A DNA stretch of 51,891 nucleotides, taken from positions 1 to 51,891 of the forward strand of contig JAQMWT010000243.1 in NCBI GenBank assembly GCA_029834535.1, written 5' to 3'. Below, piece after piece: positions 1 through 51,891 of this stretch. The position numbers and the translations under genes were made by a program. The stretch comes from Chrysophaeum taylorii (Eukaryota; Sar; Pelagophyceae; Pelagomonadales; Pelagomonadaceae). Position 1 is the first letter of the stretch, and each line of letters starts with the position of its first letter. Under the pieces are notes generated by a model that had not been told where the DNA came from, ran no database searches, and saw only the letters and a program-made list of their open reading frames with translations.

Positions 1-1
1 G

Positions 2-1522
2 CTCCTCTCGGACATCTTCGACAAGGGCGTTCTCGGCAAGGCCGTGGCGTACAGCTACTCGATCGAGTATCAGAAACGAGGGCTCCCGCACGCGCACATT
101 TTGCTGATTCTGGATCGCGACTCCAAGATATCGCCCGATGACACAGACAAGTACGTGTGCACCGAGATCCCGGACCCAGAGACGCGGCCTGAACTCCACC
201 GCATCGTCGTCAGCAACCTCATCCACAACCCGTGCTGTGAGCACGGCGACCGTCAAGCGTCGTGCATTAAGGACGGCATCTGCTCGAAGAGCTTCCCCAA
301 GGATTTTAAGCCGCAGACCACGGTTCCAGAGGACGGGTACGCGGCCTGTCGGCGCCGCAGCCCCGACCAGGGCGGCCGCACTGTTACGAAGCAAATCCGC
401 GGCCGAGACGTCCCGTTGGATAACCGTTGGGTTGTCCCATACAACCCTTACCTCGCGAAGAAGTACGAGGCACATATCAACGTCGAGTTTTGTGCCTCGG
501 TCAAGTCGGTCAAGTACATCCATAAGTACGTCTACAAGGGCCACGACGAGGCGACCGTGTCCATCGAGACCCCCCACGCGCGGGACGAGATCGACGACTT
601 CGTCAACGGTCGGTACGTTTGCGCGACCGAGGCTGCCTGGCATTTTTCAGCGTCCGCACACGCCCTTCGTGTCGCAGCTCACGAGCTCACGACTATCCCT
701 CGCAGGCGGCTCTACGGCTTCGAGACCCACGGTCATTATCCGCCGGTCGAGCGCCTCGCCGTGCACCTGGAAAATGGGCAGCGCATCGTTTGGGAGGATT
801 CGGACGACCCTGTCGTAAGAGCGGAGCGGGCGCGAATCGCGGCCGCGGTGCCTCCGGAAACGACGTTGACGGCGTGGTTCAACATTAACCGCCACTACAA
901 GAATCTCTGGCTCCACTCAGGGGGGGACCAGGTTGTTTTCGACGAATCCCTCGCTCGCGGCGAACGGGATTCACGGAAATATTTTTACCACGAGATGCCG
1001 AAAAATTTTACCTTCGAGAAGACGGGGACGACAGCGACGTGGAAGCCTCGGAAGCAGGGCGACACCCGCCGCCGGGAGCGCCTCGGCTTGGACCTCGACG
1101 ACTTCTCCTGCGACAAGGTCGCACGCGTCTACTCGGTGTCGCCCAAGGACCGCGAGTGCTTCTACCTGCGGATCCTGCTCTCACACGTCCAGGGCGCGAC
1201 CTCATTCGAAGATATGCGCGAGTTCGGAGGCATCGTCTATCCAACGTATGTTGCCGCCTGCCGCGCGCGAGGCCTCACACAAGACGACGACGAGTGGGAC
1301 GAGTGCCTTCGCGAGGCCGCCAACTTTCTTATTGGGGCGTCGTTGCGACGGCTCTTCGCGACCATCCTCTCGACCTACGAGCCCTCGGGTCCGTTCGGGC
1401 TTTGGACGACGCACACAGAGGCGCTCTGCGATGACATTATCCACAGGCATCGAATGAGCCACCAGAACCCGAACCTCCAGCTCAACGCCGAAATTGAGAA
1501 CGAGGCGCTGCTCGATGTTTAG
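2..1522 (+). pseudogene. Helitron replication initiator (Rep) part of the Rep-helicase, 5' end outside window
   Basis: The reading frame is already open at base 2, so the gene begins left of the window; the GTG at 44 is not a credible start. The Helitron Rep is an HUH endonuclease that nicks and joins single-stranded DNA during rolling-circle transposition. Visible signs: the HUH metal site in GLPHAHILL (near base 84), a conserved Cys-rich stretch (CCEHGD, CIKDGICSKSFP), and the two-tyrosine catalytic segment YIHKYVYKG near 517-543. The frame ends at TAG 1520-1522 and continues in the same frame directly into the Pif1-type helicase, as expected for one polyprotein. I therefore read the TAG as a nonsense mutation. 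The Rep half has no frameshift, unlike the helicase half. Confidence 0.88.
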
Positions 1523-1525
1523 TCG

Positions 1526-3177
1526 ATGCTCGACGCCGTCGGCTGCACGCTTCCGAACGAATTTCCCGAGCGACGACAGGTGGCGAACGTCACTTGCCGA
1601 CAGGTCGTCGACGAGCTCATCTTCAGCGACTCGACCGAGAAAAGGCAGGCGCTGTGCAGCCAAGTCATCGCGAACGTCGCCAGCATGCGGCAAAGGAACC
1701 CATACCGATTTCGGCTCTATGAGGAGATCTGTGGGGACATCGACAGTGGTACCGGCCGAGTGTACTTCGTCGACGCGCCCGCCGGCACTGGAAAGACCTT
1801 ATTGAGCACGACGCTGCTCGCGTACGTCCGCAAGAGCCAAAACGTCGCGCTCGCGACTGCGGGCTCCGGGATCGCCGCTACGCTTCTTCCCGGCGGACGG
1901 ACATCGCACTCGCGTTACAAAATTCCACTCGACCCCGACGAGTTGTCGTTCTGCAACATTACGCAGCGAGTAAACGATCAGACGCGGGCCGTCATTGCCG
2001 AGGCCAACTTGCTGCTTTGGGACGAGGTTCCGATGACGAACAAGCTCTATTTCGAGGCCCTCGACCGCACGCTCGCGCGTGTTCGAGTGCGCCCAGCCGT
2101 TCGGTGGCAAGGTCGTTGTCTTTGGGCGACTTTCGCCAATGTCTGCCCGTCCTCAAGCACGCCCGCCAGTTCCAGATCGTGGACGCAACGCTGAAAAGTC
2201 TCGACGGATTTGGCCCCACGTCCGCATCCGCTACCTTACGAAGAACATGCGCGTCGAGCTTTCGGGTGGCCTCGATGCCAGGCAGCTCGCTGAATTTTCC
2301 GACTTTTCCTCAAGGTCGGAAACGGTTTGGTTCCTACTGTCCCGAGCTTGGGACGGGACTGGATCAAGATCGACGATTACGTTCGATGCGTCGAGCGCGA
2401 GCCAGAGTTGATCCAGCCGTCTACGGCGACCTCGCACAATTTCCAAGACCCGCGGTGGCTTTTCCAGCGCGCCATTCTTACGCCCCGAAACGATGTTGTC
2501 GATTCTGTCAACGCGCGCATGACCGCGGTCTTTCCCGGAGACGAGGCGACGGTTCTTTTCGGCCGACGAGGTTGGGAAGGACGACGACCCTCGCTCTTTC
2601 CAGTCGGAGCCAACTCCTGACAATCACCATGCCGCCGCACAAGCTCGCGCTCAAAGTCGGCATGCCGGTGATGTTGCTTCGCAATCTCGACCCGTCGCAC
2701 GGCCACTGCAACGGCACCCGATACATCATCGAGCGTATCGTCTCGCCGAGGCTCCTCCAACTCGCCCATTTGGTGGACGGCGAGAAAAAAACCCTCATGG
2801 TCCCGCGCATCACCCTCACCACGAAGCAGGGCGACCTCCCCTTCGAGCTGCGCCGACGCCAGTTTCCGTTAAGGGCGGCGTTCGCCATGACGATCAACAA
2901 GAGCCAGGGCCAGACGCTTCGCAAGGTCGGCGTCCTCTTGCCCAAGCCCGTCTTCGGCCACGGCCAGCTCTACGTGGCTCTCAGCCGAGTTGGCAAGCCC
3001 GAGGACATCGTCTTCTGGGTCGACGACTCCACCCTACCCCACGCGCAACGTGGCTTACCACGAGGTCCTCCGGTAGCCGCACTACCCTTGTTAGGACGAG
3101 AGTTGTTCGCGAGGGACCGGGTCGAAGTCAGCGCAGCAGCGCAGCACGAAACTTTGTGGGGTTTGAGAACCAAGTGA
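1526..3177 (+). pseudogene. Helitron Pif1-like helicase domain, frameshifted
   Basis: This is the C-terminal helicase half of the Helitron protein and would unwind DNA during rolling-circle transposition. Walker A is APAGTGKT (about 1778-1801) and Walker B is LLLWDEVP (about 2008-2031). Motif III, GDFRQCLPV, lies near 2128 in another frame. NKSQGQTL (about 2900) and YVALSRV (about 2972) are the late helicase motifs. Coherent similarity moves from frame 2 to 3 to 1 to 3 to 2 to 1 between about 2080 and 2630, so several single-base indels are present. From about 2630 to 3050 the frame is clean. The 3' third (from about 2420) is the source-like sequence of the ~1-kb repeat units at 38.4-42 and 46.3-48.4 kb. 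Confidence 0.85.
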
Positions 3178-3260
3178 ATGTGGGGTAAACTCGAAGGTGA
3201 ATGTGGGGTTAGAAATCTGAGCAAACTTACTGGCCTGCACTTGTTCCGATTAAAGCCCAG
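3178..3260 (+). repeat. Helitron 3' flank with degenerate GAACTTACTGG-type minisatellite
   Basis: After the helicase come diverged copies of a motif (GTGAATGTGGGG, twice), then CAAACTTACTGGCCTGCACTTGT. The same CTTACTGGCCTGCACTTGT closes every helicase-derived unit at 40.0, 41.0 and 42.06 kb, so this probably marks the right end of the element family. I see no canonical CTRR terminus with a preceding hairpin, so the exact boundary is uncertain. Confidence 0.5.
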
Positions 3261-3341
3261 ACACCGCACAGGCTACAATGCACTCGCGACGGCACGCTCA
3301 CCGCCCCTCTCGGTTTAGACCACAAACATTGCGCCATACCC

Positions 3342-4769
3342 ATGGTACACCCACAGTCAACTGAGACGCACGCTCGCTTGTCGCGCAGTACGATGCCCAA
3401 ATACCTTTTGATTCATGATACGCAGAACACTGTCGTCTCAGCCACCGCTGAAGCGCCTCCTCCGACCGCCGCCCGGCTCCGCGCTCGTTTCGCAATCATG
3501 GTCTCTCGGTCTCACCGGCAATTCGAAGATTTCACCCAGTTCGAATTACGAGGGCGCATTAATTTTCCACCGACGACAAGATTCGTTTCTATTCGTATCA
3601 GTCATGCCTCCCATGACTACTCTGGCTACATCGGAACACAATTCAAGGCACGTACCGAAGTCCCTCTTTCTAAGGACCTCCGTCACACGCCAAGACCTGA
3701 TGAGTATTCGTCGTTCCTCCCCGCTTCAACGCGACCCCCGACGATCAAATCCCCGACGATTTGTGATGACACTAAGTTCCGTCATCAATGCAATTCAGAG
3801 CCTCCCACGCTCCTCCGTCAGTCTCTCGCAGGTCACACCACTCAAGTTTCAGCATTCCACCCTCGCTCGATTTTATCAAGCATGCTGCCATATGCAAACG
3901 AAGTTCAGTCACGCCACCGCCACACTTCGCAGTTATCGCTAGTCTCGCGCAATAAATGCCCGCCACCAAATGATAGCCGCACGCAGAGTCCTTTACTCAC
4001 CTCTCTTCACGTCCCTCCCAGCACTATGCTTGACGTTGAAGCTCTGCACCACTATGGTTCGGTTACAACACAACTTCGCGCGAAATCCTCGTCCAGTTCT
4101 GATCATATCTCGCATCTGTCGACATTGTTATCGGAATCCTGCTTCGGACACAGCTCAGACAGCACCAGCGTATTACGCTCTTATGACGCACTCGGTTCGC
4201 TCCTCTCCGTTCGCACTGCAGGTTCCATCTTGCAGAACTCTGAGCCCAACAGCCGCCACTGCGTTTCGCACCCAGCCGACGCTTTCCGTAGCACCCGCGA
4301 GGATAACTCCCAATCTCCACAGGCTGGACACGCGCTCTGCTCTAAGCATTCCACCGCAGCTCACTGCCGCACACCGCTAGCCCCACCCAGTTGTGTTACG
4401 AATCAAGGGAAGTTAACTGGCATGACTATCCCCTTCTTCATTCCCGCACACTCGCTGCTAGCCACAGTCTCACATGACTCATTGCCGGATAGTTATCGCA
4501 TTATGGACAGGACCTCACATCATGTTCATTCTTCGGGCATCCCCTGTCCACAGATCAATCCTCTCTTGACACACACGCTCCCTACACGTTGTATACTGTA
4601 CAGCTCTCGCATATCGACAACACCGCCTGTCGAATGTCTCCCCTTTCAGTCACTGCACGATTCACCAGGGACGCACCACGCTCCCTCGCGCTTGTACATC
4701 AAGGGGAGTTTGATTCCGGTGAAAACGCTTCGTTTGATTCTGATGTCAACGACTCCGGACATGAAATGA
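3342..4769 (+). CDS. Unrecognised 475-aa ORF, internal region of an LTR element
   Basis: A long ORF opening at ATG 3342 in a C/T-rich stretch. The protein is rich in Ser, His, Thr and Pro, with no motif, membrane segment or zinc knuckle I recognise. It ends overlapping the next ORF, which is in another frame. Together the two occupy the space between the Helitron and a plus-strand LTR at 5911, so I infer they are internal genes of an LTR element whose 5' part is missing. Their composition resembles the minus-strand ORFs upstream of the LTR at 28.65-28.84 kb, but I cannot align them convincingly. Absence of stops in pyrimidine-rich DNA is weak evidence of coding. Confidence 0.3.
   Translation: MVHPQSTETHARLSRSTMPKYLLIHDTQNTVVSATAEAPPPTAARLRARFAIMVSRSHRQFEDFTQFELRGRINFPPTTRFVSIRISHASHDYSGYIGTQFKARTEVPLSKDLRHTPRPDEYSSFLPASTRPPTIKSPTICDDTKFRHQCNSEPPTLLRQSLAGHTTQVSAFHPRSILSSMLPYANEVQSRHRHTSQLSLVSRNKCPPPNDSRTQSPLLTSLHVPPSTMLDVEALHHYGSVTTQLRAKSSSSSDHISHLSTLLSESCFGHSSDSTSVLRSYDALGSLLSVRTAGSILQNSEPNSRHCVSHPADAFRSTREDNSQSPQAGHALCSKHSTAAHCRTPLAPPSCVTNQGKLTGMTIPFFIPAHSLLATVSHDSLPDSYRIMDRTSHHVHSSGIPCPQINPLLTHTLPTRCILYSSRISTTPPVECLPFQSLHDSPGTHHAPSRLYIKGSLIPVKTLRLILMSTTPDMK
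3528..3558 (+). repeat. Copy of the ~30-bp motif that precedes the LTRs
   Basis: GATTTCACCCAGTTCGAA followed by TTACGAGGGCGCA resembles the sequences immediately 5' of the LTRs at 5875-5910 (plus) and 11998-11965 (minus), which run GATTTCGCTCA...GAGTTCAAT...GAGGGCG. Here no LTR follows. It may be a relic element end or a chance match. Confidence 0.3.
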
Positions 4770-5602
4770 ATGGATCAGTCGATTGTCACAGTTCAGGATC
4801 GCTTTGCAACATAGAACACGAAAGATGCGACTTTGACCATACCTTCGAAGTCAACTCTCCCCCTGGCACGGACACTATCTTCGAGCAGTCCATCGCCTTC
4901 AGGCATTCTCTTCTGTTGCCCAAATCTTCTGCATTTTCTGCACAGGGCACCGACTCGTCAGCACAGGACACACGCCTGTATCCACCATCATACGCGATAC
5001 ACTCGCAAACTTCAGTCTCCGCCGAATCATCTTTCGATGATAGCCACTGGCGACTTACACGAGACTACGAACCCAAAGCTACAGCAAATTTGGAGTTTTC
5101 ATATTTATGGCCAACCCCAGACGACTTTATAAAGATATCACCATCGCACTACGATTACACCCACATCCTTTTAGACGCTCATAACCTAGCTTCAGCTGTC
5201 CCACGCTACACTCAGGACGACAGCTTTGACACGTATGTGACAGGCAATTCTGGTTCTCTCATCTTCCAGAAACAGCTCCGCCTTACTCGCTCTCATTACG
5301 ACGATCACCTTACCATGTCGAAACCGATTTGGTTATATGGTCATATCTCTTCATGGGATCACGCTAGCGCTCCGTCACATCGTCAAATCTTTACTAGCCC
5401 AACATTAGCCACAATAGCATCTCATCCCTACGGCCACTCTCATTATTCGCCTTTCGATCAACCATTGGTCTGCTGCACAATTCCCGACTGCCTGACCCAA
5501 GATCCCTTCTGTTATTATTCGTTAGACCATCCGCTCTACTCAGATGATCCCCCAGCTACTTCGGATTTGTCCACCCACACACACCGTCCCCTATATCATT
5601 AG
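4634..5602 (+). CDS. Unrecognised ORF B (about 322 aa) before the LTR
   Basis: The frame is open from 4589 (TTG) and its first ATG is at 4634. The product is acidic to neutral, rich in Asp, Ser, His and Tyr, for example DDSHWRLTRDYEPK and LLDAHNLASAVPRY. No domain is recognised. It overlaps the upstream ORF and stops about 300 bp before the LTR. Codon usage looks more protein-like than in the upstream ORF (balanced D/E/K against S/P), so this is the better coding candidate of the pair. Confidence 0.35.
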   Translation: MSPLSVTARFTRDAPRSLALVHQGEFDSGENASFDSDVNDSGHEMNGSVDCHSSGSLCNIEHERCDFDHTFEVNSPPGTDTIFEQSIAFRHSLLLPKSSAFSAQGTDSSAQDTRLYPPSYAIHSQTSVSAESSFDDSHWRLTRDYEPKATANLEFSYLWPTPDDFIKISPSHYDYTHILLDAHNLASAVPRYTQDDSFDTYVTGNSGSLIFQKQLRLTRSHYDDHLTMSKPIWLYGHISSWDHASAPSHRQIFTSPTLATIASHPYGHSHYSPFDQPLVCCTIPDCLTQDPFCYYSLDHPLYSDDPPATSDLSTHTHRPLYH

Positions 5603-5910
5603 CCACCGAGCAAGATGACGCTCTGATCTCTCGCACAACATTCGCCATACTTCATCGTTAGCCTACTTAGCATCTTCCTCCACTTTTCTTCTTACTCACT
5701 ATCGATGCTTTTTCTTTTCTTTGATCACCCGCTCTTTCTCCTTTCTCACTTCACACACTACCTGCGTTTCGTTTTCCTCTATCTCTTTCATGTACTTCGC
5801 ACACTTTCCTTCAACGCCTCCTCACGACTCGACATCCATTTGTCCTTGGCCAGACATTTGTTTTGTTTGTTCCAGATTTCGCTCATCCCCGAGTTCAATC
5901 TGCGAGGGCG
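5603..5910 (+). other. T/C-rich 3' untranslated stretch before an LTR
   Basis: No gene is visible. Long CTTT/TTTC runs are followed at 5875-5910 by GATTTCGCTCAT...GAGTTCAAT...GCGAGGGCG. A near-identical block lies just before the 3' LTR of the minus-strand copia element (11998-11965). Its position fits the plus-strand priming region of an LTR element. Confidence 0.5.
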
Positions 5911-6103
5911 TAGAGATAGAAAATTCCATATAGGGTTAGGAACCCCCCCTTCCCCCTTAACCTCATCACTTTACACCTACAACCATCAAATCGCTGTGTC
6001 GCACACCGTGCTGCTCTTTGTGTCGTTAGAGGACAGGACGAAAGGCAGCACTACCACTGCCATCATTCTCTACCAGAGACACAGTGATTTTCACTGTTCT
6101 CTA
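5911..6103 (+). repeat. LTR, family with TAGAGATA...TCTCTA ends (plus orientation)
   Basis: This 193-bp repeat starts TAGAGATAGAAAATTCC and ends TGTTCTCTA, so its termini form a short inverted repeat. Homologous copies lie at 11767-11965 (minus), 28649-28843 (minus, most similar) and 38255-38374 (minus, internally deleted). A conserved internal segment is CACACCGTGCTGCTCTTTGT. It also holds a C-tract after TAGGGTTAGG. The conserved pre-LTR motif on its left makes it the 3' LTR of the element to the left. Confidence 0.65.
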
Positions 6104-6990
6104 AACTCCCATAACCCGCTTGTCTCACCTCATGTTGACCATCAAGCTGACGTTGTCCTTAATCCCGAAAATGGCCAGCTCCGCGTTACCTCCAAGCTGA
6201 CCTTCACGTATATAATCCAACGCTCCACCCTGGATCCTGAACATGCTCCTCCACCTGATGCTCCGCCTGTGTCCTTCGACATTAACCCTCATGGAGATGA
6301 AGACCCCGATGATACGTTGCAGATGGGGATTCATACTCAGAGGGGGCACCCTCCTGCTCTTGCTCCGTCTGCTTCCCCCATTCCCACTCCCGCTCCGTCG
6401 CCGACTCCGCCTCCACCCTCTACTTCCACCACCGCAGCTTCACCTCCGGCTGACGACAATACTCCTGCTGACGCTCATACTATTACGCCACCGCCAATTC
6501 TTCCTTCTTACAAAGACTTGTTTTCTCAAGACAACCTTCAACTTGCCCCAGGTCCTAAGCGCCCCAACCAAATCACCCACCCTCTCCGCCCTCAACACCT
6601 CTGGTGGCATCCACTGGACGGTTCTCTGCCCAGAGGGGGGACAGGCTATGCTGGTCCAACACACCCTTCCACTGCGTACCGATCTTCGATCTCGATACCC
6701 GTTACTTGATGGTATTTTCTCGCAAACCAAGTGCGCATCCAGCATTCCAGTGGCTACACACCTCACCACGGATGACACTCCATGTCGCCACCTTCCGTCT
6801 ACACTTATTGCCATGTTCATGGAAAGCGCTTCGGCCTTCGGTGTTTCTCCATTGCAATATGCTTACTGTTACCTGGCACCCACCAGTTTCATTGACCATT
6901 CCTCTTCTGAGTTTGGCGCTACATCCTCCGAACTATCTGGCCTGGAGGAATATCTCCGAAAGAAGCTCACGGACGCGGATCGTGTCCGCA
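6104..6990 (+). pseudogene. Proline-rich ORF remnants, probable 5' coding part of the plus-strand copia element
   Basis: One frame reads through the LTR to a stop at 6707-6709 and encodes a Pro/Thr/Ser-rich segment (PTPAPSPTPPPP at about 6385), then SYKDLFSQDNLQLAPGPKR. After about 6690 the protein-like sequence continues in another frame (FSQTKCASSIPVATH ... SGLEEYLRKKL, to about 6965), so one frameshift is present. No gag zinc knuckle or protease triad is seen. Its place upstream of a copia RT on the same strand suggests a Gag-like role, but I do not recognise it. The 17-bp minisatellite interrupts it. Confidence 0.35.
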
Positions 6991-7029
6991 TCCGACCCGC
7001 GGATTTGGACCGTGACCGCAAGTGTCTGC

Positions 7030-7236
7030 GACCAGGGGACCTGCGGATGCGGACACCCTGCGGATGCGGACACCCTGCGGATGCGGACACCCTGCGGATG
7101 CGGACACCCGGCGGAACCAGCGGATGCGGACACCCAGCGGATGCGGACACCCTGCGGACACGGATAGCCAGCGGACACGGAGAGCCAGCGGATGCCGACA
7201 CCTCGCGGATGCAGACACCCAGCAAATGCGGACGCC
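7030..7236 (+). repeat. 17-bp minisatellite array 1 (CTGCGGATGCGGACACC)
   Basis: Four near-perfect consecutive copies of CTGCGGATGCGGACACC are followed by about seven degenerate ones (AGCGGATGCGGACACC, AGCGGACACGGATAGCC and others). Because 17 is not a multiple of 3, each frame cycles through all phases, giving a 17-residue protein period (ADADTL, RMRTP, CGCGHP). No stop occurs on either strand, so long ORFs crossing the array are artefacts of the repeat. Confidence 0.95.
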
Positions 7237-7369
7237 TGCGGTGTGGAAGCGTCGCGTCTCTCGTGTCGCGTCTCAGTTGCTTGACAACCCCACTCAATCC
7301 TTAACCTGTCCATGTGTAGTAAGGACCTCAATCCTTTACCCTCGTCTTGTGAGCGACACAGCGAGCGAG

Positions 7370-9358
7370 AAGCGGTCATGACATCAGCATCGGGAGGGGA
7401 GCGCGGGGGTTCAGAAGGTGCTGCGCAGAGGAAGCTCGTGTTCGGAGACTTTTCGAAGGACGTCGGGTACCAATTTTCCATGCCTGGCACCTGGTGGAAG
7501 GGCGGACTTCTGCGGAACGTCGAAGAGAATGGCAGGCATTTGTCGTTGAGCACCAACCAAAGCAGAATTTCCCGAGCGGAGTGCAGAAAGAGGCGTTGAA
7601 GATCACGTGTCCGGAGTACGAGGTCCACGACGACAGCGAGCGCGAGTTCTGGGTTGAATGTCGGAGTTCGAGGCCATTTCATTCGTTTGTGAGTATGAAG
7701 GCGCGGTACGAGAAGATGGATAAAGAGAACTATGAGCGTGTGAAGGCTCCGGCCTCGTCAACGCCTATTGAGAATCGCATGCCACTGATGGAACTACCGA
7801 GTACGAAGGGGGTGTCTCTGATGCCGACGACGATGAGGTGGCTAGCCAGCCTCGCTACAAGTCATTGTCAAATCGTTATTCGGAGTGGCGAACGGCCCCC
7901 TGGCCTGCATGTCCACCGACGGCGTTTCTGAGAAGAGCGTCGCGTTTCAAAGGAGATGCATCCTACCGGGCGGCAACAAGCTGCCACTGGTTTGGCAGGC
8001 TTGCAAGAGAAAGGATTCAATCAAGGAGCCATCGAACACCGGACGGATGTCTGCGTTTATTAACGGACACTATCCGGCCATCTACGACGAACGTATCCAA
8101 GGAAAGTCGCCGTTCTCCACCTCGCAGATTGTCACCGGCGAGGTCCGTCAGAGAAAGCCAACAAGGACGATGTCGCGTTAGAGATCGAGGACATGTTGCG
8201 CGAGGACATGCTGCGCGACCAGTACGAGAGCCTAGGTTCTGATACAGATGCGATTGCAAAGACCGACGCCCCGTCTAGAGCCGCCGAGTCCGCTTCTTAC
8301 TCCGCGTCTTTCGGCTAGGTTCCTCGGTCATTTAGTGACTTCGAATGGAGCGTCAACTCGCAGCTCGAGGCGGCCATGCAGCCGCCCATGAAACTCACTC
8401 CAGACCGAAGGCGACGTTCCAGTGACCGACATGGAGCGAGTGTACGTTCATCGTTGCATCAAGTCGCTTGAGAAACGGGAGCTGCGTGTCCCAAGACGGC
8501 ACACCGGCACTGGCCCAAATCGCAAATTATACGATGTTCCGTGGGATTATGTTGACCAGTCCTTTTAAACTTTCAGTTAGGTGCTTGTCGAAAAACTGAA
8601 GCCGCGCCGCCTGTGCCGCGCGCCGGCGGAAGCGGTGATGATTTGATGCTGTTGAATCCAACGCCCAAGCTCAACCAGATTCTGCCGCAGGCACAAGCCA
8701 AGCTCGCGACTGTCACGTTCGAGGCAGCTTGGGAGGAAGCAGCAGAGAGACTCGCTTCGCTTCAGCCAGAACCGACGCAGCCTTTGCCCCATGAGAAGAA
8801 GCGTCGTACTGCCGATTCCGATTCCGACTCCGACGACGATCTTCTCGACCTCGGCGATGACGATGAATCGGCGGATGAGCCAGTCTCTACGCCGCAGAAA
8901 CACGACGCTCACCGAGCTGGCTAAGTTCCGGGCGATGACTCATGATACATACAAGCAATTCGTTGCCGAAGATGGATACAAGCTATTCGTTACCGAAGAT
9001 GGAGCTCGCGGTAAGCGTCTCGATATTACAATGATGTATGTGAACTCGATGATCCGCGACGGCGACGATGTTGTTTGAGAGTAAGGGCTGCGCACAGTTC
9101 ACTGAAGCTCACAAGGAGCGGGTCTTCGGGTTCACGAAGCTGACCAAAATGCTGCTTCGCTCTCGCCTCAGGCCCAGGCTGCTCGAGGCCTCGTAATCAT
9201 CAAACATAACTTCACCATCTGGAAGAAACTCGACGGCGGCATCGACTACGACCGGCCATGGGCGTTGTTCAAAGAAACGCCAAACACCACTGGTGAGCAC
9301 GACAATCCCGAGTACGACACCGAGGTTGATGATGAAGAGTCCGGCGCCGAAAACACTT
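7370..9358 (+). pseudogene. Broken plus-strand gene of unknown function
   Basis: Protein-like segments follow one another on the plus strand with small frame changes. They are KLVFGDFSKDVGYQFSMPG (about 7430), SGVQKEALKITCPEYEVHDD (about 7572), RMSAFINGHYPAIYDERIQG (about 8045), ALEIEDMLREDMLRDQYES (about 8176), VTDMERVYVHRCIKSLEKRE (about 8422, ending at TAA 8566), an acidic run DSDSDSDDD (about 8815), and VIIKHNFTIWKKLDGG ending in an acidic tail at TGA 9356-9358. The MERVYVHRCIKSLEKR segment resembles a short DNA-binding helix bundle, but I assign no family. Frameshifts without obvious GT-AG introns suggest a pseudogene. The two minisatellite arrays of one family bracket it. Confidence 0.4.
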
Positions 9359-9939
9359 GATCGCATGTAGTCCTCGCACCTCCTCTGGGCATCCTCTCGC
9401 TCTACCCTTGATGACGCCCTTCTTTTTCTTTTCGCTCCTCTTTCGTGTCTCCGCTTCCTGCGGCCCGCGCCTCTTCTCCTCGCTCGAATGCCAACTCCCG
9501 GCCCGTGGCTTCTACGTCATCTTCTCGTCTGCAGCTCTCACCCTGCCTTGCCCTTGTCGCCGCCTCCTTCCTGTTCGCAAAGCCTGTTGCGTGTCCATCT
9601 CTCAGCCTTGAGCCGTAAGCCCAATACCGTCGAGCCTTTCCTGGCTCCCCACCCCGCCCGGGTCCCGGTGGGCTTCACGATCGCGCACTATGCACGTAAA
9701 CAGACTTCCTATCAAACGGGCGAGGGCACAGTTACGTAACTGGACGTGTTTCATGGCAAGGGCGGCATAAACTCCAACTTGCCTCTTTTTCCCTGCAACC
9801 GCGGACGCCCTGCAGACTCGGAGCAGCCGCAGGCGCAAGTGTGCCTGGGACGCCGACATGCGCAGATACAGCTAGACGGCAGGCACGGACGTCCCGCGAG
9901 TACGGTTAGACAGCGGATACGGCTGCGGACGCACCTCCG
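9359..9939. other. Spacer without recognisable gene
   Basis: Pyrimidine-rich sequence (9370-9610), then mixed GC-rich sequence leading into the second minisatellite. ORFs here are short, biased in composition and not supported by any motif. Confidence 0.6.
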
Positions 9940-10225
9940 TCGCAGATGCGGACACGCCGCGGATGCGGACACGCTGCGGATGCGGACATGTCGCGGATGC
10001 GGACACGCCGCGGATGCGGACACGCTGCGGATGCGGACATGTCGCGGATGCGGACATGTCGCGGACGCGGACACGCCCCGTCACGAGCGGATGCGGATAA
10101 CGCGCGGATGCTGACCCGAGCGGATGCGGACAACGTCGCGGATACGGATAGCCCCGCCACGAGCGGATGCGGATAACACGCGGACGCGGATGGTGCGCGG
10201 ATACGGAGACGCCTCGGATGCGGGT
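9940..10225 (+). repeat. 17-bp minisatellite array 2 (GCGGATGCGGACAYGYY)
   Basis: Seven consecutive 17-bp units (GCGGATGCGGACACGCT, GCGGATGCGGACATGTC, GCGGATGCGGACACGCC and permutations) are followed by degenerate, spaced units (GAGCGGATGCGGATAAC). The core GCGGATGCGGACA is shared with array 1, so both derive from one family. They flank the broken gene at 7.4-9.4 kb. Confidence 0.95.
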
Positions 10226-10239
10226 GAAGTGTCCGTGAG

Positions 10240-11766
10240 CATCTTTAATATCTCCTCTGCTCTACCGAGTCATTACCCAGGTACTTCATGCGGAACTCTC
10301 CTTGTGGTTGAGTTGGAACCTGATACCTCCACCCCTTCTACCTGTGCCACTCACGCTTATCCAGATGTACTTTACACTGCTTCGACCGAAAAGTCGTTAA
10401 ACTATTGCTCTCCAGCCACCGTAGGCCCAGACGAATACAAAGTCCAAGAAGCCGACGTATCTATCGACGAGTACAAGCTCAAGTGTCTACAAGGACTTTC
10501 TCCCGAAGACAGAAAAGCTTATATCAAGGCGATCGCAAAGGAGTTGCACAATATAGTGCGCTTCGGATGCTTCAAGCTAGCTCTACCCGACGCTTCGACT
10601 CGTCCAATCGACAGTCGCCTGGTACTCAAGATCAAGACCAGCTTCTCCGGGGAGTATATCAAACACAAGGCTCGGATAGTCTTACGTGGATCTCTAGCCT
10701 CACTTGGCGGCGATTTCTCTGGGACGTTTAGTCCATGGCAACGATGACTGCTACACGTGTCATCTTCGCCATTGCTGCTTACAATGACCTACCCGTGTAC
10801 CATAGCGACGTGCCCAGCGCGTTCGTCCAGTCTGACATAGACACGCACGTCTACGTGCAGCTCCCCGATGGCATCAAATTACTCGATCCTCAAGACGACA
10901 AATATCGCGGCCGCCGTTCACCCAAGTTGCTTAAGTTTCTTTGTGGACTCAGGTAATCACCATCTCTTTAATAAAGAGATCGACAGCTTCCTTCGGAGCC
11001 TTAGGTATAAACGACTCCATGCGGACACACGCTTATACGTTCGCACCTCCACCCACGCTCGCTGCAGCTTATCTGCGGGTGCTATCATCATATTCGCAAA
11101 TGACGATACCCTGCACACTGAGCTCCAAGAAGCACTACACAAGCGCTTATGTGGAGCAGTTCGAGCCTGTTCATTCTCTTCTGGAAATGCGTGTCTTCGG
11201 AACGTCGCATGGACCCACATCGTTGGACGTCCAAGCCAAGCTAGAAGCACTATTCGATGACCATCCTATATTGAACACACTCAGTCTGCTGAAGTATCCT
11301 ATGTCATCAACCTTCACGTACAAGGAAGGTTCCCTTCCACTGATGTGGAAATTTACATTCACGACCACTTCGCTACCTTGCTTGGCAAGTTGGTATTTTG
11401 CAAGTTGCTTGTAGTCCATATTTCTGTCAAGCTCTAGGACGCTGTTTCCGAGGGTATGCACTCTCCTACCTATGTACATGTCCGGATGTTCTGCCACCTA
11501 CTACGGTACCTTAGTAAGCCAACCAACCGAGCTCTTCGTCTCTGGTTTCACCCTAAAGGCAACGCAAAAAATAAAAAAAAATCACCTGCACACCATCTAC
11601 GCTAATTGAATTGACTTATCGACCATAATCGACTCTCAGGATAAAGTATTGCTACTGGCAAATTCGAACCCCTGGTCGCCTTGGCGGATGCTGACAATGC
11701 TCCTTCACTGGAACGGGAAGATAAGAAGTCCACTGCTGGCTTCGTGCCTTCTGCCTGTTCAACTGT
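10240..11766 (+). pseudogene. Ty1/copia reverse transcriptase and RNase H, decayed (plus strand)
   Basis: The RT N-terminal part is clear: GLSPEDRKAYIKAIAKELHN, DSRLVLKIK and KHKARIVLRG (10490-10690) match the homologous part of the minus-strand copia element. A 1-nt frame change at about 10735 leads to TRVIFAIAAYNDLPVYHSD and PSAFVQSDIDTHVYVQLPDG. Further shifts at about 10955 lead to LFNKEIDSFLRSL. After a poorly preserved catalytic region come HLLRYLSKPTNRALRLWF (about 11490) and the RNase H segment ALADADNAP ... KKSTAGFVP (about 11678-11755). The domain ends abruptly at the LTR of the next element. I do not see the catalytic YVDD intact. The element is dead. Confidence 0.8.
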
Positions 11767-11965
11767 TAGATAACAGTAATTTCAAATGTGTTACCCTTCA
11801 GCAGAGTGAGAGCAGTGGCAGTCTGCCCTCGTTCCGTCTCTAACAACGAGGACAGCACGGTGTGAATAACACCGCGTTTTTCTGAAATTAAAAGGTGCTA
11901 GAAGTAAGAGGGCTAACCCTAGGATACGGGGGGGTACAAACCCTAAATCAAATTTTGTATCTCTG
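11767..11965 (-). repeat. 3' LTR of the minus-strand copia element
   Basis: Read on the minus strand, the repeat begins (C)AGAGATACAAAATTTG and ends TGTTATCTA. It shares the CACACCGTGCTG segment and C-tract with the LTRs at 5911, 28649 and 38255. The motif GATTTCGCTCACCGAG ... GTGAGGGCG precedes it (11998-11966), as before the LTR at 5911. Its left edge interrupts the plus-strand copia RNase H coding sequence, which shows the order of insertion. Confidence 0.7.
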
Positions 11966-12007
11966 CGCCCTCACATATTGAACTCGGTGAGCGAAATCTG
12001 GATCAAA

Positions 12008-14019
12008 CTAAGCAGGAAGCGACTTTCCATCGACAATGATGTGAAGAGTGTTATGGGCGGAGTTGTACGGTGGAAGAGTAGCAGAAAGAGTAACTTGGTG
12101 AGATCGTGGTGAAGAAGAGGTAGAATGAACACCGTAGGCGTTCTTGAACTTGTGGAATAAATTGCGGGGAGTGAGTTTTGGAAAATGATCAGCGATCTGG
12201 TAGTGAGTGGGACACAAGAGGGGACGAATGACCGAGTTGGCCTGGTAGTCACGAATGCGAAATTCTCTTAAGTTGATATGACGAGAGGGAGCACTGACTT
12301 TAGAGTGATTAGCGACATGTAATGTGCTCGCGTTGTCAATAAGCAGGGGGGTAGCGTGAGCTTGATCACGTGAACACAAATAAGTATGAGAGGAGAAGGT
12401 CTTATGAAACCATTGGCATACATCCGCGGCGCGCTAGCGGCGATGAGTTCGGCTTCCATGGTGCTTTTGGCAGTAAGAGTTTGGCGTTTGCTAGACCAGA
12501 ATACGAGGTTGCCAAATACGAAAATACACGCACCAGAATGAGATCTTAAGCGAGGGTCAGAACGGTCAGCGAAACTTGCATCAGTAAAACAAGTAATGGG
12601 CGAACGAAGATGATGCAATTCTGGATAGTTGCCGATCAGATGCCGAATAAAGGGCGTAATAGAGGGGCGGTCGGATGAATAGTCTAGAGAATCATTCGGG
12701 GTACCCTTCAAATAGCGAAGTAAAACATACAAATGGAGAAGATGGGTTTGCTCAGGGTTGTGCATGCCTTTGCAGCATTTGTTGCACAGAGTGGTGATAT
12801 CCGGACGGCATGTGACAGACAAGTAGATACTAGTGCCACAGTAATGGGGAAAATGCTTGCGTAATAGTTCCAAAGTAGGAGCCAAGTCGGAAAGAAACTT
12901 AGCAGAAGGTTTCTGAGTGAGAATGTCAGAGTAGGGGACGTCAGAAGTACGGAGGTTAAGTTTATGCTCGGCGAGCATCTTGTTTATCTTCGCTGCTACA
13001 TTCATAGTGAGGTGACCAGCGGAGACGTTGTAATGTACGTCGATACCAAGAAAAGATCGTATGTTGTCGTGCCAGGTACCTTTGCCATATTCCTTCTCCA
13101 AAGCGGTGCGAAGAGATGTGATTTTGGCGGTGTTGGTACCAGTGATCAAGAGATCGTCGACAGAGATAGATAGGAGAACCCATCTGTTAATATATCGATC
13201 CCTACTGATATATAGACAAGTGTCGACTTGTGAGCGTTCAAACTCATGTTGTCGAAGAAACGAGTCGAGCTTAATGTTCGATAACAAAGCTGACTGTTTG
13301 AGACCATAGAGAGCCTTGGCAAGTCGGAGAGCTAACTTGGACTCTGGGTGGTTCTTCTGTATCTGCTGGACAAGGTTTTGTGAGACACGAATCCCTCGAG
13401 GTAAGTCTATCCATACCGGGCGATCAAGTGCCGATTGGATGAATGCCTGGGGAATGTCCGCGTGCGCGACCGGGAGCTTGTGCTTCACAGCGATGGCGAG
13501 CAATAACCGGTTAGTGGCGAGCATCGCGGTCGGTGAAGATGTGGCATAAAAGTCGATGCCGACACGTGCCAAGAAACCTCGGGCAACTATGCGAGCTTTA
13601 TGGTGGTCTGGGGTGCCGTCAGCAAACTACTTGATCTTCAGCACGAGTTTCGTCGAGATAGACGACCGGTCTGGCGGTAAGGGTTCTAGCTTAAAGACGC
13701 CGTTGGAGCACAAGCCTTCAATTTCCTTGCGAATCGAAGCAATATGCTTAAGCTTGTCTTCTTCGCTGAGTCCTTTGAGTTCGACAATCTTCTCGGGCTC
13801 ATATACTACGTCATCAGCAGTCACGAGTTGTAACACGACATGGTCGATGTGCTGCAAGTCATAGTCCATGACTTCTTGGAGAATGTCTTGATTCGGATCA
13901 CTTTGACTTAGAAAGAGGTGTCCGAGTTCGCCAGAGTCATGTATGAAGGCGTGTCTGTGACGAGAGGCTAGGTGGTAGTGCTGATGCGCTGAGATGTCCC
14001 ATAAGAGCGAGGAATTCAT
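12008..14019 (-). pseudogene. Ty1/copia reverse transcriptase and RNase H (minus strand)
   Basis: One frame stays open from 14019 to 12268 except for TAG 13627-13629. It begins with the RT thumb-proximal region (GLSEEDKLKHIASIRKEIEG, STKLVLKIK). RT continues with HHKARIVARGFL, VAHADIPQAFIQSALDRPVW and LALRLAKALYGLKQS. The catalytic SVDDLLITG is intact. RNase H follows (FTDASFADR, then SGACIFVFGNLVFWSSKRQT, then STMEAELIAAS). After a frame change at about 12375, the end of RNase H is TPLLIDNASTLHVANH and PTHYQIADHFPKL, stopping at 12008. RT copies RNA to cDNA and RNase H removes the template. Defects are few (one stop, one shift), so this is a relatively young copy. Confidence 0.92.
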
Positions 14020-14028
14020 ACAACAGAA

Positions 14029-15210
14029 TTATTGGTCCCATTGACGCGCATAGTACTCTGCCGGTGACAGTTCGTCGTTGCACACATAGTTCTCGAGAAC
14101 AGAATTGTCGTTGTCCAGGTGGTCGACCAATACAGATGAGTGGTACGGCTTCCTTGGGAAGTCAACGTACAAGAGTTCTGCGTCGGTTTCTCTCTGCAGA
14201 TCCAGTGCAGTGCCGCCCATGATACCATAGTCTTGGGTGGTATTTGCTAGGAGACATCCTTTCGGGACATCATCTGGCGCCTTAGCGTCCCTTCTAATGT
14301 TGAGATCAGATGCGATGCTGGCGGCATGGCCCTGGTGCAGAGCGCTGACACTGATGAGAAACATCAATGTGCTGGACATGTTGGCTGTGGCGCGAGCCGT
14401 AGGTTGCTCCTGCTGGTATTTCCAGTTGCGACCATACCATGATGCGATGGTGCGTCTGGTGAATAGTTGTCCATCGTCGACGTGTTTCACGATATAGAGT
14501 TGATCTTTGGGAATGCGGAATCCGCGCTCGTCCTTGAGATCTGCCTTGAGTTTGTCACTCTGGTTGCGATGCACGAGGACTGGAGTAAAACCTGAATCGT
14601 CGAGAACAACCTCTCGGCGATCCTTTCGCTTGGGCATCGGAATGCTACCATCCGGCGGAGGTGGCCGGTTGAGGAACGAAAAATCCTGTTCAGGTGTCTC
14701 GTCGCTGACGGGACGTGGACCAGTAGCAGAGGTTTGATCTGGTTCCTTATTCTCGTCGTCATCATTGGGTTCGTCATCCTGGTTGTTATCCTGAGTTTCG
14801 CTCTCATTTTGCGATTCCTGTCTGAGTTCCGACATTGGCTGCTCGCTTATAGCTGGGAGCGGGCCCTCTTGCTGTGCCTCTGCTGGGATCTGCGCCTGTG
14901 CTTTAACTCGCCCAATTTCCTTGTTGCGATTGACTGCCATGTCCGCATCAACGTGGAAGTCGTTCGAGGTGACGATTTTTCCATATCGCCCTTGATGTAA
15001 GCAGGATAGAGCTGTGAACATCACGGATAATCGGTCCGTGCCAGGGAGATTCGGTAGATAGTTGTTGCTGTGGAAGTAAGAGGCGGAGACGCTGGAGGGT
15101 TCCAGTTTGTGGCTTTGAGGATAGACGAATGTGACAGGTTCGCCAAAGGGGAGGAGCTTCAAGAGTGGTGCCGTGGGTGACATGATGCGCCGGGGGACGG
15201 TGCAGGTCAT
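14029..15210 (-). pseudogene. Copia integrase C-terminal region and acidic linker to RT
   Basis: Same frame as the RT segment downstream and the integrase core upstream, separated by TAA 14029-14031 and TAA 15286-15288. After LLPFGEPVTFVYPQSHKLEP (the region after the copia integrase core) comes a very acidic, Asn/Gln/Glu-rich linker (SETQDNNQDDEPNDDDENKE), a basic patch (PMPKRKDRREVV), then LYVDFPRKPYHSSVL leading to RT. No ATG is needed, as this is the inside of a polyprotein. That three neighbouring segments share one frame argues that the stops are point mutations. Confidence 0.75.
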
Positions 15211-15288
15211 GTTAGTGCGCGAGGGCAGTCCATGAGAGCGCTGATTGTCGGCGTGGATATTATGCAGGAGAGCAAACGGGTGGTATTA

Positions 15289-15930
15289 CTCGGCGCCAAT
15301 AGCCTTTCCTTCGATGCGGACGCTGCGCAGGTTAAGGAGGCGAACGACAGTGCCTCGAGTATTTTCTTTGATGATGTTTTCCGCGAAGTTCCGCTGGTGT
15401 AGGTGGCGACCAATGATTTGAAACTGGATACCGAGTTGCACCTTGAGCGGGTGGAAAGCTTCGGAGCGGAATGTGGAAAAAGCATCAGATGAGATGATTT
15501 TCACACTTACATCGAATTCGACCTTAATCACGTTGACCACGTAGAGGATGCCAGCCAGAACGTCCTGCGCGTCCAGTTTCCTCATGAAGTATACCCATTT
15601 GTGTGCCGAAATAACACACACGAAGTGCATGATGTAGCGGAATCCACCATAGCATTTGCTGATGCTCGGGTAGGATACATCCATGTGGAGATGTTGGCCA
15701 GGGGCATAGGCCAGTTCATCCTGTGACCAGGAAGTGTTCTTGTGGCTGAAGCTGACATGCGGTTGACAGTGCTTGCATTCGCTGCAGTCTTGCAGATACC
15801 GATCATCACCTGGGCGGAGATTCGGTACATTAGCGGCAATCGTGCGGCGAAGAATCTCGGGTTGTTAGTGGTGTATGCGGTGCCAGCGAGTGACCAAAAG
15901 CACTCTTTTCGCGTGCTGAATGGTGCCGGG
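15289..15930 (-). pseudogene. Copia integrase: zinc-binding and catalytic core
   Basis: On the minus strand the N-terminal zinc module reads WHRIHH, stop TAA 15865-15867, then QPEILRRTIAAN ... DCSECKHC, giving the HHCC ligand set. The core follows in the same frame: HMDVSYPS (first Asp), CYGGFRYIMHFVCVISAHKW, IISSDAFSTFRSEAF (second Asp), and QRNFAENIIK supplying the Glu. The enzyme joins cDNA to target DNA. The frame is the same as in RT, so the integrase, linker and RT were one polyprotein. The upstream linker (RIENLETLLAEATVAK) has a short coiled-coil look and joins to the methyltransferase. Confidence 0.82.
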
Positions 15931-16205
15931 TTTGTGCAAGGGGGGCAGAGCGGCAGTCGAAGCGCGAAGGGGGCTGGGTCGCTTGTCGACTCGGACTTTC
16001 GCAACTGTGGCCTCGGCAAGTAGCGTCTCGAGGTTTTCGATTCGCGTGGCTTGCGGATCGCAGCATGAGCATCTGCAACAGCATTGAAGAGGGAGGTGAG
16101 GTTGAGGTCCTCCACTGCTAAGAGACGGCTGGAGATGTTCAAGAAAAATTCTGCAACCTGATTGATGTCTCCGGGGCTGGGAATGCCATTGCGCATGGTT
16201 GCCCA

Positions 16206-17811
16206 TTCGATGTGAAGGTTCACGTGGTGATACGATTCGTGGAGTGCGAGGACAGCGCTGTACTTAGCCTGCAGCATGTTGTGCGGGACGGCGTTGGCCA
16301 GTGCCTTAAACGCGAAGTACGGCGGATGCTGTTGGAACAAGCGGAGCAGTTCCGGGTCCGAGTGGTGTCCAAACTTTGCGATTTCGTTGAGAGTCGCGTA
16401 TCGGATGTGTTCGGGTGAGATCAGCAGTAGTGCGTTGGAGTAGCTCGTATTGGTTGGGTACGAGCCAGTGACCGAGTAGCACTTTGTGCTTTTCGGGGGT
16501 GTGTCGCCGACGTGGCCAACATAGTGTGCATAGGTGGGGCGTGCTTCGGACATTATGAGTCCCGTGGGGTCATTGAGGATTATCCGCCCTTGTGAGTTGA
16601 TCGCAGCAAATCCGGGATGCGAGCGATTCATATAATGAACCCACGTGGAGGGGCGCGAGCAGCTGTGAGCGGCTGCCAAGGAGTTGGTGTAGGCGACGAC
16701 CAGAAAGGTGCCCTTGGGAACATTAAGGGAGAATGTTTGCGTTCGGGGGGAGACTGCGGGTTGGTGTGAACAGTCCATTATCTGAGGGGGCCGTGAATGC
16801 AAGGTGAGGGATGCGCGCGGGAAGTAGCCACATGCGACGGCGGTGGCGGCAGTGCCGGAGATGGTTCCATCTAAGTGGTAAGCACATCGAGACTCGGAGG
16901 CGTGAAAGCAGCGGAGTGTGTTCCGGGCGGCGAGAGTAGGGTGTTGCGACGAATGGTTGTGCAGCAATGTAAATACCAAGAGATGTGGGATGGTGGTCAT
17001 CGAGGCATGGGGGGTGCCGTCGGCGTCCAGGCCGAGATCCATGAAGGGCTTCTTCAGGCGTGCAAGCATATGGCAGATGCGTGCATTCTCGGAAATCGAG
17101 AGTTGGGCAGCATTGACGGGTGCATATGAGAAAGTGGCTTTGTGCAGATAATAATCCAAGGTGGAGCGGGTCACTGTGCCGCGAAGAGCGGGGTTGGATA
17201 TCCATAGATCTTCTGGTATAGTGTGACTTGGATCCAGGAGGGGAAGCATGCTCGGAGGAGATATTAACCAGGGAGGTTTTCTCGAGGTTGTAGCCGTTTA
17301 GCGGGTGTCGTGCAAAGACAGCGAGGTAGCGGTTCTTGCTTATGGCATCGCCAAAGGCGGAGGCATTGTAGACACCGGAGTGTCTGAAGTAACCCATGCT
17401 TTGATAGCATTTGGCGAGCTGGGTGTACTCGTGGTGGGTTCGGGGGTTTGGTGGTACATTATCGACAATGGTGTATGTCGGGAGCGTGCAAGGAACAAAG
17501 CGAATTTGTTCTTTGACGAAAAGGTCGGCGGTCGCCGGAGTGGCATACACGTCATAGTCTTTCATTACGCTCAGGTGCCGACAATGCAAGGTAAAAACAG
17601 CCAGGTCAAGGTGAGGTAGTCGTATTTTGCCGGTTTGCAAAGCGGCAGCGAGCTTTCTAAGATCCTTATAGTGCAGAGCGTGCGGGAACAGTTGCTGCGC
17701 GCGGGCGCGCATAATGGGGTTTATTTCACAGGTGGCAACGACAATGATGCGTTGGTCGAAGCGTGTGCGAAAAGAGGCGAAACCCTCTTGGTGGAGTCCA
17801 CCTGCAATAAT
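16206..17811 (-). pseudogene. Cytosine-5 DNA methyltransferase fused upstream of the copia integrase
   Basis: C5-MTases transfer methyl from S-adenosylmethionine to cytosine. Motifs occur in the right order. Motif I is AGGLHQEGF (about 17803-17777). Motif II is VVATCEINP. Then come LFPHALHYKDLRKL and motif IV FTLHCRHLS with the catalytic Cys at about 17581-17583; the usual Pro before it is His. Motif VI is IVDNVPP (Glu to Asp), then motif VIII SAFGDAISKNRYLAV, a target-recognition region of about 250 residues, and motif X ALANAVPHNML (about 16300-16270). One frame change lies at about 17245; otherwise the reading is continuous for about 520 residues. It runs via a short linker into the integrase module. 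I see no gag or aspartic protease between them. The N-terminus is cut by the gypsy element exactly at motif I. Confidence 0.82.
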
Positions 17812-17813
17812 GG

Positions 17814-18163
17814 TATGGCGGCACAGAAAAGACGTCCCGACCCCCGGGTGACAAAGGGGGTACTCACCGACTCGTCCGAGACCTCACTGAACGAGGAAAA
17901 CACGGACGCGGGGTCGGATAGGCTCGCCACACACCTTGCTCACGCTCACCAAGCCTCTCAAGAAGATGGAGAGATGGAATATGATAGCAAGGAAACTACA
18001 ATAATACAGCAAGAAAGCTTCTCACAAGAGACGTATGATGTCACTAAAAATATCGGGAAAGGTGTCCCGTTGAACGGGTATCAAGCCTCGAGAGAGGGGG
18101 AGTAAGCCTTAGCGGTCAGGAGTTGCCGCCACAGGACTCCCCTGGTGAGAACACGAGCTGCCC
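17814..18163 (-). repeat. 3' end of the gypsy element: probable LTR with 70-bp block
   Basis: The segment 17814-17883 is nearly identical to 27445-27514 (CCCGACCCCCGGGTGACAAA and flanks). On the minus strand the block ends GTGCCGCCA and is followed directly by the copia methyltransferase, so it should be the distal end of the 3' LTR. From about 17884 to 18163, after the integrase stop, there is no gene; the start of the LTR is not resolved. The other block lies just before the gypsy leader, as a 5' LTR end would. Confidence 0.5.
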
Positions 18164-19483
18164 TCAGCGAGTCCGGCGAGAAGCACGAGCCTTGGCTGAA
18201 TGAGCATCTCGAGAACGAATATTCTTGTAGGCACGTTCAACGACAGGTTCAGGAACGCGTCCACCACGTAAAGTGAACTTAGGAATCAACACATCGATCT
18301 CATGCGGAGCGAAGTCGGTGACACAAGGAGTGGTACTGTTGTTGACCTTGGTCTTGTCGGTGAAACTGCGACCGTCCACGTCCTTGTATTCCGGCTTAAG
18401 CTTGCGAGTAGAGAGATGTGGAGTAGGCCTGTAATAAGAAACCTTGTCATGGGGACCGAGATCAGCATAGAAATGCAGAGCGACTCGATCATTCACAAAA
18501 TCATAGGGTTCATAAACTTCAGCGACATAAATCTTCTTTCGCCAATCGGACCGTTTATTATCCGGAATCCGAAAAATAACGAACTTACCATGCTTGTAAT
18601 CATCCCGAAAGGTCTCCTTGGGCTTGGGCACAGCTCGATCGACCACTGGAGAAACCATCACAGGGGTAATCTGACTAACATGAACACAACGGCGTTCGGG
18701 AGGATAATCAAGAGACTCAATCCTGTAAGTGACCGGGGACAAGCGTTCCAAAATAACGAATGGACCGCGCCATTCCGGTCGAAGCTTGTTCTGAAGAAAA
18801 GGGATGTAGAGCAGAACATGTGAACCTTCTTCATACTCCACATCAACATGGTCCGCATTATAGGCGAGACGTTGTTTACGAAGAGCCTTCTCACGAGCTT
18901 CGTTCACCGTAGCGGTATAGAACTTCAGCCTCTCGCGAGTCTCTGCCACAACATCGGAGCGAGTTTTCGGCAGGCGGCGGACATCAAGATCCATGATCGT
19001 GTAATCGGTTGGCAATAAAGGCTGCCGGTTAAGACGAAGCATGAAAGGTGAGATCTGAGTCCCCGGAATAAATTTACGATTATAACAGAAAGCAATGTAC
19101 TCCGCGAATTCGGGCCATTCCGTGATCTTGCGGTTTTGAAGGCACGCACGGAGGAAAGCCTTGATAAAGCGGTTGACCCTTTCCGCAGGATTAGCCTGAG
19201 CATGATGCGGAATCGTGGTACTATACCGAACATTGAAAAGATGACAAAACTCTTCCATCAACTTGTTGACGAACTCTTTCCCATTGTCGGTACGAATCCT
19301 CTGAGGTAGATAACCTTTGAGTAATATATTCGCGACAAAAGACTCGAGGATTGACTCAGCAGTCTTATGGTGTAGTACGTCGAGAATCAAGAAACGAGAA
19401 AATGGATCAAAAAGACGATGAGATATGTCTCGGGACCAGCACTGGGCAAAGGTCCAAACAAATCCATACAAAGGACGACACAA
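18164..19483 (-). pseudogene. Ty3/gypsy integrase core, GPF motif and C-terminal domain
   Basis: The catalytic triad continues from the upstream segment: second Asp in RTDNGKEFVN (about 19260), Glu in HAQANPAERVNRFIKAF. The GPY/F-type module reads WRGPFVILERLSPVTYRIE. Beyond it are about 150 residues without a canonical chromodomain: KFVIFRIPDNK, WRKKIYVAEVYEPYDFVN, ALHFYADLG and LKPEY, a pattern like a small beta-barrel reader or BAH/Tudor-like fold. The N-terminal reading overlaps the previous segment in another frame (switch at about 19440), so one indel separates them. The terminal stop is at 18164-18166. Confidence 0.85.
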
Positions 19484-21075
19484 TCACCATCATACACCGG
19501 TTGCTGAAGCAGACCTGCTCTCTTTGGTTCAGGCGTACGAGCTTTCTTGCACACTATGCAACCAGCAATGTAAGCACCCACCTCATTAGACATACGGGGC
19601 CACCAAAAACGTTCAAGTATCGACTGCACTGTACTTTGACGACCCATATGACCACCATTGAGAGGTGTGTCATGGTACAATCGGATGATGCGCGTCCGTG
19701 AAGTTCGGGGTGCGACTATCATCGGGTGCAAGTCGGGTGCGGCACGGTAGAGAACTCCTTTCACCACTTGATAGCGATAATTGGCTCCGTACCGACGAAG
19801 AGAGTGGCCCTGAGCCATGCGATAACGAATGTCCTCGCAAGTAGCATCAGTGATCTGCTCTTTGGCTATCTCTTCCAAAGTCAAATTATCCGGAATCTTG
19901 TCGATGTACTCTTGGTAATCATCGGCATCACGGAAAATACTAGGCTGGGTCTGCAGACGTTGCTTCTGACGTTGTTTCGTAGCATGAGACGTGACCAATT
20001 GCATCGGATCATCGAGGTCTTCTTCCTCTTCCTCCACAGGCAACTCAGTCGTAACAAACGACAGAATGACATGGCGCCCAGGTAAAGGTACTCCTTCATC
20101 ATCAACATAACGAGAGGGCTCTTGGCACACTAGATACGCGTGGTTCAAGGGCTCACCAAACTCGTCCGTCTCGATGACATGATCTATAGGATTGCGAGAG
20201 AGACAGTCAGGGATGCTCATTCCCGGCGACTTCCCTGGCTTGTAACCCAATTCAGGATCAAAATTGGCGAGCCGCATCGCCCATCGAGCCAACTGCCCAG
20301 ACGAGTGCTTCGCCTTTCGTAAAAACGTCAAGTTGCGATGATCTGTTTCAAGGATCGTCTTGTGACCTTCAATATAAGAGCGGAAATGCTCTAGAGAAAG
20401 AACTGCCAGGAGCTCTAGCCGGCGAGGCTCATAGTTCCGCATCTCTTTCGGCACAGCTCGGCTCCAATACTCAATTACTCGTTCCTCTCGTGTCACCTTG
20501 CCAGTTTCGTCCTTGATTTCCACGAGCTGAAAAAGATACGCACCCAGACCATCCTTGGAAGCATCCGAGCGGATCTGAAAAGGAAGATCGTAGTCAGGAT
20601 GATAAACTCCACGAGAATCCACCAAAGCTTCGATGATCGTGTCCCATGCCTTTTGGCACTCAGGCGTCCACTCAAACTTAACGCCTTCAAGACACAATCG
20701 CCTAAGCGGCTCCACAATCTTCGAATAATTCTTCACATATCGGCGGCAATAGTTGCTCATGCCAATGAAAGATCGAATCTGGGTCTTCGGGGACGTATTG
20801 GGCAACGTACCGGGAATCGGCATCTGCTGCAACGCTTCTAACGTCTTGGGATTCGGCTTCAAGCCTTCCGGAGTCGAAATATGTCCCAAAAACTCGATTT
20901 CATCCTTGAGGAGGTGGAACTTCGAAGTTCGTCCACTATATCCTCGCTGTGCTAAATGGCACAACACTTCAATCAAAACTTGTAAATGTCGATGGAGTTC
21001 ATCCGATCCCATCATAATATCGTCGACAAACGCGACCAAGTCCTTATACATCCATGTGGACAAATCGCTAGCCAT
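19387..21075 (-). pseudogene. Ty3/gypsy RT (catalytic part), RNase H and integrase zinc domain
   Basis: It starts in the RT palm: WMYKDLVAFVDDIMMGSDE carries the catalytic FVDD. Next come EIEFLGHISTPEGLKPNPKT and RSFIGMSNYCRRYVKNYSKI. RNase H follows: FQIRSDASKDGLGAYLF (first Asp), RLELLAVLSLEHFRSYI (Glu), ILETDHRNLTFL (Asp), then DPELGYKPGKSPGMSIPDCLSRNP. The integrase zinc module (LYHDTPLNGGHMGRQST ... CIVCKKAR) and MDLFGPLPSAG with the first catalytic Asp come before the frame is lost at about 19440. Domain order RT-RH-IN is diagnostic of Ty3/gypsy. The frame shifts against the preceding RT segment at about 21095 by one base. Confidence 0.93.
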
Positions 21076-21109
21076 CTGCTTACAAAAGAGAGCTCCTGCT
21101 GTTTTACTC

Positions 21110-22042
21110 CTAGAGGCAAGCGCAAGAAACTATGGGCTCCACGTGGACTAACCATAGTAACAGCGTCCTGAGCAGCGGCGTCAAACGCAAGTTATGATAA
21201 CCCCATCGAATATCAATGCACGTCCGCCAACGGCGCATGGCAAGAAAAGCCAAAGCATCATCTTGACGAATATTCGGCCAACTGTCATTGACCAGCTGAT
21301 CATTGAGCTGACGCAAGTCAACGGCAGCACGAAAAGCATTCGACGTCCCGGCCTCGGCTCCCTTCTTAGGCAGCATCAGTACAGGAAATCCCCACGGAGA
21401 GTTCGCCGGTCGGATGACTCCATCGCGACACCACTCAGTGATCTGCTTTCTGAGACACTCGAGCTTTGCTGGCGTCAACCTATAAGGCGTCATCTTGATC
21501 GGTCGTGGGTTTGCGTCTTTAAAGCGTAGAGAAACCGGTGGCGAGTCCACGGGTCTCATAATCGGATCAAAGAAAGCCCACGCGTATTGCACGCAATGGC
21601 TCAACATCATCTTCGCATCATCATCCAGATGCGGGTTGTCGGGAATTCCTATATCTCGAACAACCTTCTCAATTTCCTTCGTCGGAATTCCGACTTTCAT
21701 CGCATCATTGTCCTTGACGTGCTCGGGAATCTGCGGTAACGGTACACCGTCCGCATCGCGCGGCGCATCCTTCCATGGCACATCGAACTTTTCTTCGTAT
21801 TTGAACCTCACCTCAGGGTGGCTCTTATTGATCTTTTCACCTTTGACGCGCACATTCGGCTCGCTCCTTACTTTCGGCTCCTGTTCAGGTTCAGGATCCG
21901 GCGGAACGTCCACTTTTGATTGTCGGGGGGCCCAGCAGAAAAAAGCATGAGCCGTCCCCGGCGCATCTGTTGGAAGCGGAAGCATAGGAACTTCTGGCGG
22001 TTCCCATTTAGTGGGATCCTGGAGATCATCCTTGACACCCAC
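21110..22042 (-). pseudogene. Ty3/gypsy RT N-terminal part
   Basis: A spacer rich in Pro, Glu and Lys (PPDPEPEQEPKVRSEPNVRV) leads into RT: NPRPIKMTPYRLTPAKLECL, WCRDGVIRPANSPWGFPVLM, FRAAVDLRQLNDQLVND and WRTCIDIRWGYHNLRLTP. RT continues across a short frame change to FLRLPLGVK and, after a 1-nt change at about 21095, AGALFCKQMASDL. The segment follows the methyltransferase region without a stop on conceptual joining. The local start at 22042 is a GTG inside the polyprotein. Confidence 0.9.
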
Positions 22043-22049
22043 TTAACGA

Positions 22050-23060
22050 CACGAGTACGCGTATTTAACAGCGGAATCTCTACGTGACGAAAGGTGGTGT
22101 CGGAGATTCGCAAATACTGCTCAAAGGATCGATCTGTCGGGCTCAACGCGGTCGGCAGGACTTCACCACTTTGGCGGAAACCTCTGGTCACGGAGTTGTG
22201 CAGATCGACTGCTAAAATCGCAAGAGTATCTGGAGGGACGACAGATGCTAAATTTGAACAATCTGTCTTAGACAAGCTAGCCCAATCATGATCCACCGGC
22301 ATCGTGAGCAACTCGGCCGTCATCTTGAGAGTCAAAGGCTGAGTGTCCGAGCGATGCGGTCCCAAACGAAGAGGAACCCGCGTAACGGTGTAAGCCGTAT
22401 CTGTTGCTTCTCGGGACGAGCCAAGATTATTCAGCTGGAGAAGGTGGCGTTCATGAGCATAACCTAAAGCTGCAGCAAATTTTGTTGCATGTTCACACAT
22501 GTCTTCGGAGCCTCTTGCAAGTGCAGTGGGTGACTGGAAACCAACAATCGCACGAGAGCTCATCAGATATCATGAAAATTGACGACGTACACGTAAGGGT
22601 GTAAGCGCGCTATATACGAAATAATGGACGCCTCCTGTTCAATCAGCCACATCATGAAGCCAGCCATCTTGCACAACTTCATCGTCCAGTTAGTGGCCGT
22701 AACACCCTTGCCAACATCTCTGGATGTCAAGTTGCAGAGTGCGGAATGAACGCAGGGCGGAGACGCTATACACATCGACGATGACCATTCCGCTTCAGGC
22801 AAATAAGCCTTGATCAACCGGAGGGTCGAGTCATATCGTCCACAGAGCGTGTGCTGGACCACAGGTATCTTCGGAAAATTCTTCTGATGAACCTTGTTGG
22901 CAGCTGTTGACGAGTCAAGAGCAAGGACGACTCGAAACGACGTCCCGCACAACTCGTTCGCTCGTTGCAGTCCTAAAGTACTTCCTCCGGCGCCGCTGAA
23001 GAGCATCACAACCTTGCGATACGTGATCGGCACCCAGTGGACCTTTTCAAACCTTCGGCG
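22050..23060 (-). pseudogene. Second cytosine-5 DNA methyltransferase, between protease and RT of the gypsy element
   Basis: Motif I is VVMLFSGAGGSTLGLQ (about 23009-22960). Motif II is VVLALDSSTAANK followed by QKNFPKIPVV. Motif IV is CIASPPCVHSALCN with the catalytic Cys at about 22750. A WLIEQE segment may stand for the ENV box. After a frame change at about 22565 follow FAAALGYAHERHLLQLNNLG and SSREATDTAYTVTRVP, where motif VIII should be but with the QxRxR residues altered. I see no clear motif X. It is therefore shorter and more divergent than the copia-borne enzyme, and its PPC box is better preserved. It lies exactly between protease and RT, in the same orientation, so it belongs to the pol polyprotein. 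Confidence 0.83.
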
Positions 23061-23193
23061 AATCTCGCCTTCTGTAACTTCTCGGCATTTCTTTTCCTCC
23101 TCGTCAGTTCGTCGGTCGAAATCGTCGTTACCGAGCGATTCTTGACGAGAATCTTCTTCTTATCGGCAGAAGGAGACGCCTTCTGCACTGAGC

Positions 23194-23523
23194 TCAAAGC
23201 ATCAGCTCAGGAGCCGCATTGCCTTGAGTAAGATGGCTTGCGACCGAAACAGTGAATGATAGGTTAGCCTTGTTAGATTCGGCTTCACCATCCTTCGTTA
23301 AATCGTCGACCGTCTCAGCATTCAGCTCGTCATCAAAACGAACAATATCGCCCAAAGCAAGGACTTCACCTTGAGTGATCACGGTCGGCACATCCTGGGT
23401 AGAAGATATCGCCACTCGAGCTGCGAACTTATCATGATCCTCAGGAGAAGAACACATTCCTTCGACTACCCCGAGTTGCTCGTACCCAGAAGACGTAGCA
23501 ACGAAAACTTGCCCAGTTTCCAC
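23194..23523 (-). pseudogene. Linker between protease and methyltransferase
   Basis: An acidic segment (ETGQVFVATSSGYEQLGVVEG, AETVDDLTKDGEAES) joins the protease frame at about 23525 by a one-base shift. A basic Lys/Arg-rich stretch follows in a third frame (TRRKRNAEKLQKARFAEG, about 23110-23050) just before the methyltransferase. GYEQLGVVEGMC and QGEVLALGDIVRF resemble the protein stretch that commonly follows gypsy proteases. No further function is assigned. Confidence 0.55.
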
Positions 23524-24472
23524 GGGCTCTGAAAGCGACTGGCACGCAGTAGGTGCGCCCAGGCTCGACCTTCATCGTGCGCGCAGCATAGGCTATCACT
23601 TCATAAGCATCGCTGTTCGAACTTTGAGAAGGCGTAACTGGAGGAACTTCCCAAGTCGTCGAAGCTCCCGCTCGTTTCGGCGGTGGACGCTGGAGGTCTT
23701 CAATCTTGCACAAGCGAGCGTAGACTCGGTTCTCAACTGTGCTCAGGCTTTGTTGCATCGCATGGTGCTGTTGCCCATAAACCTGAACTACCACGGGATT
23801 GCTCTCGTCATAAGTTGTTCTGAACGTCAAAATCGGAGAATCTACTCGTCGATCCTGCACCTTTAACTTCTTGCGCCCGTAAGCGACTTGTGTGCGTAGA
23901 AACGCAATGCGATTCCGCGGGTAGTCCACTATGGCTCCAAACACCCGAATATCGCGCGCTCCCAGCAAAAATAGATGATTAGTATCGGCCACAATGGAAC
24001 GGCCACGTCGTCCGCAAGCGCAATCCGCAATGCAACCCATTTGTGGATAGTCGTCTTGTTCAATCCTGACCCACAAAGTGCGCTCGACTGGAAGATCGCC
24101 CCGGTCAAGGATGATGCTATCCTTTTCCAGTTTTTCAACCATCCCACGACAAATATAAGAGACATCAGCCATTCCATCCACGCCTAAAGTCGTTGCAAAC
24201 TTCGGCCCGTCTCGTCGTCTATAAATATGACCCACTATAAACGTAAGGGTACCAGGGTCCAGGCAACCGATGAGGTCTTGCTCGATCTTTTCCCCATCGC
24301 TCGGCGACAGTGCAGTGTGATGACATCGTATCTCCGGTTTCGCATCGCCCGGAATCTGCATCGTCACCGCTGCAATATCTGGCGTACTACATCTCGCCGC
24401 TGAATCTATATTGGCGCTCGCCGCTTCGGCTGCTTCTTCGTTCCCCAGTTTCGCTGACAACAAATTTGACAC
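23441..24472 (-). pseudogene. Gypsy aspartic protease-like domain
   Basis: The retropepsin fold signature is present but modified. TLGVDGMADVSYICRGMVEKL occupies the active-site position (about 24190), where DTGA or DSGA is usual; here it reads D-G-M-A. The flap and second half follow (HLFLLGARDIRVFGAIVD, resembling the LLG...DWL box). The C-terminal part (RAGASTTWEVPPVTPSQ, VIAYAARTMKVEPGRTYCVPV) is a linker. The frame equals that of the upstream RS-rich ORF, from which it is separated by TGA 24476-24478; the local GTG start is unlikely to be used. Confidence 0.7.
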
Positions 24473-24475
24473 TTC

Positions 24476-25388
24476 TCAATCGGAGGCACATATCTCCTCC
24501 TTTATCTCTGGTAATCGTTTCTCGTCCAACAAATCGGACATTCCCGTCAACTTCTCCTCCATCGGCGCCGCTGTGGTCTGCTCTGCTGCGACTAAAACGG
24601 TATCGGCTAAAACATCGGCTAAAACGGTCTCGGGGGGCCCCGTAGACGTCGTCCCCGACGTCAACTCAAAAGGTCTAACGTCATCATCGTGAACTGCCCT
24701 GCAAGACATGCACATTGACGAATGGGGGGACACTGGAACCTGCGGCATGGGTTCGTCGGTCTCCGAATCTGAGTCTCCCCAGTAGTGCGGAGAATCCCAA
24801 GTAGCATCTGACATTGCTTCCACATACGATGTAGAAGGCCACCGAACGATCCGAGCGTTGGTGGTATGTTGCTCCTGTTGCAAACGATGGCTGCTCGTCA
24901 CAGCGACATCGGCAACATCATCGGAGACTCGGGCAGGGCGCGCCGTCGGGTAAAAGACAACCCCCGACATTGGCGGCGCGTCGCATAAAGATTGGAACGC
25001 GAAAGATGCGCTCGAATGTCCCGAACTATCCTGATATCTGCCTCCGTCATACTCGTCATCGTGATGTCGATGACGTCGGCGCCGGCGCGAATTGCGACTA
25101 GAGCTCCGGTGACGGCAAGGACTCGGGCTGTCTTGAGCAGTATAGGCTTTTCGATTAGGGCTCTGGCTTCGATGTCGGCGTGACGATCGTCTAGAAGGTG
25201 ATCGTCCGTCTCGCTGTCGTGTAGAAAACGACGTAGTATCCTTGATGCTTCTGACCTCGCTCACCATGGTCGCCATTGTGGTTCCAAGATCGGTGAGGGC
25301 CGTTTGAATTTCATTAGAAGGCTCCGATCCGTGCGTGGCGTTCGCATGAGATGCATCATCACGCTTCGCCCAATCGGACCGCGATATG
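24476..25388 (-). CDS. RS-rich ORF between Gag and protease of the gypsy element
   Basis: The frame is open directly after the Gag stop TAG (25391-25393) and runs to TGA 24476-24478. An ATG at 25276 could start a 266-aa protein. Its first 60 residues are an arginine-serine domain (RDGRSPSRRSSRRHRSQSPN, RHRSSSRNSRRRRRHRHH), as in SR splicing factors and in RNA-binding nucleocapsids. The rest is acidic, with SDSETDEPMP and a CMSC pair. It may replace the zinc-knuckle nucleocapsid that I do not find in Gag in CCHC form. It could be made by stop readthrough or internal initiation. Confidence 0.6.
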
Positions 25389-25390
25389 GG

Positions 25391-27013
25391 CTACTTCTTC
25401 TGCTCACGAATTCGCTTCCACATCGCACAGCAGTAACGATCCGGATCGCGGTTGCAAACTACGCGATTTCCGTGTTCATCTTCATCATGGGTGGTCCAGA
25501 AGAACCCACAGTGCGGGCACGTTCTCTTGCCCCACAAACAAGGATCTCGTAAAATCAGCGGATCCGTATTCCCTGACGGTTTATCCGCATCTTGCTTGAC
25601 TTGTTGATCGGAGGCCATAGCTCGACCTCCCCGCCCTCGCGGCGGTTTGTTCGATTTCCGATTAGGTGGGCCTTGGTCCTTCTCCTCCTCCATCAACTTC
25701 CGTAAGTCGTTCTCGAGCCGCGTAATAAGCGCTACCATCGACTTTGAAGTCACGTAACTATCCGGATGTCCGCTCCTCATAGTCCGCACACGGGTCCTCA
25801 ACTCCTTGGACGTCAGTCCACTGATAAGCTGGTCGAGGATATCGACATCATCCATCGTGCGGATGGACACGGAACAAAACTCCAAGGCTTCAGATTGGAA
25901 TCGGGTACAGTACGTTTGGACGTGCCGCTCCCCAGACTTCTTCGGAACTGAAGCCTGGGTGACCTTCCGCAGCTTGTCAAGCAGCTCCTGCTGCGTGCGT
26001 GGAGGTCGGCAAGTCGATCTAAAATAATCCAAAATCTTGTCGCAATACGTCTTGTTAAGACGACGGATACGACGAACCGAGACTCCATGCTCTTCGTCGT
26101 CAATATCTAATTTCAAGTAAAACGATGGACCGTGTGGTAGCTCATCGCAGAGCTCCTCGTATTTCTGCAAGTGCTCCTCGAAAATTGGTGCAACGGTGTC
26201 CCGTAGATGCACAGGTAGTAAGTAACGTAATTTCTCGACCGAGTAATGGTCATCTGCTAAAGTATGCATCATCGCCGCCGAATCCAAATTGAATTGCCGT
26301 TGGTCTCGGCCGTCGATGGCGAGTTTGAAGTTATCAGGCTTCAAACTGGAAGTGGGTCGATGGGATCGGCTCAAGTTGCCCTTTTCGAAGGCGTTGGCAA
26401 CCGTCTGCGATATTCCCCGCGATAATTCCCGTAAAATTTTCGTACTTGCATTCTCAATGTCCGCCCTACCCTCATTCTCCGTATCGACTCGGGGCGGAGG
26501 TTCATTCCCCGTTTCAGTGTTCCTTTCCGGTTCGGGTCGACTCACGGGTCGTTCGCGGCTACTCTCCCGACGCGTACGTTCGGCTAACAATTCATCTCGT
26601 TCACGACGAAATCGTTCAACCTCTTCGCGTAGGGTCTTCGAGGTCTCGATCTCTTGCTGTAATGCATCATTGAGCATATCAACTTCTCGTCGAGCCGTTT
26701 CCTCTTTCGATTCAGCCCTTTCACGAGCAAAAAGCTCAGCTAATCGTTCATTTTCGCGGCGTCTCTGCTCGAGGTCTTCACGAAGTCGACTTCGGGCTGC
26801 AGATCCGCGCTCAATAGTAACACGCTCGCCACGATCCGGAGTCGTTGGACTCAACGGCGGGAAAATGGCAGCATCCGGAGGTACATCAGGGGGCACGTCA
26901 GCAACGTCGACTGCCTTGGCCTCTCCTAATTCACCTTCCTCGCGGCCTATCTCAGGGGCGGCGGGAAGAACTGGTGGAGATTCTTCCTCACGCACGTCTG
27001 CGTTTATCTCCAT
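25391..27013 (-). CDS. Ty3/gypsy Gag polyprotein
   Basis: I place the start at ATG 27013 (MEINADVREEESPP), because the frame upstream of it opens only with GTG. About 540 aa. Residues ~50-160 are a long charged coiled coil (RLREDLEQRRRENERLAELF, REEVERFRRERDELLAERTR). The capsid-like middle reads PVHLRDTVAPIFEEHLQKYE, KTYCDKILDYFRSTCRPP and YCTRFQSEALEFCSVSIR, matching the helical Gag fold. The tail is basic (NRKSNKPPRGRGGRAM) and ends in an unusual Cys/His cluster: CPHCGFFWTTHDEDEH, then CNRDPDRYCC. That is not the standard CCHC knuckle. The frame is intact over its whole length. It ends in TAG at 25391-25393, with an open frame following. Confidence 0.85.
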   Translation of the reverse strand: MEINADVREEESPPVLPAAPEIGREEGELGEAKAVDVADVPPDVPPDAAIFPPLSPTTPDRGERVTIERGSAARSRLREDLEQRRRENERLAELFARERAESKEETARREVDMLNDALQQEIETSKTLREEVERFRRERDELLAERTRRESSRERPVSRPEPERNTETGNEPPPRVDTENEGRADIENASTKILRELSRGISQTVANAFEKGNLSRSHRPTSSLKPDNFKLAIDGRDQRQFNLDSAAMMHTLADDHYSVEKLRYLLPVHLRDTVAPIFEEHLQKYEELCDELPHGPSFYLKLDIDDEEHGVSVRRIRRLNKTYCDKILDYFRSTCRPPRTQQELLDKLRKVTQASVPKKSGERHVQTYCTRFQSEALEFCSVSIRTMDDVDILDQLISGLTSKELRTRVRTMRSGHPDSYVTSKSMVALITRLENDLRKLMEEEKDQGPPNRKSNKPPRGRGGRAMASDQQVKQDADKPSGNTDPLILRDPCLWGKRTCPHCGFFWTTHDEDEHGNRVVCNRDPDRYCCAMWKRIREQKK

Positions 27014-27444
27014 ACCGTATAAAATATCGATCAAGAATCTCGAAACACGTCCGGATCCGATCACTCGAAGTTATTCACGTTGATTCCAATAACGCTATCT
27101 GTCGCTGTAAAAACAGCACTCACGGAATTCCAATCCGCTGGCAATTCAAAAATGCCCGTGGGTAGCGATCCCACTCGCTAAACAGCTTCCACCGTTCAGC
27201 TATACCAAAATCAATTCCCGGGAGAATGCGCTGCGATTTCCAACTCGCACGCGTGTTCGTCGTCACTCGGATCGTACGAACACAAACAACGTTCGCGTAT
27301 ATTCTCAACGCAAACCGGTCCAATGGAGCTCCGTGTGCTTGATCAGGGCGCACGTGCAAATCCGGACCTCGTAATACAACACGTACGGCAGCACTCGCTC
27401 GTCGGCGACCGATGTAGTCGCACGATCTCGTGTACTCCACCACG
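27014..27444 (-). other. 5' leader of the gypsy element
   Basis: Lies between the 70-bp LTR-end block and the Gag ATG. No gene. On the minus strand a TGGTGGAGTACACGAG segment starts a few bases after the block (27440-27425), in the place of a tRNA primer-binding site; I cannot name the tRNA. Confidence 0.4.
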
Positions 27445-27514
27445 TATGGCGGCACAGAAAAAAACTTCCCGACCCCCGGGTGACAAAGGGGGTACTCACC
27501 GACTCGTCCGTGAC
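27445..27514 (-). repeat. 70-bp block matching the other end of the gypsy element (truncated 5' LTR)
   Basis: Near-identical to 17814-17883, with a 1-2 base length difference in the A-run. Beyond 27515 the two loci diverge, so only the last ~70 bp of the 5' LTR seems to remain. Confidence 0.55.
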
Positions 27515-27566
27515 CGAGAACATTAAACATGTCTCTTTATTAGATAACATTTTGTCAAGTCTTCAA

Positions 27567-28013
27567 ATGCATCAGAACACCATAATACCGACCTCGGCTG
27601 TATTTGTCCATATCATTTCTCGGTCGCTTATCTCGTATATTGGACAGCTCCCTCCAGATACGTATAATGAGGCACAGCGAGTTCAAATCGACGCAGCAGC
27701 TCATCACCTCCACACAGCTATGTCTGATGCACATGATCGTGTTATTCCTGCATTGGATATACACGCTCTTACACCAGATGCTGCTATGTCTTTCCTTTCG
27801 TCTGTCATGTCACCCCTGGTCACCTTGAGTGATGCAATGACTACGCACAATACCAACACTGCTAACGACCTATCCTCCGGTTATCATAATTCGTCTTCTC
27901 CAGAGTTAAAGGAACTGGACGATAATAGCGAGGATGAATTGGACCTCACATCTGATGTTGTGGATACCGATACAGCTTCTTTGCGCATAATCACAACACG
28001 CTCGACATCATAA
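27567..28013 (+). CDS. Unrecognised acidic ORF on the plus strand, 148 aa
   Basis: Starts at ATG 27567 (the frame is open from the LTR block at 27480) and ends at TAA 28011-28013. Helical, moderately hydrophobic N-terminus (SAVFVHIISRSLISYIGQLP, DAHDRVIPALDIHALTPD), acidic C-terminus (KELDDNSEDELDLTSDVVDT). No recognised domain. It could be the N-terminal part of a Gag-like protein, or a small host-derived gene caught between elements. It lies in opposite orientation to both neighbours. Confidence 0.4.
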   Translation: MHQNTIIPTSAVFVHIISRSLISYIGQLPPDTYNEAQRVQIDAAAHHLHTAMSDAHDRVIPALDIHALTPDAAMSFLSSVMSPLVTLSDAMTTHNTNTANDLSSGYHNSSSPELKELDDNSEDELDLTSDVVDTDTASLRIITTRSTS

Positions 28014-28535
28014 TTAATTTGCCCTGTTCTGTTGTTGTTTGTTCCACTGTTCACTGTTCTCATGTATATTTCGCAAGTTCCGCTTCAAGAACGTCGGAAA
28101 TGCATAAACCATTTTCACACGTTGAGGGGGTCCAGAGAGCTACACTATTATGTGTGCGACACTGGAACATTTCACACCTATCTCTACACGAGGGTTTTCT
28201 CTCCGTAATGCGGCTTTCCCTCGTTCCTCCTGTCCTTCCTTCCTTACCCTTCCGCAATTATATTTTCATGACTATGAAGAACCCAGTATGAAGCTCTTTT
28301 CCAACATGGAGTAAGCCTCCGGGTGCGTACCGTCAGGTACGGGGTTTTCTGTTTAATTAACAGAGGCTTCGTTCCTCGTTGTCAGTGTAAACGCTTCAAT
28401 GGGACCTAATGTCCTTAAGGAGTTAGGGCTTAAATCCCTACCTTGTGTAGTAGCATGTGGCAAGCGGAATGGTCTGTACACGCCTAAGACTGCACGCAGT
28501 CTCTACCATGTACCCGGAGAGGGTCAAATTTCTCC
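28014..28535. other. Non-coding interval with structured repeat at 28313-28369
   Basis: No ORF with support. It contains AAGCCTC (28313-28319) pairing with GAGGCTT (28363-28369). Enclosed are CGTACC-GTCA-GGTACG (28326-28341) and CTGTT-TAATT-AACAG (28349-28363). On the minus strand it lies a few hundred bases after an LTR, where leader or packaging structures of LTR elements sit. Confidence 0.5.
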
Positions 28536-28648
28536 AACTTCAGGAGATTGCTCTTTTCTGGAAATCCTGATCCTTTGTCCGAGACGTCGATCGAGATCGA
28601 TGTCTTTCGGAGGACGTTTCTCTACCAGTACCGGACTGGGTCCTTACC
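28536..28648 (-). repeat. Leader sequence shared with 38142-38254
   Basis: About 113 bp directly after the LTR on the minus strand, closely matching the segment after the LTR at 38255-38374. It contains GACATCGATCTCGATCGACG and TCCGGTACTGGTAGAGAAAC. Conservation next to two LTRs suggests leader or primer-binding region; no tRNA match is claimed. Confidence 0.6.
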
Positions 28649-28843
28649 TAGAGAACAGTAAAAATCACTGTGCCTCTGGTAGAGAATGGTGGCAGTGGTC
28701 GTGCTGCCTTTCGTCCTGTCCTCTAGCGACACAAAGAGCAGCACGGTGTGCGACACAGCGATTTAGTGGTTTTAAGTGTGGAGTGATGAGGTTAAGGGGA
28801 AAGGGGGGGGGGTTCCTAACCCTAAATGGAATTTCTATCTCTA
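28649..28843 (-). repeat. LTR, TAGAGATA family, inserted in a methyltransferase-like ORF
   Basis: 195 bp with TAGAGATAGAAATTCC at the start and TGTTCTCTA at the end (minus strand); very similar to 5911-6103. The minus-strand coding sequence on its right is cut off at its edge, and the conserved pre-LTR motif is missing. Both fit a 5' LTR of a different element that landed in the ORF. Confidence 0.65.
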
Positions 28844-31364
28844 GGGCGCGTAAGCGGTGATTGGGAAAGCAATGTTGTGTTGAACCTGAAACAATAGATG
28901 TTCGGGTGGGTATCGTACTGTGCATCAAGCGATCGTGCATCTCAGTTGACCGTGTGTGTACCATGAAGATGGCACAATGTTGGTACTCTAAACCGAGAGG
29001 GGCGGCGAGCGTGCCGTCGCGAGTGCGCAGGAGCCTGTGCGGTGCCTGGGCTGTAATCGGAATATGACGTATGACGTCATACAAGGCGATGGGAGTTGAA
29101 TCCGACGTGATGCGACTGGCTAACAGTGCCGGGAGCAGCATGTCGGGGGTAACGCTCAGAGATGAGGGTGGAATGCAGTCCACGTCGATCTTGGTTGCCG
29201 CGTATGGCGGTACCATGAGCGTAAACGTCTGACATGAAGGAAATGCTTGTGTCCCAAACGAGAATGCAGGTATAGTCGCATGGGATGGTTACACCTTGTT
29301 TCTGCTGCAGTCAAGAGCCATGGAGGAAACCAATGGAGAAACCATGAGCATATAGGTGGCGTCTGGCGGCCAAGGTTCCTGTGTGATAGGCTGAGTTGGA
29401 TCCAATATAGGGTTCATGCTCGGGGATGACTCAAGCGGTGCGATGAGTTCGTGCTCGAGATCATAGTCGTCCAATAGATGACATAAGGTGGTCTCGAAGG
29501 AGCGATGCATCGACCTGGTGTCAGGGGAGACCGAGGTGGTACAGTGACCTGCCTGGCTGAGGTAGCCGTGCTGGTAGATTCCAGCGGGTGCGCATAACTC
29601 TGGCGAGTGCTGACATTGGCTAGTGCCTGATCTGCAGTCATGCAGGGAGGCGAGATCGTCTGTGCTGGCGCGGATTGCAGCGGCAGGGGCGGGTCAGGTG
29701 CCTGGGAGGCTGGAAGGCGGCCTTTGTCTTCCAGAGCGAAGGGAGCAAGCGAAGCTGTAGCTTCATCTCATCGTGATCAGATAGGCGCAATGAGCTAGTG
29801 CGCGTAATCTAACTAACTAACTTCAGACCTCTCCCGAGCATGGGAGCCAGGCCGGACCGACAGGAGCCAGTCCGGAATCACGGGCCTGTAGACGAGGAGC
29901 GCCGAAAGGTCGGTCGGCGGAGAGTGACCATCAAGCTTGTCGCCATGCGACGAGGAGACCGCGATGTGACTGACAACCAACTCGTCGATAACCTTCCGTC
30001 TTCGCCCCCCGGCCATACCCCGTCCCACTGCGAACGTTCCGGCTGCCAACCGGCCCGCCCGGGAGGCGAATAGGTGCCAACCTACGCCGGGAGGGCGGAT
30101 GTCCTCGCAAGGCTCAGGATTCATGAGGCGCCGTCCTCCATCGCAACCGCAGTCGGCGATCAGGGTAAAGGTAATCGTGGTGCGCTTACCTGTATCTTCG
30201 TGATGTACCTGTGCGTCCTGCGGTGGTGCTTCTGCGAGCGGGACATGTCAGAAGGACTGATTCATCATGGGGTGCATCAGCTATGAATGAGACAGGAGCC
30301 AGTAGCAGTGCAAGGTCGAGTGACTGGACGTATGCTTTGTTGAGCGATTGAACGTTGGACCTGGGCATTGTCTGCTTAGTCTGGAACCGTGCTGTGCAGC
30401 TGGTTGGCATTGTCTCGTCTGCTACATCAATGGGCTGACAGGTGTAGCTAGCCTTTGTAGTCTTATCTTTCGTCTTGGCGTCCAAGAGAGACTGCGAGAT
30501 AGTAGTCGTTGCTATGTGCGAGACTAGAAGTAGATGTTGAGCAGCTGTGGGAAGCTGAATGCTTACTTGTCTGGCAGTTTCTGTTGCTGGGGAGTTCCAG
30601 TGACATTGTCGCGTAGCGTCAGACGTCTTGGCATTGTGGATTGCCAAAAAGTCATTCGTAAGTTTGACGTCGGGAAATGCTTCGAAAGACCTGAGAGGTC
30701 ACCAATTGATATACGCCCTCGTAAGGCGTGCGCGAAGGCGGTGACACTGAGAGCATCGATAAGCGGGTCATGCGCCAAGAGCAAAATCGCGTAATGCGAG
30801 TGTTCCGAAATCAGCGCCAAAATGGGTATGGCGCGCGGCTGACCTGTCTGCGAGGTAGTGCAGATGGGCGCACGAGCTGAGATCCCGTGGGGGAGAATAT
30901 CCGGCCTGGAATGCGTGGGGTCCAGTGCGGGAAATCGAAAGGGGGGATCGCCGAAGGAGAGTGCGAGTTCGCTGGGGTCATAGTGCGTGAGTGCAGTAGA
31001 GCCAAGGGCGATGGAAGGGTCAGTCATGCTGGGTGCATCCTCAATGGCGGAGATGCGGGGACCAGAGCAGCGAGTGCCGTAGTGACCAGGGTTGCCCATA
31101 GGCGTATAATGCATTCAAAGGTGCGGGCATATGACTGGTGTCCTCGAATGAGGAGTGACGTGCCGAGTGATAAGACGCTGTTGAAGGAGGCATCGTGCGT
31201 GGCGATTGCGTATGTCTTCGGTGGAGCCGGCAGCTGGCATGGAACATTCGTCGTACATTCCTGTTATGCGAAAATGCTGACAGAAGCGGTTCGGGTGGAG
31301 CGAGTCTGTGCAGTGCGCGCGGACTATGTTTCCTGATAGCGCAACATCGATTTTCCGGAGGCAT
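28844..31364 (-). pseudogene. Degenerate relative of the copia-borne C5-MTase (interrupted)
   Basis: Read on the minus strand. RGRISIGDLSGLSKHFPTSN (about 30740) occupies the position of the copia enzyme's motif IV region. GYLSQAGHCTTSVSPDTR continuing to DDYDLEHE (about 29570-29450) lines up residue for residue, with equal spacing, with GYFRHSGVYNASAFGDAI...NGYNLEK (motifs VII-VIII). NPILDPTQPITQEPW matches SPLLDPSHTIPEDLW, and QTFTLMVP matches QTFSLNVP in the target-recognition part. The catalytic Cys, ENV and QxRxR residues are not conserved, so enzymatic function is doubtful. A short LINE derivative splits it at 29808-30179, and an LTR truncates it before motif X. Similarity is by eye. 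Confidence 0.5.
29808..30179 (-). mobile_element. Short non-autonomous LINE derivative (second copy, ~370 bp)
   Basis: On the minus strand its 5' end shares GTTGCGATGGAGGACGGCGC and TCGCCTCCCGGG..GGCCGGTT with the start of the full LINE (34.37-34.47 kb). Its 3' end shares the hairpin region, CTGGCTCCCATGC, GGGAGAGG and a (TTAG)n tail with the LINE 3' end. The middle (about 200 bp) is unrelated to the LINE. Flanks GTGCGCGTAA (29798-29807) and GTGCGCTTAC (30180-30189) look like a target-site duplication. It would move using the LINE's enzyme. Confidence 0.72.
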
Positions 31365-32558
31365 CGTAGGTGTGTGGCGTCCAGAAGAGAGCTATGCAAG
31401 CGGACATAAAGGACCGAAGTGGTCGCAATAGAAGCGTGCACAGTTTGCGGCTGATCGGAGCGTTCGTAACTCTCGCAATCTGTATCTGTGATTGCGGCCA
31501 TGATGGAGCCTTGCCAAAAGCTTGGTCGCGGTGAGATGTAAGGGTCGGCATCCGAAAGGCATGCGCCCTCGGACTGAGAGTTGAAGCGCGGGTGATCATG
31601 TGCTGCGACTGATGCTCGTGCGATGACATCCATCGAATCGCAACTTGGTGATCGCAGATGGGTCCATGTAACCTGCCGAGCAGTGTCATCCAGTGCATCC
31701 GGCCGGGAAGGTGGATGATGGGTGCAGCAGTAAGTGCCGGTGAGCGGCAGTGCGTGCCTGTCTTCAGAGAGAGAAGACAGCGAGGTGGAACCAGCTTTGA
31801 AGTGATCGGGAGCGACTGATCGGGAGATATCGAACAAGGCGGGAGTACCTGGTGAATCTGAGCTGATACCTGCAGGTGCGGTGAGTTCCTGCGAGTATGG
31901 TGACCGTGGGGCCGTCGACAGCGCGTCTTGTCCCTGCGGATGCGGCATAGCGGGGTCATTGGTGATGGCGCGTGGATCAGGTGGTTGATTGGGAATGGTC
32001 GGGGAGACCATTTTCGAGATAAGTGACATTGGACTTGCTTCTTCACTGTACGCATCAGACCAGAGGGCGGAATTCGAGAGGATGTCGTCAGTAGCCAGCG
32101 GCTCTCTTGCCTGGGGCATTGAAGACGTTGGGGCCATGGATCCTTGAGTGTGGTTGCCATTGTCGATGTAGGCGTAATACTCGGGAACATCTCGAAGTGT
32201 CTTGTTCGTTGACTTGTCGACCGTGGGAACGAGGTGGCTCGGCGTTCCGTCGGCAAGGCTGCTTCCTGGGCCGTTGTGCCCGAAGAGAAAATTAGCCCTT
32301 GTGCATGTCTTGGCAGCATGATGGTGGTCATGACCATCAGGGAGAGAGCTGTTGGTCGATGATTTGGGATTTGTCGACTTTTGGTCTTCGTTGTTTTGCT
32401 TATTGGTTTCGCTTTGCACGTCATCAGGGCTGCTGTCTGGACCGTTGTGCCCAAAGAGAGAGGAAGCCCTTGTGCATGCCGTGGCAGCGTGATGGTGTTC
32501 GTTACCATCGTGGATAGAGCAGTCTCTTGCTGATTCCGAAGTTGTCGAGTCTTTATCT
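31115..32558 (-). CDS. ORF after Gag with duplicated His/Cys motif (LTR element)
   Basis: The frame is open immediately after the Gag stop TAA (32561-32563) and in the same frame as Gag, ending at 31115. No ATG is needed if the Gag stop is read through. Two copies of a ~56-residue repeat lie at its start, each containing HHHAA, CTRA and LFGHNGP in that order. The DNA shows the same ~168-bp tandem duplication (about 32262-32395 and 32430-32565). The remainder is Ser/Thr/Pro/Asp-rich and unrecognised. The C-terminal end merges with the methyltransferase-like region in other frames. Confidence 0.45.
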
Positions 32559-32560
32559 TG

Positions 32561-33940
32561 TTAGTCTAGTTCATTGTGTGACTTTGCACGTGGAGAACGT
32601 CGCCGGTGGTAGGGGCACGGTCGCCGGTGTTGGATGTACGCCCTCGCAACTCGAACGCGGGGATGTGGTCGAGTTGGTATGAACCAGGTGGCCAAGGAGG
32701 CGAGCGGGTGCAAAGTGGGACTGTGAGTGCCAGAGACGCGAAGAGTGATTTGGCAGAGGAGGAGGGGCCAGAGATGGCGGGGGGTTTGAGAACAGAAAGG
32801 CGGAGCGGGCGGTGAACCAGGAGAACCGGGTCCGGGGGGTCCGTGGAAATGGTGGTGGTACGCGGGTAGGAGCGGGAGAGGGGCATCGGAGGTTGGCTCG
32901 GAAGGGGATGAAGGGAGGTGATGGATGGGAAAAGGAGGTGGAAGCTGCAATGCAGCATCTTGGGTAGGCTTGGTGGAATCCAAGGAGGCAAGAATGGTGT
33001 GGAGGACCGCGTGGGTTTCGGAGTGGGAGTTGCGGATGTCAGCGTGGGCAGTTTCGAGTGCCTTGAGCTGGGAGTCCTCGAGATGGAGTTCAGCGTGGGT
33101 GGAGACCAGTTCGTCGGCTTGGGTGGCGAGCTTGGCGGTGGCGGAGGCTAAGGCAGCGTCGGTGAGGGTGAGTGTGGTGGTGACGGAGGCCAAAGCGTTT
33201 TCCTTGAGGGTGGGCGTGGCCTTGGTTGCGGCCAAGTCGGCGGTTTGGGAGTCGAGTGCAGCCTGGGTGGTGGCTAACTCGCGTTGGAGCGCAGACGGAG
33301 GTGCATTGGAACTTGGAAAAAGAAGGTGGAGTGATGCTTGGGTGGTGACGGGAGAAGGGTCGTAGCCGTGGAGTGCGTAATCACGCGGGTGTAGGTGAAA
33401 ATCGGGGGGACAGCGACTTTCGAAAGGTGAGGAAGATCGGGCAGGAGGGTCCGATGATGAAGCGGCAGGAGCTTGAGCCGCGGTGGGGGCTTGATGGTGA
33501 ATGAAGGTGCCGGGGCCGTCATGGCCGTAGGTGGCATGATCGTAGGGAAGGGAATGAGTGTTGCAGCGAGCGGATGGACGAGGATGTTGGGGAACTTGAA
33601 GAGATGGTGAAGGGGGAGTCGCCGATAGTGAGGAGTTAGGCTCCAGTGAAGGAGGTGGAGGCTCCGGTGGAGTTCGTGGAGTGAAGGGGGTAATGAAGCG
33701 TGGTGGTGGTGGTGGAGTGTTCAACATCGCTGGTGCGATATTCGAACAAGTTGGAGTGTCCTCGTGAATGTGGGGTGCGCCAGGTTGTGGAGTAGCCGTG
33801 GCTATACCGGGGTCTGGAGTGACGGCTGTGAGGGCCGTGACTTTGACGTGGGGTGTTTGACATCCGGCGGGGTGGACGGCAGAAGGTGGTGGTTGTCCAT
33901 TTTCGAGAACTTGTCGGACAGCAGGAGGGGGGGTGACCAT
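32561..33940 (-). CDS. Gag-like protein with coiled coil (minus-strand LTR element)
   Basis: 459 codons open without interruption; the local start is an internal GTG, and the N-terminus continues upstream in other frames. Pro/Thr-rich first third (TPPPPPRFITPFTPRTPPEP). Then a heptad-like Ala/Thr/Leu coiled coil of about 100 residues (ELATTQAALDSQTADLAATK, DAALASATAKLATQADELVS). Then a Pro-rich stretch (LPAYHHHFHGPPGPGSPGS) and a basic tail (RRRSPRAKSHNELD). No zinc knuckle. It lies downstream of an LTR and leader and upstream of further element ORFs, hence Gag-like. The composition is low complexity, so homology is unproven. Confidence 0.5.
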   Translation of the reverse strand: MVTPPPAVRQVLENGQPPPSAVHPAGCQTPHVKVTALTAVTPDPGIATATPQPGAPHIHEDTPTCSNIAPAMLNTPPPPPRFITPFTPRTPPEPPPPSLEPNSSLSATPPSPSLQVPQHPRPSARCNTHSLPYDHATYGHDGPGTFIHHQAPTAAQAPAASSSDPPARSSSPFESRCPPDFHLHPRDYALHGYDPSPVTTQASLHLLFPSSNAPPSALQRELATTQAALDSQTADLAATKATPTLKENALASVTTTLTLTDAALASATAKLATQADELVSTHAELHLEDSQLKALETAHADIRNSHSETHAVLHTILASLDSTKPTQDAALQLPPPFPIHHLPSSPSEPTSDAPLPLLPAYHHHFHGPPGPGSPGSPPAPPFCSQTPRHLWPLLLCQITLRVSGTHSPTLHPLASLATWFIPTRPHPRVRVARAYIQHRRPCPYHRRRSPRAKSHNELD

Positions 33941-34303
33941 CGAGACAGTCGGGTCTTGGGTCGCAACTTCGTCGGGTCTTGGGTCGCAACTTCGAGGGAA
34001 GTTTGCTTGAGGGGGGTTTGCTCAAGAAGAGCTAGTGGGAAAGCCTGTTCAAGTTGCTCGTCCTGGTCGAGTTGCTCATCGAGGTCGAGTCTATATTTTG
34101 CGAACATTGCTATGATGTACATGATCAATTCGAGATATTGCCAGCGCAAGAGAGCGTTTTCTCTTGGTATATTTGGCCAGAACCGGACAGCACATTGTTT
34201 TGATTTCATCCACCTTTGCGCAGATTCCAGATCCTTTTTTGGCGAATTGCGTCGCTAATTCCAGACTCAGACTTGTGACGGGGTCTTGAGTCGCCATTTT
34301 TTG
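33802..34303 (-). pseudogene. N-terminal part of the same Gag-like protein
   Basis: Starts at ATG about 34300 (MATQDPVTSLSLELATQFAK), then changes frame at about 34205 to NIPRENALLRWQYLELIMYI, AKYRLDLDEQLDQDEQ and TSLEVATQDPTKLRPKTR. It joins the long Gag frame at about 33945 through another small indel. A duplicated (V)ATQDP element occurs at both ends. The AT-rich leader on its right is where the LINE inserted. Confidence 0.45.
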
Positions 34304-34496
34304 GGGTTGCGTTTTGCGCTGTTGCTTGGTTGCTTTCACACCTGCGATCGTTAACCTTATGGTTGCGATGGAGGACGGCGCCTAATACGCTTGCTCCCTA
34401 CGGCGGCCCCGGCCGTCCCGGAGTGAGACGGTGCCTGCTCGCCTCCCGGGCTGGCCGGTTAGCACCCGGAAAGTCTGCGCTGGGATGGGGTTCGCT

Positions 34497-36138
34497 CGGT
34501 TGGGTAGAACGCGACGGACGGGTCGATTATTCGTGGACCAGAACGTTCGCGGTCTGCGACGCAACGAGACGAAGGAAGAGTTGTTCGCATCTTTACGGCG
34601 GCGGGACATCTTCGCGCCACGTTGCAGGAGATATGGCTCACCAGCAACGAGTCGCTCGAGCGACACGGCTACGTCGCTGTTTGTTCCGGTTTGGCAGCCT
34701 CCGAGCAGCCTTCCCGCGGCAGCCAAGGTGTGGCCGTGGTGCTGTCCCCTGCTGCGCAACACGCGTGGCACGCGAGCGGCAGCACCGTTATCCGCGCATC
34801 TGCGCGAGTTATTGCGCTGCGACTCGATGTCCAGGACGATGACGATCGAGACCTCGGCCTCTTCGTCATGAGCGCTTACGCTCCTGTCGGAACCGCGCCT
34901 GACGAGAAGTGGGACGCGTTCTTCGACGACACTGACCTTGCGCTTCAAGCGCGGCGGCCGGACGACATCCTCGTCCTGGGGATGGACGGGAACGCCGCTC
35001 TTGGCGTGCGCTCCAAGTACGTCGTCGACGGCCCCTGTGGGCCCTACGGGGCGCCTTACGTCAACAACGCTGGCCGCCGTCTCCACACGTTCCTCGCAAC
35101 ACGGCGTCTGGCGTCGGTCGGCACGTTCTTCCGCAAGCGCACCTACGCGTCGTGGCTGCACCCGCGCTCCTGGAAGACGTACCAGCTCGATCACATGATC
35201 TCACGGCGGCGCGACGTGCACCGGTTCGCTGATGTGGGTTTGACCAGCAACCTCGTGGACTCGGACCACCGCGCTCTCAAGTGCATCCTGCGCGTCAAAG
35301 TCCGCCTCGCACGGCCTCCTGGCACACGGCCCTCTCTGGCGCGCCTCGACTACGCTCCCCTGCGCTCAGAAAGCACGCGCTTCGGATTCCGGCGCCGGTG
35401 GTGCTCGAAAGTGCTCGACATCTTCGGCTTGGGCCGTGGGTCACATGACGACGCGACCGACGACGCACCGACCGACGCCACGGACGGGGTAACCGACGCC
35501 GACCAGGGCTCGCCGTCCTCGCCGTACTCCCGCCTTGCGCGGGCGGCGGCCTCGGCCTCTGACGCCTTACTGCCGAAGATCCGACGCCTCCGACCCGGAT
35601 GGTTTGAGGACGCGGCGGAAGAGCTCCAGCCTCTGATCGAGCGACGCAACTCCCTCCACGCGTTTGTGCTCTCGCTCGGTGCACGGCGCCGTCTTCGCTC
35701 GGCGTCCACGGTCCTCAACGACCTTCGGGCGATCAAGTCGCGGCTCGCGAAGGCCGTAGCACGGGCGAAAGAGCGATGGATTACTCGTCTGTGTGCCGGA
35801 CTCAACGCGGGAAGCGAGTCGCTCGGCGGCACCTCGAAATACTGGAATACGGTCGGACGGCTCCGACGCGGTCTCACGAAGACCACATTGGCTAGGCAGG
35901 TACAGATGACGAAGGCCGACGGTAGCAGGTGCTCGTCGCCACAGGAGAACGCCGACGTGTTCAAGGCGCACTTCAAGCAGCTCTACAGTCGACAAGCTCG
36001 CTACGACCCCACCGTGATCAACGACGTTGGCCAGTTGCCGATCCGTCCGGAACTCGGGGAACCACCGACGCATGAGGAGATAAAACGGGCCGTTGGTCAG
36101 CTGAACTGCACCGCGCCCGGCGAATCGGGCCTGCGCGC
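34497..36138 (+). pseudogene. LINE apurinic-like endonuclease domain and spacer to RT
   Basis: The N-terminal residue box DQNVRGLRRNETKEELFA (about 34535) is in one frame. After a one-base change at about 34605 come LQEIWLTSNESLERHGY (catalytic Glu), LFVMSAYAPVG, DDILVLGMDGNAALG (Asp/Asn of the active site), YQLDHMISRR and SDHRALKCIL (the final SDH). These are the motifs of exonuclease-endonuclease-phosphatase enzymes that nick target DNA for target-primed reverse transcription. A basic spacer follows (GARRRLRSASTVLNDLRAIK). The frame ends at about 36138, where the second LINE copy has two more bases. Confidence 0.88.
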
Positions 36139-37280
36139 GGGTCTGGAAGGCGCTCGCCACCGACGCTCGCACGCTCCCGCCGTTGGAGCGTGTAGTCCTC
36201 GAGTTCTGGGAGTCCGAAGTCCAGCCGGCCGAGTGGGACGCAGGCCTCCTCGGGATTCTCCCCAAGAAGGGGGACCTCTCCCTGCCGGGCAACTACCGCG
36301 GGATCATGATGCTCGAGGTCGCGCAGGGGATCGTTTCGAACATCGTCCGTGCGCGACTCAACGTCATCTGCGGGGCCCTCGATCACGAGTCCCAACGTGG
36401 ATTCCGACCCGAGCGCGGTACGTCCGACGCCACCTTCTCGCTCAAGCTGGCGCTGAAGAAACGGCGTGAGCACGGTCAGGACTCGTGGGTACTGTTCATC
36501 GATTTCGTTAAGGCGTTCGACCGCGTCCCGCGAGAGCTTCTCTGGGAGGTGCTCCTGAAGTTCGGCGTCCCGCCGAAGCTCGTCGAAGTCATCAAGGGCC
36601 TCCACCGAATCCAGGTCCACTTCTCGGTCAGCGGTGTCGTCGCATCGGCTGACTCGATCATCGGCGTCTAGCAGGGCGACGTCCTCGGCCCCGTCCTGTT
36701 CGAGCTGTTCATGGCGGCACTGACGACGTCGTTTCGACGACGCCATGGCCGCGCCCCGTGTGTCTACCGTACGCGGGAGGACTTTCAGATGACGAACCGG
36801 GGTTGGTCCGCTCGCGGCGACGAGTTTCCCTTCGATGAATCGGCGTACGCCGACGACGTCGCCTTTCTCTTCTGGGACCGCCACATCGCCGCCAACGAGA
36901 CACCGCGCCTCATCGAACACTGCGACGCCTGGGGCATGGAGGTGCATTGCGGCAACCGACACACGAAGGCGGCGTCCAAAACGGAGATGCTGTTCGTCGC
37001 TCGCCCGGCACACCTGTACGGCGACCCAAAGTCGTTCGACGACACGGACCTCTCGGACATCGAGCTCGGGCGCGGCCGCTTCATACCGGTCGTCGACCAG
37101 TTTAAGTACCTCGGCTCGGTCCTCTCGCGCGACTGCCGCGACGACTCAGACGTCGACGCGCGGATCAAGAAGGCGTCTCAGGCCTTCGGTGCCTTGCGGG
37201 ACTGCATCTTCGCCTCGAAGTCCGTCTCTGCTCGCGCCAAGCGCCTCGTCTATGTCTCGCTCGTCCTGGCCACCCTCCTT
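36139..37280 (+). pseudogene. LINE reverse transcriptase domain
   Basis: Motifs in order: LLGILPKKGDLSLPGNYRGI, RGFRPERGTSDATFSL, WVLFIDFVKAFDRVPRELLW (catalytic Asp of motif A), GV-stop-QGDVLGPVLFELF (motif B), ESAYADDVAFLFWD (catalytic YADD) and FKYLGSVLSRDCRDDSDVDA. TAG at 36669-36671 replaces the Lys codon (AAG) present in the other LINE copy at about 50857, so it is a copy-specific nonsense mutation. The coding sequence is interrupted at 37280 by a 272-bp LINE derivative. Confidence 0.92.
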
Positions 37281-37552
37281 CTAACTAACTAACTAATTTC
37301 AGGCCTCTCCCGAGCATGGGAGCCAGGCCGGACCGGCAGGAGCCGGTCCGGAATCACAGAGAAAATTCACGCAGTTGGGGCAGAGGCGAGGGACGAGGAC
37401 GGACTGGTTGATGGTGGACCGCCACTGCGCGCGGTCTTGTGCGAGGTCGTGCAAAAGCGTCGCAGGCCGCGGACGTGTTGGTCCACGAACAATCGACCAG
37501 TCCGTCGCGTTCTGCCCAACCGAGCGAACCCCATCCCAGCGCTGACTTTCCG
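37281..37552 (-). mobile_element. 272-bp non-autonomous LINE derivative inserted into the LINE
   Basis: On the minus strand, the first ~96 bp match LINE 34467-34562 (CGGAAAGTC.GCGCTGGG onward) and the last ~160 bp match LINE 37917-38075 including its hairpins and tail. It is thus a LINE with the interior deleted. Flanks CCACCCTCCTT (37270-37280) and CCATCCTCCTT (37553-37563) form a target-site duplication. The second LINE copy has the uninterrupted site GCCATCCTCCTTCACGG at 51481-51497, an empty allele that defines both borders. Confidence 0.9.
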
Positions 37553-37563
37553 CCATCCTCCTT

Positions 37564-37995
37564 CACGGTGCGGAATCGTGGTGCCTCACCGAGGTCCTGT
37601 TCCGCCGGCTGCGGTGTTTCCACGCGCAGTGCGCCCGCGTCATGTGTCGCGTGACCCGGAAGCACACCTGGCTCCACCACATCTCAACGGAGATCCTGCT
37701 GCGGCGCCTCGGCCTCGAGTCCATCGACGTCTACGTCACGCTCCGCCAGCTCCGCAGGGCCGGTCACGTCGCCCGCATGCCCTTCTCCCGACTCTCTCGC
37801 AAGATGCTCTCGTCTTGGGTCCGCTCCAAGCGCCCACCGGGGGCTCCGCAGATGACGTACGGGAGGACGCTTGCCAAGGCACTCCGGAAATGCGACATCC
37901 CCTTCAACTCGTGGCACGACCTCGCACAAGACCGCGCGCAGTGGCGGTCCGCCATCAACGCCTTTTCATCCCTCGCATCTACCCCAACTGTGTGA
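37564..37995 (+). pseudogene. LINE C-terminal region after RT
   Basis: Continues the RT protein beyond the insert: CRVTRKHTWLHHISTEILLR, LGLESIDVYVTLRQLRRAGH, VARMPFSRLSRKMLSSWV and LAQDRAQWRSAINAF. This conserved C-terminal block (LRQL.RAGHVARMP) is common in LINEs of protists. The frame stays open to TGA 37993-37995. No Cys/His zinc cluster is visible. Confidence 0.8.
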
Positions 37996-38077
37996 TTTTG
38001 CTCTGTGATCCTGGGCCGGCTCCTGCCGGCCCAGCCTGGCTCCCATGCCCGGGAGAGGTCCGAAGTGAGTTAGTTAG
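37996..38077 (+). promoter_or_regulatory. LINE 3' terminal double hairpin and tail
   Basis: CTGGGCCGGC-TCCT-GCCGGCCCAG (about 38012-38035) is a perfect 10-bp stem. CTCCC-ATGCCC-GGGAG follows at once, enclosed by GCCT/AGGT pairing, then GAAGTGAGTTAGTTAG. Both short derivatives keep the same two stems with compensating base changes, so this is probably the RNA element recognised by the reverse transcriptase. Confidence 0.75.
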
Positions 38078-38141
38078 TTTCACACTTGTTGCACCAGTAG
38101 CAGGCGATTATAATTGACGACGGTCTTAGAAACTTCAGGAA

Positions 38142-38254
38142 GTTCAGGAGATTGCTCTTACCTGGAAATCCTGGGTCTTTGTCCGAGACGTCGATCGAGA
38201 TCGATGTCTTTCGGAGGGACGTTTCTCTACCAGTACCGGAGTGGGCCCATAACC
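38142..38254 (-). repeat. Leader of the minus-strand LTR element (matches 28536-28648)
   Basis: Follows the LTR directly on the minus strand and matches the other leader copy base by base over about 110 bp. The segment 38089-38141 to its left has no counterpart. Confidence 0.6.
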
Positions 38255-38374
38255 TAGAGACACGTAAAAATCACTGTGCCCCTGGTAGAGAATGATGGCA
38301 GCGGCAGTGCCGATCTTACGCCCTGTCTCCAACGACACAAAGAGCAGCACGGTGTTCGACATTTTCTATCTCTA
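38255..38374 (-). repeat. 5' LTR of the minus-strand LTR element, internally deleted
   Basis: Keeps the TAGAGATAG start and GTGTCTCTA end, and the conserved CACCGTGCTGCTCTTTGTGT. It lacks about 70 bp around the C-tract present in the other copies. On its right it abuts a Helitron helicase fragment at CTCCCTGAC, which is an uninterrupted site in the other helicase units. Confidence 0.65.
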
Positions 38375-38645
38375 GTCAGGGAGTTGAGAAACTCGACTGG
38401 AAAGAGCGAGATATCGCTTCCGACCCACCTCGTCGTCCGAAAAGAACTCCGACGCCTCGTCACCGGGAAAAGCAGCGGTCATGCGCGCATTGACAGCATC
38501 GACGACATCGTTTCGGCGGGGCGTGAGAATGGCGCGCTGGCTGGAAGAGCCATCGCGGGTCGTGAAAATCGTATGCGAGGTCGCCGTATACGGCTTGGAC
38601 CTCAGGTCTGCGGCTCGCGCCTACCTGATCCTAAACCCCAAATAC
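38375..38645 (-). pseudogene. Helitron helicase fragment, partial unit
   Basis: Minus-strand match to the helicase 3' fragment in the ~1-kb units (compare 46990-47260): GCGCCATTCTCACGCCCCG and the GACGAGGCGTCGGAGTTCTT region. It ends in TAGGATCAGGTAGGCGCGAG (minus strand), the common left boundary of all units. Non-functional. Confidence 0.7.
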
Positions 38646-38788
38646 GGGGACACACCCCCCTCTTAGCAGTCGACATTTAAAGACAAACACCCCCCCCACA
38701 CACACCCCTCTTAGCAGTCGACATTTGAAGACAAACAACGTTTCGCAGTCGACATTTAAAGACAAACAACGTTTAAATAAGTAGGGCC
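38646..38788. repeat. Three copies of a CCCCTCTTAGCAGTCGACAT tail repeat
   Basis: CACCCCCCTCTTAGCAGTCG, CATTTAAAGACAAACA and variants occur three times. The same tail follows both PD-(D/E)XK retroelement fragments (43545 and 49065-49180), so it is the 3' end of that family. Confidence 0.7.
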
Positions 38789-38885
38789 CTAATCTAATAT
38801 AATATAATATAATATAACATAACATAATATAATATAATATAATCTAATATAATATAATATAATCTAATCTAATCTAATCTGATCT
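38789..38885. repeat. AT-rich microsatellite (TAATA)n/(TAATC)n
   Basis: About 19 pentanucleotide units, first TAATA/TAACA, then TAATC. A short (TCTAA)n run also lies at 42062-42085. Confidence 0.95.
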
Positions 38886-39010
38886 AATCTTAACTACTAA
38901 TCGACAGATGTTTGTTTGTTTGTTTGTTTGTCTGTCTGTCTTTAAATGTCGACTGCTAAGAGGGGGGTGTGTGTGGGGAGCATGAAGGATGTGGGTGGGT
39001 TTGTGGGTCT
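38886..39010 (-). repeat. Retroelement tail repeat in reverse orientation
   Basis: Reverse complement of 49075-49225: ACTACTAATCGACAGATG, (TTTG)n, TGTCGACTGCTAAGAGGGGG and GAGCATGAAGGATGTGGGTG. The same ACTACTAATCGACAGATG precedes each plus-strand helicase unit. Confidence 0.75.
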
Positions 39011-40018
39011 GTCTGTCCCTCGATTTAGGGTAAGGATCGGGTAGGCGCGAGAGTGAGGATCAGGTAGGCGCGAGAGCCAGACCGTGATCCTCCAAGCCGT
39101 CTACGGCGACCTCGCAGACTATTTCCACGACCCGCGGCGGCTCTTTCAGCGCGCCATTCTCACGCCCCGTCGAAACGATGTTGTCGATGCTGACAACGCG
39201 CGCATGACCGCGGCCTTTTTTTCCCGGAGACGAGGCGTCGGAGTTCTTTTCGGCCGACTAGGTTGGGTCGGAAGACGACGCCTCGCTCTCAAGAGTCGAG
39301 TTTTGAACTCCCTGACAACCAACGGCATGCTGACTTTGATCGCGAGCTTAAAGTCTTCGCAACCTCGACCCGTCGCACGGCCACTGCAACGGTACCAGAT
39401 ACATGATCGATCGTGTCGTTGTCACCGAGGCTCCTCCAACCTGTATCCCTTAAGGCCCGCCTACGCCAAACGATCAACAAGAGCCAGGGCCAGACGCCCC
39501 GCGAGGTCGGCGTCCTCTTGCCCAAGCCCGTCTTCTGTCACGTCCAGCTCTACGTGGCTCTCTGTCGATCGGCAACCCCGAGGATATGCTCTTCTGAGTC
39601 GACGACTCCACCCTACCCCACACGTGCTGCGCAATACCGATAAGCCCCCTCCCGGCGTCTACACGCGCACTGTAGGTGAACTTACTGGGACCAGGTGAAC
39701 TTACTGGGGTTTGAGATTGGGACTAGGTGAATATAGTGACCAGGTGAACTTACTGGGACCAGGTGACTTGGGGGTTTTAGAGTAAACTGAAAGGTTAGCG
39801 GCGTGTGCGGATCGAAGCAGCTTAGATTGGCGGAGGCGACAGCGACGAGCTCGAAGGAGTGGTGTGAGTACGATTGGGTTTACGCCGAACTTACTGGGGT
39901 TAGAGATTTGGACTAGGCGAACTTACTGACCAGGTGAACTTACTGGGACCAGGTGAACTTACTGGGGTTAGAGATTGGGACTAGGTGAACTTACTGGCGA
40001 ACTTACTGGCCTGCACTT
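39011..40018 (+). repeat. Helicase-minisatellite unit 1
   Basis: Starts CCCTCGATTTAGGGTAAGG. From about 39085 to 39650 it matches the Helitron helicase 3' part (RLFQRAILTPRRNDVVDADN, then [10 protein letters not shown] and [10 protein letters not shown] in another frame), frameshifted and shortened. From about 39660 it has repeats of AGGTGAACTTACTGG at 15-22 bp spacing, ending CTGGCCTGCACTTGTATAAC. It cannot encode a working helicase. Confidence 0.85.
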
Positions 40019-40063
40019 GTATAACTACTAATCGACAGATGTTTGTTTGTCTGTTTGTCCCTC

Positions 40064-41048
40064 GATTTAGGGTAAGGATCAGGTAGGCCCGAGAGTAAGG
40101 ATCAGGTAGGCGCGAGAGCCAGACCGTGATCCTCCAAGCCGTCTACGGCGACCTCGCAGACTATTTCCACGACCCGCGGCGGCTCTTTCAGCGCGCCATT
40201 CTCACGCCCCGTCGAAACGATGTTGTCGATGCTGACAACGCGCGCATGACCGCGGCCTTTTTTTCCCGGAGACGAGGCGTCGGAGTTCTTTTCGGCCGAC
40301 TAGGTTGGGTCGGAAGACGACGCCTCGCTCTTTACAGTCGAGTTTTGAACTCCCTGACAACCAACGGCATGCTGACTTTGATCGCGAGCTTAAAGTCTTC
40401 GCAACCTCGACCCGTCGCACGGCCACTGCAACGGTACCAGATACATGATCGATCGTGTCGTTGTCACCGAGGCTCCTCCAACCTGTATCCCTTAAGGCCC
40501 GCCGACGCCAAACGATCAACAAGAGCCAGGGCCAGACGCCCCGCGAGGTCGGCGTCCTCTTGCCCAAGCCCGTCTTCTGCCACGTCCAGCTCTACGTGGC
40601 TCTCTGTCGATCGGCAACCCCGAGAATATGCTCTTCTGAGTCGACGACTCCACCCTACCCCACACGTGCTGCGCAATACCGATAAGCCCCCTCCCAGCGT
40701 CTACACGCGCACTGTAGGTGAACTTACTGGGACCACGTGAACTTACTGGGGTTTGAGATTGGGACTAGGTGAATATAGTGACCAGGTGAACTTACTGGGA
40801 CCAGGTGAGCTTACTGGGGGTTTTAGAGTAAACTCAAAGGTTAGCGGCGTGTGCGGATCAAAGCAGCTTAGATTGGCGGAGGCGACAGCGACGAGCTCGA
40901 AGGAGTGGTGTGAGTACGAGTGGGTTTACGCCGAACTTACTGGGGTTAGAGATTTGGACTAGGTGAACTTACTGACCAGGTGAACTTACTGGGGTTAGAG
41001 ATTGGGACTAGGTGAACTTACTGGCGAACTTACTGGCCTGCACTTGTA
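40064..41048 (+). repeat. Helicase-minisatellite unit 2
   Basis: Nearly identical to unit 1 over its whole length, with scattered substitutions (for example CTCTTTACAGTCG for CTCTCAAGAGTCG). The same indels relative to the Helitron show duplication after decay. Separated from unit 1 by ACTACTAATCGACAGATG and (TTTG)n. Confidence 0.88.
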
Positions 41049-41077
41049 TAACTACTAATCGACAGATGTTTGTTTGT

Positions 41078-42066
41078 TCTCGATTTAGGGTAAGGATCAG
41101 GTAGGCCGAGAGTAAGGATCAGGTAGGCGCGAGAGCCAGACAGTGATCCTCCAAGCCGTCTACGGCGACCTCGCAGACTATTTCCACGACCCGCGGCGGC
41201 TCTTTCAGCGCGCCATTCTCACGCCCCGTCGAAACGATGTTGTCGATGCTGACAACGCGCGCATGACCGCGGCCTTTTTTTCCCGGAGACGAGGCGTCGG
41301 AGTTCTTTTCGGCTGACTAGGCTGGGTCGGAAGACGACGCCTCGCTCTTTACAGTAGAGTTTTCAACTCCCTGACAACCAACGGGATGCTGACTTTGAGC
41401 GCGAGCTTAAGGTCTTCGAAACCTCGACCCGTCGCACGGCCACTGCAACGGTACCAGATACATGATCGATCGTGTCGTTGTCACCGAGGCTCCTCCACCG
41501 AGGCTCCTCCAACCTGTATCCCTTAAGGCCCGCCTACGCCAAACGATCAACAAGAGCCAGGGCCAGACGCCCCGCGAGGTCGGCGTCCTCTTGGCGAAGC
41601 CCGTCTTCTGCCACGTCCAGCTCTACGTGGCTCTCTGTCTATCGGAAACCCCGAGGATATCCTCTTCTTGGTCGACGACTCCACCCTACTCCACACGTGC
41701 TGCGCAATACCGATAAGCCCCCTCCCGGCGTCTACACGCGCACTGTAAGTGTACTTACTGGGACCAGGTGAACTTACTGGGGTTTGAGATTGGGACTAGG
41801 TGGACTGAGTGACCAGGTGAAACTGGGGCCAGGTGAACATACTGGGGTTTTCAGAGTAAAGGGTTTTTAGAGTAAACTCAAAGGCTGGCGGCGCGTGCGG
41901 ACCAAAGCAGCTTAGATTGGCGGAGGCGAGAGCGACGAGCTCAAAGGAGTTGGTTAGAGCTAGGTGAACTTACTGACCAGGTGAACTTATATGAAACTTA
42001 CTGGGACCAGGTGAACTTACTGGGGTTAGAGATTGGGACTGGGTGAACTTACTTGCCTGCACTTGT
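41078..42066 (+). repeat. Helicase-minisatellite unit 3
   Basis: Third tandem unit, more diverged: a 15-bp duplication (CACCGAGGCTCCTCC twice near 41485), premature TGA at about 41315, and a rearranged minisatellite. It ends CTTGCCTGCACTTGTC before the TCTAA run. Confidence 0.85.
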
Positions 42067-42170
42067 CTAATCTAATCTAATCTAATGATGGCGCGCTTCA
42101 AACCAAACATTATTATTATGAGGACGACGACGAAGAAGTCTTAGTTGTGTTGCCTGCGCAGCAAAGTTGA

Positions 42171-43469
42171 AGAGTTGAGTTGGACGGACTTCGGGCTGAT
42201 CTCCGTACCACGCTGGCTTCCCACGGCGGCGCTGGTTCCGGCGACCCCACCAACGTTCATCTCGTCGACGGTCCTCTCTCCCACGAATTCGTCTCCATGG
42301 GCGTCCTCGTCGACCCCACCATCTCGACACCCGTGCTCATACCCCAACTCCAGCGTGCTCTAACCTCCCAGCGCGAGACAGCTCGGGCCACTGCACTCCA
42401 GCGCCTTGCGTCCACCCTTCCCATCATCGATGCACTTCGAGTAGCGGCGTCCTCATGGGATCGCTTCTCGACCACGCTCATCAGCTCGTGGCCCAGCTCC
42501 GCCCTTCAAATCCCCAACCGCTGCTGGGCTGAGATGTGTGCCCAGTACTTTGGCTACCCCTCTCCAGCTTGTTCGGGCCTCGTGGGCACTCGCATTCTGG
42601 GCACTGACGTCGTTCTCGACGCTCACGGCAAGGTGCTTCTCACGCAGGCCAACCTTGTCAACCGCGGAGGACCGCGGACCACCTGGCATGACGGCCAGCT
42701 CGAGTGCGCCCTCTGCAGCGTCAAAGAGGCCGGCATTCCAGCCCTGTCCGAGGTTTTCGGCATCTTTGCTGACGTCGTCGCCCCTACCATTCGCACGCGC
42801 CTCTACGGCCGGTACCGAGGCAATCTCGCCCGTCGCCACGTCGTCCCAGACATCCTCACCACGCTCGACAACAAGGAGCAACTATACGACATCAAAACCC
42901 TCGCTTGGGGTTCGTTGTACACCGCCCACGCCCTCCATCCCTCCCACCCGTCGCCTGTCGATCGGCGCGCAGCGCAAGTCCACTCCGAATACCTCGCTCA
43001 CGCCCGCGGCATCGACGCCATCATCCCCCAGCCGGGTACAGCGCCACCGCCTGGCTTCTTGGGCCCTGTCGAACAGCGGCTACGTAGCTACGGCACCGTC
43101 GCCGGCCTCGTCTTTGGTGCCTTCGGTGAGGCCAGCGCGGCGTGCCACGCTCTCGCCCAAACATGCGCAGAGCGCATCGCTGCGCGAACCTGGGTGGCAA
43201 GCGGCTGCGCCAACTTCACAGAGGCAAAGGCGGCCCAAACTCGCCGCATCTACCGTGAGTGGGGGATCGCCAACGCATTAGGCCGGGCTCGCTGTGCCCT
43301 CACCGCCCTCACCCATGTCGCCGCCTCGGGGAACCCCGCCCAGGCCGCCCGATCCCAGCAGGACGTCACCCTTCGTCGCACATACGTCCGGCGGCAGCAT
43401 GCGTACGACCTACGGGCGGGGCCCGTCCTCTCTTCGCCTGCCCCAAGCCTCGGCGATGACCCCGACTAG
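42171..43469 (+). CDS. C-terminal fragment of a retroelement protein with PD-(D/E)XK-like nuclease core
   Basis: The frame is open from 42171 (stop TGA 42168-42170 just upstream) to TAG 43467-43469; the first ATG is near 42297, so this is probably a 5'-truncated copy. Central motif: VVPDILTTLD, 8 residues, YDIKTLAWG (about 42845-42905), giving the PD...D-I-K pattern of restriction-like nucleases. Further conserved-looking blocks are GPVEQRLRSYGTVAGLVFGA, FGEASAACHALAQTCAER and RAKAAQTRRIYREW-type helices. R2/CRE-class LINEs carry such a nuclease C-terminal to RT; here no RT precedes it. A second, frameshifted copy lies at 48366-49055. Intact over about 430 codons. Confidence 0.6.
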   Translation, partial: RVELDGLRADLRTTLASHGGAGSGDPTNVHLVDGPLSHEFVSMGVLVDPTISTPVLIPQLQRALTSQRETARATALQRLASTLPIIDALRVAASSWDRFSTTLISSWPSSALQIPNRCWAEMCAQYFGYPSPACSGLVGTRILGTDVVLDAHGKVLLTQANLVNRGGPRTTWHDGQLECALCSVKEAGIPALSEVFGIFADVVAPTIRTRLYGRYRGNLARRHVVPDILTTLDNKEQLYDIKTLAWGSLYTAHALHPSHPSPVDRRAAQVHSEYLAHARGIDAIIPQPGTAPPPGFLGPVEQRLRSYGTVAGLVFGAFGEASAACHALAQTCAERIAARTWVASGCANFTEAKAAQTRRIYREWGIANALGRARCALTALTHVAASGNPAQAARSQQDVTLRRTYVRRQHAYDLRAGPVLSSPAPSLGDDPD

Positions 43470-43492
43470 GTCCCGCGTACTTATCTACGCCC

Positions 43493-43605
43493 GTCAGGCA
43501 CATCCCTCCTACCCCACAAACCCACCCACATCCTTCATGCCCCCCCCACACACCCCCCTCTTAGCAGTCGTTAAAGACAAACAAGCAGACAAACAGACAG
43601 ACGAA
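43493..43605 (+). repeat. 3' tail of the nuclease-bearing element
   Basis: CCCACAAACCCACCCACATC, CACCCCCCTCTTAGCAGTCG, then (ACAAACAGAC)-type repeats. It fixes the 3' end of the preceding element. Confidence 0.7.
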
Positions 43606-44072
43606 AATTTCCCAATTAGAAGCAAGGATGTCCTTTGGTTGAAAAACTAGCCCTCTCGAAGAGAAGGTTACATCTGGCGCATCAGAAAAAAACTCTCTCT
43701 CCAGGGCCTCGTGACGTCATGCGCCCATCCTGTTGCAAACAACTCAAAATCTACGGTCATCGGCCAAGCCTAGAAGCGTTCGGCGACGAGCATCCTCCAC
43801 AGGTCCCGTCGGTCCCATCGTACCAGCACCTTGGTCGTACTCGCCCCGGGTGTCCCTGAGTAAGAAACGCAACGCGGCTAGGTGGAAATCGGTTGACACG
43901 GCTGTTCAATGCGAGCGACGAAACCCTCATTCGCCGCGTTTTGGCTCGCAGCGTCGCCCCCAGAGCCCTGTATAGAGCTTTAAGTCCTCGGCACATACCA
44001 CCGAGGGCCTCGACAGCGGAGCGCTCTATAGAGGCTTGTACTTTGGTTGCTGTTTGTGCATTCAGTGCCGAC

Positions 44073-44714
44073 GATGCCACCGAAGTTGCGTCTCCGCGTC
44101 GACGACCCAGTTGTTGCTGCACACTCTTTCAAACGCCCACCGGCCGACGCGCCTGGTCCGATTGCCTTTTGAAAGAGACTCTCGAGCAACGCGGGGTTGC
44201 TGGCGTCACCGAACTCCCGTACAATCGATCCTCGGCATCGACCGCAAACACAGCAAGCCCGAGATCCTCCAATATCAGGAACGCGTTCGCATGCCAAGCT
44301 TCCGGCCGACGCTCGACCGTTTAAGCCTTAATCGTCAAAAAAATTACCGAGGTCATCGCCGCCTTTGAGAGAGGCGAGGTCGACGATCACGTGCACGTCG
44401 ACAAGGTTGCTGTTGGGCTCTTCTTCATCAAGAATTTCGAGCAGCGCCTCGCCAGTGCAGAGGGCCAAAGGACGACGCCACCAAAGTACGCGAGGCGCAG
44501 TAGAAGAAGGATGAGATCGCGCGCGCTGGAAGAGCTGAAGCAACGCGTCTACGACTCGCTTCGCAAGCTCACCACCATAGAGCCGTACACGTACCTCTCC
44601 CGGATCGGCTTTAAAGGCCGCAGCAAGCTCACATTGAAGGACCAACGTTTTGAAGGGCTGTGCGACCGCCTCATGCTCGGCCCGCGGCACCGGCGGAGAA
44701 GTCCAGGGCTCTGA
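44073..44714 (+). pseudogene. Broken gene inside the TIR element
   Basis: Possible start ATG 44073 (MPPKLRLRVDDPVVAAHSFK), which runs to a stop after 33 codons. Protein-like sequence continues in other frames: ILGIDRKHSKPEILQYQERV, then from about 44327 ALIVKKITEVIAAFERGEVD, HVDKVAVGLFFIKNFEQR and RKLTTIEPYTYLSRIGFKGR, with a stop at 44712-44714. Basic, helical, with a DNA-binding look. I do not recognise a DDE core. It may be the remains of the element's transposase or an accessory protein. Confidence 0.4.
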
Positions 44715-44760
44715 CCACCGCGTCCGAGGAATCGTCCACCGACGCTTCAGCATAGCGCTT

Positions 44761-44908
44761 GGTATGTATCTAATACATTGTGTGACGTGGTACTAGTGAG
44801 GGTAAGGCTCAATAAAATTGCCTTTTCCCAATAGCCAAAAGTTTAGTATGTATCTAAGACATCGTGTGACATGCTACGTGTGAGGGTGAGGCTCAATAAA
44901 CCTGCCCA
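44761..44908 (+). repeat. Tandem duplication carrying two AATAAA signals
   Basis: GTATGTATCTAA.ACAT.GTG to GGCTCAATAAA occurs twice with a period of about 86 bp. It follows the broken gene and precedes the right inverted repeat, as a 3' untranslated region with a doubled polyadenylation signal would. Confidence 0.7.
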
Positions 44909-45108
44909 TTTCTGATGCGCCAGATGCAAAGGTGTTGACCAAAGCTCTTCGGGTGATTAATGCGTTGGCGAAACCGTCGTCGCCAGCTCCGTATTTCTGG
45001 ATGTTCGATACTAAACGGATCGCAAAAACGGGAAGTTCAATGTGCGTCCCCGTCTGTCCCCTGCGTCCCCTGCGTCCGTAGCGGTGTTCTTCCGCATTTT
45101 CTTTTTAC

Positions 45109-45255
45109 TTGCTAGGAAGAAAAGTTGCGTATAGGACGCAAGACTGCTTCGGGTGTTCTTCCGTAGTTTCTTTTCATTAGACCCGTTCTCTACCGAATAA
45201 AGTTGGCCAGGAAATGAAATTGGCCAAATAATCAGGGCGGGATATTCGGAGGATT
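45109..45255. repeat. Left end of a TIR-bounded composite
   Basis: 45109-45163 (TTGCTAGGAAG ... GGACGCAAGACTGCTTCGGG) is a direct repeat of 49344-49397. Next, 45181-45195 ACCCGTTCTCTACCG is the exact complement of 49324-49338. AAGTTGGCC and TTGGCCAAATAATCAGGGC extend the inverted similarity to about 75 bp. Confidence 0.65.
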
Positions 45256-45332
45256 TTCAAATAACCGGACTTCACTTGGCTCGGGATTTTCGAGGGCGTC
45301 AAAGTCAAAAAACTCGTATGAATATCCCGAGT

Positions 45333-46190
45333 ATGGCGAGGACCACGAAGGAAGCGCAGCGGCGGGCGGCGACGCTGAAGATCAAACCCGGCTGGGCTGC
45401 GACGACGATGCAGAGCTGTACCCCGAAGGTGTCGCGGCCGGAAAACAAACTCCTCGCGGCGGAGATCAAGCGCCGGGCCGCAGAGCGAAGCTTGCCGGAC
45501 CCCAAGTGCAAGGGCTGGACCTGGGCCGCGCTCGTGGCTTGGCTCGAAAAGGTGGGGACGACAACCGCGGCCTCCACACTGAGCGACTCGGCCGAGTCGG
45601 AGCCGGAGGGCGCAGAGCCAGAGGCTGCATCCGTCGGCGCAGCGTGTGCGGCGGCAACTGAGGCCGCGTCCCCGAGCTGGCGCAGCCCGCTTCGTGAAGC
45701 TCGCTCGCCGCCGTCACCGTCAAAGAATCACTGGTCGAAGGATCCAAGCCGATCGCGGATGGTCATGTCTATCGTCCAGACGCGAGGCGCCCACCTTTTG
45801 CGGGACATGGCGCAACTCGACGCCGAGGAGCCCAGCTTGCACTGGGCGGAGCTGGCAAATGTCTGCAAATCGAACGATCCAGCAGTGGACGATATCCTGC
45901 TTGCCGCCGATCCGGATGTTCCCGAGCTCGTCCGGAACCTACAACCCCATTCTTACCTTCTTGATTCCTCCTCCGCACCTCAGCACCTCCATCGCCTCCG
46001 CCTCCCGGCGTCCGGCCCGCCCCTACCACCGGCCGCCTCCTCCGATATGAAGAGTGCTATCGTTATAATTAGCGGTGCCGAGGGCGCCGAAGCCCGAACC
46101 CCCTCCTCGCGGAGGAACGCCTCAAGCATAGTGCGCGGGGTGGGACCGGACCTTTCGCCGCGATTCGACGACGCTTTACCGCTGCGGTGA
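45333..46190 (+). CDS. Unrecognised 285-aa basic/acidic protein within the TIR composite
   Basis: The frame is open from a TTG at 45276; ATGs lie at 45318 and 45333, and MARTTKEAQRRAATLK at the latter is a plausible start. The N-terminus is basic. A compact central block (RPENKLLAAEIKRRAAERSL, KCKGWTWAALVAWLEKVG) resembles small DNA-binding modules of transposon-encoded proteins. Then come Ala/Glu/Ser-rich and Pro-rich low-complexity parts, and LLRDMAQLDAEEPSLHWAEL. The end (after about 46050) is probably not original. Intact frame, located just inside the left inverted repeat, so I infer it belongs to that element. No catalytic motif is seen. Confidence 0.5.
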   Translation: MARTTKEAQRRAATLKIKPGWAATTMQSCTPKVSRPENKLLAAEIKRRAAERSLPDPKCKGWTWAALVAWLEKVGTTTAASTLSDSAESEPEGAEPEAASVGAACAAATEAASPSWRSPLREARSPPSPSKNHWSKDPSRSRMVMSIVQTRGAHLLRDMAQLDAEEPSLHWAELANVCKSNDPAVDDILLAADPDVPELVRNLQPHSYLLDSSSAPQHLHRLRLPASGPPLPPAASSDMKSAIVIISGAEGAEARTPSSRRNASSIVRGVGPDLSPRFDDALPLR

Positions 46191-46319
46191 CGACGGCCGT
46201 GCGACCATCGTCGTCGCTGTCCGATTCGGGGTCGCTCGCATCAGCGCACCGTCGTTCCGGACAAAGTTGTCACAGCCTTGCTGCGCTTAGCATACGAACC
46301 GCAAAAACCGTGACAAGTG

Positions 46320-47262
46320 CAGGCCAGTAAGTTCACCTAGTCCCAATCTCTAACCCCAGTAAGCTCACCTGGTCAGTAAGTTCACCTAGTCCAAATCTCT
46401 AACCCCAGTAAGTTCGGCGTAAACCCACTCGTGCTCACACCCACTCCTTTGACCTTGTCGCTCTCACCCCCGCCAATCCAAGCTGCATTGATCCGCACGC
46501 GCCGCCAACCCTTGAGTTTACTCTAAAAACCCCAGTAAGTTCACCTGGTCCCAGTAAGTTCACCTGGTCACTCAGTTCACCTAGTCCCAATCTCAAACCC
46601 CAGTAAGTTCACCTGGTCCCAGTAAGTTCACCTACAGTGCGCGTGTAGACGCCGGGAGGGGGCTTATCGGTATTGCGCAGCACGTGTGGGGTAGGGTGGA
46701 GTCGTCGACTCAGAAGAGCATACCCTCGGGGTTGCCGATCGACAGAGAGCCACGTAGAGCTGGACGTGACAGAAGACGGGCTTGGGCAAGAGGACGCCGA
46801 CCTCGCGGGGCGTCTGGCCCTGGCTCTTGTTGATCGTTTGGCGTCGGCGGGCCTTAAGGGATACAGGTTGGAGGAGCCTCGGTGACACGACACGATCGAT
46901 CATGTATCTGGTACCGTTGCAGTGGCCGTGCGACGGGTCGAGGTTGCGAAGACTTTAAGCTCGCGATCAAAGTCAGCATGCCGTTGGTTGTCAGGGAGTC
47001 GAAAACTCGACTGTAAAGAGCGAGGCGTCGGCTTCCGACCCAACCTAGTCGGCCGAAAAGAACTCCGACGCCTCGTCTCCGGGAAAAAAAGGCCGCGGTC
47101 ATGCGCGCGTTGTCAGCATCGACAACATCGTTTCGACGGGGCGTGAGAATGGCGCGCTGAAAGAGCCGCCGCGGGTCGTGGAAACAGTCTGCGAGGTCGC
47201 CGTAGACGGCTTGGAGGATCAATGCCTGCCTGGCTCGCGGGCCTACCTGATCCTTACCCTAA
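46320..47262 (-). repeat. Helicase-minisatellite unit, inverted copy 1
   Basis: Minus-strand counterpart of units 1-3: minisatellite (CCCAGTAAGTTCACCTGGT) at 46320-46635, helicase fragment 46640-47225, boundary CCTTACCCTAAATCGAGGGA. ORFs inside are fragments only. Confidence 0.88.
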
Positions 47263-47278
47263 ATCGAGGGACAAACAA

Positions 47279-47280
<2 letters not shown>

Positions 47281-47362
<82 letters not shown>
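47281..47362. repeat. (CAGA)n microsatellite
   Basis: About 20 uninterrupted CAGA units, an expanded version of the CAGACAAACAGACAGA tail that precedes ACATCTGTCGATTAGTAGT in the other copies. Confidence 0.97.
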
Positions 47363-47365
<3 letters not shown>

Positions 47366-47388
47366 TCTGTCGATTAGTAGTAAGGACA

Positions 47389-48366
47389 AGTGCAGGCCAG
47401 TAAGTTCACCTAGTCCCAATCTCTAACCCCAGTAAGTTCACCTAATCCCAGTAAGTTTCATATAAGTTCACCTAGTCCAAATCTCTAACCCCAGTAAGTT
47501 CACCTGGTCCCAGTAAGTTTCATATAAGTTCACCTGGTCAGTAAGTTCACCTAGCTCACACCCCACCCGAGCTCGTCGCTCTCCCTAATCTAAGCTGCGA
47601 TCACACGCCGCTAACCTTTGAGTTTACTCTGAAACCCTCAGTAAGTTCACCTGGTCCAGTAAGTTCACCTGGTCACTCAGCTCACCTAGTCCCAATCTCA
47701 AACCCCAGTAAGTTCACCTGGCCCAGTAAGTTCACCTACAGTGCGCGTGTAGACGCCGGGAGGGGGCTTATCGGTTTTGCGCAGCACGTGTGGGGTAGGG
47801 TGGAGTCGTCGACCCGGAAGAGGATAACCTCGGGGTTGCCGATCGATAGAGAGGCACGTAGAGCTGGACGTGGCAGAAGACGGGCTTGGGCAAGAGGACG
47901 CCGACCTCGCGGGGCGTCTGGCCCTGGCTCTTGTTGATCGTTTGGCGTCGGCGGGCCTTAAGGGATACAGGTTGGAGGAGCCTCGGTGACACGACACGAT
48001 CGATCATGTATCTGGTACCGTTGCAGTGGCCGTGCGACGGGTCGAGGTTGCGAAGACATTAAGCTCGCGATCAAAGTCAGCATGCCGTTGGTTGTCAGGG
48101 AGTTGAAAACTCGACTCTTGAGAGCGAGGCGTCGGCTTCCGACCCAACCTAGTCGGCCGAAAAGAACTCCGACGCCTCGTTTCCGGGAAAAAAAGGCCGC
48201 GGTCATGCGCGCGTTGTCAGCATCGACAACATCGTTTCGACGGGGCGTGAGCATGGCGCGCTGAAAGAGCCGCCGCGGGTCGTGGAAATAGTCTGCGAGG
48301 TCGCCGTAGACGGCTTCAGGATCAATGGCCGACTCGCGGGCCTACCTGATCCTTACCCTAAATCGA
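47389..48366 (-). repeat. Helicase-minisatellite unit, inverted copy 2
   Basis: Same structure as inverted copy 1, in tandem with it; minisatellite 47397-47740, helicase part 47745-48330. It joins at CCCTAAATCGAGG directly to the second nuclease fragment, without the tail seen elsewhere. Confidence 0.87.
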
Positions 48367-49055
48367 GGTTCTCGACGCTCACGGCAAGGTGCTTCTCACG
48401 CAGGCCAACCTTGTCAACCGCGGAGGAGCGCGGACCACCTGGCATGACGGCCAGCTCGACTGCGTCCACGGCAGCGTCAAAGAGGCCGGCATCAGCCCTG
48501 TCCGAGGTTTTCGGCATCTTTGCTGACGTCGTCGCCCCTACCATTCGCACGCGCCTCTACGGCCGGTACCGAGGCAATCTCGCCCGACGTCAAGTCGTCC
48601 CAGACATCCTCACCACGCTCGACAACAAGGAGCAACTATACGACATCAAAACCGTCGCTTGGGGTTCGTTGTACACCGCCCACGCCCTCCATCCCTCCAC
48701 CGTCGCCGTCGATCGGCGCGCAGCGCAAGTCCACCGGAATACCTCGCTCACGCCCGCGGCATCGACGCCATCATCCCCAGCCGGGTACAGCGCCACCGCC
48801 TGGCTTCTTGGGCCCTGTCGAACAGCGGCTACGTAGCTACGGCACCGTCGCCGGCCTCGTCTTTGGTGCCTTCGGTGAGGCCAGGGCGGCGTGCCACGCT
48901 CTCGCCCAAACATGCGCAGAGCGCATCGCTGCGCGAACCTGGGTGGCAAGCGGCTGCGCCAACTTCACAGAGGCAAAGGCGGCCCAAACTCGCCGCATCT
49001 ACCGTGAGTGGGGGATCGCCAACGCATTAGGCCGGGCTCGCTGTGCCCTCACCGC
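48366..49055 (+). pseudogene. Second copy of the PD-(D/E)XK-like retroelement fragment
   Basis: Begins TTCTCGACGCTCACGGCAAG, corresponding to 42615 in the first copy, and ends at GTGCCCTCACCGCC. PDILTTLD...YDIKT is kept (about 48600-48655, with L to V after KT). Small indels put the parts in three frames (near 48490, 48740 and 48775). It is 5'- and 3'-truncated relative to the first copy and fused at its right to two tail repeats. Confidence 0.75.
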
Positions 49056-49226
49056 CACACACCCCCCTCTTAGCAGTCGACATTTAAAGACAAACAAACA
49101 AACCCCACAAACCCACCCACATCCTTCATGCTCCCCACACACACCCCCCTCTTAGCAGTCGACATTTAAAGACAAACAAACAAACAGACAAACAGACAGA
49201 CAAACATCTGTCAATTAGTAGTTAGG
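49056..49226 (+). repeat. Two tail repeats
   Basis: CACCCCCCTCTTAGCAGTCG and CATTTAAAGACAAACA occur twice, with CCCACATCCTTCATGCTCCC between, ending ACATCTGTCAATTAGTAGTT. Mirror image of 38886-39010. Confidence 0.8.
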
Positions 49227-49239
49227 ATATCATTTTCAT

Positions 49240-49397
49240 TTTACATCACCGGTAGAGAACCGGCACGTAAAGTGGGCCAAATAAGCTGCCCTTACTATTC
49301 GGCCAACTTTCCCTTTGGTAATCCGGTAGAGAACGGGTCTTAGTTGCTAGAAAGCGAATTTACCTATTGGACGCAAGACTGCTCCGGACATCTTCCG
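49240..49397. repeat. Right end of the TIR-bounded composite
   Basis: CCGGTAGAGAACCGG (49250) and CCGGTAGAGAACGGG (49323) lie in tandem. The second is the exact inverse of 45181-45195. The direct repeat 49344-49397 follows. Confidence 0.65.
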
Positions 49398-49796
49398 GTT
49401 TTTCTCGCCATAAACCGCGTCATGGCTCGCGCCTTCGTGGCGAGCGACGGCGGAAATCCACGCGGCTCGGGATGACGAGACAAACCGTCCGGCGATCGGC
49501 AGCCACCCCGAAGGCGTCGTCGCCCGCGCAGGCGAACCTTGATCTCGAAGCGCTTCTGACTTGAACGCTGCGTTATCAGCGCTAGATTATAATTGAGCCG
49601 TTTTTTTGCGATCACGCGCGACCCTTCGAAAACACCCAAGAGGTCGACTCCGGGCGCCGCCGAGCCGGTGACACAGCCTCGACATCTGCACCCACACGTG
49701 GGAACAAGCCCGAGACCCGTAGGAGTCACTGCCTCCACAAGGTGTCGCGCCAAACTCGGGTCTTTCTGAGGCGAGTTTTTAATTTAATCGAAGACC
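49398..49796. other. Spacer, no supported gene
   Basis: GC-rich at first, with an ATG at 49423 whose frame closes after 17 codons, then an AT-rich patch (TTATAATTGAGCCGTTTTTT, 49588-49607). Nothing recognisable. Confidence 0.6.
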
Positions 49797-51891
49797 CGAC
49801 GGCTCCGACCCGGATGGTTTGAGGACGCGGCGGAAGAGCTCCAGCCTCTGATCGAGCGACGCAACTCCCTCCACGCGTTTGTGCTCTCGCTCGGTGCCCG
49901 GCGCCGTCTTCGCTCGGCGTCCACGATCCTCAACGACCTTCGGGCGATCAAGTCGCGGCTCGCGAAGGCCGTAGCACGGGCGAAAGAGCGATGGATTACT
50001 CGTCTGTGTGCCGGACTCAACGCGGGAAGCGAGTCGCTCGGCGGCACCTCGAAATACTGGAATACGGTCGGACGGCTCCGACGCGGTCTCACGAAGACCA
50101 CATTGGCTAGGCAGGTGCAGATGACGAAGGCCGACGGTAGCAGGTGCTCGTCGCCACAGGAGAACGCCGACGTGTTCAAGGCGCACTTCAAGCAGCTCTA
50201 CAGTCGACAAGCTCGCTACGACCCCACCGTGATCAACGACGTTGACCAGTTGCCGATCCGTCCGGAACTCGGGAAACCACCGATGCATGAGGAGATAAAA
50301 CGGGCCGTTGGTCAGCTGAACTGCACCGCGCCCGGCGAATCGGGCCTGCGCGCGGAGGTCTGGAAGGCGCTCGCCACCGACGCTCGCACGCTCCCGCTGT
50401 TGGGCGGTAGCGGTCCTCGGTTGGGAGTCCGAAGTCCAGCCGGCCGAGTGGGACGTAGGCCTCTCGGGATTCTCCCAAGAAGGATCTCCCTGCCGGGCAA
50501 CCCGCGGGATCATGATGCTCGAGGTCGCGCAGAAGATCGTTTCGAATCGTCCGTGCGCGACTCAACGTCATCTGCGGGGCCCTCGATCACGAGTCCAATG
50601 TGGATTCCGACCGAGAGCGCGGTACGTCCGACGCCACCTTCGCTCAAGCTGGCGCTGAAGACGGCGTGAGCACGGTCAGGACTCGTGGGTACTGTTCATC
50701 GATTCGTTAAGGCGTGACCGCGTCCCGCGAGGCTTCGGAGGTGTCCTGAAGTTCGGCGTCCCGCCGAAGCTCGTCGAAGTCATCAGGGCCTCCACCGAAT
50801 CCAGGTCCACTTCGGTCAGCGGTGTCGTCGCCTCGGTTGACTCGATCATCGGCGTCAAGCAGGGCGACGTCCTGGGCCCCGTCCTGTTCGTGCTGTTCAT
50901 GGCGGCACTGACGACGTCGTTTCGACGACGCCATGGCCGCGCCCCGTGAAACGACGTCGCCATGGCCGCGCCCCGTGTGTCTACCGTACGCGGAAAGACT
51001 TTCAGATGACGAACCGGGGTTGGTCCACTCGCGGAGACGAGTTTCCCTTCGATGAATCGGCGTACGCCACGACGTTGCCTTTCTCTTCTGGGACCGCCAC
51101 ATCGCCGCCAGCGAGACACCGCGCCTCATCGAACACTGCGACGCCAGGGGCATGGAGGTGCATTGCGGCAACCGACACACGAAGGCGGCGTCCAAAACGG
51201 AGATGCTGTTCGTCGCTCGCCCGGCACACCTGTACGGCGACAAAGTCGTTCGACGACACGGACCTCCGGACATCGAGCTCGGGCGCGGCCGCTTCATACC
51301 GGTCGTCGACCAGTTTAAACCTCGGCTCGGTCCTCTCGCGCGACTGCGCGACGACTCAGACGTCGACGCGCGGATCAAGAAGGCGTCTCAGGCGGCTCGG
51401 TGCCTTGCGGGACTGCATCTTCGCCTCGAAGTCCGTCTCTGCTCGCGCCAAGCGCCTGCTGATCTGTCTCGCTCGTCCTTGCCATCCTCCTTCACGGTGC
51501 GGAATCGTGGTGCCTCAAAGGTCCTGTTCGGCCGGCGCGTGTTTCACGCGCAGTGCGCCCGCGTCATTGTGTGTGTGACCTGGAAACCTGCGTTCACCAT
51601 CTCAACGGAGATCGCGCTGCGGCGTCGGCCTCGAGTCCATAGGCGATGCGCGTCACCGCGCCGCCAGCTCCGCTGGGCCGGTCACGTCGCCCACGCCGCC
51701 GGCCTCCCGACTCCGCCATAAGATGGCGTCTTGGGTCCGCTCAAGCGCCCACCAGGGAACTCCTGGATAACGTAGCGGGAGGTCGCTCGCCAAGGCGCCG
51801 GAAATGCGGCATTCCCGTGCCAACTCGGTGGCCACGACCTCGCGCACAAGACCGCGCAGTGGCAGTCCGCCATCCGCGCACTTTCATCCTG
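49797..51891 (+). mobile_element. Second LINE copy, 5'-truncated, running off the right edge
   Basis: Homologous to 35585-37900 of the first LINE. It starts inside the spacer between endonuclease and RT (CTCCGACCCGGATGGTTTGA). Up to about 50390 it is about 98-99% similar and in frame (GARRRLRSASTILNDLRAIK). Beyond 50390 there are many one-base deletions and a local duplication (GACGTCG..CATGGCCGCGCCCCGT twice at 50915-50975). At 50857 it has AAG where the first copy has the TAG stop, and at 51481 it has the unoccupied site of the 272-bp insert. Confidence 0.9.

Follow-up and report, generated by a model that had tools for sequence, protein, structure and literature searches.

DNMTs have been described in LINE and DIRS elements of Symbiodinium and in a Gypsy element of Klebsormidium, and in the available part of the same paper the Copia elements of Symbiodinium are given as lacking a DNMT domain (de Mendoza et al. 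2018, PMC5890265). DCM has likewise been reported in Ty3/Gypsy and DIRS elements (Morozov et al. 2019, PMC6338049, accessible portion of the text), and an Ectocarpus DNA transposon carries a methyltransferase (MTase) of adenine or N4-cytosine type (PMC12477816, as excerpted). According to one sentence in the accessible text of Sarre et al. (2025, PMC12344493), which cites de Mendoza et al. 2018, DNMT3s occur in LTR Copia as well as DIRS elements; the cited paper, as far as its available part goes, describes Gypsy, and the mention of Copia may be a slip. Besides this sentence, no recognised description of a copia element with a C5-MTase was found in the open-licence literature.

The Ty1/copia lineage of Chrysophaeum taylorii described here is similar to KnitGypsy-Dnmt3 of Klebsormidium nitens in being an LTR element with a C5-MTase inside Pol, with catalytic residues kept and under purifying selection. 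However, KnitGypsy-Dnmt3 is a Gypsy element with a clear DNMT3, whereas the element here is a copia with an MTase of unplaced class (comparison with the available part of PMC5890265). With SymbioDIRS-Dnmt3 and SymbioLINE-Dnmt of Symbiodinium it shares a retroelement C5-MTase and a high copy number, but these are DIRS and LINE elements, not copia (PMC5890265, same part). The DIRS, LINE and gypsy cases were already known; a C5-MTase encoded in the Pol of a copia lineage appears to be new. A separate acquisition of the copia MTase, as the earlier note on this DNA had put forward, is plausible, since the published cases concern DIRS, LINE and Gypsy elements in the texts as available, and no link to the gypsy MTase described below was detected with the shallow alignments at hand.

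The window, which is the whole stretch of 51,891 nucleotides analysed here (contig C243), belongs to an assembly of 70.8 Mb in 697 contigs. Its minus strand harbours a Ty1/copia remnant reaching from the MTase to the 3' LTR (11767..17813), recovered as one 85.8% nucleotide match to positions 3525-9584 of a longer relative on contig C96 (locus L069). All parts of the remnant are on the minus strand. MTase motifs I to VIII (AGGLHQEGF, HCR, DNVPP, SKNRYLAV) are located at 17256..17811, and the target-recognition part (TRD) and motifs IX-X (ALANAVPHNM) follow in the next frame at 16206..17297, as placed by genome matches and by alignment with P0001, a copia polyprotein described below. The integrase zinc module and the start of the catalytic core occupy 15286..15864 (rve E=1.1e-5, 26.1 bits, below the cut-off of 32.6). 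The remaining integrase and the linker to the reverse transcriptase (RT), at 14029..15285, have an interrupted frame in line with the C96 frame, and no Pfam family above cut-off was detected there in a Pfam profile search. The copia RT is present at 12268..13626 (RVT_2 E=1.7e-35; 102 genome matches), followed by an RNase H stretch (LIDNASTLHVANH...RHINLREFRIRDY) at 12008..12433, recognised by eye against the P0001 C-terminus, and by the 3' LTR at 11767..11960, which matches the C96 LTRs and whose upper limit is approximate. The window copy possesses no gag, protease or 5' LTR (protease coverage 0.00), as homology to C96 stops at 17813, the junction with a 72-bp repeat that forms an end of a Ty3/gypsy element. 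Its reading frames are broken several times, and this copy is dead.

The MTase motifs reported in the earlier note were found where it had placed them, on the minus strand and in two frames meeting near 17245-17297, although motifs IV and VI of the window copy are atypical, reading HCR and DNV against PCQ and ENV in the family. When the MTase pieces of the window were searched separately, the piece 16723-17883 reached PF00145 at E=0.015 and 15.2 bits, below the curated cut-off of 22 bits, and the piece 17256-17811 matched TIGR00675 at E=0.0039, below its cut-off. The piece 15582-17297, which holds the TRD and motifs IX and X, matched no Pfam family in the Pfam search. Taken alone, the window copy is therefore marginal. 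The PF00145 assignment proposed for it was recovered above cut-off at 55 sister loci, and the identity as a C5-MTase is confirmed on these sister copies, not on the window copy.

At least 57 PF00145 matches were found in the genome (123 of 474 candidates scored), all above the curated cut-off; 55 of the 57 listed fall at loci of this copia family and the other two correspond to host genes. The matches span at most profile positions 20-177, so that the TRD and motifs IX-X are outside. The best piece (L003) reached PF00145 at E=1.9e-12. It aligned weakly with M.HhaI (E=0.023), with PCQ on PCQ and ENV on ENV, and its seven listed matches comprise five HhaI entries, one HaeIII entry and one unrelated channel. 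Catalytic motif IV is PCQ in 50 and motif VI is ENV in 54 of 60 locus rows, a set that counts the window copy and some other copies twice. Motif I reads IIAGGLHQE and motif VIII SK(T/N)RYLAV in most rows, both departing from the usual FxGxG and QxRxR.

The search with the 17256..17811 piece revealed at least 152 genome matches (150 listed) and that with the 16206..17297 piece at least 115; merging 142 and 110 matches, respectively, gave at least 147 MTase loci on 111 contigs. Separate insertions are somewhat fewer than loci, because some contig pairs look allelic (C10/C297, C25/C521). Twelve of the 150 listed matches to the 17256..17811 piece lie in open frames of at least 1000 aa, as read by eye.

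The relative on C96 is a longer copy. Its LTRs, of 208 and 196 bp and 89.4% identical with gaps counted, read TAGAGAT...TTCTCTA, and CTCAC flanks both LTR ends in this one copy, as read by eye. A 578-codon frame without significant Pfam match occupies the gag position. It is followed by a single 1952-codon pol frame containing, in order, a protease-like stretch (SLIDGGAS, residue 79), the MTase (about 309 to 850, with the Cys of PCQ at 387, the Glu of ENV at 427 and ALANAVPH at 816), a zinc-module-like stretch (956-996), an rve core (1016-1110, E=0.0061, below cut-off) and RVT_2 (1686-1933, E=1.6e-38). The MTase of this copy matches PF00145 at E=1.1e-7 and TIGR00675 at E=2.8e-8. The Pfam search returned no protease match in the pol frame, and when 568 aa of C96 were searched against the PDB, no match was obtained at E 1. 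The integrase, with its rve-like core under the cut-off, precedes the RT as in Ty1/copia. Together with RVT_2 in the window, this frame upholds the minus-strand copia identity given in the earlier note, and it contains the C5-MTase N-terminal to the integrase in one polyprotein, as described there. The intact order MTase-integrase-RT-RNase H, also proposed there, was found in one frame up to the RT; the frame stops after RVT_2 and the RNase H part is in a separate frame, so that the C96 copy is also interrupted.

The earlier note had further placed the MTase in the space of gag and protease. This arrangement was rejected, as in relatives a gag-position frame and a protease-like stretch lie upstream, and the MTase is encoded between that stretch and the integrase; the appearance arose because the window copy is cut at 17813. 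Coverage of the protease stretch reached 90% or more in 25 of the 30 loci sampled, and 26 of 30 others showed the same for the integrase. These flanks, with the LTRs and target duplication of C96, identify the MTase as part of the element and not a neighbouring host gene. In 24 of 28 alignable loci (29 taken, L010-L038, with the stretch 2580-2660 of L069) the gag stop and the pol ATG overlap as TGATG, which may provide a stop-restart route to Pol. In all 27 readable of 30 loci (L009-L038) the protease motif has DGG where DSG or DTG would be expected, and the family has been successful despite it.

Of the 93 RT matches of the lineage, 64 have a listed MTase on the same strand within the 7 kb upstream. 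The remaining 29, for which none is listed, may be cut copies, have unlisted MTases or represent MTase-free forms. No such MTase was found upstream among the first 70 rows of the RVT_2 list of the genome, and other copia families of the genome seem to lack it. Divergence of the MTase correlates with that of the integrase (r=0.88, 26 loci; 0 of 999 permutations). The median dN/dS of the MTase is 0.172 (0.158 for motifs I to VIII, 0.183 for the TRD and 0.132 for motifs IX-X), in comparison with 0.088 for the integrase and 0.293 and 0.200 for the linkers before and after the integrase (29 loci, with 241 to 382 of the 406 pairs entering, depending on the region). The MTase is thus under purifying selection, which is weaker than that on the integrase.

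The two host PF00145 genes lie on C634 and C621. The gene on C634 is DNMT2-like (1g55, 7.7e-39), and its locus is overlapped by a frame for a chlorophyll a/b-binding protein (PF00504 E=1.2e-13), which has PCPI, VCPI and FCP antenna proteins among its relatives of solved structure. For the gene on C621 the match is to 7r76/7t02 (3e-143), entries that bear the name Rad8 and that we take to be Cryptococcus DNMT5. A protein search with a ten-row alignment of the copia MTase detected no DNMT relative (7999 candidates scored, with no match at E 0.01), and the PDB search with the same alignment gave one match, a cytosine methyltransferase, at E=0.22. Twenty-five pattern matches to the copia MTase in viral contigs were not confirmed, and profile comparisons of this alignment and of the gypsy MTase with the DNMT5-like gene found nothing. 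The alignment has low diversity and three of its rows (L063, L065 in its first part, L067 at its start) are out of frame, which weakens the protein, PDB and viral searches, the alignment with P0001 and the comparisons with the gypsy MTase and the DNMT5-like gene. The structure predicted for 17256-17811, aligned with P0001, had a mean pLDDT of 36.8 and was uninformative.

The search with C96 residues 300-1952 revealed 108 polyproteins, including P0001, a protein of 2396 aa from ENA with 34 member sequences (E=1e-143 to the C96 query). P0001 possesses a DSGAT protease, an MTase-like domain with the motifs FDLAVFTLPCQ, NEMVPP and IANAVP, integrase, RT and RNase H in one protein. Similar to C96, the order is protease, MTase, integrase and RT, with the RT 38% identical, and in the ten-row alignment the MTase is 29% identical to that of the copia family over 493 columns. 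Unlike the family, P0001 has NEMVPP in place of ENVPP, without the Asn of ENV, and DSGAT in place of DGG. Pfam did not detect PF00145 in P0001, and the remaining 107 polyproteins, none with PF00145 among its listed domains, may therefore still contain diverged MTases. The search with the P0001 MTase region returned only P0001 itself among 4187 candidates. On these comparisons the fusion of MTase and copia looks old, although the present data show it in no more than two lineages.

Among the other copia polyproteins, the precomputed list for P0052 includes PF00856 and PF21549 (SET domain), and P0035 has a SET match at E=0.0012 and 19.6 bits, below the cut-off of 22.4. Histone methyltransferases may also have been captured by copia elements, judging from these domain matches. 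The SET search of the C. taylorii genome gave 40 matches across the whole genome.

The Ty3/gypsy element that abuts the copia remnant is located at 17813..27515 on the minus strand and has 72-bp terminal direct repeats (17813-17883 and 27444-27515) that are 94% identical, with RVT_1, RNase H, H2C2 and rve between them. It encodes a second C5-MTase, whose first half (FSGAGG, SPPC) lies at 22563..23159 on the minus strand (PF00145 E=1.2e-4, 22.1 bits against the cut-off of 22) and whose remainder continues on this strand to about 21868 in another frame. Another copy of this MTase matches PF00145 at E=7.4e-6. The matches of the gypsy MTase to PF00145 cover no more than roughly the first 50 positions of the profile. 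At least 150 genome matches were found (150 of 839 candidates scored). In a gypsy copy on contig C5 a single frame of 3067 codons holds the MTase, followed by RVT_1, RNase H, H2C2 and rve, with PF00145 at 18.9 bits, below the cut-off. Between two copies its dN/dS is 0.056, with synonymous differences of 0.71, near saturation. The profile comparison of gypsy and copia MTases detected no link (probability 0.3%; 2 and 10 sequences, shallow), and the PDB search with the gypsy pair listed DNMT2 entries (E=0.11-0.12) along with two unrelated ones. The different places of the two MTases in Pol also favour two captures. That the gypsy element had simply inserted into the copia copy was not supported: blastn detected no C96 copia sequence past 17813 except a 3' LTR match, and the bases flanking the gypsy repeats have no shared duplication, as seen by eye. 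Elsewhere in the window, 34508-37292 and 49784-51721 are copies about 95% identical over long stretches, read by eye as a non-LTR endonuclease-RT element.

The reading we lean towards, with moderate confidence, is a Ty1/copia lineage whose Pol comprises protease, C5-MTase, integrase, RT and RNase H, and whose MTase, of predicted catalytic activity, methylates the element itself. Retrotransposon DNMTs are reported to be able to act on DNA in work of de Mendoza and colleagues. Pol would be translated after gag, perhaps by stop-restart at the TGATG overlap, and the protease would release the MTase, which as a Pol product could be packed in the particle with RT and integrase. The enzyme could then methylate the cDNA of the element or its new insertion; new copies marked in this way would be restrained or disguised, which would favour persistence of the element. 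Self-methylation is favoured on the grounds that selection maintains motifs IV and VI as well as the protein. Two points temper confidence in this mechanism: the open frame of C96 does not continue into RNase H, and the CpG evidence points both ways. The CpG observed/expected ratio is 1.02-1.03 in two copia stretches, 1.21-1.30 in gypsy stretches and 1.26 and 1.46 in two host loci; as the copia values are below those of the host loci, a mild CpG effect is possible. Over 28 loci, C-to-T changes are a median 1.20 times as frequent at CpG as at other C, and CT is no lower than CG when all pairs are taken. A strong footprint of lasting CG methylation was not found in the copia copies by either comparison. 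This result speaks against a CG-methylating role. The atypical motifs I and VIII, NEMVPP and the undetected PF00145 in P0001, the DGG protease and the 29 of 93 RT matches without listed MTase also count against the favoured reading.

Several of these observations would also suit an MTase fold that methylates RNA, like DNMT2, or whose role is limited to binding SAM or nucleic acid, in the service of packaging, particle assembly or the integrase. We regard this as a less likely possibility. It would agree with the absence of CpG depletion and strong CpG hypermutation, the altered motifs VIII and I, the higher dN/dS of the MTase relative to the integrase, and the missing Asn of ENV in P0001. Nevertheless, most copies retain the Cys context of PCQ and the Glu of ENV, and these coincide with those of M.HhaI. 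It is less likely still that the MTase targets other DNA, silencing rival elements or host loci or shielding the element from restriction or invading DNA. A neighbouring gypsy family with its own, even more numerous MTase would fit such a role, and anti-viral functions have been speculated upon in the accessible part of PMC6338049, but a Pol product most easily acts on its own cDNA. Chance motifs, or a host MTase gene adjoining a copia fragment, could have explained a copy that is frame-broken, cut at 17813 and weak in score, but this is rejected as extremely improbable on the open C96 frame shared with the RT, the same neighbours across many loci and the 55 loci above the Pfam cut-off.

The copia and gypsy families together account for roughly 300 listed MTase loci or matches, compared with the two host PF00145 genes found. 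It is somewhat probable that the copia capture predates the split from the P0001 lineage, and that the MTase would therefore be a stable part of a copia clade. The two families suggest that elements repeatedly capture the type of enzyme that hosts use against them. A copia MTase between protease and integrase, beside a gypsy MTase, would show recurrent capture across LTR superfamilies. The missing CpG footprint may mean that the substrate is perhaps not genomic CG sites at all, and the copia and gypsy pair offers a setting in which to ask if self-methylation aids the persistence of an element.
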